Positions 1 to 64,000 of a stretch of 64,000 nucleotides of DNA are shown here, in pieces. Every line of letters starts with the position of its first letter. Position 1 is the first letter of the stretch. The notes beneath the pieces are model-generated. The model ran no database searches, was not told where the DNA came from, and saw only the letters and a program-made list of their open reading frames with translations. This DNA comes from Bacteroidales bacterium (GTDB lineage: Bacteria > Bacteroidota > Bacteroidia > Bacteroidales > F082), in NCBI GenBank assembly GCA_017395365.1, contig JAFPUN010000003.1:124001-188000 (forward strand), in the 5' to 3' direction. The position numbers and the translations under genes were made by a program.

Positions 1-3
1 TGT

Positions 4-33
4 TGTAGAGACGCGGCGCGCCACGTCTCTACA
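4..33. repeat. Palindromic repeat, GTAGAGACG family
   Basis: Perfect 10-bp arms (TGTAGAGACG and CGTCTCTACA) surround a GC-rich core containing GGCGCGCC. Related copies lie at 12373-12401, 14390-14408 (variant), 18168-18193 and 20753-20780. It lies just beyond the prs stop codon and could form a hairpin at the 3' end of the prs transcript. Confidence 0.85.
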
Positions 34-43
34 GGATTTTGCA

Positions 44-979
44 TTATTTGAACAACGAACTGATGGATTCGTAGGATTCCACACGGTGGATGACATCGGC
101 AAACAAGGGTGCGCAACTGACCACACGGATTTTCTTGGAGGCGTTGGCGGGCAACGGGATGGTGTCGGTGACTACCACTTCGCTGAACACCGAGTTGTCG
201 AGACGTTCCATGGCGGGACCGCTGCACACGGCGTGGGTGGCGAAGGCGCGGACGCTCTTGGCTCCGTTGTCCATCATCACCTGACCGGCTTTCACGATAG
301 TGCCAGCCGTGTCGATGATATCGTCAAGGATGATGACATTCTTGTCCTTCACATCGCCGATGAGGGTCATGCTTTCCACCACATTGGCACGCGCACGTTG
401 TTTGTGGCACACAGCCAGGTCGCAACCCAAACGTTTGGCATAGGCTGAGGCGCGCTTGGAGGCACCCAGGTCAGGAGCGGCAATCAGCAGGTTGTCGATG
501 TTCATCTTCTGGATATGATCGATGAAGATGCTGGAGGCATACAAGGCATCCATCGGGATATCGAAGAAGCCTTGGATCTGGTCGGCGTGAAGGTCCATCG
601 TGATGATACGGTCCACATGGGCAGCAGTCAGCATGTTGGCCACCAACTTAGCGCCGATGCTCACGCGGGGCTGGTCCTTACGGTCCTGACGGGCCCAACC
701 GAAATAAGGTATCACTGCTATGACTTTGTGCGCTGAGGCACGCTTGGCAGCGTCGATCATGAGCAAAAGCTCCATCAGGTTATCGGTGGAAGGCATGGTG
801 GACTGCACGATGAACACATGATGACCACGGATGCTCTCCTCGAATGAAGGTTGGAACTCGCCATCGGAGAAGACGACGACCTGTGATTTACCTAGTTGAG
901 TACCATAGGCTTCGGCAATCTTAGTGCCTAATTCCTTCGTGGCTCTACCAGCAAAAATGGAAACGAATCTTCCTGACAT
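44..979 (-). CDS. prs: Ribose-phosphate pyrophosphokinase
   Basis: Makes PRPP from ribose 5-phosphate and ATP in the cytoplasm, the precursor for purines, pyrimidines, histidine and NAD. The 311-residue protein has the usual class I length. The catalytic flexible loop with YFGWARQDRK is at about residues 92-101, the DLHADQIQGFF segment at 129-139, and the PRPP-binding loop DDIIDTAGT at 219-227. It is monocistronic as far as can be seen, with a TAnnTTTG box 45 bp upstream of the start codon. Identification is secure; only the exact start is inferred, and MSGRF fits the family. Confidence 0.97.
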   Translation of the reverse strand: MSGRFVSIFAGRATKELGTKIAEAYGTQLGKSQVVVFSDGEFQPSFEESIRGHHVFIVQSTMPSTDNLMELLLMIDAAKRASAHKVIAVIPYFGWARQDRKDQPRVSIGAKLVANMLTAAHVDRIITMDLHADQIQGFFDIPMDALYASSIFIDHIQKMNIDNLLIAAPDLGASKRASAYAKRLGCDLAVCHKQRARANVVESMTLIGDVKDKNVIILDDIIDTAGTIVKAGQVMMDNGAKSVRAFATHAVCSGPAMERLDNSVFSEVVVTDTIPLPANASKKIRVVSCAPLFADVIHRVESYESISSLFK

Positions 980-1023
980 TTTTGAAGGATATTATGTTGA
1001 TTGTTACTCCGTTTTTCGGGCTG

Positions 1024-1031
1024 CAAAATTA
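1024..1031 (-). promoter_or_regulatory. Promoter -7 box of prs
   Basis: TAATTTTG on the minus strand matches the Bacteroidetes -7 consensus TAnnTTTG. A TTG trinucleotide lies 19 bp upstream as a possible -33 element. Confidence 0.6.
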
Positions 1032-1104
1032 GCGATTTTATCCGTGCGAACAAGACAAAAACAGAAATTTTTCTCAACTTGCTTGCGGTGAATAAAAAAA
1101 ACCG

Positions 1105-1112
1105 TATTTTTG
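1105..1112 (+). promoter_or_regulatory. Promoter -7 box of tRNA-Leu
   Basis: TATTTTTG matches TAnnTTTG and ends 28 nt before the tRNA, with TTG about 23 bp upstream. Confidence 0.65.
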
Positions 1113-1140
1113 CAGCCGCGTTTGACGCGATGAAGCACAT

Positions 1141-1224
1141 GCCGAAGTGGCGGAATCGGTAGACGCGTCGGTCTCAAAAACCGATGAGGTAACACTCGTG
1201 CCGGTTCGATCCCGGCCTTCGGTA
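1141..1224 (+). tRNA. tRNA-Leu (anticodon CAA)
   Basis: The acceptor arms GCCGAAG and CTTCGGT pair, with a G-U closing pair, followed by discriminator A. The anticodon loop CTCAAAA gives CAA, decoding UUG. A long variable arm and the T-arm GGTTCGATCC are typical of class II tRNA-Leu. CCA is not encoded. A strong terminator follows. Confidence 0.95.
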
Positions 1225-1234
1225 CTCCAAAAAA

Positions 1235-1277
1235 AACCTCTCACAACCAATTGGTTTTGAGAGGTTTATTATTTTTC
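1235..1277 (+). terminator. Rho-independent terminator after tRNA-Leu
   Basis: Stem AACCTCTCA/TGAGAGGTT (1235-1243 with 1258-1266) is followed by a T-rich tract. It lies 10 bp past the tRNA. Confidence 0.8.
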
Positions 1278-1373
1278 ACCACTTCTTTAAACGAGACAAA
1301 CAAAAGAATAAGGGCCCATGACAAATGTTGTGGAATCATGGATATGGAAGGTCTGCCACAGGCCCTATGCTTC

Positions 1374-2075
1374 TTATTCCAGATAGGCGGGTGCCTTGGC
1401 TGCCACTGCTTCGGCAATCAACGCATGACCGCGATCGTTGGGATGGATGCCATCGGCACAGAGGTAGTCGCTGTAGTTCACAGTCTCCAAAAACGGCGTC
1501 GTGATATCGATGATGGGCACACGCAGCTGGTTAGCCATCTTAAACAGTTCCACGTTGTACATCTCATGCCATTGATAGATACGCATGGTCTTGCCGCCAA
1601 GCCATCCCAAAATATTGTCCTTGTTCAATCCCAACGAGAGGAATTCGAAGAACCAATCCGGCTCAATGAGCGGCATCGACATGATGACCGGTTTGAGATT
1701 CAGCGAACGAACCTTATTAATAAGTGCCGCATATTGCTTCACGAAATTGCCGAGGGTCACTTTAGGTTGATGTGGCGCGTCAGGAGCGGCCGACACGGCC
1801 TTCCAATCGAAGTCGCAGTCGTTGCCGCCATACTCAAACACGGCAATATCACTCGATTTCACCTCTTCTTCATTCCTATTAATATATTTCATCCCCTGCG
1901 AGGTTGTGCTACCAAAACAAGCAAAATTAAAGATTTTGATGCCGAGACGCTGTTCGCAACGGCTCACAAAATTCGAATCCGAAATCTTGTAGACGGGCTT
2001 TCCATCAGGACCCTGTTGGTCAGAAATCACCCCTCGCATGATGGAATCACCAAATGTGCAAATCTTGTTTTTCAT
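1374..2075 (-). CDS. SGNH/GDSL-type esterase
   Basis: Predicted serine hydrolase of the SGNH family, probably an esterase or lipase with unknown substrate. The 233 residues show all family blocks: GDS with nucleophile S11, the oxyanion GGND motif with N85, and D208-x-x-H211 in DGIHPND near the C-terminus. No signal peptide is visible, so it is probably cytoplasmic. It stands alone, with a TATTTTTG promoter box 25 bp upstream. The family is clear from the motifs; the physiological role is not. Confidence 0.88.
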   Translation of the reverse strand: MKNKICTFGDSIMRGVISDQQGPDGKPVYKISDSNFVSRCEQRLGIKIFNFACFGSTTSQGMKYINRNEEEVKSSDIAVFEYGGNDCDFDWKAVSAAPDAPHQPKVTLGNFVKQYAALINKVRSLNLKPVIMSMPLIEPDWFFEFLSLGLNKDNILGWLGGKTMRIYQWHEMYNVELFKMANQLRVPIIDITTPFLETVNYSDYLCADGIHPNDRGHALIAEAVAAKAPAYLE

Positions 2076-2100
2076 CTCTTATTTCCATTGTTTGTAGTTG

Positions 2101-2108
2101 CAAAAATA
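2101..2108 (-). promoter_or_regulatory. Promoter -7 box of the SGNH esterase
   Basis: TATTTTTG on the minus strand, 25 bp from the start codon, matches TAnnTTTG. Confidence 0.6.
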
Positions 2109-2266
2109 CACCGATGCGCCCGCCTGATACAATAATGTCGCGGAGAGTCCCAAAATGTGACAAAAAACGCCTTTTTGTGACGAAAGTGACGAAAAAAGTA
2201 ACAAAAACAAGAAAAAAGTGACGAATTTTACGGTTCGTCACTGTTCTTTGGGATGAAAAACAAGGC

Positions 2267-4111
2267 TTATTCGACGGTCACCGACTTGGCCAAATTGCGC
2301 GGTTGGTCGACATTGCAGCCACGCATCACAGCAATGTGGTAGGCCAGAATCTGCAAGGGCACTGTCGCCAACAAGGGCGAATAGAGGCATTCTGTCTCTG
2401 GGATCTCGATGACGTAGTCTGCCATCTTGCGGGCCAGCACGTCTTTCTCGCTGATGACAGCGATGATCTTGCCGTTGCGCGCCTTCACCTCCTGGATGTT
2501 ACTCAACACCTTCTCGTAGGTACTGTGATTGGTGGCGATGAAGACCACAGGCATATCCTTGTCGAGCAAAGCGATAGGACCATGCTTCATCTCGGCGGCG
2601 GGATAGCCTTCGGCGTGGATGTAAGAGATTTCCTTCAGTTTCAAGGCACCTTCAAGAGCCACAGGATAGTTCTGTAAACGGCCAAGATAGAGCATGTTAT
2701 GCACATCCTTGTATTTTTCGGCAATGTCTTTCACATGGCCGCTATGGTCAAGCGTCCATTGGATCTTTTCGGGGATACGGTCGAGTTCCTGAATGAAGGC
2801 AAGTCGTTCCTCGTCTTTCATCGAGCCTTTCAACTCGGCGAGACGCAAGGCCAACATGGCCATCACCGTCACTTGCGAAGTGAAAGCCTTGGTGGACGCC
2901 ACGCCAATTTCAGGGCCGGCATGGGTGTAGATGCCCGCATCGGTAGCCCTCGAAATGGAAGAGCCGATGACATTACAGATACCCAACACTACGGCACCTT
3001 TTTCTTTTGCCAACTGAATGGCTGCCAAAGTATCAGCGGTCTCGCCTGACTGCGACACGGCGATCACCACATCGTGAGGTGTGATGACCGGATCGCGATA
3101 CCTAAACTCCGAGGCATATTCGACCTTGACGCGAATCTTGGCCAATTTCTCAATAAGATAGCTACCCACAAGGCTGGCATGCCACGAAGTACCGCAAGCC
3201 ACGAAGACGATATTGTCGGCATAGAGCAAATGTTTCTCATAATTGACGATGCCGCCAAGACGCACCGTATTGGCTTCGGGATGCAAGCGTCCGCGCATGG
3301 TGTCGCGCACGATGGTAGGCTGCTCATAGATCTCTTTCATCATGAAGTGGTCGAAGCCGGCCTTTTCGATGCTGTCGAGATTCATCTTCAGCTCCTGCAC
3401 ATAAGGCATGGCCTCCACGTCGTGTATGGTCTTGATATGCAGCTCCTCGCCCAACTTGATGCGCACCACCTGTTCATCTTCAAGATAAACCACTTTTTGG
3501 GTGCGACCCACGATAGGCGTAGCATCGGAAGCCACAAAATACTCGCCTTCGCCGATGCCGATCACCATAGGGCTGCCTTTACGGGCAGCAATAAGTTGAT
3601 CGGGATGGCCTTTCTCCACGATGGCGATGGCATAGGCGCCCACCACATGGTTCAAGGCGATACGAACGGCCTCAAAGAGGTCGACATGCTCGCTTTGCTG
3701 CACGTCCTCGATGAGGTTGGTGAGCACTTCCGTGTCGGTCGACGACAAGAACGTGAAGCCGCGTTTCTCCAGTTCCTTGCGCAAGCTGAGATAATTCTCA
3801 ATAATGCCATTGTGAATCAAGGCAATATTGCCACTCTGGGAGCGGTGGGGATGGGCGTTCACCTGGTTGGGCTCACCATGGGTGGCCCAACGGGTGTGAG
3901 CGATGCCAATGTGTCCACCGACATCCTTTGAAGCAGCGAAGGCCTCCAAATCGGAGACCTTGCCCTTGGCTTTGTATACGTTAAGTTCGTTGTTGGCATT
4001 GAGCAGTGCCACACCGGCGCTGTCGTAGCCACGATACTCGAGGCGCTTTAACCCCTCAATGAGGATGGGATAGGCCTCTTGTTGGCCCACGTAAGCAACT
4101 ATTCCACACAT
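2267..4111 (-). CDS. glmS: Glutamine-fructose-6-phosphate aminotransferase (isomerizing)
   Basis: Makes glucosamine 6-phosphate from fructose 6-phosphate and glutamine, the first step towards UDP-GlcNAc for peptidoglycan and LPS. I place the start at MCGIVAY because Cys2 must become the N-terminal nucleophile; an in-frame ATG eight codons upstream would bury it. The 614-residue protein has an N-terminal class II glutaminase domain, two SIS sugar-isomerase domains, and the C-terminal signature ending AKSVTVE. A TATTTTTG box lies 21 bp upstream. I saw no glmS ribozyme in the short leader. Confidence 0.97.
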   Translation of the reverse strand: MCGIVAYVGQQEAYPILIEGLKRLEYRGYDSAGVALLNANNELNVYKAKGKVSDLEAFAASKDVGGHIGIAHTRWATHGEPNQVNAHPHRSQSGNIALIHNGIIENYLSLRKELEKRGFTFLSSTDTEVLTNLIEDVQQSEHVDLFEAVRIALNHVVGAYAIAIVEKGHPDQLIAARKGSPMVIGIGEGEYFVASDATPIVGRTQKVVYLEDEQVVRIKLGEELHIKTIHDVEAMPYVQELKMNLDSIEKAGFDHFMMKEIYEQPTIVRDTMRGRLHPEANTVRLGGIVNYEKHLLYADNIVFVACGTSWHASLVGSYLIEKLAKIRVKVEYASEFRYRDPVITPHDVVIAVSQSGETADTLAAIQLAKEKGAVVLGICNVIGSSISRATDAGIYTHAGPEIGVASTKAFTSQVTVMAMLALRLAELKGSMKDEERLAFIQELDRIPEKIQWTLDHSGHVKDIAEKYKDVHNMLYLGRLQNYPVALEGALKLKEISYIHAEGYPAAEMKHGPIALLDKDMPVVFIATNHSTYEKVLSNIQEVKARNGKIIAVISEKDVLARKMADYVIEIPETECLYSPLLATVPLQILAYHIAVMRGCNVDQPRNLAKSVTVE

Positions 4112-4132
4112 ATTTGCGTCATTTAAAAAGCG

Positions 4133-4140
4133 CAAAAATA
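4133..4140 (-). promoter_or_regulatory. Promoter -7 box of glmS
   Basis: TATTTTTG on the minus strand, 21 bp upstream of the chosen glmS start. It supports the downstream ATG, because transcription from here would begin at about the upstream ATG. Confidence 0.6.
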
Positions 4141-4177
4141 GTGGATTGAAAAAAACGAAGCAAGAATTTTTTCGTTT

Positions 4178-4768
4178 TTATTCAAAAAGACCCTTCACAT
4201 CGGGAGCCTTCTCGGCACCTTCCGAGGCCTCGAAATAGGGTTTCTTGTCGAAACCGAAGAGTTTGGCAATAAGGTTGGTGGGGAACATGCGAATGAACGT
4301 ATTATAGTCTTGCACCGCCTCATTGAACTGTCTGCGGGCATTCGAAATAGTATTCTCGCAGCCTTCGAGTTGCGACTGGAGGTCGAGGTAGTTTTGGTTG
4401 GCTTTCAGGTCGGGATACTGTTCCACAGTGACCAACAAGCGCGAAAGTGCACCCGACATCTCATCTTGTGCAGATTGGAAAGCCTTCAGGTTCTCTTCCG
4501 TGAGGTTATCGGCGTCGAGGGTGACCTGGGTGGCTTTAGCGCGGGCTTCAACGACAGCCGTCAGTGTGCCAGCTTCATACTCGGCATAGCTTTTCACCGT
4601 GGCGACGAGATTAGGGATCAGGTCGGCACGCTTTTGATAGGCAGTCTGTAAATTACCCACTGCCGAGGAAACTGCTTCTTCTTTGGAAACCATAGTGTTA
4701 TAGCCGCAGGACGAGAGACCCATGACCATAAACAAAGCCGCAATGGCGATGATGAAAAGTTTCTTCAT
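4178..4768 (-). CDS. lemA: LemA family lipoprotein
   Basis: LemA proteins are small membrane-tethered helical proteins of uncertain function. The 196-residue product starts at MKKLFIIAIAALF. A hydrophobic signal segment runs into the lipobox LSSC, so it is probably a lipoprotein rather than the usual N-terminally anchored form. The body is the typical LemA helical hairpin, with YQKRADLIPNLVATVKSYA near residue 40 and NARRQFNEAVQDYN near 145. A longer in-frame ATG exists at 4816, but the signal peptide favours the start given. Confidence 0.9.
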   Translation of the reverse strand: MKKLFIIAIAALFMVMGLSSCGYNTMVSKEEAVSSAVGNLQTAYQKRADLIPNLVATVKSYAEYEAGTLTAVVEARAKATQVTLDADNLTEENLKAFQSAQDEMSGALSRLLVTVEQYPDLKANQNYLDLQSQLEGCENTISNARRQFNEAVQDYNTFIRMFPTNLIAKLFGFDKKPYFEASEGAEKAPDVKGLFE

Positions 4769-4813
4769 GGTATTATGTATTAGTAAATAATTCGGTTTGT
4801 TAATAATCGGCCA

Positions 4814-4842
4814 CAAAGGTAAACAATTTTTTCGTACTTTTG
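4814..4842. promoter_or_regulatory. Divergent promoters for lemA and ricT
   Basis: TACCTTTG on the minus strand (4814-4821) faces lemA. TACTTTTG on the plus strand (4835-4842) faces ricT. Both match TAnnTTTG, so the two genes are divergently transcribed from one short region. Confidence 0.6.
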
Positions 4843-4876
4843 CAAGTTACACATTTTATCAAACCATTTTTATCAA

Positions 4877-5995
4877 ATGACTGAAGATCAACAAAAAAAC
4901 GATATACACAGCATTGACGGACAACTATTAAACCGTGGTTGCGCCTTGGGGACCACCTATAACACCGGGCAAAAAGTGCTCGTGTGCGGTCGCTGCAAAT
5001 TAAGTCAGTTCGATTGGTTGAAAGACTATGAAAACCAAGAGGTTAAAGGCAATGTTTGCTTGGCCGAAGTAAGGTTCAAGAACGACCGAAAAGACTATTT
5101 CACCTATCCAGAAGACTTGGAACTGGAGGTGGGCGAATTTGTGGCCGTGGAGACCGCCATCGGTCATGACATCGGCATCGTTACCATGTTAGGCGAAATC
5201 GTGAAACGCCAAATGAAGCGCAAGCGTTTCCGCACTCCGTTAGAGGAAATGAAGAAGATCTACCGCCGCGCAAGAGTGAACGATGTGGAGAAGTTTTTGT
5301 CGGCCATCAAATTGGAAGACAGCACTTTGGCACGCACCCGCACCATTATCGACAACCTCGGTCTCGAGATGAAACTCAATGATGTGGAGTATCAAGGCGA
5401 CAAGACAAAAGCCATCTTCTACTACACCGCCGACGGGCGTGTCGACTTCCGCGAACTTATCAAGAAACTCGCCGAGGAGTTCCACATCCGCATCGAGATG
5501 CGCCAAATCGGTGTGCGTCAGGAGTCGGCCAAGCTGGGCGGCATCGGCTCATGCGGCCGCGAGTTGTGCTGTGCCTCGTGGATCAGCGACTTCCAATCGG
5601 TGACGACAGGCGTGGCCCGTGTGCAACAGCTCTCGCCCAACCCACAGAAACTGGCCGGACAATGCGGCAAACTGAAATGCTGCCTCAACTTCGAGTACGA
5701 GGCTTATGTGGAAGCCTTAAAAGCCTTCTCCGACCCCAACATCGTGCTGCACTTCGAAAGCGGCGATGCCATCCACCAGAAAAACGACGTATTCAAAGGC
5801 ATCATGTGGTATTCCTACACCACCGACAAAGGCAACATCATGGCCATCCCTGTCGACAAGGTGAAAGAAATCATTGCCTTGAACAAAAAAGGACAGAAAC
5901 CCAAGAAACTGGAAGACTACGCTGTGACACAAGAAGCCCATACCAACACCAACGAGGGCTACGGCGAGGCCGACCTTAAGAAAATGAGTGACTGA
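4877..5995 (+). CDS. ricT: PSP1/RicT (YaaT) family regulator
   Basis: PSP1 C-terminal domain protein of 372 residues, homologous to Bacillus YaaT/RicT, part of an iron-sulfur-bearing Y-complex affecting RNA processing. It is cysteine-rich, with clusters CGRELCCASW near residue 220 and CGKLKCCLNFEY near 254 as candidate metal or cluster ligands. It begins the run ricT-gldH-PBP1A and overlaps no downstream start: the gldH ATG begins one base after its stop. The Bacillus role may not carry over to Bacteroidetes. Confidence 0.9.
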   Translation: MTEDQQKNDIHSIDGQLLNRGCALGTTYNTGQKVLVCGRCKLSQFDWLKDYENQEVKGNVCLAEVRFKNDRKDYFTYPEDLELEVGEFVAVETAIGHDIGIVTMLGEIVKRQMKRKRFRTPLEEMKKIYRRARVNDVEKFLSAIKLEDSTLARTRTIIDNLGLEMKLNDVEYQGDKTKAIFYYTADGRVDFRELIKKLAEEFHIRIEMRQIGVRQESAKLGGIGSCGRELCCASWISDFQSVTTGVARVQQLSPNPQKLAGQCGKLKCCLNFEYEAYVEALKAFSDPNIVLHFESGDAIHQKNDVFKGIMWYSYTTDKGNIMAIPVDKVKEIIALNKKGQKPKKLEDYAVTQEAHTNTNEGYGEADLKKMSD

Positions 5996-5996
5996 T

Positions 5997-6548
5997 ATGA
6001 AACTATTCAATATAAAAATGCGGAATGCGGAATGCAGAATGCAGAATGAATTGAATTGGGCTTTGTCCATATTCAGCATTCATAATTCAGCATTCAGCAT
6101 TGTTTCTTTAATAATTGGTTTGGTATTGGCTTGTACGGCCTGCACCACCGACTCATTCAACAAGCGCACCGTGATTCCCGAGGCCGAGTGGGCACAAGAG
6201 AATCGTGTGGCCTTCGACGTAGCTATCGACGACACTTTAAGCCTCTATACGTTCGGCATCGGACTGCGGCATCTTGAAAACTACCGCTACAGCAACCTCT
6301 TTGTCTTCCTTCACACGACAATGCCTAACGGCAACCATACTCATGATACGATAGAATGCACACTCGCCACGCCCGAAGGCCGTTGGATTGGCAAAAGCAG
6401 CGGCTCAATGCGCGACCTTACCGTGCCTCTCAACGCGAACCTGAAGTTCCCGTTGACAGGCAACTATCACTTTGAGCTAGAGCAAGCCATGCGAGAGCCC
6501 AAACTGAAAGGCATCTCCGACATCGGACTATACATCGAAAAACAATGA
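5997..6548 (+). CDS. gldH: GldH-type gliding motility lipoprotein, N-terminus altered by a repeat
   Basis: GldH is a lipoprotein first found as required for Flavobacterium gliding and linked to type IX secretion; non-gliding Bacteroidales keep it. The body (RVAFDVAIDDTLSLYTFGIGLRHLENYRYSNL) and the place between ricT and PBP1A support the call. The N-terminus is odd: about 28 residues encoded by repeat DNA (6018-6101) separate MKLFNIK from the hydrophobic core and the lipobox LVLAC (Cys46). No ATG, GTG or good TTG start lies between the repeat and the core, so the signal peptide appears to carry the insertion. Confidence 0.75.
   Translation: MKLFNIKMRNAECRMQNELNWALSIFSIHNSAFSIVSLIIGLVLACTACTTDSFNKRTVIPEAEWAQENRVAFDVAIDDTLSLYTFGIGLRHLENYRYSNLFVFLHTTMPNGNHTHDTIECTLATPEGRWIGKSSGSMRDLTVPLNANLKFPLTGNYHFELEQAMREPKLKGISDIGLYIEKQ
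6018..6101. repeat. GAATGCAGAATGC-type inverted repeat inside gldH
   Basis: Left arm repeats the unit GGAATGC/AGAATGC. Right arm repeats ATTCAGC. The two arms are imperfectly complementary. It sits within the codons for the signal-peptide n-region of gldH without breaking the frame. Confidence 0.7.
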
Positions 6549-6552
6549 TACC

Positions 6553-8796
6553 ATGAACAATAAAAAGACATCAGAACCAACCAAGTCACACGCGATAAGG
6601 AATCTTTGGATTATCTTTGGGTCGATACTGCTACTCATCATCCTGTTCTTCTTCTGCGTCGCAAAAGGCTTGTTTGGCACCATGCCCTCTTTTGAGGAGT
6701 TGGAAAACCCTCGCACCAACTTGGCCACCGAAATCATCTCGGCAGACGGCAAATTGCTCGGTACCTATTTCGTGGAAAACCGTTCCAACGTGCGTTATGC
6801 CGAGCTGTCGCACTATATGCCAGAAGCCCTCATCAGCATCGAAGACGAGCGTTTCACCGATCACTCGGGCATCGACGAGAAGGCTCTGTTCCGCGTTGCC
6901 TATGGCGTGATAACAGGCAACAAAAAAGGCGGCGGCTCCACCATCACGCAACAGTTGGCCAAGAACCTCTTCCCCCGTGGCGAGAACTTGAGCAAACCCA
7001 AACTCGTGCTGCGTAAGTTCCAGGAATGGATCACCGCCACGAAGCTGGAGCACAACTACTCGAAGGAAGAAATCGTGGCCATGTACCTCAATACGGTGGC
7101 TTTCGGCCATAATACCTTCGGCATCCGCTCGGCGGCAAGCACCTTCTTCGACAAGAAACCCAGCGAGATGAACCTCGAGGAATGTGCTCTCATGGCCGGT
7201 GTGGTCAACGCCCCCACCCGTTACAGCCCAATACGTAACCCAGAACGCTCTTTGGAACGTCGTAATCTAGTGCTCAAAAAGATGGTTGAAAACGGCTTTA
7301 TCACACAAGCCGAATGCGACTCGGTCTCACAGATTCCCATCGACATGACGCATTTCAACATCAAAGACCACAACACGGGTCAAGCCACCTATTTCCGTGA
7401 GTTCTTGCGCGGCTACCTCACCGCTTGGGCCGACACCACCTACCGAGCCGACGGCACGCCCTATAACATCTACCGCGACGGCCTGCGCATCTACACCACC
7501 ATCGATTCGCGCATGCAACGCTATGCAGAAGATGCCGTCAAGGATTTCATGGGGAAGGAACTCCAGCCCATGTTCTACCAACATTGGAAAGGGCATAAGA
7601 ACGCTCCTTTCTCCCATCTCACCGCCGACCAAATCGACAACCTGATGGAAACCGCCATGAAACGCAGCGACCGCTATCGCGTGCTGAAGAACGCTGGCGT
7701 GCCCTACGACTCCATCAAGGCAGAGTTTGAACGCCCCGTGCGCATGACCGTCTTTTCGTGGGACGGCCTTATCGACACCGTCATGTCGCCCATGGACTCC
7801 ATCCGCTATTACAAATGGTTTATGCAAGCCAGCCTTGTCAGCATCGAGTCGCACACGGGCCAGGTGAAAGCTTATGTGGGTGGTTTGGACTACCGTTTCT
7901 TCAAATACGACCATGTCACACAAGCCCGCCGTCAAGTGGGATCCACCTTCAAGCCTTTCCTTTATTCGTATGCCATGGGTGACAGCGAATTCACGCCCTG
8001 CACGAAGATTCCCAACATCCCTTACAACATCGAGCTTCCTGACGGTCGCTTCTGGTCGCCGAGCAATGGCGGTGGCGGTGGTGGCGAGATTACCTTAAAG
8101 AGCGCCTTGGCCCAATCCAACAACTGGATTTCGGCCTACTTGATGAATCATTACGGTCCCGAGGCCATTATCTCCCATGTCCGCCGGATGGGTGTGGAAT
8201 CGCCCATTGACCCTGTACCATCCATCTGTCTGGGTTCCTGCGACCTGAAACTAATCGAGATGGTTGGTGCCATGTCCACTTTCGCCAACCAAGGCGTTTA
8301 TATTAAGCCGATGTTCATCACGCGTATTGAAGACAAGAACGGCAACGTCATCCAACGTTTCAGTCCCAAAGAATCGGAAGCCATGAGCGAACTCGCTGCC
8401 TATAAGACCATCGAGCTGATGAAAGGCGTGGTGCAAAGTGGTACTGGCGTTCGTCTGCGTTCCAAGTATGGCTTCACCAACCCCATAGCAGGCAAGACGG
8501 GTACGACACAAAAGAACAGCGACGGTTACTTCATGGGCATCACCCCCGACCTGACAACAGGCGTGTGGGTGGGCGCTGAAGACCGTAGCGTTCATTTCCG
8601 CTCCACACGACTGGGCCAAGGCTCGCATACTGCATTACCTATTTGGGCCATGTATATGAAAAAAGTGTATGCGGATAAGAGCCTCAACATTAGCCAAGGC
8701 AACTTCCCGAAACCCAACACGCCTGGTGTCGACCTTGACTTTAACTGCTGGCAATACAACGACGAAGAGCGCGACGAATACATCGACGAGTTCTAA
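6553..8796 (+). CDS. Class A penicillin-binding protein (PBP1A)
   Basis: Bifunctional peptidoglycan glycosyltransferase-transpeptidase of 747 residues in the inner membrane. A single N-terminal anchor (about residues 17-38) is followed by a GT51 domain with catalytic Glu97 in EDERF, and a transpeptidase domain with the three penicillin-binding motifs S464-TFK, S522-NN and K648-TG. It starts 4 bp after gldH and is likely co-transcribed with it. The C-terminus ends in an acidic tail. All active-site residues are present. Confidence 0.96.
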   Translation: MNNKKTSEPTKSHAIRNLWIIFGSILLLIILFFFCVAKGLFGTMPSFEELENPRTNLATEIISADGKLLGTYFVENRSNVRYAELSHYMPEALISIEDERFTDHSGIDEKALFRVAYGVITGNKKGGGSTITQQLAKNLFPRGENLSKPKLVLRKFQEWITATKLEHNYSKEEIVAMYLNTVAFGHNTFGIRSAASTFFDKKPSEMNLEECALMAGVVNAPTRYSPIRNPERSLERRNLVLKKMVENGFITQAECDSVSQIPIDMTHFNIKDHNTGQATYFREFLRGYLTAWADTTYRADGTPYNIYRDGLRIYTTIDSRMQRYAEDAVKDFMGKELQPMFYQHWKGHKNAPFSHLTADQIDNLMETAMKRSDRYRVLKNAGVPYDSIKAEFERPVRMTVFSWDGLIDTVMSPMDSIRYYKWFMQASLVSIESHTGQVKAYVGGLDYRFFKYDHVTQARRQVGSTFKPFLYSYAMGDSEFTPCTKIPNIPYNIELPDGRFWSPSNGGGGGGEITLKSALAQSNNWISAYLMNHYGPEAIISHVRRMGVESPIDPVPSICLGSCDLKLIEMVGAMSTFANQGVYIKPMFITRIEDKNGNVIQRFSPKESEAMSELAAYKTIELMKGVVQSGTGVRLRSKYGFTNPIAGKTGTTQKNSDGYFMGITPDLTTGVWVGAEDRSVHFRSTRLGQGSHTALPIWAMYMKKVYADKSLNISQGNFPKPNTPGVDLDFNCWQYNDEERDEYIDEF

Positions 8797-8868
8797 AACC
8801 AATGAGTCACCGAGCCTGCAGACCTTTATAAGGCCAAAGGTTCGAAGCACCCTTTAACCACTACAACC

Positions 8869-9879
8869 ATGACTTCAAATTTTGTCGACTATGTGAAAAT
8901 CTTCTGCCGCTCGGGCAAGGGCGGTGCAGGTTCATTGCATTTCCGCAGGGAAAAATACATCCCAAAAGGAGGTCCTGACGGCGGCGACGGGGGACGCGGC
9001 GGCAATGTCATCCTGCGCGGCAACGCCCAGCTGTGGACCCTGCTTCATCTGCGTTATACCAAACATATCTTTGCCGGTGACGGCGTACCTGGAGGGAAAA
9101 ACCAACTCACAGGTGCTGCTGGCGACGACATCTACATCGACGTGCCTTTAGGCACTGTGGCCTACCGCGCTGAAGACCACACCATGTTGGGTGAGATCAC
9201 AGAAGACAAGCAAGAAGTCGTGTTGCTTAAAGGCGGACGCGGCGGCAAGGGCAATGCCTTCTTCAAAACAGCTACCTTGCAGGCACCCAAGTTCGCACAG
9301 CCTGGTGAGCCCAACCAAGAGGAATGGATCACTTTGGAACTCAAGTTGTTGGCGGATGTCGGACTGGTCGGCTTCCCCAACGCGGGCAAGTCGACATTGC
9401 TCTCCGTCGTCTCGGCAGCCAAGCCAGAGATTGCCGACTATCCCTTCACTACCCTCGTCCCCAACCTCGGCATCGTCAGCTATCGCGGACATAGAAGTTT
9501 CGTCATGGCCGACATCCCTGGCATCATCGAAGGCGCCGCAGAAGGCAAAGGACTGGGAATCCGGTTTTTGAGACACATCGAAAGAAACTCCACCCTATTG
9601 TTTATGGTGCCTGCCAACACGGAAGACGTGAAAGCGGAATATGACATCCTGCTCAACGAGCTGAAGAAATACAACCCCGAGCTAATGGATAAAGACCGCA
9701 TCTTGGCCATCACGAAGTGCGACCTCGTCGACGATGACACCATCAAAGACATCAAGAAACACCTGCCCAAGAAAGTGCCGCATGTCTTCATCAGCTCTGT
9801 GGCACAAAAAGGCATTGAAGAGCTGAAAGACCTCATCTGGCTGACGCTGAACAAAAACGACGAGGAGGAGGACTGGTAA
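8869..9879 (+). CDS. obg: GTPase Obg/CgtA
   Basis: Essential GTPase acting in late 50S ribosome assembly and stringent control. The 336-residue protein has the glycine-rich Obg fold (about residues 1-160, with [12 protein letters not shown]). The G domain has the P-loop GFPNAGKST (K174), DIPG at D215 and TKCD at 282-285. It lacks the C-terminal OCT domain found in some relatives, as is common. It abuts the PAP2 gene, whose ATG follows the obg stop directly. Confidence 0.97.
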
Positions 9880-10458
9880 ATGGAAGCCCTCTCCACCATC
9901 GACTCCGATCTTTTTCTATTCCTTAACGGTCTCCATGCCGACTGGATGGATGGAGTGATGGTGCTCATCACACAAATGTGGGTGTGGCTACCCTTATACC
10001 TATTATTAATATATTGGACGGTGAAGCAATACGGCAAACGCTGTTGGTGGATCTTCCTAGCGGTGGCCCTTGTAGTGCTTTGCTCAGACCAACTCTCCGC
10101 CCATGTCTGCAAGCCTCTTTTTCAACGGCTTCGGCCATGTTATAATACCGATTTACAAGGCTTAATACACCTTCCCAAAGGCATGGCGGGCGGACAATAT
10201 GGTTTCGTATCCTCCCATGCCGCCAACACCTTTGCCATAGCTGCCTTTTTAACTGCAGCATTGCGTAAAAAATACAAGTGGATGGGGATTGCGCTCTATC
10301 TGTGGGCTTTCATCTCCAGCTACAGCCGCATCTACATTGGTTATCATTACCCTGGCGATATCCTCTGCGGTGCTATTTTGGGCATACTTGTCGGGCTGAC
10401 ACTATGGAAAGTGTTTCATCTTTTGGTTGTAAAAAAGATCTGGAAATCAGAACAATGA
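9880..10458 (+). CDS. PAP2-type membrane phosphatase
   Basis: Integral membrane phosphatase of 192 residues with several hydrophobic segments. It carries the PAP2 signature in order: KPLFQRLRPC, SSHAANT and SRIYIGYHYPGD. Likely substrates are lipid phosphates such as undecaprenyl diphosphate or phosphatidylglycerol phosphate, but the sequence does not decide. It is translationally adjacent to obg, with zero spacing, and its end overlaps the convergent downstream gene by 12 bp. Confidence 0.9.
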   Translation: MEALSTIDSDLFLFLNGLHADWMDGVMVLITQMWVWLPLYLLLIYWTVKQYGKRCWWIFLAVALVVLCSDQLSAHVCKPLFQRLRPCYNTDLQGLIHLPKGMAGGQYGFVSSHAANTFAIAAFLTAALRKKYKWMGIALYLWAFISSYSRIYIGYHYPGDILCGAILGILVGLTLWKVFHLLVVKKIWKSEQ

Positions 10459-11262
10459 ACCCGATGTGGTAGTTGGCTTGCCGTCATCGAATACCACCTT
10501 GATGGTCGACTGCAGTTCAATACCGCAAAGCGAAGCCAGCTTGGCCTTGTTCAAGGCAAGTTCAAGATAGCCGTGAGTGCCGAAGATTGCCACCAAATCG
10601 ACCACATCGACATCGAGATAACTGTCGGAAATCTCGTCAACCGTATAGAGGTCGCCCTTGACCATAATGGTGAAGTCACGGCCACGGCGCTCCTGCTCGA
10701 AGAGTTCTTTGGAAATGTTGGTAATTAGGTTGTCGTAAGAATCGATGTGCATCACAACACCCTCGATGGTGTTATCACGTGCCACGGCACAGAAAGTACC
10801 GCCTGGATTCAGCTTTAGACGCGGCTCGCCGATGCTCGACAAAGGCTCACCTTTGGCAATCATCACGGCGACTTTTGCGAAGCGGTCGCGCGTGGCAAAA
10901 GTGAAAAAATCGGAGTCCTGCATCACATCGATGCACACCGCCTCTTCATAATTCCCGTCAAGAATGTGGCTAAAGATGCCATTGTCGGTCGAGATGAAAA
11001 ACTGTCCCTCGGCCTTCACCACCACATGGGGACATTCCGCCGACTCGATGGTATCGACAGCAATGATGTGAATCGTCCCAGGAGGGAAACAACGATAGCA
11101 ATTCTTGAGCGTAAAACCCGCCTGCGAGACATTGAACGGCTCAATTTCGTGGGTCACGTCAACAATAGTAGCATTCGGCAACTGCGACAAAATAGTGCCT
11201 TTCACCGCAGCGGCATAATAATCCTTTGTACCCCAATCGCTTGTTAATGTGATAATTGCCAT
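10447..11262 (-). CDS. SAM hydroxide adenosyltransferase (DUF62 family)
   Basis: Member of the fluorinase/chlorinase-related family that in most bacteria hydrolyses S-adenosylmethionine to adenosine and methionine. The 271 residues begin with the conserved ITLTSDWGTKDYYAAAVKG and contain the FTLKNCYRCFPPGTIHIIAVD segment before the C-terminal beta-barrel domain. It is convergent with the PAP2 gene. A promoter box is 41 bp upstream. Family assignment is firm; the hydrolytic activity is known for relatives and inferred here. Confidence 0.88.
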   Translation of the reverse strand: MAIITLTSDWGTKDYYAAAVKGTILSQLPNATIVDVTHEIEPFNVSQAGFTLKNCYRCFPPGTIHIIAVDTIESAECPHVVVKAEGQFFISTDNGIFSHILDGNYEEAVCIDVMQDSDFFTFATRDRFAKVAVMIAKGEPLSSIGEPRLKLNPGGTFCAVARDNTIEGVVMHIDSYDNLITNISKELFEQERRGRDFTIMVKGDLYTVDEISDSYLDVDVVDLVAIFGTHGYLELALNKAKLASLCGIELQSTIKVVFDDGKPTTTSGSLF

Positions 11263-11303
11263 TGTTAACCCAAATTGTGATATACTCCCAATAAACAGAA
11301 TTG

Positions 11304-11311
11304 CAAAGGTA
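11304..11311 (-). promoter_or_regulatory. Promoter -7 box of the DUF62 gene
   Basis: TACCTTTG on the minus strand fits TAnnTTTG. Confidence 0.55.
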
Positions 11312-11406
11312 TATTATTTATATCAATTCCGCTATAGGTTTTTCGATTTTTTCCACATTTTTTCTTGTTGGGCCAATTATCCTCATTTTCCTTATCAAAA
11401 ATAGAT

Positions 11407-11414
11407 TATCTTTG
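11407..11414 (+). promoter_or_regulatory. Promoter -7 box of phoH
   Basis: TATCTTTG, 17 bp before the phoH ATG, fits TAnnTTTG and implies a short leader. Confidence 0.6.
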
Positions 11415-11431
11415 CGCCACAATCAAACACT

Positions 11432-12448
11432 ATGGCAGAGCAGATCCTACAGATAGAAAATGTTGACCCTAAAGAACTTCACGGACCCAATGACAAGTAC
11501 TTGGAGTTGGTGAAGAGCATGTTCCCCAAGTTGAAAATCATCGCTCGCGGCGACTTCGTGAAAGTGATTGGCGATGACGAAGAGATAGAGTATTTCACCA
11601 ACCGCTACGAGACCTTGATGGTGCAACTGGAGCGTTTCGGCAAGCTCACCGCACAGACCGTGGAAGATGTGATGATGGCCAGCACCGATAGTGAGTTGCA
11701 ACAGAAGATGTCGGAGAGCGATGTGCTCGTATTTGGACGCAGCGGTGTGCCCGTCAAGGCCATCACCGCCAACCAGAAACGCATGGTGACGGCATCGGAG
11801 CAGAAGGATTTGGTTTTCGCCATCGGTCCTGCGGGTACGGGAAAGACCTACACTGCAGTGGCCTTGGCCGTCCGTGCCCTGAAAGCCAAGCAGGTCAGAA
11901 GGATCATTTTGACCCGCCCCGCCGTCGAAGCCGACGAGCATCTTGGTTTTCTCCCTGGTGACCTCAAGGACAAGCTCGACCCTTATCTGCAGCCACTTTA
12001 TGACGCCTTGCGCGACATGATACCTGGCACCAAGCTTGAGGGTTATCTCGAAGACCACACCATCGAGATTGCGCCTTTGGCCTTCATGCGCGGCCGCACC
12101 TTGGACCATGCTTTCGTCATCCTTGACGAGGCACAAAACGCCACGCGCAGCCAACTGAAGATGTTCCTCACCCGTATGGGGCGCTCGGCCAAGTTCATCG
12201 TCACCGGCGACATCACCCAAATCGACCTGCCGCCCAAGACGCCTTCGGGATTGCCCCAGGCCATGGAGGTGCTGAAGGATGTGAAAGGCATAGAATTCAT
12301 CTATCTGGACGACAAAGATGTGGTGAGGCATAAATTGGTCACCGACATAATTAATGCCTATAAACGGCATAATGTAGAGACGCAAGATTTTGCGTCTCTA
12401 CCGAACGAACAACAATTAAACGATTCAACAATCAACAATCAACAATAA
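11432..12448 (+). CDS. phoH: PhoH-family ATPase
   Basis: Cytoplasmic ATPase of 338 residues related to the helicase fold; relatives act in RNA metabolism. The P-loop GPAGTGKT spans residues 132-139, and a Walker B-type FVILDEAQN lies near 232. The last 25 or so residues (after [11 protein letters not shown]) come from a GTAGAGACG palindrome and a low-complexity tail of Asn/Gln, so the original stop seems to have been displaced by a repeat. The next gene, purC, starts 2 bp after the stop; this pairing is common in Bacteroidales. Confidence 0.93.
12373..12401. repeat. GTAGAGACG palindrome in the 3' end of phoH
   Basis: Arms TGTAGAGACGCAA and TTGCGTCTCTAC flank a short centre. It is translated in frame as part of the PhoH C-terminus. 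Confidence 0.8.
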
Positions 12449-12450
12449 TA

Positions 12451-13395
12451 ATGAATGCATTAACCAGAACAGATTACCAATTCCCTGGCCAGACCAAGGT
12501 GTATCACGGCAAGGTCCGCGATTGTTATTTCATCAACGACGAATACATGGTAATGGTCGCCACCGACCGCATCTCGGCTTTCGACGTCATCCTGCCCAAG
12601 GGCATCCCTTATAAGGGGCAGGTACTCAACCAGATTGCCGCCATGTTCCTCGATGCCACCGCCGACATCGTCCCCAATTGGAAGCTCGCCACCCCCGACC
12701 CGATGGTCACCGTGGGTCGCCTCTGCAAGCCCTTCCCCATTGAGATGATTATCCGTGGCTACCTCACTGGCAGCTCGTGGCGCACTTACAAGAGCGGCCA
12801 GCACACCATCTGCGGCGTACAGATTCCTGACGGTATGAAAGAACACCAGCGTTTCGCTGAGCCTATCATCACCCCGACCACCAAAGCTGAGGAAGGCCAT
12901 GACGAGGACATCTCACGCGAGGAAATCATCAGCCGTGGACTCATCAGCGAGAGCGACTATGTGCAGATTGAGGACATCACACGCAAACTCTTCCAGCGTG
13001 GTACCGAAATCGCCGCCAAGCAAGGCTTGATCCTCGTCGACACCAAGTACGAGTTCGGCAAGATTGGCGACCAAATCGTGCTGATGGACGAAATCCACAC
13101 CCCTGACTCGTCGCGTTACTTCATTGCCGACCAGTATGAGGAACGCTTCGCCAAAGGCGAGCCACAGGTGCAACTCTCCAAGGAATTCGTCCGCGAGTGG
13201 CTGATGGCCAACGGTTTCCAAGGCAAGGAAGGCCAGCAAGTGCCGGAGATGACGCCCGAATACGTGAACAGCGTTTCGGAGCGCTACATCGAACTTTACG
13301 AGAAAGTCACGGGACACAAGTTTGAAAAGGCTCCCGATTCGGAAGACCTGGTCAAACGAATTGAAAAGAATGTGATGAACTATCTGAAACTGTAG
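12451..13395 (+). CDS. purC: Phosphoribosylaminoimidazole-succinocarboxamide synthase
   Basis: SAICAR synthase of purine biosynthesis, joining CAIR and aspartate with ATP. It is the longer (314-residue) form found in Bacteroidetes and eukaryotes. Recognisable segments are [10 protein letters not shown] near residue 18, [14 protein letters not shown] near 33, [11 protein letters not shown] near 100 and [11 protein letters not shown] near 214. It follows phoH with 2 bp spacing and is closed by a strong terminator. Confidence 0.96.
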
Positions 13396-13418
13396 GTTTT
13401 ACTATGCTTATGGCCTAT

Positions 13419-13463
13419 GACTATGGCCGCTCTTACAGAAGTGAGAGTGGCCATAGTCTTTTT
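13419..13463. terminator. Terminator after purC
   Basis: A long stem pairs GACTATGGCCGCTCT-like sequence with its complement ending GGCCATAGTC and is followed by TTTTT. It ends 2 bp before the convergent PHP gene's stop, so it may serve both directions. Confidence 0.85.
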
Positions 13464-13464
13464 G

Positions 13465-14373
13465 TCACAGACCTATTTCTATGAAATGTCCATCCTTGAA
13501 ATTGACCACACTGCGATACCCTGCTTTCTTCAAGGCTTCCTCGGCAGCGTCAAATTCAAGTGTGATTTCGCTGAAATGGTGGGCATCAGCGGAGATGATG
13601 GCGGGAACATCCATTTTGCAGGCCTCCTCCATCAACCAGGGAGAGGGATAGAAACCGTTGTAGCGTTTCTTATAGATGCCGCGTGTGTTGATTTCCATCA
13701 CGAGGCCTTTCTGTCGGATAAGGTCGAGGGTTTCGAGGGCGAGTTTGCGATACCATGGCTCGTCTTCATGGAAATAACGGTCGCGGTTGTGCATCTTGAT
13801 TTTGTCGAAGTGGGCGATGATATCAAACTGCTCGTTTTCAATCATTTCGTTCGATTGTTCGAAAAAGCGGCGCACGGCACGACGGATGTCGCCACCAAAG
13901 AACTTCTGCAATCCTTCGTCATAGACTTCCCACTTGGGGCCGTCAATGAACCAGATTTGTTCAGCTATCGAAGACGGCGTTTCGAAAGGCTCAGCGACCT
14001 TAGTTTTTTCAGGTCCCTGAGCCTGTCGAAGGGCCTGATTAATAACAAGATGAACTCCACCAATAAGATAATCAAGGTGATATTTTTCTTTGGTCACGGC
14101 AAAAGGCTCGGAAACGCCTGTGAGGTAGTCAGCCTCCAAGGCGCAGTAGATGTCAATTTTGTCTTTGAATTCCGCTTTCAGCTGGTCAATTTCAGCCACA
14201 TAACGCGGCATGTCGGCCGATTTCACCGAAAATGTATTGTCGAAAGGTAGCGGACTATGTTCCGAAAAACCTATCGTGGTCAAGCCCTGACGGATAGCCT
14301 CTTCCACGATTTCACGGGGCTGGGATTTGCCGTCGCTATAAATGCTGTGGGTATGTAAATTGAAATTCTGCAT
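13465..14373 (-). CDS. PHP-domain histidinol-phosphatase-like hydrolase
   Basis: PHP metal-dependent phosphoesterase of 302 residues starting at MQNFNLHTHSIYSDG. The HTH metal ligands are H7 and H9, and later ligands are suggested by GFSEHSPLP, DIIAHFDKI and ISADAHH. The closest annotated relatives would be histidinol-phosphatase HisK types, but no his genes are nearby. About residues 112-132 (LRQAQGPEKTKVAEPFETP) are encoded by an inverted repeat inserted in frame; a PHP loop there is expected to be surface exposed. The extra upstream ATG at 14397 was not used. Confidence 0.85.
   Translation of the reverse strand: MQNFNLHTHSIYSDGKSQPREIVEEAIRQGLTTIGFSEHSPLPFDNTFSVKSADMPRYVAEIDQLKAEFKDKIDIYCALEADYLTGVSEPFAVTKEKYHLDYLIGGVHLVINQALRQAQGPEKTKVAEPFETPSSIAEQIWFIDGPKWEVYDEGLQKFFGGDIRRAVRRFFEQSNEMIENEQFDIIAHFDKIKMHNRDRYFHEDEPWYRKLALETLDLIRQKGLVMEINTRGIYKKRYNGFYPSPWLMEEACKMDVPAIISADAHHFSEITLEFDAAEEALKKAGYRSVVNFKDGHFIEIGL
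13980..14032. repeat. CCTGAGCCTGTCGAA-type inverted repeat inside the PHP gene
   Basis: Left arm TTTCGAAAGGCTCAGCGACC pairs, with a few mismatches, with right arm containing GGTCCCTGAGCCTGTCGAA. A second copy with the same sequence words lies at 15668-15709. It is carried in frame by the PHP gene. Confidence 0.8.
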
Positions 14374-14389
14374 AACTGAAATAAATTGC

Positions 14390-14408
14390 GGACGCATTCG
14401 ATGCGTCC
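14390..14408. repeat. Short palindrome between the PHP and U32 genes
   Basis: GGACGCAT and ATGCGTCC flank a 3-base centre and continue into CCTACAA, a variant of the GTAGAGACG family. It ends right at the U32 stop codon. Confidence 0.65.
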
Positions 14409-15650
14409 CTACAAGGTTGAAATCACTTTATAAACCTTATCCCCCCGTCTAACCAGTGACTTCACAGGAATAGAGCAATACTCGCCTTTAACTGTCTGCT
14501 GGACATTACCCAAATCTACGCGGATTTCAGTGAGCGTGTCCTCATAGACGCCTGTCGTCGGGCCGATAATCATGATTTGTTCACCGAGTTTGAGGTCGTC
14601 GCTGTCCATGCGGATTTCGGCCACGCCCAACTTGCTGTAATAGTTGGTGATTAAACCTATATAATCCTTACTTTGCGTAGCGTGCGAGCCATATTGCTTC
14701 GACCACTCGAAGGTGCGGCGACCCAAATAATAGCCGTCCCAGAAACCACGATTATAAACGCTCTTCAACCGTTCCATCCAAGCATCGATTTTCTCTTGCG
14801 TGAAGGTACCTTCTTGAATGGCTTTCACTGCCTCGCTATAGACCGACACCGTCAGTTTGGTATACTCCGGCGAGCGACCACGCCCTTCGATTTTCAGCAC
14901 TTCCACGCCAGCATCCAACACCCTGTCCAAGAAAGGCAGCGTGCAGAGGTCTTTGGGCGACATAATGTACTCATTATCGAGCATCAATTCATAGCCCTCC
15001 TCGCGTTCGCGGACATCGTAGCCACGACGGCAGAGCTGCATGCAAGCGCCACGGTTGGAGGACGAGTTGTAGATGTCCTGGCTTAAATTACACTTGCCCG
15101 AGATGGCCATGCACAAGGCACCATGGCAGAACACTTCGATGCGCACCAAGTTGCCATGAGGGCCACGGATTTGTTGGCGTTTAATCTCTTCGGTGATATG
15201 GCGCACTTGGTCGATGTTCAACTCACGAGCGGTCACCATCACATCGGCAAACTGAGAGTAATAGCGCACCGCCTCAAGGTTGGTGATGTTGCATTGTGTC
15301 GACATGTGCACTTCGACACCGATTTGCCGGGCATATTGGATCACGCTTTGGTCGGAGGCGATGATGGCCGAAATGCCGTTAGCCTTAATGGCATCGAGCA
15401 GTTGGTGCATCTCCTCCATCTCCTCGTCATAGATGATGGTATTGACTGTAACATAGCTCTTTACGCCATTTTCATTACAAGTCTCGGCCAACTGACGCAA
15501 GTTGTCGAGAGTGAAATTCTTCGCCGAACGCGAACGCATATTGAGTTTGCCGATGCCGAAATAAACGCTACCGGCGCCAGCTTGTATGGCGGCTGCGAGG
15601 GCTTCGTAGGAGCCCACGGGAGCCATGATTTCGATGTTTGGTTTCATCAT
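14409..15650 (-). CDS. Peptidase U32 family protein
   Basis: 413-residue member of the U32 family (YegQ/RlhA/UbiU-like). Starts MMKPNIEIMAPVGSYEALAAAI. The family signature is seen in EVFCHGALCMAISGKCNLS and NRGACMQLCRRGYDV, which hold conserved cysteines that bind an Fe-S cluster in characterised relatives. These proteins act in tRNA or rRNA hydroxylation or quinone synthesis; the actual role here is unknown. The frame is open for 40 codons upstream to 15770, but that stretch is a repeat plus tRNA-flanking DNA, so I reject it. Confidence 0.88.
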   Translation of the reverse strand: MMKPNIEIMAPVGSYEALAAAIQAGAGSVYFGIGKLNMRSRSAKNFTLDNLRQLAETCNENGVKSYVTVNTIIYDEEMEEMHQLLDAIKANGISAIIASDQSVIQYARQIGVEVHMSTQCNITNLEAVRYYSQFADVMVTARELNIDQVRHITEEIKRQQIRGPHGNLVRIEVFCHGALCMAISGKCNLSQDIYNSSSNRGACMQLCRRGYDVREREEGYELMLDNEYIMSPKDLCTLPFLDRVLDAGVEVLKIEGRGRSPEYTKLTVSVYSEAVKAIQEGTFTQEKIDAWMERLKSVYNRGFWDGYYLGRRTFEWSKQYGSHATQSKDYIGLITNYYSKLGVAEIRMDSDDLKLGEQIMIIGPTTGVYEDTLTEIRVDLGNVQQTVKGEYCSIPVKSLVRRGDKVYKVISTL

Positions 15651-15667
15651 TTTTCCATTAGGGCGGC

Positions 15668-15709
15668 CCTTCGCGTCCTTCGACAGGCTCAGGAACCAGC
15701 TCAGGGACC
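15668..15709. repeat. Second copy of the CCTTCGACAGGCTCAGG repeat
   Basis: Shares CCTTCGACAGGCTCAGG and CTCAGGGACC with the copy inside the PHP gene 1.6 kb away, in reverse orientation. It is located directly upstream of the U32 start. Confidence 0.7.
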
Positions 15710-15758
15710 GCAGTACTACAAAAAAACCAGCCTGAAACTCAAGCTGGCTTTGACAAAG

Positions 15759-15832
15759 TCGGGATGACAAGATTCGAACTTGCGGCCTCTTCGTCCCGAA
15801 CGAAGCGCGCTACCGGGCTGCGCTACATCCCG
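15759..15832 (-). tRNA. tRNA-Pro (anticodon CGG)
   Basis: On the minus strand the acceptor stem CGGGATG/CATCCCG closes a canonical cloverleaf with discriminator A. The anticodon stem CTTCG/CGAAG holds loop TTCGGGA, giving CGG for the codon CCG. The T-arm reads AAGTTCGAATCTT. CCA is not encoded. 74 nt. Confidence 0.95.
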
Positions 15833-15847
15833 AACCGTTTTGCGCTG

Positions 15848-15855
15848 CAAAATTA
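15848..15855 (-). promoter_or_regulatory. Promoter -7 box of tRNA-Pro
   Basis: TAATTTTG on the minus strand, 15 bp before the tRNA, fits TAnnTTTG. Confidence 0.55.
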
Positions 15856-15906
15856 CACAATATTTTGATATGGTGTGCAATTAATTGGTCAGATTTTTCT
15901 TTTCCG

Positions 15907-16479
15907 TCAAAAACTGATAATGCCCAAATGCTCCAAAAGAATCTTCAAACCAATGAGAATCAGTATGATACCACCAATTATCCCAGCCGACTTCTCGTAT
16001 TTCGAACCGAAGACATTGCCGATCTTCACGCCCAAGACAGAGAAAACAAAAGTGGTCAGGCCAATGATGAGCACTGATGACCAAAGCTTCTCCTGAATAC
16101 AGGCAAACGAAACACCCACCGCCAAGGCATCGATGCTGGTGGCGATGGCCAAAAACAGCATGGTCTTGAAATCGAGGGCACCGTTTTCTTTGCCTTCTTC
16201 TTCCTTACCCCAAATGGCTTCCCGAATCATGTTGGCACCGATGAGAAACAATAATCCGAAGGCAATCCAGTGGTCGTAAGCCTCTATCATCTCTTGAAAC
16301 TGCGCACCCAAGAAATAGCCAATCGTGGGCATCAAGGCTTGGAATCCTCCGAACCAGAGACCACAGACCAAAGCCATACGCCAAGAAAACCGCTTGGTGG
16401 TCAGGCCTTTGCAGATGGAGACCGAAAAGGCATCCATGGAGAGGCCAATGGCAATCAGGAGAAGTTCAACAAAGGACAT
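15907..16479 (-). CDS. mntP: Putative manganese efflux pump MntP
   Basis: Six-helix inner-membrane protein of 190 residues. Two repeat halves each carry the conserved acidic motif: SMDAFSVSICKG near residue 14-25 (Asp16) and TSIDALAVGVSF near 113-124. Both match the MntP duplication. It exports Mn2+ in characterised bacteria. A TATTTTTG box is 18 bp upstream. I saw no yybP-ykoY-type riboswitch in the short leader. Confidence 0.93.
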   Translation of the reverse strand: MSFVELLLIAIGLSMDAFSVSICKGLTTKRFSWRMALVCGLWFGGFQALMPTIGYFLGAQFQEMIEAYDHWIAFGLLFLIGANMIREAIWGKEEEGKENGALDFKTMLFLAIATSIDALAVGVSFACIQEKLWSSVLIIGLTTFVFSVLGVKIGNVFGSKYEKSAGIIGGIILILIGLKILLEHLGIISF

Positions 16480-16497
16480 TTCGTATCAATCGAGCGG

Positions 16498-16505
16498 CAA
16501 AAATA
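16498..16505 (-). promoter_or_regulatory. Promoter -7 box of mntP
   Basis: TATTTTTG on the minus strand fits TAnnTTTG. Confidence 0.55.
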
Positions 16506-16537
16506 GCACTATTTTTCGCTAATGTTGATAAAAAACC

Positions 16538-16545
16538 TATTTTTG
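16538..16545 (+). promoter_or_regulatory. Possible promoter of the BamA/TamA-like gene
   Basis: TATTTTTG on the plus strand fits TAnnTTTG. It lies about 165 bp before the gene, and the 16573-16660 palindrome would be in the leader. Confidence 0.45.
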
Positions 16546-16572
16546 CACGATGAGCAAAACCTCAAGCCTTTA

Positions 16573-16660
16573 GCCTCATGGCAGAGGGACATCCGCCATC
16601 TCCTATGCGAAAGGGTGTCTCTATCGCTTAGGAGATCGCGGATCAAGTCCGCGATGAGGC
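16573..16660. repeat. Long inverted repeat with the GATCCGCGATCTCCT word
   Basis: Outer arms GCCTCAT/ATGAGGC enclose inner arms at 16591-16610 and 16624-16643 that match at 18 of 20 positions. The word CGCGATCTCCTA is shared with the direct repeats at 43171-43228 and 48211-48268. Confidence 0.75.
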
Positions 16661-16709
16661 TGTTGGATAAGGTTAACTCTTGAATAAAAAGTAAATCAAC
16701 ATCATCAAT

Positions 16710-18053
16710 ATGAAAAAGACCATATTAATTATGCTGGCCCTGCTGTTGGCCGTGGGCGGCATGGCTCAAGAAAAGAAAGCCAAGAAAGAAAAGACCTACA
16801 ACGAAAAAGGCGAAATCATCAAGAAAGGCTGGAACTTTGGTCCGCTGCCCGTGGTAGGCTATGATGCCGACCTGGGCTTCCAGTACGGCGTGACTTGCGA
16901 CATCTTCAACTTCGGTGATGGCTCGCGTTATCCTCGCTACAACTATAAGTTCAATGTGGAGGCTTCGCGCTACACTAAAGGTTCGGGGGTATTCCGCTTC
17001 TATAGCGACATGCCTTATGTCGTGAAAGACACCAAACTCTTCTTTGACGTGACCTATTTCTACGCCAAGAAATACGAGTTCTTCGGCTTCAACGGCTTCG
17101 AGGCCAGCACCTTCGACCCATATGCAGGCATTGAAGGAGTCAAGAGCGGCTACCACTTCATCAACCGCAACCAGTTCCGCTTTGTGGGTAGCATGCAAAG
17201 ACCGTTTTTTGGCGTGCCTAATCTATATTGGACGGCGGGTTTGGCATACTACAACACCAAAGTCGACCGCATCAACTTGGAAGGTTATGAAGACCAAGTA
17301 ACATTGTACGAAGAATATACCACGAACAACATCATCAAGGAAGATGAGGCCAACGGCGGCAACACTACGCAAATTCGCCTCGGCATGGTCTACGATAGTC
17401 GCGACCACAACAGCGACCCGACGAAGGGCATCTATGCTGAAGCCACTCTTGTCGGCGCCCCCGACTTCATCGACCGCAAGGGCTACAGCAACCTGTCGTA
17501 CACCTTCTTGTGGAGACACTACATCCCCGTTTATAAAGACAAACTGACCTTCGCCTATCGCCTCGGTGCCCAAAACCGCATCGCTGGCAAAACCCCGTGG
17601 TATATGATTAATAACCTGAACACCATGTTTTTCCAGAAAATGTACACCGAAGGTTTGGGCGGCAGCGTGACCATGCGTGGCGTGAATCGCAACGGCGTAC
17701 TCGGCGAAGGCTTCGCCTTTGCCAATTTGGAGCTGCGCTGGCGCATTGTGGGCTTCCAGTTCATTAATCAAAACTGGCAAGTGGCTTTGAATCCCTTCTT
17801 CGATGCAGGTATGGTGACACAAAAATTCCGCGAAAAGGAAATGATAGATGCGGAGCCGATGATGCCCGCCATCCCAGGTTGTGGTCCGATGTATTATAGC
17901 GGCGACAAAGAGAGCATCCACATGGCTGCTGGCTGTGGCCTCAAACTCATTATGAATCGCAACCTCGTCGTGTCCGTCGACTTAGGCAAAGCCCTAGACA
18001 AACGCGACGGTGAGAAACTGAAGACATTTGTCGGGTTTAACTATATTTTCTGA
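16710..18053 (+). CDS. BamA/TamA (Omp85)-family outer membrane protein
   Basis: 447 residues with a signal peptide (MKKTILIMLALLLAVGGMAQ). A basic stretch is followed by a barrel made of alternating aromatic strands and ending in the typical outer-membrane C-terminus FVGFNYIF. Segments such as GLGGSVTMRGVNRNGVLGEGFAFANLELRWRIV resemble the surface-antigen (Omp85) barrel motif. No POTRA domains are visible before the barrel, so it is a short barrel-only form. Substrate or partner unknown. Confidence 0.75.
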   Translation: MKKTILIMLALLLAVGGMAQEKKAKKEKTYNEKGEIIKKGWNFGPLPVVGYDADLGFQYGVTCDIFNFGDGSRYPRYNYKFNVEASRYTKGSGVFRFYSDMPYVVKDTKLFFDVTYFYAKKYEFFGFNGFEASTFDPYAGIEGVKSGYHFINRNQFRFVGSMQRPFFGVPNLYWTAGLAYYNTKVDRINLEGYEDQVTLYEEYTTNNIIKEDEANGGNTTQIRLGMVYDSRDHNSDPTKGIYAEATLVGAPDFIDRKGYSNLSYTFLWRHYIPVYKDKLTFAYRLGAQNRIAGKTPWYMINNLNTMFFQKMYTEGLGGSVTMRGVNRNGVLGEGFAFANLELRWRIVGFQFINQNWQVALNPFFDAGMVTQKFREKEMIDAEPMMPAIPGCGPMYYSGDKESIHMAAGCGLKLIMNRNLVVSVDLGKALDKRDGEKLKTFVGFNYIF

Positions 18054-18093
18054 TTTTTTCGGAAACAAATCTTACATAAATAGACTATAAAAC

Positions 18094-18126
18094 AATCGGT
18101 CAGCGAAGGTTCTTCGCCGACCGATT
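18094..18126 (+). terminator. Terminator after the Omp85-like gene
   Basis: AATCGGTCAGCGAAG pairs with CTTCGCCGACCGATT across a 3-nt loop, with one bulge or mismatch, followed by CTTATTTG. The stem is strong. Confidence 0.75.
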
Positions 18127-18167
18127 CTTATTTGTAAGAGATTTGTGGTAGATTTGTTTCCCTTTTC

Positions 18168-18193
18168 TGAGACGCATGCAATGCGTCTCTACA
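18168..18193. repeat. GTAGAGACG-family palindrome, left end trimmed
   Basis: GAGACGCAT-GCA-ATGCGTCTC followed by TACA. It lies just past the gpmA stop codon on the minus strand. Confidence 0.75.
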
Positions 18194-18202
18194 AAGCCAC
18201 AT

Positions 18203-18949
18203 TTATTTCGCCTTGCCTTGGTTGGCAACGGCGGCCATCAGCGCGGCCACCTTTTCAGGATCACCGAGGAAGAAGTCCTTTTGGAGCTTCATATTGTCGT
18301 CAAACTCGAAGACATACGGGATGCCTGTCGGAATGTTGAAGGCGATGATCTCATCGTTGCTCATGCCTTTCAGCACCTTCACCACACCACGCAAGCTATT
18401 GCCGTGGGCCACCACCAACACCTGGTCGTGAGTCTCGAAGGCTTTCATGATGTTGTTTTCATAATACGGCATCACACGCTCGATGGTGTCGCAGAGGGCT
18501 TCGGTAAGCGGGATCTGCTCATCGGTGAGCTCGGCATAGCGCGGGTCCATGCGGGGGCTCTTGGGATCGTTCATGTCCAACGCAGGCGGACGCACATCGA
18601 AGGCACGACGCCAAAGACGCACTTGCTCGTCGCCGTATTTCTCGGCGGTCATCTTCTTGTCGAGGCCTTGCAGTTGGCCATACGACTTTTCGTTGAGTCT
18701 CCATGACTTGTACACCGGCAGCCAATCCATGTCCATGGCTTCGAGAGCGAGGTTCAAGGTCTTGATGGCACGCTTCAGATAAGAGGTGAAGCAGATTTCA
18801 GGTTTGTAGCCGTTTTCTTTCAGCGTTTTGCCTGCTTCGATGGCTTCTTGTACGCCTTTTTCCGAGAGGTCGACGTTGGTCCACCCCGTAAAGAGGTTCA
18901 ATTTGTTCCATTCACTTTCTCCGTGACGGATAAGGATGAGTTTTTTCAT
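18203..18949 (-). CDS. gpmA: 2,3-bisphosphoglycerate-dependent phosphoglycerate mutase
   Basis: Glycolytic/gluconeogenic enzyme interconverting 3- and 2-phosphoglycerate. The 248 residues carry the histidine phosphatase signature LIRHGESEWN, with phospho-acceptor His9. Also seen are LNEKSYGQLQGLDK (near residue 86) and the second catalytic histidine in VVAHGNSLRG (near 186). The length and internal insert match the dPGM subfamily rather than SixA-like phosphatases. Confidence 0.96.
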   Translation of the reverse strand: MKKLILIRHGESEWNKLNLFTGWTNVDLSEKGVQEAIEAGKTLKENGYKPEICFTSYLKRAIKTLNLALEAMDMDWLPVYKSWRLNEKSYGQLQGLDKKMTAEKYGDEQVRLWRRAFDVRPPALDMNDPKSPRMDPRYAELTDEQIPLTEALCDTIERVMPYYENNIMKAFETHDQVLVVAHGNSLRGVVKVLKGMSNDEIIAFNIPTGIPYVFEFDDNMKLQKDFFLGDPEKVAALMAAVANQGKAK

Positions 18950-18975
18950 TGTTTAATTGTTGAATTGATTATTGT

Positions 18976-20622
18976 TTAATTGTTGTTTTCTTTCCTAGGT
19001 CTATGTTTTTTCGGCTGTTCCTCCTGGACTGCTTCAGCGGGTTCTTCTGAAGGCTTCTCGGGAGCGACTTCGGCCTTGGGCATCTCGGCCTCAACACGGC
19101 GGAAAATGTCGTCCTTGTCCTTCGGTCGCGCCTCGTCGTGCCACTTGAAGCCAGGCAGATATCTACTACTTTCGCTCAAGTCTTCTTCGGGATACATGGT
19201 CTCGTTGATTTCCTTGAACGACTTGATGATGGAAACGTTTTGGTTCTCCATCTCAATAACCATAGTTTCCGAATTCGACACATCGATGCCTATAGTTCCG
19301 CCATCGTCGTCACGAATCCAATAGATGGTCTCGGCCTTGTCGCCGTCCACGTTGACGCGGTGGATGTCGCCGTTCTTGAAACGCGAGATGATGTCCTGCC
19401 CCTTGATTTGGTTGAAGCCCTCTATCGAGTCTTGCGAGATGATGAAGGCGTTGCCTTTCTGCAACACCCAATCCACGTTGTGGTCCTTGAGCTTGATGTC
19501 GATGTCGGTGCCGCTCAGCTGGCTGTCCTCTGCCCACAAGATAGGCGCCACGCGCATCTGTATCGTGGAGTCGGCCTTCAGATAGGTCAAAGTATCGCAT
19601 TTGCCTTGCAGGTCGCTCTTGAAGAAACGCACATGGCGGCGGGCGATGAGTTTCTTGGCTTCTTCCTGTTTCTTGTCGAAATACATGAAGAGCGTGTCGC
19701 CGTGGATGTAGAGTGAGTCACCACCATCGTAACTCACCGCGTAGGCGCTATCGGTGGCGTAGGAGAAGCCCTTGTTTTCCCACATCTCCACATAGTCGCC
19801 ACGCATGACGACTTTATAGGACGTGTCGATCATCTCCACCTGGTCGTAAGCCTGTGCCAGTCCCCGGGTGCGGTCATAGAAGATGGAGTCAGACCACATC
19901 TGCTGCGTCTCATTGTGCATGTAGGGGCGTCGATAAAGGTGCACATGATCCTCGTTCACGAGATAATAGCCACGTGTACCCTCCAAGACGTTTTCCTTGT
20001 TGATGATGGTCGTAGGCCCTTGGAACCACATCTTCTCGATGCCCGTATTGTAATACAAGGTGTCGGTATACATCTGATACTTGGGGCTGTAGACCTCCAC
20101 ATTCTCGAAGAACGAGAACTCCTTCAAGCGGTCGCGATAATAGCCGTAATGGCTTTTCAGAGTCTTGTCGCCACGCACAGTGGTAGCGCTGTCAGGATAA
20201 CTGGCCAAATGCAAATTACGGTCATAAGTGAGGTATTCGGTGTACAGTGTGGTCGAATCATCGATGAGTTTCACATGATCGAAGAACTCTGCAAAACGGG
20301 TGTTTCCATCATAGTCAAGCAGGTCGCTGAAGATCTCCACGCTGTCGTTGACGATGATATGTACATTCTGATAAGCGTTGAAGCTATTGGTCTTCTGGTA
20401 GAAATAGGCACTATCACAAAAGAAATACGCCGAGTCGTGACGCATCTTCACATGGCCGATGAGCCGCTGCACATCACCCATGCTTTTCGAGTAGACGGCC
20501 TTGTCATAATGCTCAATGTGGATGCGGGTCTTCTTGCGCTGCACGGTGTCCTGCTCCTGTGCCACAAGGGTTTGCGACAACAGCAGAAAAAGTGATAGTA
20601 TGAACAGGACTTTGGCTTTCAT
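18976..20622 (-). CDS. OstA-like (LptA/LptD N-terminal-like) envelope protein
   Basis: 548 residues starting at MKAKVLFILSLFLLL with a signal peptide ending near TLVAQ. The body is a repetitive beta structure of the OstA fold with recurring DSAYFYQK, VEIFSDLLDYDG and YTDTLYYNT-like units, as in periplasmic LPS-transport proteins. The C-terminus is a Pro/Glu/Lys-rich tail. LptA-type proteins bridge LPS across the periplasm; this role is inferred from the family. The upstream 33 codons in frame precede the promoter box and are rejected. Confidence 0.85.
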   Translation of the reverse strand: MKAKVLFILSLFLLLSQTLVAQEQDTVQRKKTRIHIEHYDKAVYSKSMGDVQRLIGHVKMRHDSAYFFCDSAYFYQKTNSFNAYQNVHIIVNDSVEIFSDLLDYDGNTRFAEFFDHVKLIDDSTTLYTEYLTYDRNLHLASYPDSATTVRGDKTLKSHYGYYRDRLKEFSFFENVEVYSPKYQMYTDTLYYNTGIEKMWFQGPTTIINKENVLEGTRGYYLVNEDHVHLYRRPYMHNETQQMWSDSIFYDRTRGLAQAYDQVEMIDTSYKVVMRGDYVEMWENKGFSYATDSAYAVSYDGGDSLYIHGDTLFMYFDKKQEEAKKLIARRHVRFFKSDLQGKCDTLTYLKADSTIQMRVAPILWAEDSQLSGTDIDIKLKDHNVDWVLQKGNAFIISQDSIEGFNQIKGQDIISRFKNGDIHRVNVDGDKAETIYWIRDDDGGTIGIDVSNSETMVIEMENQNVSIIKSFKEINETMYPEEDLSESSRYLPGFKWHDEARPKDKDDIFRRVEAEMPKAEVAPEKPSEEPAEAVQEEQPKKHRPRKENNN

Positions 20623-20639
20623 CGTGATGAAATAACGCG

Positions 20640-20647
20640 CAAATGTA
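20640..20647 (-). promoter_or_regulatory. Promoter -7 box of the OstA-like gene
   Basis: TACATTTG on the minus strand, 17 bp before the chosen ATG, fits TAnnTTTG and supports that start. Confidence 0.55.
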
Positions 20648-20752
20648 CGATTATTGTCCGAATTGGGCAAAAAAGATGTGGAGACGGTGTGCACTCCGTC
20701 TCCACAAAACAATGAATTCAAGATGATTACAAATTACATTGTCGGTTTCGTG

Positions 20753-20780
20753 GTAGAGACGTGGCGCGCCGCGTCTCTAC
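20753..20780. repeat. GTAGAGACG palindrome, near-twin of the copy at 4-33
   Basis: GTAGAGACGTGGCGCGCC-GCGTCTCTAC. Shares the GGCGCGCC core with 4-33. It lies 10 bp past the glnS stop codon on the minus strand. Confidence 0.85.
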
Positions 20781-20789
20781 AAAGTTTTT

Positions 20790-22535
<1,746 letters not shown>

Positions 22536-22577
22536 AGATTGTTGAATCGTTGATTGTTGATTGTTTAATTGTAGACT

Positions 22578-24320
22578 TTAGTAAGCTTTATATTTGTCGC
22601 CAGTCTTCTCGATGAGGATGCGATAGTACTCGTCGCTATACTTGGGGTGCTCGCTCTTGATGGGCGTGTATTTGCTGCCGGGTTTAGTGGGTTGAGCGGT
22701 GTTGAGGTTGCCGTCCATATATTTCATGAACAGTTCTTGATAGAAACGCTTCCACATGGCCGTCAAATCATTTGCAGCGTCGTAGGAGAACTTGGTGAGT
22801 TCCCTGACTTGGGCTTCCCTGCCCTTGATAGTATTGACACGCTTGTCCAAGGCGGGGATGACAGATTCAACCCATTTCGTCTCCAGGCTACGCTGCATCT
22901 TTCTGATTTCGGGATGGATGTAGTCATACTTGGTGTAGGCCCAGTTGCTCATCTGGTTGAAAGTCCAGAAGGCGGAAGTCTCCGACCACTCGCTCATCGA
23001 GCCATTGCCTTCGCGGAAGCACTCGGGGATCTCGGTCATACAAGTGTACATCGGGCAGTAGACGGTATTGTCGGTATCGTCGACGCCAAACCAAATGATG
23101 CCACCGATGGGCCATTCCCAATAGCCACGGCTCTGGGCCACGAAGCTGAAGCCTGTCTGCTGGGTGGCGGTAGTGCGCTCGTGCACATAGGTCACACCAT
23201 CGACTTCCCAGTCCATGGGACGCCAGCGGTAGGGGCAGTGGAACGGACCAGCGCCCACATCTTGCGACATGTCGAGCTCGGTGCCTTCGAGATGGTCACG
23301 CATGAAATCCATCATATCGAGTACGCTGACTTTTCTGTTGGGCTTCACCCACAGAGGCATGCGGTTGGTCGGGAAATTATCAGGAGTTTGGCACATCCCC
23401 TTTGTATAAGGCTGCACACGCTTGATGTCGCGACCCGTGGCATAGCCCCAATAGTCCTTCATGTTGTCGGTCACCTTGTTGAACATGGCCCACACGCGGA
23501 GGTCGCAGGCACGGGCACCGCTGAAGTCGACAGGAGCGTAAACATCGGAGAACGAGAACTTGTCATCGGGACCGTTATACAGCTTGGCTTGCTTGGCGAA
23601 GCTGATGACATCGTCGGAATAGACGCAGTCGATGTTCGGGTCTTTCAGGAGCTTGTCGATGTTCTTGAAGGTGATGCTAGTCTTGCATTTGCGTGAAGCC
23701 AAGGGGAAAGTGGTGATGCGGGCCTGGTTGGCGTGACCGCTCACATAACCGTCGGGGATGCGGCGGGCCACCCACACGGCACCTTTGCTAGCCTTGCCTT
23801 TGCCAATCATCTCGAGAATCCAGCACTCTTCGGTGTCGCTGATGCTGAATGACTCGCCTTCGCTGACATAGCCGTAATTGGCCACCAGCTCACCCATACA
23901 TTTGATGGCTTCGCGGGCGGTCTTGGCACGCTGCAAGGTGACGTAAATCAGGCTACCATAGTCGATGATGCCAGGGCCTTCCCAGAGGCTCTCGAGGCCA
24001 CCATAGGTCGTCTCACCGATGGCGAGTTGCCATTCGTTCATATTACCGACCACGTTGTAGGTGTGGGCCACCTGCGGGATTTGGCCGCGATACATGCCGC
24101 CGTCCCAGTCATAGACATCGAGCATGGCACCGGCCGGCCAGTCAGTGGCAGGATAATGGTAAAGTTCGCCATACAGCACATGGCTGTCGGCGGCATAGCT
24201 AATCATGCAGGAGCCGTCGGTCGAGGCGCCTTTAGTGATTAAAAAGTTAGTGCAGGCATTGGCTTTCCCGAAGGAAAAAATAAGGGCCAAGGCCAGGATT
24301 GCTGTGAATACTTTCTTCAT
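22578..24320 (-). CDS. Secreted C69-family dipeptidase
   Basis: Ntn-hydrolase dipeptidase of 580 residues. The first 22 residues form a signal peptide, and cleavage before Cys23 (ANA-CTNFLITKGAS) would expose the catalytic N-terminal cysteine, as in PepD. Further family features are SYAADSHVLYGEL, a GMCQTPDNFPTNRMPLW stretch and tryptophan-rich segments. Probably periplasmic, cleaving dipeptides for uptake. A TATTTTTG box sits 52 bp upstream. Confidence 0.92.
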   Translation of the reverse strand: MKKVFTAILALALIFSFGKANACTNFLITKGASTDGSCMISYAADSHVLYGELYHYPATDWPAGAMLDVYDWDGGMYRGQIPQVAHTYNVVGNMNEWQLAIGETTYGGLESLWEGPGIIDYGSLIYVTLQRAKTAREAIKCMGELVANYGYVSEGESFSISDTEECWILEMIGKGKASKGAVWVARRIPDGYVSGHANQARITTFPLASRKCKTSITFKNIDKLLKDPNIDCVYSDDVISFAKQAKLYNGPDDKFSFSDVYAPVDFSGARACDLRVWAMFNKVTDNMKDYWGYATGRDIKRVQPYTKGMCQTPDNFPTNRMPLWVKPNRKVSVLDMMDFMRDHLEGTELDMSQDVGAGPFHCPYRWRPMDWEVDGVTYVHERTTATQQTGFSFVAQSRGYWEWPIGGIIWFGVDDTDNTVYCPMYTCMTEIPECFREGNGSMSEWSETSAFWTFNQMSNWAYTKYDYIHPEIRKMQRSLETKWVESVIPALDKRVNTIKGREAQVRELTKFSYDAANDLTAMWKRFYQELFMKYMDGNLNTAQPTKPGSKYTPIKSEHPKYSDEYYRILIEKTGDKYKAY

Positions 24321-24372
24321 AGGATATAGTTTTAAAGATGAATTCTTCTAGAGACCATAGTTTTAGAGCCTA

Positions 24373-24380
24373 CAAAAATA
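24373..24380 (-). promoter_or_regulatory. Promoter -7 box of the C69 dipeptidase
   Basis: TATTTTTG on the minus strand fits TAnnTTTG. Confidence 0.55.
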
Positions 24381-24567
24381 GTAAATTGTTGAATTGAATA
24401 ATATGGAAATTCAAAATTCGGCAAAGTCAATTGCTAAATTACTTTTTATTTCATTGGTTTATTGCAATTTATCCGACAGCAAACGACTACTATCGACTAC
24501 AAACGTTTAATCAACGGCTTTGTTTGGGCGGATGGTGTTTCTTTGCAACGAGATAACTTTTTGAATC

Positions 24568-25086
24568 ATGGAAAACCTATATCAAAAAAACCTACCCGAG
24601 TTTGTCGAAACGAATCTTCAATACACCAAACAACGTTTCAAGATTCCGACCAATACGAATAAGGAATTCCGAAACACGAGAAGAATCATTATCAGGGAAG
24701 CCTACAAACAGCTGTTGTCAAAGCTGAACGGAAAGAATTACATAAAGAACAACTTCCTAGACGAAGACATCTACATTATCTGGAAAGAGAGTTTCCAAAA
24801 GGCCTCAAACAACGCTACGCGATGCTGGCAGACCACTTACGCGGTGCTTAAACTGCCCGAAATCATCAAAAATGCGAAACCATTTGACGAAAACTATAGG
24901 AGTAAAGACATCAAGGCTGGAAACCAAACCAAAAATGGATATGTTGAAATAATTAAGTTGAGGTACGCTTTCAACAGTAAGCAAATAGCCTACATGAACT
25001 TCACCATAGAGTTGGTAATCGGCAAGAAAAAGAATGGGAAACACGTCCAATACAGTCTTGAGCACATAAAAAAAGCGTGTAGTTAA
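24568..25086 (+). CDS. Hypothetical protein, AT-rich orphan
   Basis: I do not recognise this 172-residue ORF. It is Lys/Asn/Ile-rich and basic, with no signal peptide or membrane segment. Its base composition is clearly more AT-rich than the core genes on both sides. The C-terminal half (NGYVEIIKLRYAFNSKQIAYMNFTIELVIGKKKNGKHVQYSL) looks like paired beta strands of the kind seen in phage or toxin-like proteins, but this is only an impression. Its TAG/TAA stop region lies inside the first of the twin hairpins. Probably horizontally acquired. Confidence 0.6.
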   Translation: MENLYQKNLPEFVETNLQYTKQRFKIPTNTNKEFRNTRRIIIREAYKQLLSKLNGKNYIKNNFLDEDIYIIWKESFQKASNNATRCWQTTYAVLKLPEIIKNAKPFDENYRSKDIKAGNQTKNGYVEIIKLRYAFNSKQIAYMNFTIELVIGKKKNGKHVQYSLEHIKKACS

Positions 25087-25161
25087 TCCATGCCGAAGCC
25101 GATCTACACGTTTTTAAGATTGGAAACGCAGTTAATCCACGCCGAAGCCGATCTGCGTTTC
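25076..25161. repeat. Twin hairpins sharing one 21-nt loop
   Basis: Hairpin 1 is CGTGTAG (25076-25082)/CTACACG (25104-25110). Hairpin 2 is GAAACGCAG (25123-25131)/CTGCGTTTC (25153-25161). Each encloses the same 21-nt loop, TTAATCCA-Y-GCCGAAGCCGAT, with one base difference, while the arms differ. Hairpin 1 is followed by T5 on the plus strand and T7 on the minus strand, so it can terminate in both directions. Confidence 0.8.
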
Positions 25162-25167
25162 ACGCAG

Positions 25168-25175
25168 CAAAAATA
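25168..25175 (-). promoter_or_regulatory. Possible promoter reading across the twin hairpins
   Basis: TATTTTTG on the minus strand fits TAnnTTTG and points at the hairpins, with no protein gene on that strand within reach. If used, it would give an RNA of about 90 nt ending at hairpin 1. Confidence 0.35.
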
Positions 25176-25203
25176 CAACAAAAATCTCAAATAACCCCAA
25201 AAA

Positions 25204-27753
25204 ATGGAAAATAATCCCTACTTTAGCGCGATGAACACAATCCAAAACATGGCGCAACAAACTTTTGTCAACCAAAAACTTGACTTCGTCGAGGAGCTGG
25301 TGCTCTACACCGACGCTCACATCTTCCTCACGGGCAAGGCCGGCACGGGAAAGACCACCTTCCTGAAGAACCTGCCGCTGAAGACCTACAAGCGCATGGT
25401 GGTGGTGGCTCCCACGGGCGTGGCCGCCATCAACGCGGGCGGGCAAACGATCCACTCGTTTTTCCAACTGCCTTTTGGGCCGCAACTGCCTGAAAACGCA
25501 TTAGGCAAAGGCTACAATGCAAAATCGTTGGCTGCGCAATACCAGAAACTCAACAAGAAGAAAATCAACTTGATGCGCAGCCTCGACCTGCTCATCATCG
25601 ATGAGATCAGTATGGTGCGCGCCGATGTCTTGGATGCCATTGATGCCGTATTGCGCCGTGTGCGCCGCTCGCAGAAACCCTTTGGTGGTCTGCAATTACT
25701 AATGATTGGTGATGTGCACCAACTGGCACCCGTGGCCAAGCCCGAGGAATGGGATGTGCTGTCACCCTATTACGACACCCCCTACTTCTTCGGTAGCCAA
25801 GTGTTGAAAAAGGCACCTTACGTCTGCGTGGAACTAGAGCATATCTACCGCCAACACGATGACGACTTTATCTCATTGTTGAATAAAGTGCGCAACAACC
25901 AAATGGATGCCGATTGCGTAAGGGTGCTCAACAGTCGCTTCAAACCAGGCTTCGTGCCCAATGACGAGGAAGGCTACATCACTCTGACCACCCACAACTA
26001 CCAAGCCGACCAAATCAACGAGTCGAAACTAGCTGCCATAAAGGAAAAGACGCTGACTTTCAAGGCAGATGTCCATGGCACCTTCCCCGAAAACACCTAT
26101 CCTACCAAGGAAGAGCTCGAACTGAAGATTGGAGCGCAGGTGATGTTTGTCAAAAACGACCCAGCCCCTGAAAAGGCGTTTTTCAATGGCAAGATTGGGC
26201 GATTGGTAGGCTATGATGAAAAGGAAGGCACCGTCACCGTGTTGAGTGATGGCGAACGCATCACCGTGCCGAAGCTGAAATGGCAGAACATGGAATACAC
26301 CATCAATGCTGATAATCAGGATATTGAAGAGAAGGAAATCGGCAGCTTCACTCAAATACCACTGCGTTTAGCTTGGGCGGTCACCATCCACAAGAGCCAA
26401 GGTCTTACTTTTGACAAAGTCATCGTCGATGCGGGACAGGCCTTTGCCCACGGACAGGTCTACGTCGCCCTCAGCCGCTGCACCTCGCTCGAAGGCTTGG
26501 TGCTCAAGACGCGCATCACCTCCAACGCTTTGGTCAACGATTTCTCCGTCAACCGTTTCGTCGACGCGCTGCCCGAAAAGGAACCCACCCAAGAAAAAGT
26601 CGACCAATTGCGCCACGACTACGAATTGGAGACCATTCTCGAACTCATCGACTTCGATGGCATCTACAAGGATTTCGGCAAGCTGATGAAGGTGATTTAC
26701 GACAACGATACCCTCTTTGAGCGCACTCTCATCCAAGACCTCTCGCAGCGACGCAACAAGATTCACGAGGAACTTTGTTCTATCGGATTCAAGTTCGAAA
26801 GTCAGATTCGGAAACTACATGACCAAGCACCTTCATGTGAGCAAAACCCTGCCTTGCAGGAGCGATTAAAAAAAGGTGTAGCCTATTTCGACGAGCATTT
26901 GAAAGCCATTGCCAAAGGATTGTTCGACTTACCTTTCAAGACCGACAACCAAGCCGTCAACGAGCAACTCACAGAAGCCTTGAAGTTGCTCAAAGAAGAC
27001 ATCTACCTAAAAGGATGCTGTTTGGAAGCTTGCAAAGATGGCTTTACGGTCAGGGAATACCAAAAGACCAAGTCGGTGAAAGCCATCGAGGCAGAGAAAA
27101 GCGGGAAGAAGAAGGTGGAAATCAAGGATGACACGATGGATAAGAGTCCTTTGTATAAGACTTTAGTGGCCTGGCGACTCGAAAAATCACAGGAAATGGA
27201 AGCGCCGGCATATACTATTGCTGCCAACAAGACCTTGAAAGCCATCGCCCAAGCCAAGCCCGTCACCTTAGCCGAATTAAAAGAAGTGAAAGGCATGGGA
27301 GCCATCAGCGTCAAACGCTTCGGAGCCGAAATTCTCGATATCGTCTTGCATTTCATGGGCAAAGACCCTGACACTGCCGACATTGGCGAGATGCCCGAAG
27401 AGCCTAAGAAAAAGCCCAAGAAGCCCAAAGGCGAAACCTACCTGATTACCAAAGAAATGTTCGACAAAGGCATGTCGGTAGAGGCCATCGCCAAGGAAAG
27501 AGGTCTAGCCATCAGCACGATTCTCGGCCATTTGGTCCATTATGTGGAAGAAGGCACTCTCAAAGCCTCACAAATCGTCGATAAAGAAAAATACAACGAG
27601 ATTTTAGAGTACTTTGAGTCCACCTTCGACCCTCAAATCAACACTGCGAGAGAAGTGCTTGGCCAAGAATACCAATATGGCGAAATCAAGGCTGTACTAG
27701 TAGAACTACAACAGGAGCGTTTCTTTGACAACCAACCTAGTGAGGAGGACTAA
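25204..27753 (+). CDS. Pif1/RecD-type helicase with C-terminal HRDC-like region
   Basis: 849-residue SF1B helicase. Walker A GKAGTGKT (K50), Walker B LLIIDEISMV (D133-E134), then GDVHQLAPV, and a C-terminal TIHKSQGLTFDKV and VYVALSRCTSLEGLVL complete the Pif1 motor by about residue 430. The rest contains a probable HRDC-like segment (about 645-720, KTLVAWRLEKSQEM) and a helix-turn-helix-like end near 760-815. Likely roles are DNA repair or replication-fork passage. An ATG at 25231 (MNTIQN) is an alternative start, because TACTTTAGCG just before it resembles a -7 box. Confidence 0.88.
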   Translation: MENNPYFSAMNTIQNMAQQTFVNQKLDFVEELVLYTDAHIFLTGKAGTGKTTFLKNLPLKTYKRMVVVAPTGVAAINAGGQTIHSFFQLPFGPQLPENALGKGYNAKSLAAQYQKLNKKKINLMRSLDLLIIDEISMVRADVLDAIDAVLRRVRRSQKPFGGLQLLMIGDVHQLAPVAKPEEWDVLSPYYDTPYFFGSQVLKKAPYVCVELEHIYRQHDDDFISLLNKVRNNQMDADCVRVLNSRFKPGFVPNDEEGYITLTTHNYQADQINESKLAAIKEKTLTFKADVHGTFPENTYPTKEELELKIGAQVMFVKNDPAPEKAFFNGKIGRLVGYDEKEGTVTVLSDGERITVPKLKWQNMEYTINADNQDIEEKEIGSFTQIPLRLAWAVTIHKSQGLTFDKVIVDAGQAFAHGQVYVALSRCTSLEGLVLKTRITSNALVNDFSVNRFVDALPEKEPTQEKVDQLRHDYELETILELIDFDGIYKDFGKLMKVIYDNDTLFERTLIQDLSQRRNKIHEELCSIGFKFESQIRKLHDQAPSCEQNPALQERLKKGVAYFDEHLKAIAKGLFDLPFKTDNQAVNEQLTEALKLLKEDIYLKGCCLEACKDGFTVREYQKTKSVKAIEAEKSGKKKVEIKDDTMDKSPLYKTLVAWRLEKSQEMEAPAYTIAANKTLKAIAQAKPVTLAELKEVKGMGAISVKRFGAEILDIVLHFMGKDPDTADIGEMPEEPKKKPKKPKGETYLITKEMFDKGMSVEAIAKERGLAISTILGHLVHYVEEGTLKASQIVDKEKYNEILEYFESTFDPQINTAREVLGQEYQYGEIKAVLVELQQERFFDNQPSEED

Positions 27754-27764
27754 ACCCAGAAAGA

Positions 27765-28491
27765 GTGTCGAAGACACGCTATCCTATTTACCCCACATGC
27801 AGTGTGGGGCTACACACACCACTAGCATGGGGCTACACACACCACCCCATCTACCCCACATGCAGTGTGGGGCTGCACACACCACACATCCCCACATGCA
27901 GAGTGGGGCCCAAAACACATCACCATGAGCTACACAACATCATACTACCACATCGTCATCCGCACCTACCGCAGCGAACCCACCATCAACGAAGAACACG
28001 AGCGTGAGCTATACGCCTACATCTATGGCATAGCAAAGAATCTGAAATGCCAAACCTACCGCATAGGCGGCATTGCCGACCATATACACATGTTCGTATC
28101 ATTGCCGTCTTACTTATCACTGGCCTCATTCGTGCAGCGGGTGAAGACAGACAGCAGCAAGTGGCTGAAAGCAAATCCACACTTCCCTCGCTTTAGTGGC
28201 TGGGGACGAGAGTATGCCGGATTTAGTTATAGCCTGCGCGACAAGGACATGATTGTAGGCTACATCAAGAAGCAGAAAGAGCATCATCGTAAGAAGACTT
28301 TTGCCGAGGAGCATCGAGCTTTCCTGACGGAGAATGGGATCAGTATCGACGAGCGATACTTTCTTCGAGATGACTAGTAGCGTGACTCCGACACGCGGCT
28401 TGGAGAGTCGAGCAGCGTGAGGAGTAGGGCTGTGTGGGACGCACGCCCCCACACTGCGAGTATGGGGATAATAGGATAGCGTGTCTCCGAC
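27765..28491. mobile_element. REP/RAYT-type element with terminal inverted repeats
   Basis: Terminal inverted repeats at 27765-27788 and 28468-28491 agree at 23 of 24 positions; each begins with the small palindrome GTGTC-GRA-GACAC. Between the left end and the transposase lie three copies of CCCCACATGCAG(T/A)GTGGGG-like palindromes (27791-27809, 27854-27872, 27890-27908). A related word, CCCCACACTGCGAG, lies on the right side. It is inserted 11 bp after the helicase stop codon. Confidence 0.85.
27925..28377 (+). CDS. IS200-like / REP-associated tyrosine transposase
   Basis: Y1 HUH transposase of 150 residues. The HUH motif is H53-I-H55 in GGIADHIHMFVSLPS, and the likely catalytic tyrosine is Y113 in VGYIKKQKEHH. 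Single-gene IS200/RAYT enzymes cut single-stranded hairpins and do not need classical transposon ends. The start MSYTTSYYHIVIRTYRS is chosen because the 20 upstream codons are REP palindrome sequence. The gene looks intact. Confidence 0.92.
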   Translation: MSYTTSYYHIVIRTYRSEPTINEEHERELYAYIYGIAKNLKCQTYRIGGIADHIHMFVSLPSYLSLASFVQRVKTDSSKWLKANPHFPRFSGWGREYAGFSYSLRDKDMIVGYIKKQKEHHRKKTFAEEHRAFLTENGISIDERYFLRDD

Positions 28492-28602
28492 ACGCGCAAA
28501 AAAACTTGTAATCCAAAACATCAACATCCTGATTATCAGCATCAATTTATTGTAAAAGTTTGTAATCGCCCCTTCGCGTGTAAAAAAGCCCAATTTTAGT
28601 TA

Positions 28603-28610
28603 TACTTTTG
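28603..28610 (+). promoter_or_regulatory. Promoter -7 box of the TPR regulator gene
   Basis: TACTTTTG fits TAnnTTTG, 21 bp before the chosen start. Confidence 0.55.
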
Positions 28611-28631
28611 CGTTTGAAAAACGAACGCAAT

Positions 28632-30209
28632 ATGAACTGCATTCCGGTCATGATCAACAAACGCTTTTTGCTCTTACTCGGAGTGGTCATGCTCCTTCCC
28701 GCTTGCAATACCAAAAGCAAGTCGGAAAGGATGCAAGCCGTGGTCGACGAGGTGCGCACCAAGTACAAGGCCTACGAGGACATCAGCCAGGACGACCAAA
28801 TCTTTGAGGCTTACGACTTCTTCGTGAAGCAAAAGGATTATGGAAACGCCGCGCCTGCCGCCCTCTATAGCGGTTGCGTGCGCCAAGCCAAGAAGGAATA
28901 CGAAGCCGCCATGAACTGCTACAAGGAAGCCGACAAGTACGGACGAATGGTTGGCGACTCAGTCAGTGCAGCCTTTGCACAATATTATATAGGTGACCTG
29001 CTCAATAATAGTGGCAACGAAGCCGAAGCCATCACGAACTACAAAGCCGCGGCAGAGTTGTGGGGCGACAGCCTCTCACGTAAGGCCAAATGCCTCAACG
29101 CCGTGGCCATGATGAACATTGTCATCGATGAATACGACAGCGCGTTTTTCTACCTCGAACAAGCCTTAAGCCTTGCCCAAGCCTCAAAAGACAACATCAC
29201 CGAAGCCTCGGTTTGGAACAACTATTCCGTTGCCTATCAACTTCTTGATAAATACGATGAAGCCAAAGAATGCTTGCGAAAAGCCTTACCCCTAACCGAC
29301 CAAAAACGCCGCCCCATCGCCTTGCTCAACCTCGCCAAGGTGCATCTGGCCTTGGAGGAGCGTGACTCACTGGCTTATTATAAAGCACAGATGCTCAGCG
29401 CAATAGAGGAATCAGACCTCAAACCAGAGACACAAGCTGCCGTATATGGATTTTTGATTAAGGACGCTCTCGCCGTAGGCGACTATGAAAGTGCCTACCA
29501 GTTTGAAAAACAGCACGAACAGGTGGCTTTGGACATCCTTGGCGACCAAACCCAAAGCTCCGTCCTCGAAATACAGAAGAAATATGACTTAGAAGCACAG
29601 GTCAACCAACACAACCGTCAGATGCTCTCGCGACAACGGCTAATCATCGTGTTGACCATCGTTTTGATTGCCGCCTTGGTTTTAGTCACCATATTGATTC
29701 TCAACGCCTTGAAAAAGAAACGCATCGAAGCCGAGATTAATGCGAACCTGCTGGAACTGAAGAAGCGCAATGCGCAGCAACAACAAGAGCAGACTGCAAT
29801 GCAAGCACAATACGATGAACTGCAAAAACAGAACGCACAACAAAGTGAATTACAGGCAGCATTTGGCGACAAGCTGAAAGACGAATACCTGCAAAAATGC
29901 CACATCATCCGCTGCTTTGAAGTGCTTTCGCGCGACAGGAGCAACCCGATGGCTTTCAAGGACTTGGAAAAATCGCTCTTTGAGGGCGAAGACCATTGGG
30001 CAAGTTTCGAAGCGGCCTTCGAGGGCGTGCATCCGGGCTTCATCGCCTCGGTCAAAGAGCATTATCACGACTTGACCGAAACAGAGTTCCGCTATTGCTT
30101 GCTCTCGCACTTCAAACTATCGAGGCAGGAATATGCCGATGTGCTCGGTTGCAGCGTCTATAATGTGGATAAAGTTCGCGCAAGCCTCAACAATAAAATG
30201 AAGGAATAA
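28632..30209 (+). CDS. TPR lipoprotein/membrane protein with C-terminal HTH-like domain
   Basis: 525 residues. The N-terminal signal ends in the lipobox LLPAC. About residues 30-320 are tetratricopeptide repeats (AMNCYKEADKYG, AFFYLEQALSLAQ, AKECLRKALPL). One membrane helix follows at about 336-358, then a Gln-rich coiled coil to about 415. The last 45 residues (LTETEFRYCLLSHFKLSRQEYADVLGCS) look like a helix-turn-helix. This is the layout of Bacteroidetes membrane-anchored TPR regulators: outside sensing, cytoplasmic DNA binding. Start could also be MINKRF at 28650. It heads the envelope-protein cluster. Confidence 0.75.
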   Translation: MNCIPVMINKRFLLLLGVVMLLPACNTKSKSERMQAVVDEVRTKYKAYEDISQDDQIFEAYDFFVKQKDYGNAAPAALYSGCVRQAKKEYEAAMNCYKEADKYGRMVGDSVSAAFAQYYIGDLLNNSGNEAEAITNYKAAAELWGDSLSRKAKCLNAVAMMNIVIDEYDSAFFYLEQALSLAQASKDNITEASVWNNYSVAYQLLDKYDEAKECLRKALPLTDQKRRPIALLNLAKVHLALEERDSLAYYKAQMLSAIEESDLKPETQAAVYGFLIKDALAVGDYESAYQFEKQHEQVALDILGDQTQSSVLEIQKKYDLEAQVNQHNRQMLSRQRLIIVLTIVLIAALVLVTILILNALKKKRIEAEINANLLELKKRNAQQQQEQTAMQAQYDELQKQNAQQSELQAAFGDKLKDEYLQKCHIIRCFEVLSRDRSNPMAFKDLEKSLFEGEDHWASFEAAFEGVHPGFIASVKEHYHDLTETEFRYCLLSHFKLSRQEYADVLGCSVYNVDKVRASLNNKMKE

Positions 30210-30219
30210 TCATAAAACC

Positions 30220-30684
30220 ATGAAATACAGAAATTTGACTTTTATCATTCTCACCGCTATCATTTTAATGGTGGTTTCGTGCAAGAAGTTCAATCCTTTT
30301 GAAAACTCCAAGCCCACAATGGAATATGTCTCGGGCAACGAAAAAGACAAAATCGACCTGAAGGGCTCTATGATCAAACCCGACATGCGGTATGTCAACA
30401 TCTACGCGGAATTGGTGGGAAAGACAGTTTACGTCTATTTCAACGAGACCGTAGAGGACTGCCTGCTGACCCTTTCCGCCGAAAACGGAGACGTTTTGTA
30501 TGCCAGGAACGTGAAGAAACAGTATCCGGCCACCATCCGCATCTACATGGAAAACGAACCCACAGGCGAATATCGACTCTACGTCACCAACGAGACGGAG
30601 GAAGCCTCGGCATGGTTCCATTTCGAGAATGCAGAATCGCCTAACCGCGCACCCGTCCCTATCAAAGTCCTATTTGAAGAGTAA
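30220..30684 (+). CDS. DUF3244-type small lipoprotein (module 1)
   Basis: 154 residues, with a signal peptide and lipobox VVSC. The body has the DUF3244 pattern: KIDLKGS, a TVYVYFNE strand, NGDVLYARNV, TGEYRLYVTNET. That domain is an immunoglobulin-like beta sandwich common in gut Bacteroidales; function unknown. It begins 10 bp after the TPR regulator, suggesting co-transcription. A paralogue is at 31896-32306. Confidence 0.75.
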   Translation: MKYRNLTFIILTAIILMVVSCKKFNPFENSKPTMEYVSGNEKDKIDLKGSMIKPDMRYVNIYAELVGKTVYVYFNETVEDCLLTLSAENGDVLYARNVKKQYPATIRIYMENEPTGEYRLYVTNETEEASAWFHFENAESPNRAPVPIKVLFEE

Positions 30685-30708
30685 TAAATCATTAAAATTC
30701 AATAGTAT

Positions 30709-31314
30709 ATGAAAAAACACATCATGATTGCCTTGGCTTTGGCTCTTTGTCTGCCAGCCTTGGCGCAAGAGGAAGAAAAAGAACGTCACGTCAGCGATGA
30801 AATCAGCATCGGCTACGGATTCCATCCAGTGAGCGGCGATTACTTCGGCATGGACGCCATGCGTTTCAACTACTGGATCGACAAAGTAGGGGCAATTTAT
30901 GGTTCTTACACTCACTTCTTCAACAAGGTGGTCGGCGTAGGCGGCACCTATTGCTTCGACCCGAGAATCATCGACTACACCTACAACGGCTTAGTCACCA
31001 ATAACCCCTTGATCTGCACACTCAATGAGTCGTCCCATTCCGTGATGGGTCATGTGAAACTCAATTGCATCAACAAGAAGCATTTTGTCCTATACACCAA
31101 GTTTGACGCGGGCATCTGTTTTTGGGGCTACAAACTCAAAGAATTCCAGCCAGAGTATTTTGCTGTTGAACTCCCCGACCAGCATTGCTGCTTCGCATGG
31201 CAAGCCGCTGTTGGCATCGAGGTTGGCAACGAACGCGTTGCAGGATTCCTGCAATGTGGAGTTGGCATGGAAGGCAACTATAGTTTAGGAATCAGATACA
31301 AATTCAATAAATAA
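30709..31314 (+). CDS. Small outer-membrane beta-barrel-like protein (module 1)
   Basis: 201 residues, signal peptide MKKHIMIALALALCLPALAQ. Amphipathic strands rich in Tyr/Phe, for example VGAIYGSYTHFFNKVVGVGGTYCFDP, end in GNYSLGIRYKF-NK, typical of an 8- to 10-strand barrel. It is clearly related to the protein at 32959-33579: both share VGAIY..YT...KV.G.G.TYC.DPR. Function unknown. Confidence 0.7.
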   Translation: MKKHIMIALALALCLPALAQEEEKERHVSDEISIGYGFHPVSGDYFGMDAMRFNYWIDKVGAIYGSYTHFFNKVVGVGGTYCFDPRIIDYTYNGLVTNNPLICTLNESSHSVMGHVKLNCINKKHFVLYTKFDAGICFWGYKLKEFQPEYFAVELPDQHCCFAWQAAVGIEVGNERVAGFLQCGVGMEGNYSLGIRYKFNK

Positions 31315-31320
31315 CACACT

Positions 31321-31884
31321 ATGAAAAAGATAATAATAATTGGCATGACGCTCTTCATGATGAGCGCCTGCGTGAAACACCCCGACATTTACATGCTGAT
31401 GTCCGACGAGGACGCAGCGGCCATCCCTTACGAGCAAGGGCAAACCGTAAAATTCCTTGACCAAAACGGCGACACAGTGACGTATCAAGTCGAGCGTGAC
31501 GAAACTTATCCCTACAACTACGAACAATACATCAACGCCATCCATGGCGGAGACATCATGCACCCAGCCCATCATTCGGTGGAGTGCTACGCCCGTACGG
31601 TGAACCTCCATGACCAATCGTACGCAAACCAACTGAGCTTCACCGTGAAGCCAGGAAAGGAGTTCTCATTCAGCTTCCTCTCCAGCGAAGGCGAACTCAA
31701 CTTGGACATGTACCTGCCATCCAACGATACCTGTACCATCAATTGCATCAACTACGAACAGGTTCACCACGAGATCCTTTACAGCCAACACACGGGCGAG
31801 TTGCTTTACGACTGGTATTACAATGAGGAGTTTGGCTTGCTCTATTTCCAAAAAGGCGATTTCTCATTGACAAGGATACCATAA
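31321..31884 (+). CDS. Small lipoprotein (module 1)
   Basis: 187 residues with lipobox MMSAC. I recognise no domain. It aligns with the lipoprotein at 33585-34190 over most of its length: SACVK.P.IY..(M/L)SDE.AA..PY..GQT near the N-terminus, and a C-terminal Y.W.Y(N/S)E..GL...K.GD(F/Y)SLT.IP. It starts 6 bp after the barrel gene. Confidence 0.7.
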   Translation: MKKIIIIGMTLFMMSACVKHPDIYMLMSDEDAAAIPYEQGQTVKFLDQNGDTVTYQVERDETYPYNYEQYINAIHGGDIMHPAHHSVECYARTVNLHDQSYANQLSFTVKPGKEFSFSFLSSEGELNLDMYLPSNDTCTINCINYEQVHHEILYSQHTGELLYDWYYNEEFGLLYFQKGDFSLTRIP

Positions 31885-31895
31885 CCGCAATAAGC

Positions 31896-32306
31896 ATGAA
31901 AACCAAACACTTATCATTAATTACAATCTTGTTTGTCACCTTGATTACGGCTTCATGCAGTAAGCCAGTCAATCCGAACAACCTCATTGACGACAAAAAC
32001 AAAATCGACATCAAAGGCTCGCTTTCAAATGGCGACATGCGCCATCCAAATATCGAGGTGGGTTATTGGGGTAAGACCGTTTATGTGTACTTCCACGATT
32101 ATATGGGTGAGTGCGTCGTCAGCATCAGCAACAGACAAGACCATGTCATTTTTTGCGACACCGTAACTTCGGGTTACGACACAGGAACGCGATTCTATAT
32201 GGGCGACCAACCCTTGAGTCGCTACCACCTCGTCATCAGCAACGGCACCGATGAAGCCGAAGGATGGTTCAATAATTTCCGCATTGTGGCAGTTAGACCG
32301 CATTAA
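31896..32306 (+). CDS. DUF3244-type small lipoprotein (module 2)
   Basis: 136 residues with signal peptide and lipobox TASC. Shares KNKIDIKGS, NGDMRHPNIEV, GKTVYVYFHD and SRYHLVISNGTDEAEGWF with the module 1 protein at 30220, so it is a tandem paralogue. Starts 11 bp after the preceding lipoprotein. Confidence 0.72.
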   Translation: MKTKHLSLITILFVTLITASCSKPVNPNNLIDDKNKIDIKGSLSNGDMRHPNIEVGYWGKTVYVYFHDYMGECVVSISNRQDHVIFCDTVTSGYDTGTRFYMGDQPLSRYHLVISNGTDEAEGWFNNFRIVAVRPH

Positions 32307-32346
32307 ATTCAAAATTCATAATTCAAGATTTAAAATTCAAACCATT

Positions 32347-32937
32347 ATGAAAAAAATAGTTTTGTTTCTCGGAATGCTACTTGTGATAGGGAACCTCCAA
32401 GCCCAAGATAAAGGCCAATTCGTGCTTCAAGCCGAAGCCAATGCGGGCGTGCTTTTCCACGATTTGTTGAAAGACAATCGAAAAGTTCATCCCGAAGTTG
32501 CCCTTGGAGCGGTTTTCGGCTATCAAGTCGGCAACCATTTGAGCATAGGCATTGGTGCCAATGTCCGCCAAACCTCGGATGTGGTCACTTGGCTGCCCGT
32601 GTTCGCCTCGGCCAAGTATCGCTTCAATGGCAGCAATGTCAAACCCTTTGTGGAGGCCCGTTGCGGCTACGCATTTTGCTTGTTGGGTTTGGGCTATAAA
32701 GGAAGTAGCAAAGGAAGTAGTTATGTGTCGTCGGCCTTATGCGAGGGGTTTTATGCCACAGTGGCTGGCGGTTGTTCGTTCGGACATTCCGATGTCGGCC
32801 TTGGTGTGAAGTTTGTCAATATCCACACTTACGAAATGGGCTGGAACATTGCGGGAGATCCTTTCAGTTACGAGAGCCAAAACATTAAACCCGCTGTTTT
32901 TGTCAGCTATGCATACAATTTCCATTTCGGAAAGTAA
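32347..32937 (+). CDS. Outer-membrane beta-barrel-like protein
   Basis: 196 residues with signal peptide MKKIVLFLGMLLVIGNLQAQ. Gly/aromatic-rich strands such as VFGYQVGNHLSIGIGANVR, YRFNGSNVKPFVEARCGYAF and the terminal AVFVSYAYNFHFGK suggest a small barrel (porin/OmpA-like fold). It has no counterpart in module 1. A 32-codon in-frame extension upstream is made of ATTCAAAATTC repeats and is rejected. Confidence 0.68.
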   Translation: MKKIVLFLGMLLVIGNLQAQDKGQFVLQAEANAGVLFHDLLKDNRKVHPEVALGAVFGYQVGNHLSIGIGANVRQTSDVVTWLPVFASAKYRFNGSNVKPFVEARCGYAFCLLGLGYKGSSKGSSYVSSALCEGFYATVAGGCSFGHSDVGLGVKFVNIHTYEMGWNIAGDPFSYESQNIKPAVFVSYAYNFHFGK

Positions 32938-32958
32938 ATAATTCAAATCCAAATAGTT

Positions 32959-33579
32959 ATGAAAACAATATTTATCATCCTCGGTTTGCTCATCGCCTTG
33001 GCGGTGCCTGCCTTCGCGCAGCGCGACACCATCAGGAGCAACAAGAACGAGTTCAGTTTCGGCTACGGCGTGAAACCTTCAAGCAGTTTCCGTTATAACC
33101 CAGGCCATCACTATTATCCTTTGGAAGAAAATGTGGGTGCCATTTATGCTACCTACACACGCCGCCTCACCAAGGTCATCGGCATCGGAGCCACCTATTG
33201 CCTCGACCCACGCGTCTACACCTATTATGAAAAACCCAGCACCAAAGAAGGCCTTATTTGCCGCCTTGGCGAAACGAGCCACACACTCATGTTTCACCTC
33301 AAAATCAACTGGCTCAACACCAAGTATGTGAACCTCTACAGCAAAGTCGGGCAAGGCGTCATGGCTTGGGGCTACAACCTCAAGGAATACCGACCCGACT
33401 TGTATCAAATCAACATGCCGTCCAACAAATTCATAGACAGGATTGACTACGCCTACCAGTTTGTTCCCATCGGGGTGGAAGTCGGCACAAAGCAATATGC
33501 TGGCTTCATCCAGTGCGGCATCGGCATGGAAGGCATCATCAGCATCGGTTTTCGTTACGGACTAAAAGATAAGGAGTAA
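32959..33579 (+). CDS. Small outer-membrane beta-barrel-like protein (module 2)
   Basis: 206 residues, signal peptide ending AVPAFAQ. Paralogue of 30709-31314, sharing FGYGVKP, VGAIYATYTRRLTKVIGIGATYCLDPRV, an LGETSHTLMFHLKINW block and the end GFIQCGIGMEGIISIGFRYG. Likely outer-membrane barrel; function unknown. Confidence 0.7.
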   Translation: MKTIFIILGLLIALAVPAFAQRDTIRSNKNEFSFGYGVKPSSSFRYNPGHHYYPLEENVGAIYATYTRRLTKVIGIGATYCLDPRVYTYYEKPSTKEGLICRLGETSHTLMFHLKINWLNTKYVNLYSKVGQGVMAWGYNLKEYRPDLYQINMPSNKFIDRIDYAYQFVPIGVEVGTKQYAGFIQCGIGMEGIISIGFRYGLKDKE

Positions 33580-33584
33580 ACGCC

Positions 33585-34190
33585 ATGAAAAGACACTTGA
33601 TATTTTGCATCGCCCTCGTGGCCGTGATGGCCTCTTGCGTGAAAGAGCCTCAAATCTACCGTCGCCTCTCCGATGAAGAAGCGGCCATCGTCCCCTATCA
33701 GATGGGGCAAACCATCCGAATGCTCAACCAAGACGACGACACCCTCTGTTTCACCGTGGTACACGACACCACTTATGTAGCCTATAACTACGACGACTCC
33801 CGTTATCACCCTTACGGAAAAATGTCCATTGAGCCTCGTCCCTATTTCTATGCTCGTGAAGTGGTGCTTCAAAGTCCGCATGAAGACAGTTGCCTGCTGC
33901 GTTGCATCGTGGCACCCGAGAAGGTGGTCACCGTCACTTACGAAGAGCTCCGCCTTTACCAGGACCGAGATTTCTATTATTGGCATACCCTTCTAGGCCG
34001 CACCCTTCCCTTGAACGACCTGGCCACCACCACCGCCACGATTGGGGAAACCACCTACGAGGATGTGCATGTCGACCAAGGGTCCTATATGGCAGACACC
34101 ACCATGATTTCCTACGCTTGGTACTACAGCGAACAACAAGGACTGATTGCGGCGAAACATGGCGACTACTCGCTGACACTAATACCATAA
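33585..34190 (+). CDS. Small lipoprotein (module 2)
   Basis: 201 residues, lipobox VMASC. Paralogue of 31321-31884 with matching N-terminus (SCVKEPQIYRRLSDEEAAIVPYQMGQT) and C-terminus (YAWYYSEQQGLIAAKHGDYSLTLIP). Starts 5 bp after the barrel gene, the same order as in module 1. Confidence 0.7.
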   Translation: MKRHLIFCIALVAVMASCVKEPQIYRRLSDEEAAIVPYQMGQTIRMLNQDDDTLCFTVVHDTTYVAYNYDDSRYHPYGKMSIEPRPYFYAREVVLQSPHEDSCLLRCIVAPEKVVTVTYEELRLYQDRDFYYWHTLLGRTLPLNDLATTTATIGETTYEDVHVDQGSYMADTTMISYAWYYSEQQGLIAAKHGDYSLTLIP

Positions 34191-34214
34191 ATAATAAATA
34201 ACAAATAAAATCGT

Positions 34215-34222
34215 TACTTTTG
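34215..34222 (+). promoter_or_regulatory. Promoter -7 box for the 34.3-kb gene
   Basis: TACTTTTG fits TAnnTTTG, 45 bp before the ATG. It suggests a transcript separate from the modules upstream. Confidence 0.5.
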
Positions 34223-34267
34223 CACCGAAAAAAGAACAAAATCAAACACCATTTAAAACATAACAAA

Positions 34268-34825
34268 ATGAAAAAGACCATTTTAACCCTCGTCATGGCA
34301 CTCTTCGCCATCACCATGTTTGCACAGAACGAAGAAAACAGCGTCCGCATCCCCAGCGGTTACCAAGGATTCCTTGAATACGGCAACAATTGGACCGTGT
34401 TCGACAAAGAAATGCCGAATACCATCGGACTGACGACCACCCACGGTTTCTATTTCAACGGCCATATGTTTGCCGGTATCGGCATCGGTTTCGATGCTTG
34501 CAGCGATTTCGGCCTCTTCCCGATTTACGCCAATGTGCGTTATGTCTTCTCCAACAAGTCGGCAGTCAGCCCGTTCATGAGCTTGCGCCTGGGTTCCTAC
34601 ATCTCGGAACAAGTTGGTGCCTACGGCGACTTCGCCTTCGGTGTGCGTTTTGCCTCCAAGCGCGACTTCGCCATCAGCATGATGGTGGCCGCCACCTATT
34701 ATGACAAGATGAACTACAGCGTTTGGGAAGATTACCAAAACGAATATGGCGAGTGGGAAGGTCACCGCGTGAACAAGACCGTCAACCCGTCGAGTGTATC
34801 GTTGAGAATCGGCATTGAGTGGTAA
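34268..34825 (+). CDS. Outer-membrane beta-barrel-like protein
   Basis: 185 residues with signal peptide MKKTILTLVMALFAITMFAQ. Strand-like segments YQGFLEYGNNW, TTHGFYFNGHMFAGIGIGFDA and VSPFMSLRLGSYI lead to a terminal VSLRIGIEW, an outer-membrane type end. It resembles the generic small barrels of Bacteroidales; no specific function can be given. Confidence 0.68.
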   Translation: MKKTILTLVMALFAITMFAQNEENSVRIPSGYQGFLEYGNNWTVFDKEMPNTIGLTTTHGFYFNGHMFAGIGIGFDACSDFGLFPIYANVRYVFSNKSAVSPFMSLRLGSYISEQVGAYGDFAFGVRFASKRDFAISMMVAATYYDKMNYSVWEDYQNEYGEWEGHRVNKTVNPSSVSLRIGIEW

Positions 34826-34881
34826 TCTGGGGGGCGTTCACCGTTACAGCCCTACATAGCGCATTTGAATTGAAAAAACAC

Positions 34882-34889
34882 TACCTTTG
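34882..34889 (+). promoter_or_regulatory. Promoter -7 box of the secreted esterase
   Basis: TACCTTTG fits TAnnTTTG, 26 bp before the ATG. Confidence 0.55.
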
Positions 34890-34915
34890 CACCATCAAAT
34901 CAATCCTAAAACGCT

Positions 34916-36085
34916 ATGAAAAAAACCTTTTTACTTCTTGGCTTGGCCTTTATGGCCTTCTTTGTCAACGCACAAGACCTGAAAACCCTCACATGGGGTG
35001 GGCAGCAACGCCAATATCTCGAATATGTGCCTTCGACCTATTCGGCCGAGACTCCCGCTCCCGTGCTCTTCATGTTGCATGGCTTGGGCGACGACGCCAC
35101 CAACTTCTTCAACGCCACCAATGTCAGGGCCACGGCCGAACAACGCGGCTGGATCGTGGTGTGTCCGCAAGCCTTGGACTTCAACCTGCAGACCCCTCTT
35201 GGAGGCTATGACTTCGGCACCAGCTGGAACGCTGGTATCACGGTCACAGTGCAACTGGAGCTGTATGGCATGCCATTCAATTTCGATGTCACCGTCAACC
35301 CCGATGCCGACGACAGCGGCTTCCTCATGGCCACTTTGGAGACTCTCGGTGAGGAATACACCATCGAGCCCGACAGCGTGTTCTTCGCCGGCTTCTCGCT
35401 CGGCGCCTGCATGAGCCATCGTATGGCCATCGAACACGGTGAGCGCATCAACGCCATCGCCGCGGTAAGCGGCGTGGTGGGCAACGATATGCAAAACCTC
35501 ATTCCCGCCGCCCATGTCGACATACTTGAAATCTTCGGCACCAGCGACGAGATGATTTCCTACGACAACGCCGAAATCTCACTCCAAAGCTATGGCACCC
35601 ACAGCATCGGCCTCCCCGCCGAAGCCACTGTGGAATACTGGCGCGACTTCAACCAATGCTCCGAGACTGCCATCTTTGAGGAATATCCCGACCTCGTCAA
35701 CGACGGCTTGACCTTCGAGATGTACAGCTATCTCGACGGGACCAACGACAGCCGCGTCGGCTTCATCAAAGTGAACAACGGCTTGCACCGCTGGTACCTT
35801 GGCGGTAACAACGATATCGATTATACCGAAGAAATCGCCAAGTTCTTCACAGGCACCATCGATGTAACCGACATCGCCGAGCAAAACGAGAGTTCCTTAA
35901 ACCTCTACCCCAACCCCGCAACCAATTTCATCTTCGTGGAGACTCAAAATGCAGTCAACATCTACGACCTCTGCGGCAAACTCGTGTTGCAAGGCTCGAG
36001 CAGAATTGATGTTTCCTCCCTACCTGAAGGCATGTATTTCGTAAAGTCCGAAAAAGGTTTCACCAAACTGGTTATCAATAGATAA
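34916..36085 (+). CDS. Secreted polyhydroxybutyrate-depolymerase/feruloyl-esterase-like hydrolase with T9SS sorting domain
   Basis: 389 residues. After the signal peptide (ends FVNAQ) comes an alpha/beta hydrolase of the LpqC/esterase type with PVLFMLHGLGDDATNF and nucleophile elbow GFSLGAC (S161). The last 70 residues (NLYPNPATNFIFVE, then LPEGMYFVKSEKGFTKLVINR in essence) form a type A C-terminal sorting domain for type IX secretion. So it is probably exported to the cell surface to cleave ester bonds, perhaps of plant polymers; the substrate is an inference. Confidence 0.87.
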   Translation: MKKTFLLLGLAFMAFFVNAQDLKTLTWGGQQRQYLEYVPSTYSAETPAPVLFMLHGLGDDATNFFNATNVRATAEQRGWIVVCPQALDFNLQTPLGGYDFGTSWNAGITVTVQLELYGMPFNFDVTVNPDADDSGFLMATLETLGEEYTIEPDSVFFAGFSLGACMSHRMAIEHGERINAIAAVSGVVGNDMQNLIPAAHVDILEIFGTSDEMISYDNAEISLQSYGTHSIGLPAEATVEYWRDFNQCSETAIFEEYPDLVNDGLTFEMYSYLDGTNDSRVGFIKVNNGLHRWYLGGNNDIDYTEEIAKFFTGTIDVTDIAEQNESSLNLYPNPATNFIFVETQNAVNIYDLCGKLVLQGSSRIDVSSLPEGMYFVKSEKGFTKLVINR

Positions 36086-36109
36086 TCCATAAATAAAACC
36101 AATAGAAAA

Positions 36110-36787
36110 ATGAAAAAAGCACTCTTCATCCTTGCCACAGCAGCCCTTTTCTTGACGGGTTGCAATGGCTTCACAAAAACGAATTCGGAAGACGACACTA
36201 CAAAAAACAACAATAACACCGTCGTCTCTAGTCTAGCCCAATGCGAGCAGAAGGTCATCGACATCAAACAGATACCAGAAACCGCTGTGCTTCAAGACAG
36301 TAACTCCCAGTATGCCCTCTATGTGAATTTGGAGCAAGAGCCCAGTGAAGACGACTTCGAGGGAACCTACTCCGTTTGGTTGGCCGACACTCAAGCTGGC
36401 ACCGCGATCAAAGTCCTCACCACCGACCCTAGCATTTCCGCACCCTGGGAGCAAATGGACAAAGCAGACTCTGATGCCGTAGAGGTGCCCATGAACCTCA
36501 TCGGCGCAGCTTCCGCAGCCCACCTTCTTGCCTCCGACGGGAGCAAGATCATCGTCGAAGGCTGCCCCGATGCCCGCAACATCTGGTCCTACATCATCGA
36601 CCTTAAAACCAAGACAGCCAAGCAACTACCATCGACAGAAGGCGTACAACTCATCGACTACGAAAAACAAGAAATCATCGCATCCTTGTACGACTACTAC
36701 CCTGAAGGCGGACGCTATTCCTATAGCAATGCCTATTCGTTTGACGGCAAATACCTCCGCCAGGACAGCGAACCAGAGGCAGAGTGA
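36110..36787 (+). CDS. Hypothetical lipoprotein
   Basis: 225 residues with signal and lipobox FLTGC. Acidic Ser/Asp/Asn-rich region after the lipidation site, then a beta-rich body (SQYALYVNLEQEPSEDDFEGTYSVWLADTQAG). No family recognised. Follows the esterase by 24 bp and precedes a strong terminator, so the two may share a transcript. Confidence 0.6.
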   Translation: MKKALFILATAALFLTGCNGFTKTNSEDDTTKNNNNTVVSSLAQCEQKVIDIKQIPETAVLQDSNSQYALYVNLEQEPSEDDFEGTYSVWLADTQAGTAIKVLTTDPSISAPWEQMDKADSDAVEVPMNLIGAASAAHLLASDGSKIIVEGCPDARNIWSYIIDLKTKTAKQLPSTEGVQLIDYEKQEIIASLYDYYPEGGRYSYSNAYSFDGKYLRQDSEPEAE

Positions 36788-36808
36788 TTGTATAAACCAC
36801 AAAGAAGA

Positions 36809-36842
36809 AAGTCGGGAGAGCAAATGCTTTCCCGACTTTTTT
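36809..36842 (+). terminator. Terminator after the 36.1-kb lipoprotein gene
   Basis: AAGTCGGGA pairs with TCCCGACTT around a 12-nt loop and is followed by a run of T. Confidence 0.85.
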
Positions 36843-36907
36843 ATAGCCCTAAAGGGGGCGGCCCTAACACACCCCGATATGGAATGTAGGGCTTGTAATA
36901 ATAATGA

Positions 36908-37921
36908 CTAATCCTTCTCAAAAAGATCCATATACTCTTTCCCTTCAGGCGGAATAGGCAAATCTACTTCAGAAACGACAGTAAAAACATAAACAAGTTC
37001 CTTCTCGGTCTTCGTCTCCCTAATGTATTGCCGCTTCAACTTCGGGTTTGCTCCCGATAGCCCGAGCGTCTCCGTCATCTTCCGCTTGAGCGTTTTCTCT
37101 GGGGTGTCGCCAAACGCCACATGCCACCAATAAAGCCTTGTGGTTTCTCCTTTGCCATTGATGACATGCAGATGCGCGACAGGATGCAGCATCTTGTTGC
37201 CTTTGTGCAACTCCACATACATAGCCCGCCCAACGATGTTGCCCCGCTCGTTGACGATGGGCAAGAATTCGGTGGCATTCACTTCAGGCGCAAACCGACG
37301 CGGACCTTCTGTTTTAGAGGGCGAGGCAATGGCTTTGTCCTCTACTATCGGCTGCGGCTGTTCAATCGGCTCAGGTTGCTCTTCGATGATTCTTCGGGGG
37401 CGTTTTTCTGTTGGTGTCGAGGTCCTAGTGGGCTTGTCATTAATAATCTGCGTAAGTTCCATCGGCTCAAAAGACACTTCTTCGACAGTTATCTTTTCCG
37501 AGCCTTTCAACTCGATGAGGTCGCCCGCCTTCTTCCCTATCAACATCTTGGCAATAGGTGAAATGAAAGAAATAAGACCTTTGTTCACATCGGCTTCATC
37601 CACCCCAACAATGCGAACTGAACGACCATTGTAACGCACCCAAGCCCCAAAGCTAACCGTATTTTTGGACTTAGAAATGTCGACCTCCACGGCACTGTTG
37701 ATACGGTCGACGAGCAGCTTGATAGAGGCATCGATGAAGTTGACCATGATGTAGTTGTCGCCCGCCTTGACGCGCTCTACCTCAAGGTCCTTCAACTCCT
37801 CTTTGAGTGCCTCAAGCCCTTCTTTAGTGACATAGTTGGGCACGCCTTCGGGTAAGTACGCCCGCATCGGCACCCTCGGAATCTCTTCCTGATCGCCTTC
37901 TTTGATAAAACCTCTGCTCAT
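36908..37921 (-). CDS. GreA/GreB-like factor fused to a Nudix-like domain
   Basis: 337 residues. Residues about 20-55 (YVTKEGLEALKEELKDLEVERV) and 90-160 (VSFGAWVRYNGRSVRIVGVDEADVNKGLISFISPIAKMLIGKKAGDLIEL) match the GreA coiled coil and FKBP-like C-terminal domain. A Pro/Glu linker leads to about 215-337, resembling the Nudix domain of IPP-isomerase-like proteins (NERGNIVGRAMYVELHKGNKMLHPVAHLHVINGKG), but the Nudix box (GDTPEKTLKRKMTETLGL) lacks the canonical REUXEE glutamates. Probably binds RNA polymerase; the second domain is likely not catalytic. Confidence 0.75.
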   Translation of the reverse strand: MSRGFIKEGDQEEIPRVPMRAYLPEGVPNYVTKEGLEALKEELKDLEVERVKAGDNYIMVNFIDASIKLLVDRINSAVEVDISKSKNTVSFGAWVRYNGRSVRIVGVDEADVNKGLISFISPIAKMLIGKKAGDLIELKGSEKITVEEVSFEPMELTQIINDKPTRTSTPTEKRPRRIIEEQPEPIEQPQPIVEDKAIASPSKTEGPRRFAPEVNATEFLPIVNERGNIVGRAMYVELHKGNKMLHPVAHLHVINGKGETTRLYWWHVAFGDTPEKTLKRKMTETLGLSGANPKLKRQYIRETKTEKELVYVFTVVSEVDLPIPPEGKEYMDLFEKD

Positions 37922-37959
37922 GGAGTAGTATCTCTAAAAATTGTACAATGGCTTGGCTG

Positions 37960-38032
37960 TAAGCTATCAGCAGTCAGCCTTCAGCCTCGTTCCAACCGAG
38001 CTGATAGCTGACTGCTGAAAGCTGATAGCTTA
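37960..38032. repeat. AGCTATCAGC inverted repeat
   Basis: TAAGCTATCAGC at the left pairs with GCTGATAGCTTA at the right, and internal CAGTCAGC pairs with GCTGACTG. Lies between the Gre-like gene start and the S46 peptidase stop. A dispersed hairpin, possibly doubling as a terminator. Confidence 0.7.
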
Positions 38033-38037
38033 TCTAA

Positions 38038-40179
38038 TCATTTAATCACCAGCTCCTTGATGATGTTGTCGCACTTACCCACCTTCTCAATGCACCAGAG
38101 CAGGTAGCGGGCGTCCATGCAGATGGTGCGCTGCACCTTGTTCTCGAAGCTCAGGTCGCCGCTCATGGCTTCCCAGTTGCCGTCGAAGGCCAGACCAATG
38201 AGGTTGCCTTCGCCGTCGATGACGGGACTACCCGAGTTGCCACCCGTGATGTCGTTGGTGGTGATGAAGTTGACGACCAACTCTCCGTTTTCGTTGGCAT
38301 AGCGGCCATAGTCCTTCTTGGCCACGAGGTCGCGGACATCCTGCGGGATGTCGAACTCCCAGTTACTGGGCACATACTTGGCCATCACGCCGTCCATGGT
38401 GGTGTAGTAGTTGTAGTTGACGGCATCGGCGGCCTTGTAAGGTTCCACGGTGCCATAGGTCAGACGCATGGTGAAGTTGGCATCGGGATAAAAGTTGCGG
38501 TCGCTCTGCATCTCCATCAGGCCTTTCATGTAGAGGCGCTCGCCTTGGTTGCCAAGGTTCTGGGCTTCCTCATAACGGGCATAAAGTTCTTGATACGACT
38601 CAATAATATTCATAGAAAGGGCATAGATGGGATCTTTGTCGAGGGATTTGGGCTTCTCCATCCACTTCTCCAAACGGGCTTGGTCAGTGAAGATGGACTT
38701 TTCGAAGGCCTTGGCAACATAAGCACTGAAATCGCCGTTGTTTTCGTCGCCGATGCGTGTGACTTCGCTCGGACGAAGCTCGGCGGGGATGTTTTTATAG
38801 AACAAAGCCAGTAAAGCGGCAGTCACATCTTGGTCGAGGGGCATGCTATAGTCCTTGAAGAAGGTCTCCACAGCAGGCTGCATCTTCTCGGCAGCGGCTT
38901 TGATGTCGGCTTTGTCGGCCTTGTCCTCAAACATCTGGTTGATACGCATAAATCTACGGCTGAAGGCGATGGCCTCGCCGCCGTTCCAGCCCGCCTCGCG
39001 ATGGTAGACAAACGACTTCTCGATCTCGTCGAGGATGTTCCACTTTTTGACAATGCCTTTGAAGATGTCGCCATATTCGGCTTTGCGGCCGGCATCGGCG
39101 CCGACCCATCTGGCGAAGTCTTCCTCTTGAGCTTGGCGGCGCTCATACACATGGTTGCGCTTAAGCTGCTTCACCTGACCGATGTAGTATTTCCAATAGT
39201 TCGACACGCTGGCCTGCTTGGAGGCATATTTGATGAACACCTCTTGGTCGGCGTCCATGTGCTTGCGGTAGTTCTCGAGTTTGGTGGTGCGGCAGTCGAT
39301 GATGGCAGGGCCTTCTTCTTCGATGACATTCTTCACCGTGTAGGAAGTGGAATAACGGTCGGTCGAGCCAGGATAGCCGAGAATCATGGCATAGTCGCCA
39401 GGCTTCACGCCACCTAAATTAATAGGCAGGAACCACTTGCTCTTCATCGGGATGTTGTCGGCACTATATTCGGCAGGGCTGCCATCGGGAGCGGTGTAAA
39501 CGCGGAAGATGTTGAAGTCGCCCTTGTGGCGCGGCCAGGTCCAGTTGTCGGTGTCGGCGCCAAACTTGCCGATGCCCCATGGCGGGCAGCACACGAGGCG
39601 CACGTCCTTGTACTCGTCGTACTCGAAGAGGATGTATTGGTTGCCACTATAGAAAGGCACAATCTCGACGCGCACATTGCGGTCACCCTTGCGTTCCTTA
39701 GTAATGGAACGGCTGTTCTTGGCCACGATTTCATCACGCTCCGCCTCGCTGGTCTGTGCCGTGACGCCTTTCAGCACTTCCTCGGTCATGTCTTCCACCT
39801 TATTTAAAAATAACACAGACAAACCTGCGTTAGGCAGTTCCTCGCCCTTGCTCTTGGCCCAAAAGCCGTCGGTGAGGTAGTCGTGTTCGATGGACGAGTG
39901 CTTCTGCACATAGCTCAGGCCGCAGTGGTGGTTGGTGAGCAGCAGGCCTTCGGGAGAGATGATCTCACCCGTGCAGCCGCCACCGAACTGCACGATAGCA
40001 TCCTTGATGCTGGGTTGGTTGAAGCTGAAAATCTGCTCGGCCGTGAGTTTGCAGCCCATGGCTTGCATCTCGACGAGGTTTTGTCCATTGAGGGCGTAAG
40101 GCAGCCACATGCCTTCATCAGCGCGGGCCACTGTCAAGGTCAGCATTAATGCTGCGATTAATGAGAATAATTTTTTCAT
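38038..40179 (-). CDS. S46-family dipeptidyl peptidase, DPP7-like
   Basis: 713-residue periplasmic serine peptidase with signal peptide (cleaved near ARA-DEG). Catalytic H85 lies in LLLTNHHCG and catalytic S649 in GGNSGSPV. In this family the residue that sets P1 preference follows the FD of GLAFDGNW; here it is Gly667, as in DPP7 (bulky hydrophobic preference), not the Arg of DPP11 (Asp/Glu preference). That specificity is known for the family and inferred here. Supplies dipeptides to amino-acid-fermenting Bacteroidales. Confidence 0.94.
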   Translation of the reverse strand: MKKLFSLIAALMLTLTVARADEGMWLPYALNGQNLVEMQAMGCKLTAEQIFSFNQPSIKDAIVQFGGGCTGEIISPEGLLLTNHHCGLSYVQKHSSIEHDYLTDGFWAKSKGEELPNAGLSVLFLNKVEDMTEEVLKGVTAQTSEAERDEIVAKNSRSITKERKGDRNVRVEIVPFYSGNQYILFEYDEYKDVRLVCCPPWGIGKFGADTDNWTWPRHKGDFNIFRVYTAPDGSPAEYSADNIPMKSKWFLPINLGGVKPGDYAMILGYPGSTDRYSTSYTVKNVIEEEGPAIIDCRTTKLENYRKHMDADQEVFIKYASKQASVSNYWKYYIGQVKQLKRNHVYERRQAQEEDFARWVGADAGRKAEYGDIFKGIVKKWNILDEIEKSFVYHREAGWNGGEAIAFSRRFMRINQMFEDKADKADIKAAAEKMQPAVETFFKDYSMPLDQDVTAALLALFYKNIPAELRPSEVTRIGDENNGDFSAYVAKAFEKSIFTDQARLEKWMEKPKSLDKDPIYALSMNIIESYQELYARYEEAQNLGNQGERLYMKGLMEMQSDRNFYPDANFTMRLTYGTVEPYKAADAVNYNYYTTMDGVMAKYVPSNWEFDIPQDVRDLVAKKDYGRYANENGELVVNFITTNDITGGNSGSPVIDGEGNLIGLAFDGNWEAMSGDLSFENKVQRTICMDARYLLWCIEKVGKCDNIIKELVIK

Positions 40180-40207
40180 TTGATTATGCTATTTATCGAA
40201 TTTTTGG

Positions 40208-40215
40208 CAAAAATA
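40208..40215 (-). promoter_or_regulatory. Promoter -7 box of the S46 peptidase
   Basis: TATTTTTG on the minus strand, 28 bp upstream, fits TAnnTTTG. Confidence 0.55.
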
Positions 40216-40344
40216 GTGATTTTATCATTCACATTCTAGAAATGTCATCATCACGCAAAAATCATCCAAAAGGGCTGAAATGAATGTGTACTTTTCGGTT
40301 CATAAAAAACGAAGTAACAATATTGCCATTTTAAAGAAAAGTAG

Positions 40345-40352
40345 TATTTTTG
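40345..40352 (+). promoter_or_regulatory. Promoter -7 box of the DUF4143 ATPase
   Basis: TATTTTTG fits TAnnTTTG; it excludes the in-frame ATG at 40350 as a start because that ATG would lie within the box region. Confidence 0.55.
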
Positions 40353-40415
40353 CATCGACAAGTGCCGAAAAGTGTATCAACCATACACAAATCGGCAGTT
40401 ATTAGTGTAAAAGTT

Positions 40416-41729
40416 ATGATTATCAAAAGAGACATTATCGACGTTTTCAAACAATGGAAGGACAAGCCGAAACGCAAGCCCATTCTTTTGAAAGGTGCCA
40501 GACAGATTGGAAAGACATGGGCGATGGAAACCTTTGGGAAAGAGTGCTTCGAGTATTGCGCCAAATTCGACTTCGACCGCCAGCCCGAAGTGAAGTCGGC
40601 TTTTCAGGTAACGAAAGACCCTCATCGAATCCTAAAAGAGTTAGCTTTTTATAGCGATGTGCCTTTAATTGCGGGCAAGACCTTGCTGGTTTTCGATGAA
40701 ATACAAGAATGTGAGGAAGCGTTCAACAGCCTGAAATATTTTTGCGAAGAAGCTCCTGAATATCATATTATTGCAGCGGGTTCATTGCTCGGCGTGGCCG
40801 TAAAGAAACGCAGGATGACGGTGCCTGTCGGCAAGGTAGAGGTGGTCAGGATGTTCCCTGTGTCGTTCAAGGAATTTCTGCGGGTCAGCGACGAAAAGAC
40901 TTTTGGGTATGTGGAAAGCCTCATTGCACCTACACGTCTGCCTGAAATTGTCCTGAACAAGTTGAAGACCGAATACCGTCGCTACATGATTAGTGGTGGG
41001 ATGCCCGATGCCGTGGTTGCCCTTTTGGAAAACCAAGGCATGCAGGCATTAGACCATATCTTACAAGGCATACTGGACTTGTATGAATTAGACTTTGCCA
41101 AATACGCCGAGCCGCGCGAGATTCCACGCATCCATGCCATCTGGCATTCGTTGCCCTCGCAATTAGGGAAACAGAACCGCAAATTTATCTATAAAGTGGT
41201 GAAAACGGGGGCTCGTTCCAAGGATTATGAGGACGCGCTACTGTGGCTCGAGGATGCTGGCATGATTTACCGCATCAACAACATCACCAAGCCAAGTATG
41301 CCCCTCAAGGCATACGAGGAACCTGACGCTTTCAAGGTGTATGCCTGTGACTGCGGCTTGCTCCGACGGTTGGCTAACCTTCCAGGCAACATCATAATGG
41401 ATTCCGTTGCCAATTATACAGAATTCAAGGGGGCACTGGCAGAAAACGCAGTCCTACAGTCGCTCATGCCGATGATGGGAGGACAAACACCCAATTATTG
41501 GTCGCCAGAAAGCAAGGCAGAGGTGGAGTTTGTCATTCAATGGCAAGATGAAATCATTCCTGTCGAGGTGAAGGCCGAGAATTGTGTCAGTGGAAGAAGC
41601 ATCACTGTGTACGACCAAGAATACCATCCAAAAAACCGCATCCGTTTCTCTTTTCTCAACCTACAGCGTAATGGTAACCTGCTTAGTTGTCCTTCGCCTT
41701 TGGCCGAGTGGTGTTGGAAATGGATATAA
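40416..41729 (+). CDS. AAA_14/DUF4143 ATP-binding protein
   Basis: 437 residues, starting at MIIKRDIIDVFKQW. P-loop LLKGARQIGKTW near residues 24-35, Walker B TLLVFDEIQEC near 92-102, and IIAAGSLLGV sensor region. The C-terminal DUF4143 domain ends with a PD-(D/E)XK-like core (AEVEFVIQWQDEIIPVEVKAEN), nuclease-like by fold. Such proteins are abundant and poorly understood in Bacteroidetes, often in variable gene sets. Confidence 0.9.
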   Translation: MIIKRDIIDVFKQWKDKPKRKPILLKGARQIGKTWAMETFGKECFEYCAKFDFDRQPEVKSAFQVTKDPHRILKELAFYSDVPLIAGKTLLVFDEIQECEEAFNSLKYFCEEAPEYHIIAAGSLLGVAVKKRRMTVPVGKVEVVRMFPVSFKEFLRVSDEKTFGYVESLIAPTRLPEIVLNKLKTEYRRYMISGGMPDAVVALLENQGMQALDHILQGILDLYELDFAKYAEPREIPRIHAIWHSLPSQLGKQNRKFIYKVVKTGARSKDYEDALLWLEDAGMIYRINNITKPSMPLKAYEEPDAFKVYACDCGLLRRLANLPGNIIMDSVANYTEFKGALAENAVLQSLMPMMGGQTPNYWSPESKAEVEFVIQWQDEIIPVEVKAENCVSGRSITVYDQEYHPKNRIRFSFLNLQRNGNLLSCPSPLAEWCWKWI

Positions 41730-41730
41730 C

Positions 41731-41768
41731 AAAAAACCCCTCCTGATGGGGAAAAAGGAGGGGAAAAA
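41731..41768 (-). terminator. Terminator for the yceD-rpmF operon
   Basis: On the minus strand CCCCTCC pairs with GGAGGGG and is followed by TTTTTT. It lies about 200 bp past rpmF. On the plus strand the same hairpin lacks a T-run. Confidence 0.55.
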
Positions 41769-41968
41769 CAATATAAAGATTATGAAAAAAATCCGACTTT
41801 ATTTTTTCTCAATGCTCTCGCATCGAAAACTGATGCAAAGATAAGCATTATTTTCATTCACGGCACACTTTTGGACATTTTTTTTGGAAAATTTCCAATT
41901 TTTTATCCCATCAAGGGTACAAAACGCCCTTTCCCGTCCACGTTGGAGCCGTGATCACGCGCCAGCAA

Positions 41969-42154
41969 TCACTGCTTGGCGGCCATGACCAGCTGACCTC
42001 TGTAGTACAGGTCGCCGTCCACGTAGTAAGCACGGTGCATCACGTGCATGGTGCCAGTGGTAGGATCGATGGTCACGTTCGGGGTTTCAGCCTTGTAATG
42101 TGTTCTTCTCTTAGCGCCTCTGGTATGAGACTGTCTTCTTTTAGGATGTGCCAT
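41969..42154 (-). CDS. rpmF: 50S ribosomal protein L32
   Basis: 61 residues: MAHPKRRQSHTRGAKRRTHYKA is the L32 N-terminus. Follows yceD by 35 bp, the usual pairing. It has no zinc-ribbon cysteines, consistent with a C-minus L32 variant. The short C-terminal GQLVMAAKQ is normal for Bacteroidetes. Confidence 0.97.
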   Translation of the reverse strand: MAHPKRRQSHTRGAKRRTHYKAETPNVTIDPTTGTMHVMHRAYYVDGDLYYRGQLVMAAKQ

Positions 42155-42189
42155 TTCTTTGTTATTTTAACTAGTTAATTACCAATTGT

Positions 42190-42717
42190 TTATTTATCGT
42201 TCAAATCTATGTCTTTCAAAGCGGCCCAACGCGGGTCGATGGTGTCGGTCTCTTCCTCTTCGACTGGTACCTCCTCGCGGTTGAGCATCTCAATCACGGC
42301 GGGATTGCATTGACCTTCGGGATGCACGCGGTGCATCGGGATGGCGAGGATGATGTACTCATACACCAATGGGCGGATGTCGTATTCGCTCAGATCGGGC
42401 GAAACGACAGCCACGTCATCCGACTCTTCGGCATTCTCCGTTCCCAACTTGAGGAAGAAGTCTTGCTGACTCTCGATGTGCTGGTCGAACTCGTCGGCGC
42501 AGCGGTCGCAAGGCACGCGCACGCTACCGTTGAGGTCGAAGTGCAGCGTCAGCATGGTCTCCTGACGGTCGATGTCGACCTTGACAGACACCTTTCCTTG
42601 CTGAACCTCAGAGTAATCCATCCCTGCGAAGAAATCGTTATCGATCTCATACTCAAAGGAATGGCTCCCAAGGGCAAGGCCGCTGACCGGAATCAGGAAT
42701 TCGTTCTTCTTTTCCAT
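42190..42717 (-). CDS. yceD: YceD/DUF177 family protein
   Basis: 175 residues. DUF177 proteins act in 23S rRNA maturation or accumulation in plants and bacteria and are nearly always upstream of rpmF, as here. Conserved cysteine motif VPCDRCADEF near residue 80 and MHRVHPEGQCNPAVIEML near 130, followed by PRWAALKDID at the end. Confidence 0.92.
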   Translation of the reverse strand: MEKKNEFLIPVSGLALGSHSFEYEIDNDFFAGMDYSEVQQGKVSVKVDIDRQETMLTLHFDLNGSVRVPCDRCADEFDQHIESQQDFFLKLGTENAEESDDVAVVSPDLSEYDIRPLVYEYIILAIPMHRVHPEGQCNPAVIEMLNREEVPVEEEETDTIDPRWAALKDIDLNDK

Positions 42718-42737
42718 TCTGCCTAAAAATCGGGCTG

Positions 42738-42745
42738 CAAAAGTA
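42738..42745 (-). promoter_or_regulatory. Promoter -7 box of yceD-rpmF
   Basis: TACTTTTG on the minus strand, 20 bp upstream of yceD, fits TAnnTTTG. Confidence 0.6.
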
Positions 42746-42797
42746 CGGAATTAATTTGAATGTGGAACATTTGAAGTGGATTTTTCGCAAAATTCAC

Positions 42798-42805
42798 TAT
42801 TTTTG
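42798..42805 (+). promoter_or_regulatory. Promoter -7 box of the DUF4298 gene
   Basis: TATTTTTG, 20 bp upstream of the ATG, divergent from the yceD promoter. Confidence 0.6.
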
Positions 42806-42825
42806 CCACTACAAACTCACTGATT

Positions 42826-43110
42826 ATGACACGCATCGAACGCATCACAAACATGGAATCCCTCTTCGACAAGAGCGAGGAGGTCGTCAAACGACTGGAA
42901 GCCGCCCTCAAGGACTTCGCCGAGCTGGAACACGACATCGCCAAGCTGGAGGCGTATTACAACTCGCCGCAGTGGCGCAACGACTTCGAGGCCGACGAAG
43001 CCGGCAAACTACCCAAAGACCTCAAGCGCGGCGTCTTGAGCGAGGACGGCGTCTACGACCTGCTGTCTGACTATCAATGCCTGAAGGATCAGATCAGGAC
43101 TGTTGAATAG
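42826..43110 (+). CDS. DUF4298 domain protein
   Basis: 94 residues, cytoplasmic and helical. The pattern RIERITNMESLFDK, LKDFAELEHDIAKLEAYYNSPQWRNDFEADEAGKLP and LSEDGVYDLLSDY fits DUF4298. Function unknown. It is the last core-like gene before the accessory island. Confidence 0.85.
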   Translation: MTRIERITNMESLFDKSEEVVKRLEAALKDFAELEHDIAKLEAYYNSPQWRNDFEADEAGKLPKDLKRGVLSEDGVYDLLSDYQCLKDQIRTVE

Positions 43111-43170
43111 CGTTCCAGCACATGACAATTGGACTAAAAACGCCACTTCAGCGAACAACACTTCACCCCT

Positions 43171-43228
43171 GCCGTCATGGCGGTTCCACCTCTGCAGAAT
43201 GAGGCGATCCGCGATCTCCTACGCGGCA
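43171..43228 (+). repeat. Direct repeat copy A (left flank of the WYL block)
   Basis: 58 bp matching copy B at 48211-48268 at 51 of 58 positions, in the same orientation. Contains GCGGTTCC and GAGGCGATCCGCGATCTCCT, the latter shared with the palindrome at 16573-16660. Confidence 0.8.
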
Positions 43229-43299
43229 TGGGCAGTTAACGTTAGCTCTATAGATGGCGAGAATCTTTGACCGCGACATTGCAAGAAGCCTGTCGCAGT

Positions 43300-43318
43300 T
43301 GTGACATATAGTGTCACA
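43300..43318. promoter_or_regulatory. Operator palindrome 1
   Basis: TGTGACA-TATAG-TGTCACA, perfect 7-bp arms with a 5-bp spacer, 83 bp upstream of the 75-residue ORF. Identical arms and spacing recur at 46673-46691 and 46705-46723, near the divergent WYL regulator. Confidence 0.7.
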
Positions 43319-43400
43319 AACTATTTGGCTCTTTATGTCGTGCGTATTCATTTTTCTTGTTTCTTTGCAGTTGAAAAACAATAAGTGAAAGGAAAAAATT

Positions 43401-43628
43401 ATGACACGTTTACTGGAAGATTTGTTATGCGGAGCCGTGGGCTACGGCTTGGGCAAGCGCAACCGCGAGTTTACGCAAGAAGAAGTGGAGTCCTTGATTC
43501 GATCCTACTTGAAAGGAGTGCCATTGGAAGCTGTCATCGGCCATTGGATGGAAGCCAACGACTATGGAATGAGTTCGTCCATCATCGCCTATCGCCTGCG
43601 CGAGAAGGCCGATGAGATAGAACTGTAA
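43401..43628 (+). CDS. Hypothetical small protein
   Basis: 75 residues, no signal peptide; helical throughout (FTQEEVESLIRSYLKGVPLEAVIGHWMEAND). A Gly-containing start (CGAVGYGLGKRN) is followed by a possible helix-turn-helix-like end (SSSIIAYRLREKADEIEL). No family recognised. Its leader (TTGTTTCTTTGCAG, then AAAAA) resembles the one of the 46.8-kb gene, and both have an operator palindrome. Confidence 0.55.
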   Translation: MTRLLEDLLCGAVGYGLGKRNREFTQEEVESLIRSYLKGVPLEAVIGHWMEANDYGMSSSIIAYRLREKADEIEL

Positions 43629-43686
43629 GTAGATATCTTTGCCGTATCATTCCTCTATTAGGGTAACTATACATAAAGTAGTAATT

Positions 43687-44091
43687 ATGGAAAAGCAAAC
43701 CACAACAAAGACAAAATTCCAAAAGCTGTTGACTTCCATCGGTGACGAATCCTACGAAATTGTTCTTGAAGGACATATTTGGTACGAACAGCTCACCGAT
43801 GGGGAGACAGTGTATCAATACAAATTGATGTCGTTTCAGGAACAGAAGTTTGCTGGTTTTTGGAATAAAGCCAAGCTACCTGACAAGTTGCTTTCAGGGG
43901 GCAAGGTGTATGCCTATATCTATGTTGAAGGGAACACCATCAATTATTATATTGTCCCTAAAAAGGTATTTGAGCACGAACATAAACAAGCCAGAGAGAT
44001 GGTGATGAACTATGCCAGATGGCTGGTTGGAACGAAATCATCGAGGCCACCTCGCATCACGAGAACGGTTAGAGAAGAAGCATCGAAATGA
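43687..44091 (+). CDS. Hypothetical protein, paralogue of 47114-47509
   Basis: 134 residues, no signal peptide, basic C-terminus. Unknown family. It shares with the 47.1-kb protein a core in which WYEQLTDGETVYQYKLMSF matches WFEQLSDGKTVYQHKLLTI, an equally placed AYIYVEGNTINYYIVPKK/AFVQESGSFVYYCLVPITK strand, and a closing helix ending YARWL/YARCV. The start follows the upstream ORF by 58 bp, so the pair is likely an operon. Confidence 0.6.
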   Translation: MEKQTTTKTKFQKLLTSIGDESYEIVLEGHIWYEQLTDGETVYQYKLMSFQEQKFAGFWNKAKLPDKLLSGGKVYAYIYVEGNTINYYIVPKKVFEHEHKQAREMVMNYARWLVGTKSSRPPRITRTVREEASK

Positions 44092-44218
44092 AATATAAAA
44101 GTTCAAGTGGCTTATCGTATGGAAAAGATTATTAGTTTCGCAGCGAAAAAGAGAGCGGGTGCCGAAAAGCGAATAGAGTAGGCGATTAAACAAAGGGAAT
44201 TATTAAAACAATACTGAT
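44092..44218. other. Short gap, possible peptide remnant
   Basis: Contains only an open frame of about 18 codons beginning MEKIISFAAKKRAGAEK near 44119 and no recognisable site. I do not call a gene. Confidence 0.3.
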
Positions 44219-45583
44219 ATGGCATTTCATTACAAAAGTCCTTCGGGCATTAGGATTAATTCTGCTGAAGAGCAATTGCTTGAATCAATTGATACAAACC
44301 TGGCGGATTTACATTCGAATATTGAGGTTGTTCTTTCAGATGAAACCGATCCTCGTCAGGTTAAATACACAATGACAAGCCAGCAATGGAATAAAACCAT
44401 GTGCTCATTAGAAAAAAAAGATAACGAATTACAAAGACAATTCGAAAAAAAGAGAGACGAATTGTTTGAAAAACAAAGAAGTGGAGAAGATGAAAAAGAA
44501 TTGTGGAAAGAAAAATGGTGGCTAGAGTATTTATGGCAGTTATGCTCAATACAAAAGGAATTTTACGAGAATAACACAAAGCAATTGCCTAATGGTGAAT
44601 ATCAAATAGAAGGGAATATTACAGTTTTGGGAGAATATGACCAGACTAACAAGAGGGTCATTTTATATTATGATAGTATCAAACAAGCCGCCAATCCTAA
44701 AGGCGATAAGGATAAGTTTAGATGTTTATTTGCTGTTGTATATGTACATGAAATGATGCACGCATATCTTGATACAAGTAGTAATACAATTAAGGAGATA
44801 GAAGAGCCAATTGTTGAGTCAGCCATGTTAGAGTTCTTCCAAAACTATGATAAAGGTATTTTTGAATTTGCAAAACAGCATGTTGAAGAGAAACAATTCG
44901 AATTAGGACTAACTTATTATGGCTTCGGTTATTATGTTTTCAAAGATGCAAATAATTTCAATTGGTTGGCAGATTATCGAAATGCCAAAAATAGATTAGT
45001 GAAAACTGACCACAATGTTGCCACGTATCTGGATTATTGGAAAACGGGTGTTTATCCTGATGACAAAGAGAAAGAATGCTTAGAGGCATTGTACAAAGCG
45101 CTTCATTGCGGTTCTTCTAAGCCAATGAAAGTGAAATCCGCGCAAAGCACCGTCACATCGGGCAGGAAGTTCATCTCGCCAAAAGTCGTATATGAACAAT
45201 CCAAAAACAAAATCGATCTAATTAGGAAATTGGATGATTATCTGGCGTTGCATTCACCGATAGCGCCTCTTGCAATTGCTGTAACTTCAAGAGATCACGA
45301 AAGCAGATTGTATAGGGGGTGGAAAGATAGTTCGGCTAGGCAATATTATGATTGGTTGGATCCTAAAAAACACTCAGAACTCATTCCGTTGCTGAATAAG
45401 CATGGGTTGTATGGTAGTATTTATAATTGTGTTGATTTGCAACAGATTGCCAATATTTATAAAGAATTAGTCGATAAGACAACGCCTGAGGCCATAAATG
45501 CATACGGCAACAGTGAGAATATGGTTTCGGCAATCCGTCATTTTATCGAACACCTACTTGAAATCAATCATATAATACTTTAA
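44219..45583 (+). CDS. Hypothetical protein with an HExxH metallopeptidase motif
   Basis: 454 residues, AT-rich relative to the core genes. H177-E-M-M-H181 lies in a helix-like VVYVHEMMHAYLD, followed about 20 residues later by KEIEEPIVESAML, in which a Glu could be the third zinc ligand (gluzincin arrangement). The N-terminal part is a charged coiled coil (LEKKDNELQRQFEKKRDELFEKQRSGEDEKELW). The C-terminal part (SRDHESRLYRGWKDSSARQYYDWLDPKKHSEL) is unrecognised. No signal peptide, so likely intracellular. Peptidase activity is inferred from the motif only. Confidence 0.65.
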   Translation: MAFHYKSPSGIRINSAEEQLLESIDTNLADLHSNIEVVLSDETDPRQVKYTMTSQQWNKTMCSLEKKDNELQRQFEKKRDELFEKQRSGEDEKELWKEKWWLEYLWQLCSIQKEFYENNTKQLPNGEYQIEGNITVLGEYDQTNKRVILYYDSIKQAANPKGDKDKFRCLFAVVYVHEMMHAYLDTSSNTIKEIEEPIVESAMLEFFQNYDKGIFEFAKQHVEEKQFELGLTYYGFGYYVFKDANNFNWLADYRNAKNRLVKTDHNVATYLDYWKTGVYPDDKEKECLEALYKALHCGSSKPMKVKSAQSTVTSGRKFISPKVVYEQSKNKIDLIRKLDDYLALHSPIAPLAIAVTSRDHESRLYRGWKDSSARQYYDWLDPKKHSELIPLLNKHGLYGSIYNCVDLQQIANIYKELVDKTTPEAINAYGNSENMVSAIRHFIEHLLEINHIIL

Positions 45584-45592
45584 CCACCTTTA

Positions 45593-46489
45593 TCAATCAT
45601 ACCTCTTCATCATCTCCCCAATCTTCTCCTTCATCGCATCTCTTACCTCGGCGGGTTCAAGCACTTCAAGAAACTCGCCTTCGTGTAGCAAGGCTTGGTA
45701 GAAGTCGTTGGCTGGGCGCAACTTGTAAGTGAAGATGCTATACTCATCATATTGCTCCTCTTCTTGGCTGTGGTGGAGCGGCAGTGCGCGAATGTAGTTG
45801 GCTCGTGCAGCAGCTACTTTCACCTTGATGGTCGAAAGTTCCCCATTCATGCCCGTCGTGATGCCGTAAACATCCTTGAAATAGTCTTCCGCACTGAAAT
45901 CCTTAGGGAGCTTGAAGGTGCTTTTCTGCAGTTTGAGTGCACTGATCTGGTCCAACGAAAATGTGCGCATCCCGTTATCGTTTTTATTAGCTTTCTTATG
46001 GGTATGGCATATTACATACCATCGGCGCTCAAACAATTTGACACAATAAGGCTCCGCACTTTCATATAGTTCTGGCTTGTGATCCGGATTGTTATAGTAT
46101 TTGGTGTATTGGAATCTAATCCTTTGGTTTTTTTCCATGGCTTCAAGGATGACTTGAAGATTGTCCTTGTCGTTACTCGACGGGATGTGCTCCAACAAGA
46201 TGCGATCCTTCAACGCCTCTCGACCGTCAAGAAGATTCATCAATGAGATGGTGTTGAACAGCCATTTGTTCAGCGGGTTGTTGAAGATGAGTTCTTTGCT
46301 CGCATCCGAAAGGCTGAATTTGCCTCTGGTGTTGATAATCTCAATGTCATTATCTTTGAGAGCTTCTATCCAACGATAGATGGTGCGCCTATTCACCTTG
46401 AAATGACGGGTCAGCTCATCCATGTCGTAAGGTTGCTTGATCAGTCTCGCGAGGAACTTATGATAACGGTCGGAAGTTTGTCGTGGCAT
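45593..46489 (-). CDS. WYL-domain transcriptional regulator
   Basis: 298 residues starting MPRQTSDRYHKFLARLI. An N-terminal winged HTH (MDELTRHFKVNRRTIYRWIEALKDNDIEI, about residues 22-50) precedes a WYL domain (about 130-220) with FERRWYVICHTHK. A C-terminal WCX-like extension follows. WYL regulators such as BrxR/CapW repress phage-defence genes and sense nucleic-acid or nucleotide ligands. It is convergent with the HExxH gene, and its own promoter lies next to the palindromes at 46.7 kb. Confidence 0.88.
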   Translation of the reverse strand: MPRQTSDRYHKFLARLIKQPYDMDELTRHFKVNRRTIYRWIEALKDNDIEIINTRGKFSLSDASKELIFNNPLNKWLFNTISLMNLLDGREALKDRILLEHIPSSNDKDNLQVILEAMEKNQRIRFQYTKYYNNPDHKPELYESAEPYCVKLFERRWYVICHTHKKANKNDNGMRTFSLDQISALKLQKSTFKLPKDFSAEDYFKDVYGITTGMNGELSTIKVKVAAARANYIRALPLHHSQEEEQYDEYSIFTYKLRPANDFYQALLHEGEFLEVLEPAEVRDAMKEKIGEMMKRYD

Positions 46490-46514
46490 AGCACTTTGCG
46501 TTTTGGTGAGGATG

Positions 46515-46522
46515 CAAAAATA
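46515..46522 (-). promoter_or_regulatory. Promoter -7 box of the WYL regulator
   Basis: TATTTTTG on the minus strand, 25 bp upstream of the chosen start, fits TAnnTTTG and excludes the longer ORF start at 46540. Confidence 0.55.
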
Positions 46523-46672
46523 AGATTTTCTGTCTATCATAATGTCTTTTTGTTATGAAATCTTTTTAGTTGGAATATGGGACATAAGCGCTTCGTCGCC
46601 AGAGGCCTTAAACATATTGAAGCCGGGCAAGGGAGCACTCTATTGGGTTGTGCTGCAAAAATAAAAACGGAT

Positions 46673-46723
46673 TGTGACAAAATATGTCACAAATAAAGTT
46701 TTTTTGTGACACTATATGTCACA
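46673..46723. promoter_or_regulatory. Operator palindromes 2 and 3
   Basis: TGTGACA-AAATA-TGTCACA (46673-46691) and TGTGACA-CTATA-TGTCACA (46705-46723). Centres are 32 bp apart, close to three helical turns. They lie between the WYL gene and the 71-residue ORF, followed by TTGTTCTTTTGCGG, which resembles the leader of the 43.4-kb gene. The rest of 46541-46841 shows no gene. Confidence 0.7.
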
Positions 46724-46841
46724 TTTATGTTGTTCTTTTGCGGTCTGAAAAAATAGAAAAAATGGATGGAAAAAATTATATATTATTAAATAATATAGGT
46801 GGGACCACTATATATATCAACCAATAATAAAACAAAAGTCC

Positions 46842-47057
46842 ATGGAAGATTTCTTCATCATCTTACTCGTCATCATGTTCGTGGTTGCGTTCATCATCGC
46901 CCTTGTCGGCAGCATCCTCGAAGGCCTGTTTCAGCTGCTTTGCGGCTTGTTCCACCAGGTGTGCGGCCTCTTTGCCGGAGCGGGCATCTATGGCATCATC
47001 ACCGTTGTAGGCGTTGTCGTTTTCATCGGTGCCATCATACACATTATTAATAATTAA
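46842..47057 (+). CDS. Small membrane protein
   Basis: 71 residues, nearly all hydrophobic, with two likely membrane helices (about residues 4-27 and 49-68) joined by a cysteine-bearing LLCGLFHQVCGLFAG loop. Unknown family. It heads an apparent operon with 47114-47509 and 47605-48063 behind operators 2 and 3. Confidence 0.6.
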   Translation: MEDFFIILLVIMFVVAFIIALVGSILEGLFQLLCGLFHQVCGLFAGAGIYGIITVVGVVVFIGAIIHIINN

Positions 47058-47113
47058 CATTTCGTGTCGACAAATCACAAACAAATCCATTCATCAACAA
47101 AAACAACAACAAC

Positions 47114-47509
47114 ATGGAAACTAAAAGACTAAGCAAAACCGAGTTTGTAGAGGTGGCCAAGGCCATCGGTACCGCAACCTATCAAATTGTCAGCAATGGC
47201 AATGACTGGTTTGAACAGCTGAGCGACGGCAAGACGGTGTATCAACACAAGCTACTCACCATCAAAAGCGTGAAAAGCGACACTTTGTTCGGCGACCACC
47301 AAGAGCCTTCCCGCATTAAGGATGCAACGGGACGCACCTGCGCTTTCGTCCAAGAGAGCGGCTCGTTCGTCTACTACTGCCTGGTCCCCATCACAAAAAG
47401 GGAAAAGGCCATTGCAGAGCGGCTGGTGCGGTTGTATGCCCGATGCGTGGCATTGAAAAGAACAACCCCGTTGCCCCACCAACCGAATGAAATCGCACTG
47501 GCGGCCTAA
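47114..47509 (+). CDS. Hypothetical protein, paralogue of 43687-44091
   Basis: 131 residues, cytoplasmic by appearance. Aligns with the 43.7-kb protein from WFEQLSDGKTVYQHKL through the C-terminal helix IAERLVRLYARCVALK. The matching position behind the same type of operator supports a shared regulon. Function unknown. Confidence 0.6.
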   Translation: METKRLSKTEFVEVAKAIGTATYQIVSNGNDWFEQLSDGKTVYQHKLLTIKSVKSDTLFGDHQEPSRIKDATGRTCAFVQESGSFVYYCLVPITKREKAIAERLVRLYARCVALKRTTPLPHQPNEIALAA

Positions 47510-47518
47510 CTCTTCGCA

Positions 47519-47549
47519 CTGGTGGTCTGTCTCAATGACAGACCACCAG
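47519..47549. repeat. Perfect 13-bp hairpin
   Basis: CTGGTGGTCTGTC and GACAGACCACCAG flank TCAAT. It sits 10 bp after the 131-residue gene. No T-run follows, so it may be an RNA-processing or stabilising structure rather than a terminator. Confidence 0.6.
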
Positions 47550-47604
47550 AAGATCCAAAGCGGAAGCCGAAAAACCAACAAAATAGGTAATAAAAACAAA
47601 TCAT

Positions 47605-48063
47605 ATGAAAGACACAAACATAGTCAGAATCAAGGCATATATTGGAGGCTGCATTAACCGGCCTTATGTTTGCAATGAATTGCCAGTGTCGGGCGTACCA
47701 AGTGAATATTTTAGTGACAAAAGTGTTCGTTCGCTTGTCACGGATGAGCAATTCAACACTTTGGTTAAACTGCTTTGCCATTATGGTTACGCTACAAGCA
47801 CAATATGCCCCAATAGGATTGAAACACCATCGTTTTATCATCGGACTTGTCCATGGGATCATTCTGAGGACCATTGTTACATGGTTTTCGATATTGAAGT
47901 AGAAACACGGGTAACGGTTCACGAAACAGCAGAAGACAACGAATCGGAATACATCAAGGTGACAAAGAAGGATATGGTGCGGCTGCTGAAACAACTGAAA
48001 GACGAGGAAAACAAACACATCGAGGCGATTGAAAAGCAATTCTCGGATTACTTTGGAATCTAA
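47605..48063 (+). CDS. Hypothetical protein
   Basis: 152 residues, no signal peptide. The N-terminal half is rich in aromatic and Cys residues (GGCINRPYVCNELPVSGVPSEYFSD), and the end is a charged coiled coil (KKDMVRLLKQLKDEENKHIEAIEKQF). No family recognised. It may be the third gene of the operon starting at 46842. Confidence 0.5.
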   Translation: MKDTNIVRIKAYIGGCINRPYVCNELPVSGVPSEYFSDKSVRSLVTDEQFNTLVKLLCHYGYATSTICPNRIETPSFYHRTCPWDHSEDHCYMVFDIEVETRVTVHETAEDNESEYIKVTKKDMVRLLKQLKDEENKHIEAIEKQFSDYFGI

Positions 48064-48210
48064 TCCTGTATCTATCCACGAGGATATTGACAGCGTATCA
48101 CCTCGGCGCTTCCCCGCCATGTCGACCCTTCCTTTCCGCCCGGACCCTATCGGTCTTTGGCGAACCCAGTCGTGAGGCATTTCTGCCTATGCACTTTATT
48201 CATGCCTCTT

Positions 48211-48268
48211 GCCGTCATCGCGGTTCCGCCTCCGCGGAATGAGGCGATCCGCGATCTCCTAAACCGCA
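48211..48268 (+). repeat. Direct repeat copy B (right flank of the WYL block)
   Basis: Same orientation as copy A at 43171-43228, 51 of 58 identical. Followed directly by the ORF6N-type gene remnant. Confidence 0.8.
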
Positions 48269-48287
48269 AGAGGACTACACCTTCGGC

Positions 48288-48564
48288 ATGGCAACTGTCG
48301 CAAAATTTGCGATAGTTCAAAACGAGGGCAGCCGCACAGATATACACACGCAGCATTACCCAACAACTCGCCCTCGACCTGCAGCGCCACAACGCGCAAT
48401 ACCGTCCCATCGCCATCGATGCGTTCCAAAACACCCACGACCACTTCCTCTGCATCGACGACACAGTATATCATATCGGTGCCTCGCTGAAGGACTTGGG
48501 GAAGAAATGGTTTGCTTTTAGCAGGATGGAGATTGAGGCTGAGGCGCTTCTCAAAAAGATTTGA
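48288..48564 (+). pseudogene. Remnant of an ORF6N/RhuM-type protein C-terminus
   Basis: The frame ending at the TGA at 48562-48564 reads HDHFLCIDDTVYHIGASLKDLGKKWFAFSRM, which resembles the C-terminal signature of ORF6N-domain (KilA-N/Bro-related) proteins in Bacteroidetes. A short ATG-led frame upstream at 48288 is in a different phase, so the gene is truncated and frameshifted. No intact N-terminus is present between copy B and this fragment. Confidence 0.6.
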
Positions 48565-48581
48565 GAGGAACCGCCAAACAC

Positions 48582-48640
48582 ACTCAAATTGAGTACAGTA
48601 AAACCTTTTGCTTAATCTATTTTTGTACTCAAAATGAGTA
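48582..48640 (+). promoter_or_regulatory. Autoregulatory promoter of the XRE regulator
   Basis: Palindromes ACTCAA-A-TTGAGT (48582-48594) and TACTCA-AAA-TGAGTA (48626-48640) have centres 45 bp apart. Between them is TATTTTTG (48618-48625), a match to TAnnTTTG. The second palindrome overlaps the expected transcription start, the usual place for a repressor of its own gene. Confidence 0.7.
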
Positions 48641-48646
48641 TAAAAA

Positions 48647-48943
48647 ATGAAATCAGAAAACGTTGATTTCCAAGATCAAGTAATTCAATCGATTAAGAAG
48701 CTTCGCACGGAGAGAGGCATTAGTCAGGCGAAATTAAGCGAGATATTGGGCATCTCACGTGGGCAAATTGGAAATATCGAAAACCCAAAATATTCCCACA
48801 AATACACCCTGAAGCAGATTGATACCATCTGCAAACATTTGGATTATCCGATTGAAAAAATCTTTCTTCCAAACGTGAAGATTGCACCCGAGTGCTCTGA
48901 AGCGGTGAACGCGGTTATTAGTAGCATTATTAAATATGAGTAA
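48647..48943 (+). CDS. XRE-family HTH regulator (controller-like)
   Basis: 98 residues: HTH at about 18-72 (IKKLRTERGISQAKLSEILGISRGQIGNIENPKYSHKYTLKQIDTICKHLDYPIEKIF), C-terminal helix. Small XRE proteins at the head of restriction systems act as C-proteins timing methyltransferase and nuclease expression. Its promoter carries two palindromes, and it precedes the AIPR gene by 36 bp. Confidence 0.85.
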   Translation: MKSENVDFQDQVIQSIKKLRTERGISQAKLSEILGISRGQIGNIENPKYSHKYTLKQIDTICKHLDYPIEKIFLPNVKIAPECSEAVNAVISSIIKYE

Positions 48944-48979
48944 AAACACAAAAGTCTTATCATCATAAAAAAAGAAGCT

Positions 48980-51337
48980 ATGGCATCTACAGACGACCAA
49001 TTTGACGATTTCAAAACCCCAGGAGATTCTCCGTACGTCAACGAAACAATAGGAAAAGTTTTTGAGCAAGAGCTCACCGAAGTGGAGCAATTCAAGGACG
49101 AACTTGACGAACAGCTGATGATGGCTGACAGTCCTCAAGATGAGTTGACCGAAATGATTATCGGCTATATCCAAGGTGCTGGCGATGTAAACCAGGTAAA
49201 CATCTGTTCTTACAGAGCTAAGAATGGTGTCGGAATCGATGCATGGGGATTCAATGGTGATGAAGATTTGACAACCATCGATTTGTTCCTCACACTTTAT
49301 ATCGACCCAGAAGAAAGCCACAAAATTTCCGCCAATGACTTGGACCGTCATTTTAATTGGCTCAATCGATTCTATGATCAATCAAAAGCTGGCACCATTT
49401 TTTCAAAAATCGAAGAAGACCGTAGCGATCTGTATCAAGTCGCTCAACTTATAAAAGAGACTCCCGAGATTGACAGAATACGTCTTTTCCTACTGACCAA
49501 TGCCATAATGCCATCCAGTTATGACAAACCTAACACGGAATTGGAATCTGGTACCAGCTGTGAGTTTTATGTATGGGACGCAAAGCGGATAATGCAACAA
49601 GACCACATAATCTCGGGTAAAAAACCTATTGTTGTTGATTTTGAAGGTGACTACAACTGCACATTGCCATGCATAAAAATGCCTGATGTATCCGATAATG
49701 TTTCTTGCTATTTGTGCATAATCCCAGGAATGGTATTATCCCAGGTCTATCACAAATACCATCAACAAATACTGGAAATGAATGTACGCACATTCCTCCA
49801 GTTCAAAGGCACTTCAAACAAAGGCATACGTGACACCCTCATTGGGCATAAGGCTACACCCGCCGAACGACGCAAAGGCATTGAGGACTCAACCGCCGAA
49901 CCTGATATGTTTTTTGCCTACAACAATGGTATTTCTGCCACAGCTTCCGAAATAAAGCTGAATGAGGAAGGCAATGCCATTACCCGCATCAAATCGTGGC
50001 AAATCGTGAATGGTGGTCAGACAACTGCTGCCATCCACGCAGTCATGAGCATGAAAGATGTGGATTATTCAGAGCTGACAAAAGTGTATGTCGCCATGAA
50101 GATTTCTGTCATCAAAGACAAAGATAATCTTCCCCATATCGTTCCAAGAATATCAAGATTTGCCAACACACAGTCTGCGGTAAAGAAGTCAGATTTTAAT
50201 ATCAACGAACAATTCCTGGTAGAGTTGGAGCAACGTTCCCGCGAAGAATGGGTTATCAATTCCGCAGGCAAGCCTGTCTCCAAATGGTTCTTCGAGCGCA
50301 CTCGTGGTCAGTATCTCGACAAGGCCAAACGTGGGGGTGGCCCAAGAGCTGAAAAAGAGTTCTATGCTGAATATCCTAAGGATCAGATGTTCGACAAGAC
50401 GATGCTTTCAAAGTTCATGATGGCTTGGGACCAAAATCCCGCCAGCGTATGTAAGGGTGGCGAGAACAACTATGGCGTATTTTTCAACCGAATGAAGCAA
50501 CAGGCTATTCGTTTCGATGCCACTCGCTATCACCGTACAGTCGCAAAGGCTATCCTGTTCAAGGCCATTGACGCCTTCTACGGTAAGGATGGACTGGCAT
50601 TGCCTGGATATAAGTCGAACATGGTGGCTTACACAATGTCGATGCTTTCACTCCTATCCAACAAGGCCCTCAACCTTGATACCATTTGGAAAGAACAATG
50701 TGTCATCTCGCCATCTGTCTATAACGAAATGACTATCGATATTTACAGTGTTTATGCCAAGTTAATCACTGGTGCCGAGCATGTCACCTACAAGGTTAAG
50801 GAAAGCTACACTACAACTGATGGCAAACGTAGAAACCGCTTTGTACCCAAGAGTATTCCTGATGAAGACATCAATCTCATCAAGGGAACGATGCTCTATC
50901 AAGTGTTGCAATACGTAAAACTGATAGAACCTGTAGTATATAAGCACATCTTTGAAGTCAATGAAGGTGAGAATATCAACGAGTGGACTAAAAAGACCAC
51001 TTGTTGGGATTCTTTGAAAGTCAAAGCCTCCAATCTGGAAGCCAAATACATTATCCCACAGAATCTCTGTTCAGCCTCTGGTGACATGGACATTGAGGTA
51101 ACCGAAGGCCAGCAGAAGTTCATCGACGAAGCTTCAGAGATTGACCCTTCCATTTGGTTTAGTATCAACAAGTGGTCGAAAGATAATCCTGGCAAACTAA
51201 CGCCAAAGGAACAAGCTTTTGTTGGTCAAGTGGGATTCAATTTGAAACGCAACAGGCCATTGACCTACAAACAGGCCAAGTGGGCATTGGATATTTATGA
51301 CAAAGCCATGGAGTCTGGCTGGGAACATGATGAATGA
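48980..51337 (+). CDS. AIPR-family protein (abortive phage infection related)
   Basis: 785 residues. AIPR-domain hallmarks are in the middle: VRTFLQFKGTSNKGIRDTL near residue 270, FFAYNNGISATASEI near 312, and WQIVNGGQTTAAIHAV near 341, then a SRFANTQSAVKKSDFNINEQFLVELE block near 393. AIPR proteins are found in abortive-infection and restriction-modification islands, with unproven biochemistry. The end overlaps the helicase start in ATGATGAATGA, indicating translational coupling. Cytoplasmic. Confidence 0.88.
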   Translation: MASTDDQFDDFKTPGDSPYVNETIGKVFEQELTEVEQFKDELDEQLMMADSPQDELTEMIIGYIQGAGDVNQVNICSYRAKNGVGIDAWGFNGDEDLTTIDLFLTLYIDPEESHKISANDLDRHFNWLNRFYDQSKAGTIFSKIEEDRSDLYQVAQLIKETPEIDRIRLFLLTNAIMPSSYDKPNTELESGTSCEFYVWDAKRIMQQDHIISGKKPIVVDFEGDYNCTLPCIKMPDVSDNVSCYLCIIPGMVLSQVYHKYHQQILEMNVRTFLQFKGTSNKGIRDTLIGHKATPAERRKGIEDSTAEPDMFFAYNNGISATASEIKLNEEGNAITRIKSWQIVNGGQTTAAIHAVMSMKDVDYSELTKVYVAMKISVIKDKDNLPHIVPRISRFANTQSAVKKSDFNINEQFLVELEQRSREEWVINSAGKPVSKWFFERTRGQYLDKAKRGGGPRAEKEFYAEYPKDQMFDKTMLSKFMMAWDQNPASVCKGGENNYGVFFNRMKQQAIRFDATRYHRTVAKAILFKAIDAFYGKDGLALPGYKSNMVAYTMSMLSLLSNKALNLDTIWKEQCVISPSVYNEMTIDIYSVYAKLITGAEHVTYKVKESYTTTDGKRRNRFVPKSIPDEDINLIKGTMLYQVLQYVKLIEPVVYKHIFEVNEGENINEWTKKTTCWDSLKVKASNLEAKYIIPQNLCSASGDMDIEVTEGQQKFIDEASEIDPSIWFSINKWSKDNPGKLTPKEQAFVGQVGFNLKRNRPLTYKQAKWALDIYDKAMESGWEHDE

Positions 51338-53000
51338 AGACCTGATGCGCGAGTCATACCTGGACGAGGAAGTTGATGTGGTTCAACCCTTTGAAGGTCC
51401 AGCAATTCGCTTCTCACACATAGAGGCGAACAATGATGGTTTGCGCAAATATCAGGCCGATATGAAGAAGCAAATCTATGACCTTTGGGATAAGATAGAC
51501 AATGTGATGCTCCAGATGCCTACAGGTACGGGGAAGACCATCGTCTTTACATCCATTGTCCGCGACATCCTTAAGTGGTGCCAAAACTTCAGCAAAGAAT
51601 CGAAGATACTGATCGTTGCACATCGCAAGGAACTGATTGAACAAGCTAGCAACAAACTGGGAAAACTGCCACACGGCATCATACAAAGCGGCAAGCCACA
51701 GCAGCTGTCTTTACCTGTTCAAGTGGCTTCCATCCAAACTTTTATGAGTCGAAGAAACTATGAGACCATGCGCCGACAACGATTTGACTTCATCATCATA
51801 GATGAAGCACATCACTCATTGGCTCCTGGCTACCAAAAACTATGGGACATGTTCCCCAACAGTAAGAAATTGGGAGTAACAGCAACCCCATGGCGAATGT
51901 CTCATTCGGGATTCACTTCACTTTTCGGCGACATTGTTCTCTCTCGCAGTATCGAATGGTTCGTCAATAATGGCTATTTGTCGAACTACGACTATATCTC
52001 TATCAATCGTGATTCGGAGTTGCAGCATGAGATCAATTCCATTGAACGCTATGGAGCCGATGGTGACTACCTTGAGGCAGAACTGAGCAACCTGTTCGAC
52101 AAAGACAAGATTCGCGCCGAGCTATATAAGAGTTACAAACAATTTGCCAAAGGCAAAAAAGGCATTGTCTATGCCATCGATCGTAGACATGCCGCCAACA
52201 TCACAGAGTTGTATTCCGTAAATGGCGTTAAAGCCTGCATGATTGATGGCACAACGCCTGCCGATGAGCGTAAAGATTTGATAAACGCTTTTAAAGCTGG
52301 CAGTATTGAAGTGATTGTTAATGTGAACATCTTCTCCGAAGGCTTCGACTGTCCTGACATCGAGTTCGTTCAGTTGGCCCGTCCCACCAAGTCATTGGCA
52401 CTATACCTACAACAAATAGGTCGCGCGCTACGTGTTTCGGATAACAAGACAAGTTCCATTATTCTTGACAATGTAGGACTCTACAACCGCTTTGGCACTC
52501 CTATGGCCAATCGCCGTTGGCGTTATCATTTCATTGGACACGATGAAGGCGAGGGCTATAATGATGGTACAAGTATTACTCGTGACATTGTCTTTGAACC
52601 ACAAGAACGTGAGCCTGATTATAGCGAAGGCAACGAAAAAATGGTTGTTGTAGAACACACTTCTGGAGGCAAACAGATACGCACAGAGGATGCTAATGAT
52701 GCCGTCGCCTTAGGCGAATACAACATTTTCAGAAAAAACGGCCTTTATGGCGTGTGTGACCACAACAATCGCACAATAATACCACCCATTTATGAGGATA
52801 TGCATCCCTATTGCAACGGCTATATCCCGTTCAAATTGAATGGCAAATGGGGCATTATGCTTAAGAATGGCACCGTGAAAGTCAGACCAAAATACTTCTA
52901 CATCGGCCCCTTCATTGAAGGTGTAGCAGAAGTGCAAAACAGAGAAAACGACCCCGTTTATTACATTAACGATAGGCTAGAAAGAATAGATGAAAGATAA
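51327..53000 (+). CDS. DEAD/DEAH-box SF2 helicase with C-terminal WG-type repeats
   Basis: 557 residues. RecA-like domain 1 has Walker A MPTGTGKT (K70) and DEAH 159-162; domain 2 has SEGFDCPDIEFVQLARPTKSLALYLQQIGRALR (motifs V-VI). The last 90 residues (LYGVCDHNNRTIIPPIYEDM, GKWGIMLKNGTVKVRPKYFYIGPF) are WG beta repeats, unusual on a helicase. It overlaps the AIPR gene by 11 bp and the first methyltransferase by 11 bp. Start at 51327 or 51330. Confidence 0.88.
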   Translation: MMNEDLMRESYLDEEVDVVQPFEGPAIRFSHIEANNDGLRKYQADMKKQIYDLWDKIDNVMLQMPTGTGKTIVFTSIVRDILKWCQNFSKESKILIVAHRKELIEQASNKLGKLPHGIIQSGKPQQLSLPVQVASIQTFMSRRNYETMRRQRFDFIIIDEAHHSLAPGYQKLWDMFPNSKKLGVTATPWRMSHSGFTSLFGDIVLSRSIEWFVNNGYLSNYDYISINRDSELQHEINSIERYGADGDYLEAELSNLFDKDKIRAELYKSYKQFAKGKKGIVYAIDRRHAANITELYSVNGVKACMIDGTTPADERKDLINAFKAGSIEVIVNVNIFSEGFDCPDIEFVQLARPTKSLALYLQQIGRALRVSDNKTSSIILDNVGLYNRFGTPMANRRWRYHFIGHDEGEGYNDGTSITRDIVFEPQEREPDYSEGNEKMVVVEHTSGGKQIRTEDANDAVALGEYNIFRKNGLYGVCDHNNRTIIPPIYEDMHPYCNGYIPFKLNGKWGIMLKNGTVKVRPKYFYIGPFIEGVAEVQNRENDPVYYINDRLERIDER

Positions 53001-54126
53001 GAAGTTATATAAAATGGCAGACCTTTTTGCAGGTTGTGGTGGACTAAGCTTGGGCTTGGAACAAGCTGGTTTCGTCCCATGGTTTGTAAATGAGATTGTG
53101 CCGACTTTTTGTGAAACTTACAAGAAAAATCACGTCCTTTCAGATGATCACTACTATATAGGCGACATCAATGACCTTAACAAACATCTTGACAATTATC
53201 ATGATTACATAGATAATTTGTATTTGGTTTGTGGAGGTCCTCCTTGCCAGGGCTTCTCAATGGCTAACAGACAAAGATTGATTGACGATCCAAGAAACCA
53301 GCTTTACAAGGCATATCTTTATTTTCTCAGCGTGACAAGACCAAGGTTTTTTATTATGGAGAATGTTCGTGGAATGGCAAACAAAATCGAAGAGATCAAA
53401 GAAAACTTTAAGGAGTATTTAGGAGAGGAGTATGTTTTTGGTTATCGTCTTCTATATGCTCAAGATTTCGGAGTTCCACAAAACAGAGAACGTTTCATTT
53501 TCATTGGCAATCGCGAAGGCATTTCTATTGACGTTATTTTTGATGCTATTGAAAAACATAAAAGGAAGCCTTTTGTTTTACGTGATGCTCTTGTGGGGCT
53601 ACCGCCTCTAGAAGCGAAAAAAGAAAAGGGCAAAACAGATATTGAAAATGAAAAATCCGGTTTTACAGAGAGAGATTTCGTTTATACAGAGAACGCTTTT
53701 TATCGGTTCATCAACGGCAAACGAAAAATAACTAAATTGTACAATCACAAAAATCGGTACAATAACCCTCGTGATATTGAAATTTTTAGCAGATTACCTC
53801 AAGGAGCAAATTCTTTGCATGAATCAATAGCAGATATAATGCCTTACAAAAGGAGAAATGCTATTTTTAAAGATAAGTATTTTAGATTGGCTGATGATCA
53901 AATCTGCAAAACTATTACCTCACATATGAAGTTTGATTGCAATATGTATATCCACCCTTGGGAAGCAAGAGGTCTAAGTCCAAGAGAGGCAGCACGTATT
54001 CAAACGTTCCCAGACGATTATGTTCTTTATGGAGCACAAAACGCTTGGTATGCACAAGTTGGTAACGCTGTTCCAGTTAAGTTGGCTAAAGCAATTGGGG
54101 AAGGTATAATGCAGTTTATAAAATGA
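52990..54126 (+). CDS. DNA cytosine-5 methyltransferase 1
   Basis: 378 residues. Motif I FAGCGGLSLG (near 13), motif IV GGPPCQGFS with catalytic C86, motif VI ENV (E124), motif VIII QNRERF (near 164-169) and motif IX/X at the end (QVGNAVPVKLAKAIGEG). AT-rich relative to the core genome. Paired with the next gene with a 4-bp overlap. In LlaJI-type systems each of two such enzymes methylates one strand of an asymmetric site; that is an inference here. Confidence 0.95.
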   Translation: MKDKKLYKMADLFAGCGGLSLGLEQAGFVPWFVNEIVPTFCETYKKNHVLSDDHYYIGDINDLNKHLDNYHDYIDNLYLVCGGPPCQGFSMANRQRLIDDPRNQLYKAYLYFLSVTRPRFFIMENVRGMANKIEEIKENFKEYLGEEYVFGYRLLYAQDFGVPQNRERFIFIGNREGISIDVIFDAIEKHKRKPFVLRDALVGLPPLEAKKEKGKTDIENEKSGFTERDFVYTENAFYRFINGKRKITKLYNHKNRYNNPRDIEIFSRLPQGANSLHESIADIMPYKRRNAIFKDKYFRLADDQICKTITSHMKFDCNMYIHPWEARGLSPREAARIQTFPDDYVLYGAQNAWYAQVGNAVPVKLAKAIGEGIMQFIK

Positions 54127-55190
54127 GACACTTAGAATTGTTTGCAGGCGTTGGCGGTTTTAGAGCCGCAATGGATCACATCCATCAAGATTTGGACGTG
54201 ATTATCGACACTATTGGCTTTTCTGAAATTGACGCTAAAGCGTTGGCAACTTACAAAGCCAATTTTAATACCACCAATGAGATAGAAATGGGTGACATTG
54301 TCTCATTCATTAAGGACAAAAAGAGATTTAGAACACTTCCTCGATTTAATCTCCTTTCTGCAGGATTTCCTTGTCAAACATTCAGTATGATGGGGAAGCA
54401 AGCTGGTTTTGATGAAGATAGAGGGCAAATGTTTTTTAGGATAATGGATCTTGTACATAAATATCAACCGAACTTTATCCTTTTGGAGAATGTTAAGAAC
54501 TTGATGAATCATGACAAGAAAAGGACGTACAAAAGAATAAAGGAAGAATTAGAGGCTGAGAAATATATAGTTCATGAAGACGTATTTAATACAAATGCTT
54601 TTGGATTGCCTCAAAAAAGGAACAGGGTTCTAGTTTTTGCCAGAAAAGCTAAATATGGTGACTTCATTTTTTCTTTTGATGCTGTCAAAAAACATTTTGA
54701 AGTATTAAACCATAACGATATAAGCATTTACTTATATAGAAGCGTAGTGGACATCCTATCGCAAGAAGTTGAGGGGAAATACTATTTGTCCAGTAAAATT
54801 AAGCCCACTATTTTAAGTAATGGAAGTGGCAGTTTTGTGTCCAACTCAGACATTGACCAGTTGGTGGCAAGACCTTTGACAGCGTCCATGCATAAAATGC
54901 ACAGAGCTTGTCAAGATAATTATTATAGCGACATCTTTATTCAGTCATATGGTGCGGTTCGTCCTTCAGAATATATGACCAAAGAAGAGTTAGCTTCAAT
55001 TCCTATTCGTAAATTAACACCACAAGAGGCATTTATGTTACAAGGTTTCCCTCGTGATTTTGCCTTAAATGCTCAGCGAGAAGGAGTATCAAATGGTTCT
55101 TTATATACTCAAGCCGGCAATGCTGTAAGTGTAAACACCATCTATGCCGTTCTTCATTATCTAATTCACTCTAAAATCATGTTTGAATAA
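54123..55190 (+). CDS. DNA cytosine-5 methyltransferase 2
   Basis: 355 residues. Motif I ELFAGVGGFRAA (near 5), motif IV GFPCQTFS with catalytic C84, ENV at E122-N123-V124, QKRNRV motif VIII, and TQAGNAVSVNTIYAV motif X. Diverged from methyltransferase 1 in the target-recognition region (about residues 190-270), so it probably has a different recognition or strand preference. It ends 1 bp before the next ATG. Confidence 0.95.
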   Translation: MRHLELFAGVGGFRAAMDHIHQDLDVIIDTIGFSEIDAKALATYKANFNTTNEIEMGDIVSFIKDKKRFRTLPRFNLLSAGFPCQTFSMMGKQAGFDEDRGQMFFRIMDLVHKYQPNFILLENVKNLMNHDKKRTYKRIKEELEAEKYIVHEDVFNTNAFGLPQKRNRVLVFARKAKYGDFIFSFDAVKKHFEVLNHNDISIYLYRSVVDILSQEVEGKYYLSSKIKPTILSNGSGSFVSNSDIDQLVARPLTASMHKMHRACQDNYYSDIFIQSYGAVRPSEYMTKEELASIPIRKLTPQEAFMLQGFPRDFALNAQREGVSNGSLYTQAGNAVSVNTIYAVLHYLIHSKIMFE

Positions 55191-55191
55191 A

Positions 55192-55683
55192 ATGAAGAAA
55201 ATCAAATATATAAAGAGACAAGATTCACATTGGAAACAAGCATGTGGCTATTCTGGTGAGACAAGTCTAAATCTTTCAAATGAGTTAATGGATTTCCTTA
55301 CTAATGGGATGGTCTCTCCTGGAGAACACTGTGGCATAACTTTTTCAATATATAAAATAGAATTTGAACGAGCGTTGGACTTTATCGAATCACAACTCCC
55401 TTTATTTGTATCTACATCCAAGACCTGTGATTTAGTACATAAAGGAGACGAAGTTCTAACCAAGCTAAGACAAAACATTAGTTCCATATTTGGAAACAGC
55501 GAAAGAATATATTATACGGTAAACTTGTTTTATAGATCTGATGGACGGATATATCTTAATGGTCTGAGACAAAATGGATTCTCTATTCGCGATTATCTGG
55601 TCGAGAATAGCTCGGCAATAGAATTTATCATCAGTGAGGGAGAGTTTTCTTTGCATCTTTTATCTTCAATAAGCGAAATGTAA
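55192..55683 (+). CDS. Stand-alone copy of the McrB-like N-terminal domain
   Basis: 163 residues. It aligns end to end with residues 1-165 of the next gene: YIKRQD, SGE.S.NLSNEL, PGE, LP(L)(F/Y).S.S, FGN, DGR.YL.GL..NGFSIR.YLVE. No other domain is present. In LlaJI-type R1 proteins the N-terminal domain is a B3-like site-specific DNA-binding domain; I infer the same role but could not verify it. The ATG at 55192 is chosen over the upstream TTG. Confidence 0.72.
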   Translation: MKKIKYIKRQDSHWKQACGYSGETSLNLSNELMDFLTNGMVSPGEHCGITFSIYKIEFERALDFIESQLPLFVSTSKTCDLVHKGDEVLTKLRQNISSIFGNSERIYYTVNLFYRSDGRIYLNGLRQNGFSIRDYLVENSSAIEFIISEGEFSLHLLSSISEM

Positions 55684-55700
55684 CGATTAAATTCAATAAA

Positions 55701-58274
55701 ATGGCAATAACGAAATACATAAAAAGGCAAGACTGCGGATTTAAACTTTCACCTGGTAATTCGGGAGAGTCGAGCATTAATCTATCGAACGAATTATTTG
55801 ATTTAATTTGTCCGGAGTCATTGAATCCTGGTGAAGAAAAGAAAGTCACCTTCAAAATCTTCAAAGACGATTATATTAAAGCTATATGCTTCATTATATC
55901 AAAATTACCGCTGTATAGGAGTTCTTCGAATTCTAGTACAAAAATAGATTATGATTATGCGGTTTTTAAAGAACTTCAAGATAATGTTGAGTCTTTATTT
56001 GGTAATAATAAAGAAGCAGATTACACATGCACTCTACTTCATAGATACGATGGAAGAAAATACCTTAAAGGATTAAATACAAATGGTTTCTCTATTAGGA
56101 ACTATCTTGTAGAGGATTTAAGCGCATTAGTATTTGAAAATATAGGAGAGATTAAATCAATTAGGCTTTTATCAAATGTTACGGAAGATATGGAAACAAA
56201 TACAACCATGGTAGAAGATAAACTTATTCTCAGCGAAACGACTATGACACAGTTCGTCTTTAATTGTGTTTCATATTTTAGCGAGAAAGCCATTTGGAGC
56301 AATATTGACAAATATGTTGCAAATGCAAATGATATAAAAGATGGCGATAATATAAAAGTTAGTAAAAAAGGCCTGTTTTCATTAGTCGGAATGTTTAAAT
56401 GCACTTCAGAGGAAAACATAATAAACTACAACACACCGCGAAGAAGATGGTTTAGTGAACCGTTTACAGTTGTTGGTAATACCGTCTTTTTAAGCACAGA
56501 ATGGTATCCTGGCCCCAAGGAGGATGGAAGTCCCTATGGATTAATGCTACCTGATTTTGCCAAATTTATACCAACGTGTTTTGGTGATGAGTATCGATGT
56601 GTCAACAATGATGGAACTTGGGAACTTTGGCAAAAGGCAGTCCCTCATCAGCAACTAAATGAAAACATTGATAATACTAATCCCCGTGTATGGATTTACG
56701 CTCCTGGTGAGCAGGCCAGCCTTTGGGAAGAATGCCAACAACAAAGCATGATGCGACTTGGCTGGGATGAGCTTGGTGATTTTAGCCAGTTTGATTCTCG
56801 TCAGGCAGTGATAGCCAAAATGAAAGAGATTTATGACGCTGATAACAATAGCAATGACACGCTGGCCGTTTGGCAGTTCTTAAATGATATGCAGATTGGT
56901 GACATTGTCTATGCCAAGAGAGGTACGTATCACATCATTGGAAGAGGCGTGGTAGAAGGCGAATATGTTTTTGATGACAGTTTGGAAGAATTTAAACATA
57001 CCAGGCGTGTCAAATGGACCGAAGTCGGCGACTGGGAGGCTCCCTACAATCTTCCTCGCAAAACATTGACCCGCCTATACGCAGATGACCCCAACATCCA
57101 ATTGTTAGACCAAACCATTTCTGGAAAACTTAAAACAGAGATTCCTGTAGAACCTTTCTCCATCAAGAGAATCATTGGATACATCCAAGAAACCGGTTTG
57201 CTTTACGCCGACAACCTGATTAAGCGTTTCGCTTTCTCACTGATGTCTAAACGTTTCTTGATTTTAAGCGGCTTGGCAGGTTCTGGAAAAACACAATTGG
57301 CTTTGGCGTTTGCCAGCGCCATGGTTAAGAACAAGGACGAACAGATGTGCGTGGTGAGCGTAGGCGCCGACTGGACAAACCGCGAGCCTCTGCTGGGATT
57401 CCCCAACGCACTTCAACAAGGGAAATATGTTAAGCCCGAAAGCGGTGCGCTTGATCTGCTGATTGAAGCCAATCGGCCGGAGAACGCCAACAAGCCCTTC
57501 TTTTTGATTTTGGACGAAATGAACATGAGCTATGTGGAACGCTATTTTGCCGATTTCCTGTCGGCCATGGAAAGCAAGGAAGCAATCTCGTTATGGAATA
57601 CCAATGGAGTGGAAAACTCAGAAGAAGTTGATGGCGTACCACAAAAAGTGGCTCTGCCCAAGAACCTGTTCATCATTGGCACCATCAACGTGGATGAAAC
57701 CACCTACATGTTCTCGCCCAAGGTGCTCGACCGCGCAAACGTGATAGAGTTCAAGATTTCAGAAGCAGAAATGGCTGGATTCTTGGCCAATATAAGAGAG
57801 GTAAACCGTGATAGCATCGTTGGCAAAGCAGCGGGCATGGGTGCCAGTTTCGTGGAAATAGCCTGCCAAAAAGAACTGGCAGAAGACAAAAAAGCCGTGA
57901 ATACGCTAAATAATTTCTTTAAGGAACTGAAAGGCGTGAACGCAGAATTCGGCTATCGCTCAGCTACGGAAATATTCCGCTTTATCTGCCAGGCCAAAGC
58001 TCATGACGACACAGAACAAAAACTGTCAGATAATGAGATACTGGATGCCGCTATCGTGCAAAAGCTGCTACCCAAGCTACACGGCTCGCGCAAAAAGCTG
58101 GAGCCAGTTTTACAACAGCTGTGGAAGCTTTGCTTCACTCCAGAAAAGCGGGATACAACGGCTTTGGACATTTCAAATGTCAACAATGCCGTCTACAAAG
58201 AGAGTGCCGACAAGATACGTCGAATGTACGAGTCGGCATATGCAAATGGATTTACTAGTTTTGCGGAAGCATAA
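55701..58274 (+). CDS. McrB-like AAA+ restriction subunit with N-terminal DNA-binding-like and EVE-like domains
   Basis: 857 residues. About 1-165: domain shared with the preceding solo gene. About 325-450: EVE/PUA-like region (RVWIYAPGEQASLWEECQQQSMMRLGWDELGD, MQIGDIVYAKRGTYHIIGRGVV), read as a modified-base or nucleic-acid sensor in related proteins. About 500-730: McrB-type AAA+ motor with Walker A GLAGSGKT (K530), Walker B ILDEMN (D605-E606) with the McrB-like ERYFADFLSAME, and a GTINVDE sensor near 659. McrB motors use GTP or ATP; not decidable here. Confidence 0.87.
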   Translation: MAITKYIKRQDCGFKLSPGNSGESSINLSNELFDLICPESLNPGEEKKVTFKIFKDDYIKAICFIISKLPLYRSSSNSSTKIDYDYAVFKELQDNVESLFGNNKEADYTCTLLHRYDGRKYLKGLNTNGFSIRNYLVEDLSALVFENIGEIKSIRLLSNVTEDMETNTTMVEDKLILSETTMTQFVFNCVSYFSEKAIWSNIDKYVANANDIKDGDNIKVSKKGLFSLVGMFKCTSEENIINYNTPRRRWFSEPFTVVGNTVFLSTEWYPGPKEDGSPYGLMLPDFAKFIPTCFGDEYRCVNNDGTWELWQKAVPHQQLNENIDNTNPRVWIYAPGEQASLWEECQQQSMMRLGWDELGDFSQFDSRQAVIAKMKEIYDADNNSNDTLAVWQFLNDMQIGDIVYAKRGTYHIIGRGVVEGEYVFDDSLEEFKHTRRVKWTEVGDWEAPYNLPRKTLTRLYADDPNIQLLDQTISGKLKTEIPVEPFSIKRIIGYIQETGLLYADNLIKRFAFSLMSKRFLILSGLAGSGKTQLALAFASAMVKNKDEQMCVVSVGADWTNREPLLGFPNALQQGKYVKPESGALDLLIEANRPENANKPFFLILDEMNMSYVERYFADFLSAMESKEAISLWNTNGVENSEEVDGVPQKVALPKNLFIIGTINVDETTYMFSPKVLDRANVIEFKISEAEMAGFLANIREVNRDSIVGKAAGMGASFVEIACQKELAEDKKAVNTLNNFFKELKGVNAEFGYRSATEIFRFICQAKAHDDTEQKLSDNEILDAAIVQKLLPKLHGSRKKLEPVLQQLWKLCFTPEKRDTTALDISNVNNAVYKESADKIRRMYESAYANGFTSFAEA

Positions 58275-58314
58275 AACAAAACGAAAATCTAATAATTTCA
58301 AACAAGAAAGTGAT

Positions 58315-59979
58315 ATGACAACAGACATGCAGCATATCCAACTGCTGAGGAAACAGATTCTGGAGATAGGCAAAGAGGTAAGGTTTCTTGAGTTTAAAAG
58401 CAACTATCAAGATGCTGAAAGGCTAGGAAAGTATGTCTCAGCGTTGTCAAACGGTGCTTGTCTTGACAACAAAGAGAAAGGATATTTATATTTCGGAGTG
58501 GAAGACGAAACATTGGAACTCATAGGGACAACTTTCGACGCTTCGAAAATTAAGGCGAAGGGGAATCAAAACCTCGAAATCTACCTCCGCCAATACATCA
58601 CCCCAAAAATCAACTTCAAAATCGAGGATTTTCACGATATTGATGGAAAGCGTTTTGTAGTTTTCATTATTCCTGCGGCCAAAGAGGAGCCGACTTGTTT
58701 CATGAACATTCCGTATGTCAGAGTGGACAGTTCAATAACCGACCTCCGCCCCTATACGGATTGGATGCGCACCATTTACAACTCTCATAAAGACTGGAGT
58801 GCAGAAATCGTTAACAATGCCACCATCAATGACCTTGACCCAAATGCAATTGCCAAAGCATTTGAGGGCTATTGCCAACGTTTCCCCGAAAAAGCAGAAG
58901 AAGCCGCCAAGTGGGACACGACAACATTTCTTGATAAGGCTAAAGTAACAATTGATGGACAAATCACCCGTACAGCTCTTTTGCTGTTAGGCAAGGAAGA
59001 ATCAGCCCATCGACTGAACTACATCTCTCAGATTGTTTGGAGATTACGGACAGAGAAAGAAGACGCTGGAGATATCTTTACCACACCCTATTTGTTGTCA
59101 ACATCACATCTGATGAGCAAAATTAGGAACTATCGCATGAAGATATTCCCCAACAACAGCTTGATTCCCGCAGAAGTATGGAAATATGACACCAAATCCA
59201 TCCTTGAAGCCCTCCATAATTGCATAGCTCATCAAGACTACAGAAGAAACGAAAGGATTGTAGTGACGGAAGAGCAAGAATGTCTTGTTTTTGAAAATGC
59301 AGGTTCGTTCTACGAAGGTTCATTTGAGGATTACATTGAGGGGAAGAAAACACCCAAGAAATATCGCAACCATTTCCTTACCCAAGCCATGGTGAACCTT
59401 AAGATGATAGATACCCAAGGATTCGGCATCCATGACATGTTTCAACGCCAAAAAGAGCGTTTCTTACCCATGCCAGACTATGACAAATGCGACCCGGAAC
59501 GGGTAAAACTTATTATACCCGGCCAGGTCATCAATGAAGAATATTCGCTTCTGCTGATGGAAAAGACAGATTTGGATCTGATGACAACAGTTTTGCTTGA
59601 CCGATTCCAAAAGGGCAAACCTATAAGCAAAGAGGCATTGAATATGTTGCGGAAGATGAAACTAATTGAAGGGAAAAAGCCCAACCTTTACATTAGTAAG
59701 AGTGTGGCAAAAGCCACTCATCAAGAGGCAGAATACACAGCCATGAAAGGTTTTGATGACCAATACTACCGAGACCTGATTGTGAAGGCTCTAAAAGATC
59801 ACACTTCATTAAGGAGAAAAGATTTTAACACATTGCTTTTAAACAAGTTACCCGATATTTTAAAAGAGAATCAAAAGAAAAACAAAATTGATAATCTTTT
59901 GAGAGTGTTACGGGAAAACGGTACCATCTATGTAGACAAAAATCGGGTTTGGCATCTTGCAGAAGGTAAAGACACATGA
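58315..59979 (+). CDS. Schlafen/AlbA_2 ATP-binding-type protein
   Basis: 554 residues starting MTTDMQHIQLL. AlbA_2 (Schlafen core-like) domain at about 14-150 with VRFLEFKSNY, KGYLYFGVED and IDGKRFVVFIIPAA, then the usual YDTKSILEALHNCIAHQDYRRNERIVV region (ATP-binding C-terminal domain) and a winged-helix end (SLRRKDFNTLLLNKLPDI, NGTIYVDKNRVWHLA). Such proteins occur in defence islands and as regulators. It sits between the McrB- and McrC-like genes, 40 bp after the former. The open frame upstream to 58003 is out of phase with McrB and rejected. Confidence 0.87.
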   Translation: MTTDMQHIQLLRKQILEIGKEVRFLEFKSNYQDAERLGKYVSALSNGACLDNKEKGYLYFGVEDETLELIGTTFDASKIKAKGNQNLEIYLRQYITPKINFKIEDFHDIDGKRFVVFIIPAAKEEPTCFMNIPYVRVDSSITDLRPYTDWMRTIYNSHKDWSAEIVNNATINDLDPNAIAKAFEGYCQRFPEKAEEAAKWDTTTFLDKAKVTIDGQITRTALLLLGKEESAHRLNYISQIVWRLRTEKEDAGDIFTTPYLLSTSHLMSKIRNYRMKIFPNNSLIPAEVWKYDTKSILEALHNCIAHQDYRRNERIVVTEEQECLVFENAGSFYEGSFEDYIEGKKTPKKYRNHFLTQAMVNLKMIDTQGFGIHDMFQRQKERFLPMPDYDKCDPERVKLIIPGQVINEEYSLLLMEKTDLDLMTTVLLDRFQKGKPISKEALNMLRKMKLIEGKKPNLYISKSVAKATHQEAEYTAMKGFDDQYYRDLIVKALKDHTSLRRKDFNTLLLNKLPDILKENQKKNKIDNLLRVLRENGTIYVDKNRVWHLAEGKDT

Positions 59980-59985
59980 AATTCT

Positions 59986-60040
59986 ACGCGAAAATTACGC
60001 GAAAATTACGCGAAAATTACGCGAAAATTACGCGAAAATG
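59986..60040 (+). repeat. Five 11-bp tandem repeats
   Basis: Unit ACGCGAAAATT repeated exactly five times, the last ending in ATG instead of ATT. Begins 7 bp after the AlbA_2 stop and lies about 110 bp before the McrC-like gene. The rest of 60041-60149 is AT-rich with no site I recognise. Confidence 0.9.
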
Positions 60041-60149
60041 ATTTGTAAAATATTATAAATCAATAAAATTGATGATTTTACATTTCCGAAAGATTCCGTG
60101 AAATTTCCGTGAAACGATAGAAAAGAGCAACAAATTGATACAAGATAAT

Positions 60150-62498
60150 ATGGCCGAATATCTCGAAATACCAATCATAGGAAAAGCCAGCAACGTAAAA
60201 TTGGTGGTATATCCGCAATCTTCAAAGGCGAAGGTCTTTAAAGAGGACAAGCCGTATGCAGGTGAATCGAGATATCAATTGGTGGAAGGATGCACATACA
60301 CATACGAGTTTGTGGGCGAATCGAGTAGCCATCGTTGCCAGTTTGAGAGAGAGAATGAAATTGTACAGTTTCATCGCAATACGACAAGTCATGCTTGTGA
60401 AGGTACGCTGACAACGGGCATCTATGTTGGCCACTTGACGCTGAATGTGGTGGATGTGGATACTAAGGAACAAGTGGGGCATGTAAGCATGGAAATAAGG
60501 AGCATTAAGTCGGACTACCATCACGACTACCGACTGATGCTAGATGAAATAGCAGAATACTACACCGACCTGGTGCTGCAGCAGGGCTCGCCTGTAACGC
60601 AGCAACTAGAGATTGACCAAAACTGCTCATCGCAGACACTATACCAGCGGTTCTCTTTCGTTCGTTCGCTGATTGACAGCGAGGCGTTTTCAGAAGCAAT
60701 CCACAAAATCATCTCCAATCCGGTGAGAAAATGGACGGATGCCAACATTGAAAGAAACATCGTTGGAGTAAGGCGGTTATCGCGCAACAATATCCGACAG
60801 ATTGCATCTGGAACCGACAGGATCCATCTCCCTGCTGGATTAAGGTCGGGATTGCCTGACTCCTTGACGAGCGTACCTCGAAACATAGATGTTGAATATA
60901 AACGTGACACAACTGATAACCAAGAAAACCAGTTCGTAAAATTCGTGTTACGCTCATTCGTTAACTTCTGCTCTGACATCAAAGGCTTTACCAATGCCAA
61001 TGAACAACTAAAAGCGGAGGCAGACCAAACTTTGGAACAATTATATGGTTACCTTGACAACCAGTTTTTCCGTCAAATCTCACTTCCCACACATTTAAAC
61101 ATGAACAGTCCTGTGCTGCAACGCAAAGAGGGCTATCGTGAAATATTGCAAGCTTGGCTGCTTTTCGACTTGGCAGCGAGGTTGAACTGGACAGGTGGGG
61201 ATGATGTATACGACGCTGGCAAGAAGAATGTAGCGACGCTATACGAATATTGGCTATTCTTCAAGTTACTGGAGTTGGTAAGCGAATTCTTCCACATCGA
61301 GCCACAAGCCAAGAGTGAGTTGGTGCAGATGGATAATGATGGCATCAACCTAAGCCTTAAGCAGGGCAAGATGAGGATGGTGAGTGGGCGACAGGAAACC
61401 TTCTCGCGCATGCTGAATGTGGCATTCTATTACAACCGTTCCTTCAACAAGGTGGCCAAAGAAAAAGATCCAATTCATTCTGCCGGTAGTTGGACTATGA
61501 CCATGCGGCCCGACTATACGTTGTCATTATGGCCGGGTGAGATAACAGAGCAAGAGGCCGAGCGACAGGCATTGGTCACCCACATACACTTCGATGCAAA
61601 ATACCGTTTAGATAGGGTGCTACTTGAAGACAAAGACGCGGGTCTGGATATTGACAAAGAACTGGCCGAGGAGAAACAAGAACAAGAAATGAAAATATAC
61701 AAACGTGGTGACTTGTTGAAAATGCACGCCTACAAAGATGCTATCCGCAGGACAAGTGGCGCTTATGTACTTTATCCTGGCGAAAAAAACAAGGAATTGC
61801 GTGGTTTTCATGAAATCGTACCTGGCCTAGGTGCATTCAGCATTAGACCTGGTCATTGGAAGGAGGACTCCATCTATCTGAAGCAGTTCCTTGCTGAAGT
61901 GAAGGCACACTTGCTTGACCGCACGTCTGACCGTGAAAAACTGTCGTATTATGAGTATGATATTCATCTCAAACCCAACAAAACTATGATGATGGAAAGC
62001 TTGCCAGAAGCCGAAGGTGAAAACCGTGATTTTCTTCCTGATGAAACATCGGTTATCATCGCCCCATACCGCGACCAAAGACATTTGGATTGGATATTGA
62101 ATAACCATTTTTACAATATGCGCGCTGGGGATGCCAATGGTTCGGTTCAACTTAATAATGATGTGATAAATGCAAGATATGTATTGCTTCACGATGGCAA
62201 GCATTCCAATAGATTAATTAGAATCGTTAAAGGAGGACCTAAAGTATATACAAGAACTCAATTGCTCTTAATGGGTTATCCTCAATACTTGAAAAAAGAC
62301 GGCACTATTGATACCGAAAAAGAACAAAATGAAGCCGACAGAATTTATCTTGTTTTCGAATTGTTTAAAAATAACAATGTAGAAAAAGAACTACAAGAAT
62401 ACGCTTGGGACATGAATAGAGTATTGCCAAGTCAAAAAATGAAAAGCTTACCTTATGCTGAAAAGTTAGTAAAACTAATCAAACTAAGTCGCTCTTAA
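60150..62498 (+). CDS. DUF2357-type McrC-like nuclease (PD-(D/E)XK)
   Basis: 782 residues starting MAEYLEIPIIGKAS. N-terminal beta-rich region, then DUF2357 helical core (YHHDYRLMLDEIAEYYTDLV near 130). C-terminal nuclease with D455 in MRPDYTLSLWPG and D482-A-K484 in HIHFDAKYRLDR, a textbook D...(D/E)xK catalytic pair, then LLKMHAYKDAIRRTSGAYVLYPG. It would be the DNA-cleaving partner of the McrB-like motor. Stop codon TAA is followed without gap by the YqaE gene, which marks the end of the island. Confidence 0.87.
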   Translation: MAEYLEIPIIGKASNVKLVVYPQSSKAKVFKEDKPYAGESRYQLVEGCTYTYEFVGESSSHRCQFERENEIVQFHRNTTSHACEGTLTTGIYVGHLTLNVVDVDTKEQVGHVSMEIRSIKSDYHHDYRLMLDEIAEYYTDLVLQQGSPVTQQLEIDQNCSSQTLYQRFSFVRSLIDSEAFSEAIHKIISNPVRKWTDANIERNIVGVRRLSRNNIRQIASGTDRIHLPAGLRSGLPDSLTSVPRNIDVEYKRDTTDNQENQFVKFVLRSFVNFCSDIKGFTNANEQLKAEADQTLEQLYGYLDNQFFRQISLPTHLNMNSPVLQRKEGYREILQAWLLFDLAARLNWTGGDDVYDAGKKNVATLYEYWLFFKLLELVSEFFHIEPQAKSELVQMDNDGINLSLKQGKMRMVSGRQETFSRMLNVAFYYNRSFNKVAKEKDPIHSAGSWTMTMRPDYTLSLWPGEITEQEAERQALVTHIHFDAKYRLDRVLLEDKDAGLDIDKELAEEKQEQEMKIYKRGDLLKMHAYKDAIRRTSGAYVLYPGEKNKELRGFHEIVPGLGAFSIRPGHWKEDSIYLKQFLAEVKAHLLDRTSDREKLSYYEYDIHLKPNKTMMMESLPEAEGENRDFLPDETSVIIAPYRDQRHLDWILNNHFYNMRAGDANGSVQLNNDVINARYVLLHDGKHSNRLIRIVKGGPKVYTRTQLLLMGYPQYLKKDGTIDTEKEQNEADRIYLVFELFKNNNVEKELQEYAWDMNRVLPSQKMKSLPYAEKLVKLIKLSRS

Positions 62499-62627
62499 AT
62501 GTCCTGCCTCCAAGTCATCCTAGCCATTATCTTCCCGCCACTGGCGGTGATCGACCGCGGCTGCGGCTCGATGCTCATCGTGTTTCTGCTCACGCTCTGC
62601 GGCTGGGTGCCGGGCGTGCCGCACTGA
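62499..62627 (+). CDS. YqaE/Pmp3-family small membrane protein
   Basis: 42 residues, MSCLQVILAIIFPPLAVIDRGCGSMLIVF...LCGWVPGVPH in outline. Two hydrophobic helices with the family's LPPLAV and GWxPGxxH patterns. Pmp3/YqaE proteins relate to membrane potential or salt stress. GC-rich codons contrast with the gene that ends at the previous base. The C-terminus is a little short for the family (about 50 residues). Confidence 0.8.
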   Translation: MSCLQVILAIIFPPLAVIDRGCGSMLIVFLLTLCGWVPGVPH

Positions 62628-62663
62628 TTATCCTCAACAAGAACAAATAAAAACCACCAAAAT

Positions 62664-64000
62664 ATGAAACGCCTCCACCTCTTCCTCATCGCCGCCATCC
62701 TGTTCTGCGGCAACCTTGTGACTCGAGCACAAGACAACGGCGTCACGCTGTATTTCAGCGCCGAAGAGATGCCTGACCTCATCAAATGCCTGCCTCCGCC
62801 ACCTGATACCCTCGGGACAGACTTTGCCAACGACATCATGCGCTACATGTGGGGCAAACAACAACGCAACGACCCAGAACGCGCCGCCCTCGTCTTTCAA
62901 GATGCCGTGTGGAACTACGACTCGCTCTTCGCCGTGTTCACTGTGCCCTTCGGCCTCGAAATCACCAAGGAAGGCACTCCTGAGATTTATAAGTTCATGA
63001 TCAACAGCCTCTCCACCATCGACCCGACACGCGTCAAGCCGAAAGCTTTCTACCACCGCAAGCGGCCGTTTGAGCGTTTCCATGAGCACATGCTCACGAG
63101 ATACGAGGAAGTGGAACTTTCGGGCGAAGGCTCCTACCCCTCCGGCCACAGCCAGCGCGGCTATGCCACCGCTCTGCTCCTTTCGGAAATCAACCCCGAC
63201 AACGCCGACACTATCATGGCGCGTGGTTATATGTACGGTGAGAGCCGCGTCATCGCTGGCGCTCACTGGCAGAGCGACGTCGACGCCAGCCGCCTCTGCG
63301 CCGCCATCGGCGTGAGCCGACTGCACACCAGCCCGACTTTCCTAGCCCATCTTGAGAAAGCACGCAACGAGTTCCAACGGTTGACGGGTAAGCTGTCGCC
63401 CACCGACGACTTCAGCCAGTTTGTGAACATTGCAGATGTCATCCCCGACGCCATTCTGGAAATTCGCTACTACGGCACCTTTAACTTCGTCGGGACACGC
63501 GTGGACGGCTATCTAGAGCCCGTCGCACTGCTCACCCGACAGGCCGCCGACAGCCTACGCGCGGTGAGTGATGACTTGAAAAAACAAGGCTATCGCCTGA
63601 AAATCTACGATGCCTACCGCCCGCAGTGCGCCGTCGACCATTTCATGCGCTGGGGCGCCGATGTCAACGACACGCTCATGAAACCCTATTTCTATCCCGA
63701 AGTGCCCCGCGACAGGCTTTTCGAATTAGGCTACATCGCCAAGAGAAGTGGCCACACCCGCGGCTCCACCGTCGACATAACGCTTTTTGACATGGCTACG
63801 GAAAAAGAAGTGGACATGGGCGGCACCTTCGACTGGTTCGGTCGCAGGAGCCATCCCGATTTTGGCGGCAATCCAAAAACCGGAAAATATAAACCCAACG
63901 ACCAAATCACCGCCGAGCAGTTCCACAACCGTATGATCTTGCGCGAGGCCATGCTGAAACACGGTTTCAAACCCATCGGCGAAGAATGGTGGCACTTCAC
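62664..64000 (+). CDS. PAP2 phosphatase-VanX (M15D) D-Ala-D-Ala dipeptidase fusion, partial
   Basis: At least 445 residues, open at the window end. Signal peptide MKRLHLFLIAAILFCGNLVTRAQ. About 110-235: class A acid-phosphatase signature with KRPFERF, GSYPSGHSQRG and SRVIAGAHWQSD. About 255-445: VanX-type Zn dipeptidase with KIYDAYRPQCA, SGHTRGSTVDIT (His and Asp ligands) and EEWWHF at the edge. Both halves keep their catalytic residues. Likely periplasmic, combining phosphate removal with D-Ala-D-Ala (cell-wall) recycling. The end is outside the window. Confidence 0.88.
   Translation, partial: MKRLHLFLIAAILFCGNLVTRAQDNGVTLYFSAEEMPDLIKCLPPPPDTLGTDFANDIMRYMWGKQQRNDPERAALVFQDAVWNYDSLFAVFTVPFGLEITKEGTPEIYKFMINSLSTIDPTRVKPKAFYHRKRPFERFHEHMLTRYEEVELSGEGSYPSGHSQRGYATALLLSEINPDNADTIMARGYMYGESRVIAGAHWQSDVDASRLCAAIGVSRLHTSPTFLAHLEKARNEFQRLTGKLSPTDDFSQFVNIADVIPDAILEIRYYGTFNFVGTRVDGYLEPVALLTRQAADSLRAVSDDLKKQGYRLKIYDAYRPQCAVDHFMRWGADVNDTLMKPYFYPEVPRDRLFELGYIAKRSGHTRGSTVDITLFDMATEKEVDMGGTFDWFGRRSHPDFGGNPKTGKYKPNDQITAEQFHNRMILREAMLKHGFKPIGEEWWHF

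Follow-up and report, generated by a model that had tools for sequence, protein, structure and literature searches.

The LlaJI restriction-modification system, taken here from its description on the Lactococcus plasmid pNP40 (PMC1459862) and from an operon of the Treponema saccharophilum plasmid pTS1 (L176), consists of four genes and combines two adjacent m5C methyltransferases and B3-type recognition with an McrB-like motor and a PD-(D/E)xK nuclease. R1.LlaJI has been reported as the specificity subunit (PMC1459862), and LlaJI of Helicobacter pylori binds via a B3 domain (PMC7680126). In McrBC enzymes, McrB translocates using GTP and McrC cleaves (PMC11090510, PMC7680126). The McrBC branch with an NxD GTPase motif and a DUF2357 McrC associates with methyltransferases in its operons, and none of its members was characterised in 2024 (Bell et al. 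2024, PMC11090510); the main text of that study notes the association, leaves it for a later publication, and does not use AIPR as a term. AIPR proteins have been published alongside restriction-modification genes (PMC3506569; PMC5608340, Pin25611FIII), and in MZA and other AIPR-methyltransferase operons AIPR lies beside an m5C methyltransferase. BsuMI and LlaI possess a short McrB-like motor (LlaIB and BsuMIB, 337 and 343 aa) and a further separate ORF, giving three restriction ORFs (PMC1459862); likened by description, this extra ORF may be a recognition part. CglI and NgoAVII unite a methyltransferase, a site-specific nuclease and a DEAD-family helicase-like ATPase in one restriction-modification system (PMC4267653). 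No description of AIPR, helicase, methyltransferase and McrBC together was found among the literature matches listed.

The window analysed here, a stretch of 64,000 nucleotides, is part of a 418-kb contig of a 2.1-Mb genome that is 72.6% complete. Positions 48647-62498 are filled by nine genes, all intact and reading in one direction (Table 1). A sequence-only reading of the window had described a tightly packed, ten-component LlaJI-type defence operon. Each gene it named is present, intact and co-directional, with the count corrected to nine. The packing was borne out by overlaps at AIPR/helicase (8 bp), helicase/M1 (11 bp) and M1/M2 (4 bp), yet gaps separate XRE/AIPR (36 bp), solo/McrB (17 bp), McrB/AlbA_2 (~40 bp) and AlbA_2/McrC (~170 bp), so some junctions within the operon are loose. 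The helicase ORF spans 51297-53000, with the likely start at 51330 set by homologues, and the solo protein is 163 aa long, or 166 aa from the TTG codon. Catalytic motifs are present in M1 and M2 (PCQ), the helicase (Walker A, DEAH and motif VI), McrB (GLAGSGKT, INVDE) and McrC (PD...DAK).

Table 1. Features of the operon, in window coordinates.
Feature	Position	Strand	Basis
Entire block, acquired or lost as a unit	48532..62498	+	Synteny with G201
XRE-family (HTH_19/HTH_3) regulator, 98 aa	48647..48943	+	Pfam
AIPR protein (AIPR_N + AIPR), 785 aa; first gene of head module	48980..51337	+	PF10592 241 bits, PF22879 96 bits
DEAH (RadD-like) SF2 helicase, WG repeats at the C-terminus; second gene of head module	51330..53000	+	ResIII, Helicase_C, WG_beta_rep
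Exchangeable cassette, predicted to set specificity: M1, M2, solo, McrB N-terminus	52990..56675	+	DNA homology, identity table, trees
M1, m5C methyltransferase, LlaJI-type; specificity cassette	52990..54126	+	PF00145; 71.5% identity to Treponema pTS1 gene
M2, m5C methyltransferase, LlaJI-type; specificity cassette	54123..55190	+	PF00145; 51% identity to adjacent pTS1 gene
Solo B3-like DNA-binding protein, predicted; specificity cassette	55192..55683 (TTG ORF from 55183)	+	Homology, fold model, profile
McrB-like AAA+ protein	55701..58274	+	Four domains
McrB, B3-like domain	55701-56195	+	Homology to solo
McrB, domain of unknown kind	56196-56654	+	
McrB, EVE-like domain, tentative	56655-57125	+	
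McrB, NxD AAA+ GTPase	57126-58274	+	
AlbA_2 + HATPase_c_4 protein; accessory	58315..59979 (approx.)	+	PF04326, PF13749
McrC-like nuclease (DUF2357 + PDDEXK_7)	60150..62498 (approx.)	+	PF09823 124 bits, PF04411 96 bits

Searches with the McrB protein returned 17 loci among contigs representing one genome per species. An order-wide search of 393 genomes (E 1e-10) gave 31, counting the genome that holds the window. Neighbourhoods were covered for all 17 per-species loci and for 14 of the 30 other order-wide ones, giving 31 loci. The arrangement AIPR, helicase, two methyltransferases, McrB and McrC, which the sequence-only reading had proposed to look for in other genomes, is kept in window order at five of the 31 (L032, L033, L034, L037 and L045). 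The operon is real, intact and conserved. The XRE gene is optional: L037 has an HTH_3 ORF ahead of AIPR, L045 has an ORF judged similar by eye, and L032-L034 gave no phmmer match to the window XRE. Between the window and L032, dN/dS was 0.04 for the helicase, 0.07 for the AAA domain and 0.14 for McrC, the ratios being limited to these because dS was saturated for AIPR and every cassette gene.

An AIPR query independent of McrB, run on 398 Prevotella-group genomes, gave 12 genomes with E below 1e-100, comprising three of the earlier loci, three new ones (L134, L135 and L136; 52-74% identity) and six at 42-45%. With a close AIPR defined as one of 51% identity or more to that of the window, nine loci including the window were available, six of them recovered by the McrB-independent query and three of these anew. 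The helicase directly follows the close AIPR in all nine. Past the helicase, the eight readable loci (the contig of L134 ends at this gene) all carry one or two m5C methyltransferases, an McrB-type motor and a nuclease-like protein in one direction, the helicase and the first methyltransferase overlapping or lying at most 4 bp apart. Two enzymes may mark one asymmetric site, the pattern that would support the sequence-only reading, but a single methyltransferase was seen in L135 and in L050, the latter on a contig that starts just before that gene. Among AIPR loci below 47% identity, 29 were scored and none shows this helicase, several of them being cut by contig ends; many are methyltransferase-AIPR operons of other kinds. 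One recurrent layout, in which this helicase is missing, consists of a methyltransferase, proteins of ~490, ~930 and ~330 aa, and AIPR; we take it to be MZA-like by layout. The window AIPR itself scored 284 bits against MzaE and did not reach the cut-off of 1050, and the helicase scored 146 bits against the RadD model, below its cut-off of 720. Of the additions that the sequence-only reading could not assign to a named combination, AIPR and the helicase form a conserved part, whereas the AlbA_2 protein is accessory. It lies between McrB and McrC in three of the six NxD-type AIPR loci (the window, L032 and L037), and its absence at this place from L033, L034 and L045 ruled it out as a core component.

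The conserved genes enclose a segment that differs between relatives. Window DNA is homologous to L032, L033 and L034 from 48969-48992 to exactly 52990, the start codon of M1, and again from 56672-56679, at about codon 325 of McrB; these flanking segments are 69-88% identical, and no DNA homology to the three loci was detected inside the cassette. From the M1 start to mid-McrB, the window's genes are replaced as one block by an unrelated cassette in L032-L034. Given that these three loci share their cassette, the three sharp borders may represent one event. At the protein level, the window and L032 are 89, 92, 79, 90 and 84% identical in AIPR, helicase, EVE-like domain, AAA domain and McrC respectively, whereas their cassette methyltransferases are 22 and 28% identical and neither the solo nor the McrB N-terminus gave a match. 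The pattern differs against L037, where the same frame proteins are 67, 76, 48, 72 and 68% identical while the methyltransferases reach 75 and 63% and the solo 55%; L045 is similar (methyltransferases 76/64%, solo 55%), with a more diverged frame. Trees of AIPR plus helicase and of AAA plus McrC each grouped the window with L032 (support 100 each), and in the cassette tree the window shares its side of the split with L037 and L045 (support 100). A further combination is found in L135, which carries an L032-type cassette (methyltransferase 55%, solo 65%, N-terminus 54%) with a motor lacking detectable similarity to that of L032 and a nuclease match of 32 residues only. In total, AIPR-helicase occurs with three kinds of cassette and two kinds of motor-nuclease (L135 and L136 versus the rest). 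The best reading of these comparisons, and what appears to be the new point of the locus, is an exchangeable specificity cassette situated between conserved effector modules.

The window cassette points to LlaJI ancestry. The best plasmid relatives of M1 and M2 are the adjacent methyltransferase pair of pTS1, which is followed by R1 and an RE_LlaJI nuclease in a four-gene LlaJI operon, and the pTS1 genes belong to the same families as the window cassette. The N-terminus of pTS1 R1 matches a profile of window-type solos and McrB N-termini (72 bits, 1.7e-23), and the window solo is 46% identical to the N-terminus of its own McrB. Searches of the solo against Pfam, PADLOC, NCBIfam and PDB sequences gave no useful match. 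Its fold model produced nothing significant with Foldseek alone; the 14 best VIA rows were all B3 domains, and the protein accordingly models as a B3 DNA-binding domain. By homology, M1, M2 and the solo are the specificity half of a LlaJI system. No stand-alone parent of the window solo was found beyond LlaJI R1 of pTS1, and no window-type solo was found in plasmids or in 235 Prevotella-group genomes, in a search without a known positive.

The motor and nuclease belong elsewhere. The GTPase motif of the window McrB, GTINVDE, is of the NxD kind, as in 30 of 32 relatives examined (L048, with a split frame, was left out of this count); the two exceptions, L135 and L136, share the NxxD motif NTSD with R1 of pTS1 and of a Pedobacter plasmid. 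At a threshold of E 0.01, the window McrC matches PF09823 and PF04411 only and not the RE_LlaJI family PF09563, to which pTS1 R2 scores 146 bits. Its NxD motif and its McrC with DUF2357 and a PD-(D/E)xK nuclease place the window system in the NxD McrBC branch. In CoCoNuT systems McrB is fused to a long coiled coil; the N-terminus of the window McrB is B3-like, as judged from its similarity to the solo. The claim of a LlaJI-type system therefore holds for the methyltransferases and for B3-type recognition, including the match to the R1 N-terminus, and fails for the motor motif and the nuclease family, and these two differences place the system outside LlaJI membership. Further differences from LlaJI are a free-standing B3 protein in addition to the fused domain, the EVE-like domain, AIPR and the helicase. 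The system nevertheless probably works like LlaJI, and its cassette derives from it. CglI and NgoAVII have a B3 domain in common with the window, but there the nuclease is fused to it, and these systems are not known to contain McrBC or AIPR. The putative nuclease of L135 and L136 gave no useful Pfam match and owes its assignment to homology (207 and 245 bits) with the post-motor protein of the LlaJI-like Pedobacter plasmid operon, which also lacks a Pfam match; in L136, a RhuM protein lies between motor and nuclease.

The L032-type cassette has Type II ancestry. Of 398 genomes, 14 encode an HNH Type II-like enzyme beside a homologous methyltransferase, and the L032-type solo matches the N-terminal half of this enzyme; by this homology the solo is the recognition half of an HNH Type II enzyme that otherwise stands alone. 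No close AIPR occurs in the 14 genomes that encode the HNH enzyme at full length; 12 lack any AIPR match at 1e-100, and G728 and G729 have an AIPR of 43-45% elsewhere in the genome. The solo therefore belongs to the specificity cassette, and its assignment as a partner of AIPR-helicase was ruled out. One or other solo family is present in seven of eight readable AIPR-helicase loci versus one of 26 other McrB-query loci scanned, several of which are cut by contig ends. In the two solos, strands and helices are predicted in a similar order, the second model being poor (pLDDT 45.9) and returning nothing significant in a fold search; common descent is not claimed, given that the profile-profile comparison was not significant (probability 0.3%). 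The solo is the only B3 domain recognisable by sequence in L037, and the L032-type McrB N-terminus has no detectable relation to its solo. For these two reasons the solo is taken as the main recognition subunit, with the McrB N-terminus as its putative mount or a second reader, an arrangement that resembles the short motors and three restriction ORFs of LlaI and BsuMI.

Taken together, the operon is probably a restriction-modification system built on an McrBC-type motor and assembled from three recombining blocks, namely AIPR-helicase, the methyltransferases with solo and McrB N-terminus, and motor-nuclease. M1 and M2 would mark host sites with m5C, the solo and the McrB-fused B3 domain would bind these sites when unmarked, and the NxD motor and McrC nuclease would translocate and cut, such that unmodified DNA is restricted. 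AIPR-helicase would form a second, conserved effector arm, and we infer that both arms serve one target. The AIPR-helicase pair could instead be an independent defence unit that shares a promoter with a LlaJI-like neighbour and not its target. The modules are indeed separately exchangeable, AIPR-helicase being found with two motor-nuclease kinds and three cassette kinds, and AIPR elsewhere has other partners, so that in a weak sense they behave as independent units. Yet they form one co-directional run in all eight readable loci, with methyltransferase and motor next and the helicase joined to the first methyltransferase by an overlap or within 4 bp. The helicase, moreover, is kept by all nine close AIPRs and has not been seen with the more distant ones, allowing for those cut by contig ends, and two systems side by side are considered rather unlikely.

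A plain Type IV enzyme that acts on modified DNA, reads it through the EVE-like domain and lies beside unrelated methyltransferases would account for the McrBC-type motor and nuclease and for the retention of that domain across the cassette swap; in predicted modification-dependent restriction, fusions of EVE with McrB occur frequently (PMC7641849). The sequence-only reading had argued against this on the grounds that the host would cut its own methylated DNA, as a methyl-dependent nuclease would presumably face its own m5C marks. That argument is strengthened by the joint exchange of methyltransferases, solo and McrB N-terminus, the recognition parts changing together with the methyltransferases, and by the homology of the window cassette to that of a true LlaJI operon. 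The B3-like domain and the linked methyltransferases also speak against a McrB N-terminus that reads modified DNA. The EVE-like domain, for which a profile comparison with the PDB gave no match, was undetected in L045, and probably does not set the sequence target given that it stays with the motor through the swap. This alternative is accordingly very improbable. Scarcely better placed is a role for the solo as a regulator-like B3 protein, such as an operon repressor, rather than a restriction subunit: a free DNA-binding protein could repress, and LlaJI transcription is reportedly controlled through its own recognition sites (PMC11779793, citing O'Driscoll 2005), but the solo travels with the methyltransferases, its L032-type counterpart matches the half of a restriction enzyme that serves recognition, and in L037 no other B3 domain was recognised by sequence.

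Within the preferred reading of a restriction-modification system with two effector arms, a broader scheme is possible, though somewhat less likely than not. A cassette from a stand-alone restriction-modification system, made of methyltransferase and recognition half, may plug between AIPR-helicase and McrBC-type effectors, with one recognition subunit directing both, in which case a swap would retarget the whole system in an HsdS-like manner. The operon illustrates a concrete route by which McrBC-type motors may become restriction-modification enzymes, through capture of the recognition parts of ordinary restriction-modification systems, methyltransferase included, and their placement on a motor; the cassette replacement hints at how such systems change target. 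The natural chimeras (L032, L135, L037, L045 and the window) lend themselves to laboratory exchange of target and effector in NxD GTPases. AIPR, a defence protein of uncertain action, acquires from this locus a constant partner and a setting within a system in which it can be tested.

Relatives on mobile elements are distant. AIPR gave no match in viral contigs, where the helicase has two relatives (49-51%) inside larger proteins; McrC had a single phage match at 22%, and plasmids yielded only distant relatives of AIPR, McrB and McrC, all under 60%. The genome G201, from the same genus, aligns with the window piecewise over 22826-43109, over 98 bp at 48434-48531, and onward from 62498 as far as the window end. 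Synteny is thus lost at 48531 and regained at 62498, so that the nine genes act as a single block. The 4.26 kb that G201 carries between these anchors encode an m5C methyltransferase, a different AIPR and a protein of 221 aa that lacks a Pfam match. Judged from the two genomes compared, the insertion site resembles a defence hotspot to the left of a PAP2/M15 gene, and partial PAP2/M15 matches were present in two of three genomes tried for the hotspot (G101, G286 and G349).

In locus L050, whose contig begins just upstream of the m5C methyltransferase, this gene is followed consecutively by a full-length HNH enzyme, a 128-aa protein, an NxD McrB and McrC. The 128-aa protein is a separate copy of the McrB N-terminus of the type found in L032, a close relative of the window operon, and the row has the appearance of a capture intermediate carrying two nucleases. 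A two-gene system of an m5C methyltransferase and an HNH enzyme is present in 14 of the 398 Prevotella-group genomes (L162–L175), the HNH enzyme being split into two frames in L174 and the methyltransferase in L173.

The accessory slot of the operon is variable, as different proteins stand in for AlbA_2 in the close relatives L034 (166 aa, between McrB and McrC) and L033 (556 aa, downstream of McrC). Downstream of the AIPR-helicase in L136 lie two methyltransferases, then a 246-aa protein and an NxxD AAA protein; a RhuM protein comes next, ahead of a nuclease-like protein and, last in the row, a protein of 656 aa. One domain of a 1266-aa protein, encoded within identical gene layouts on an IMG/VR viral contig and in a Xylanibacter ruminicola genome (L120 and L143), is ~50% identical to the window helicase.

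The site left of the PAP2/M15 gene (window 48532–62498; loci L182 and L082) is possibly a defence hotspot. Exactly the same place in the same-genus genome G201 holds another AIPR, an m5C methyltransferase and a 221-aa protein. A second window stretch without counterpart in G201, where only ~1.0 kb stands, spans 43110–48433 and encodes the 454-aa protein and the WYL-domain regulator tabulated below.

Coordinates of features in the window and compared loci
Feature	Position	Strand	Sequence
454-aa protein, no Pfam match	44219–45583		window
WYL-domain regulator	45593–46540	minus	window
PAP2/M15 gene	starts 62664		window
L050 gene row	360–7050		L050
L136 gene row	3144–16864	minus	L136
166-aa protein, no Pfam match	11690–12190		L034
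556-aa protein, no Pfam match	13702–15372		L033
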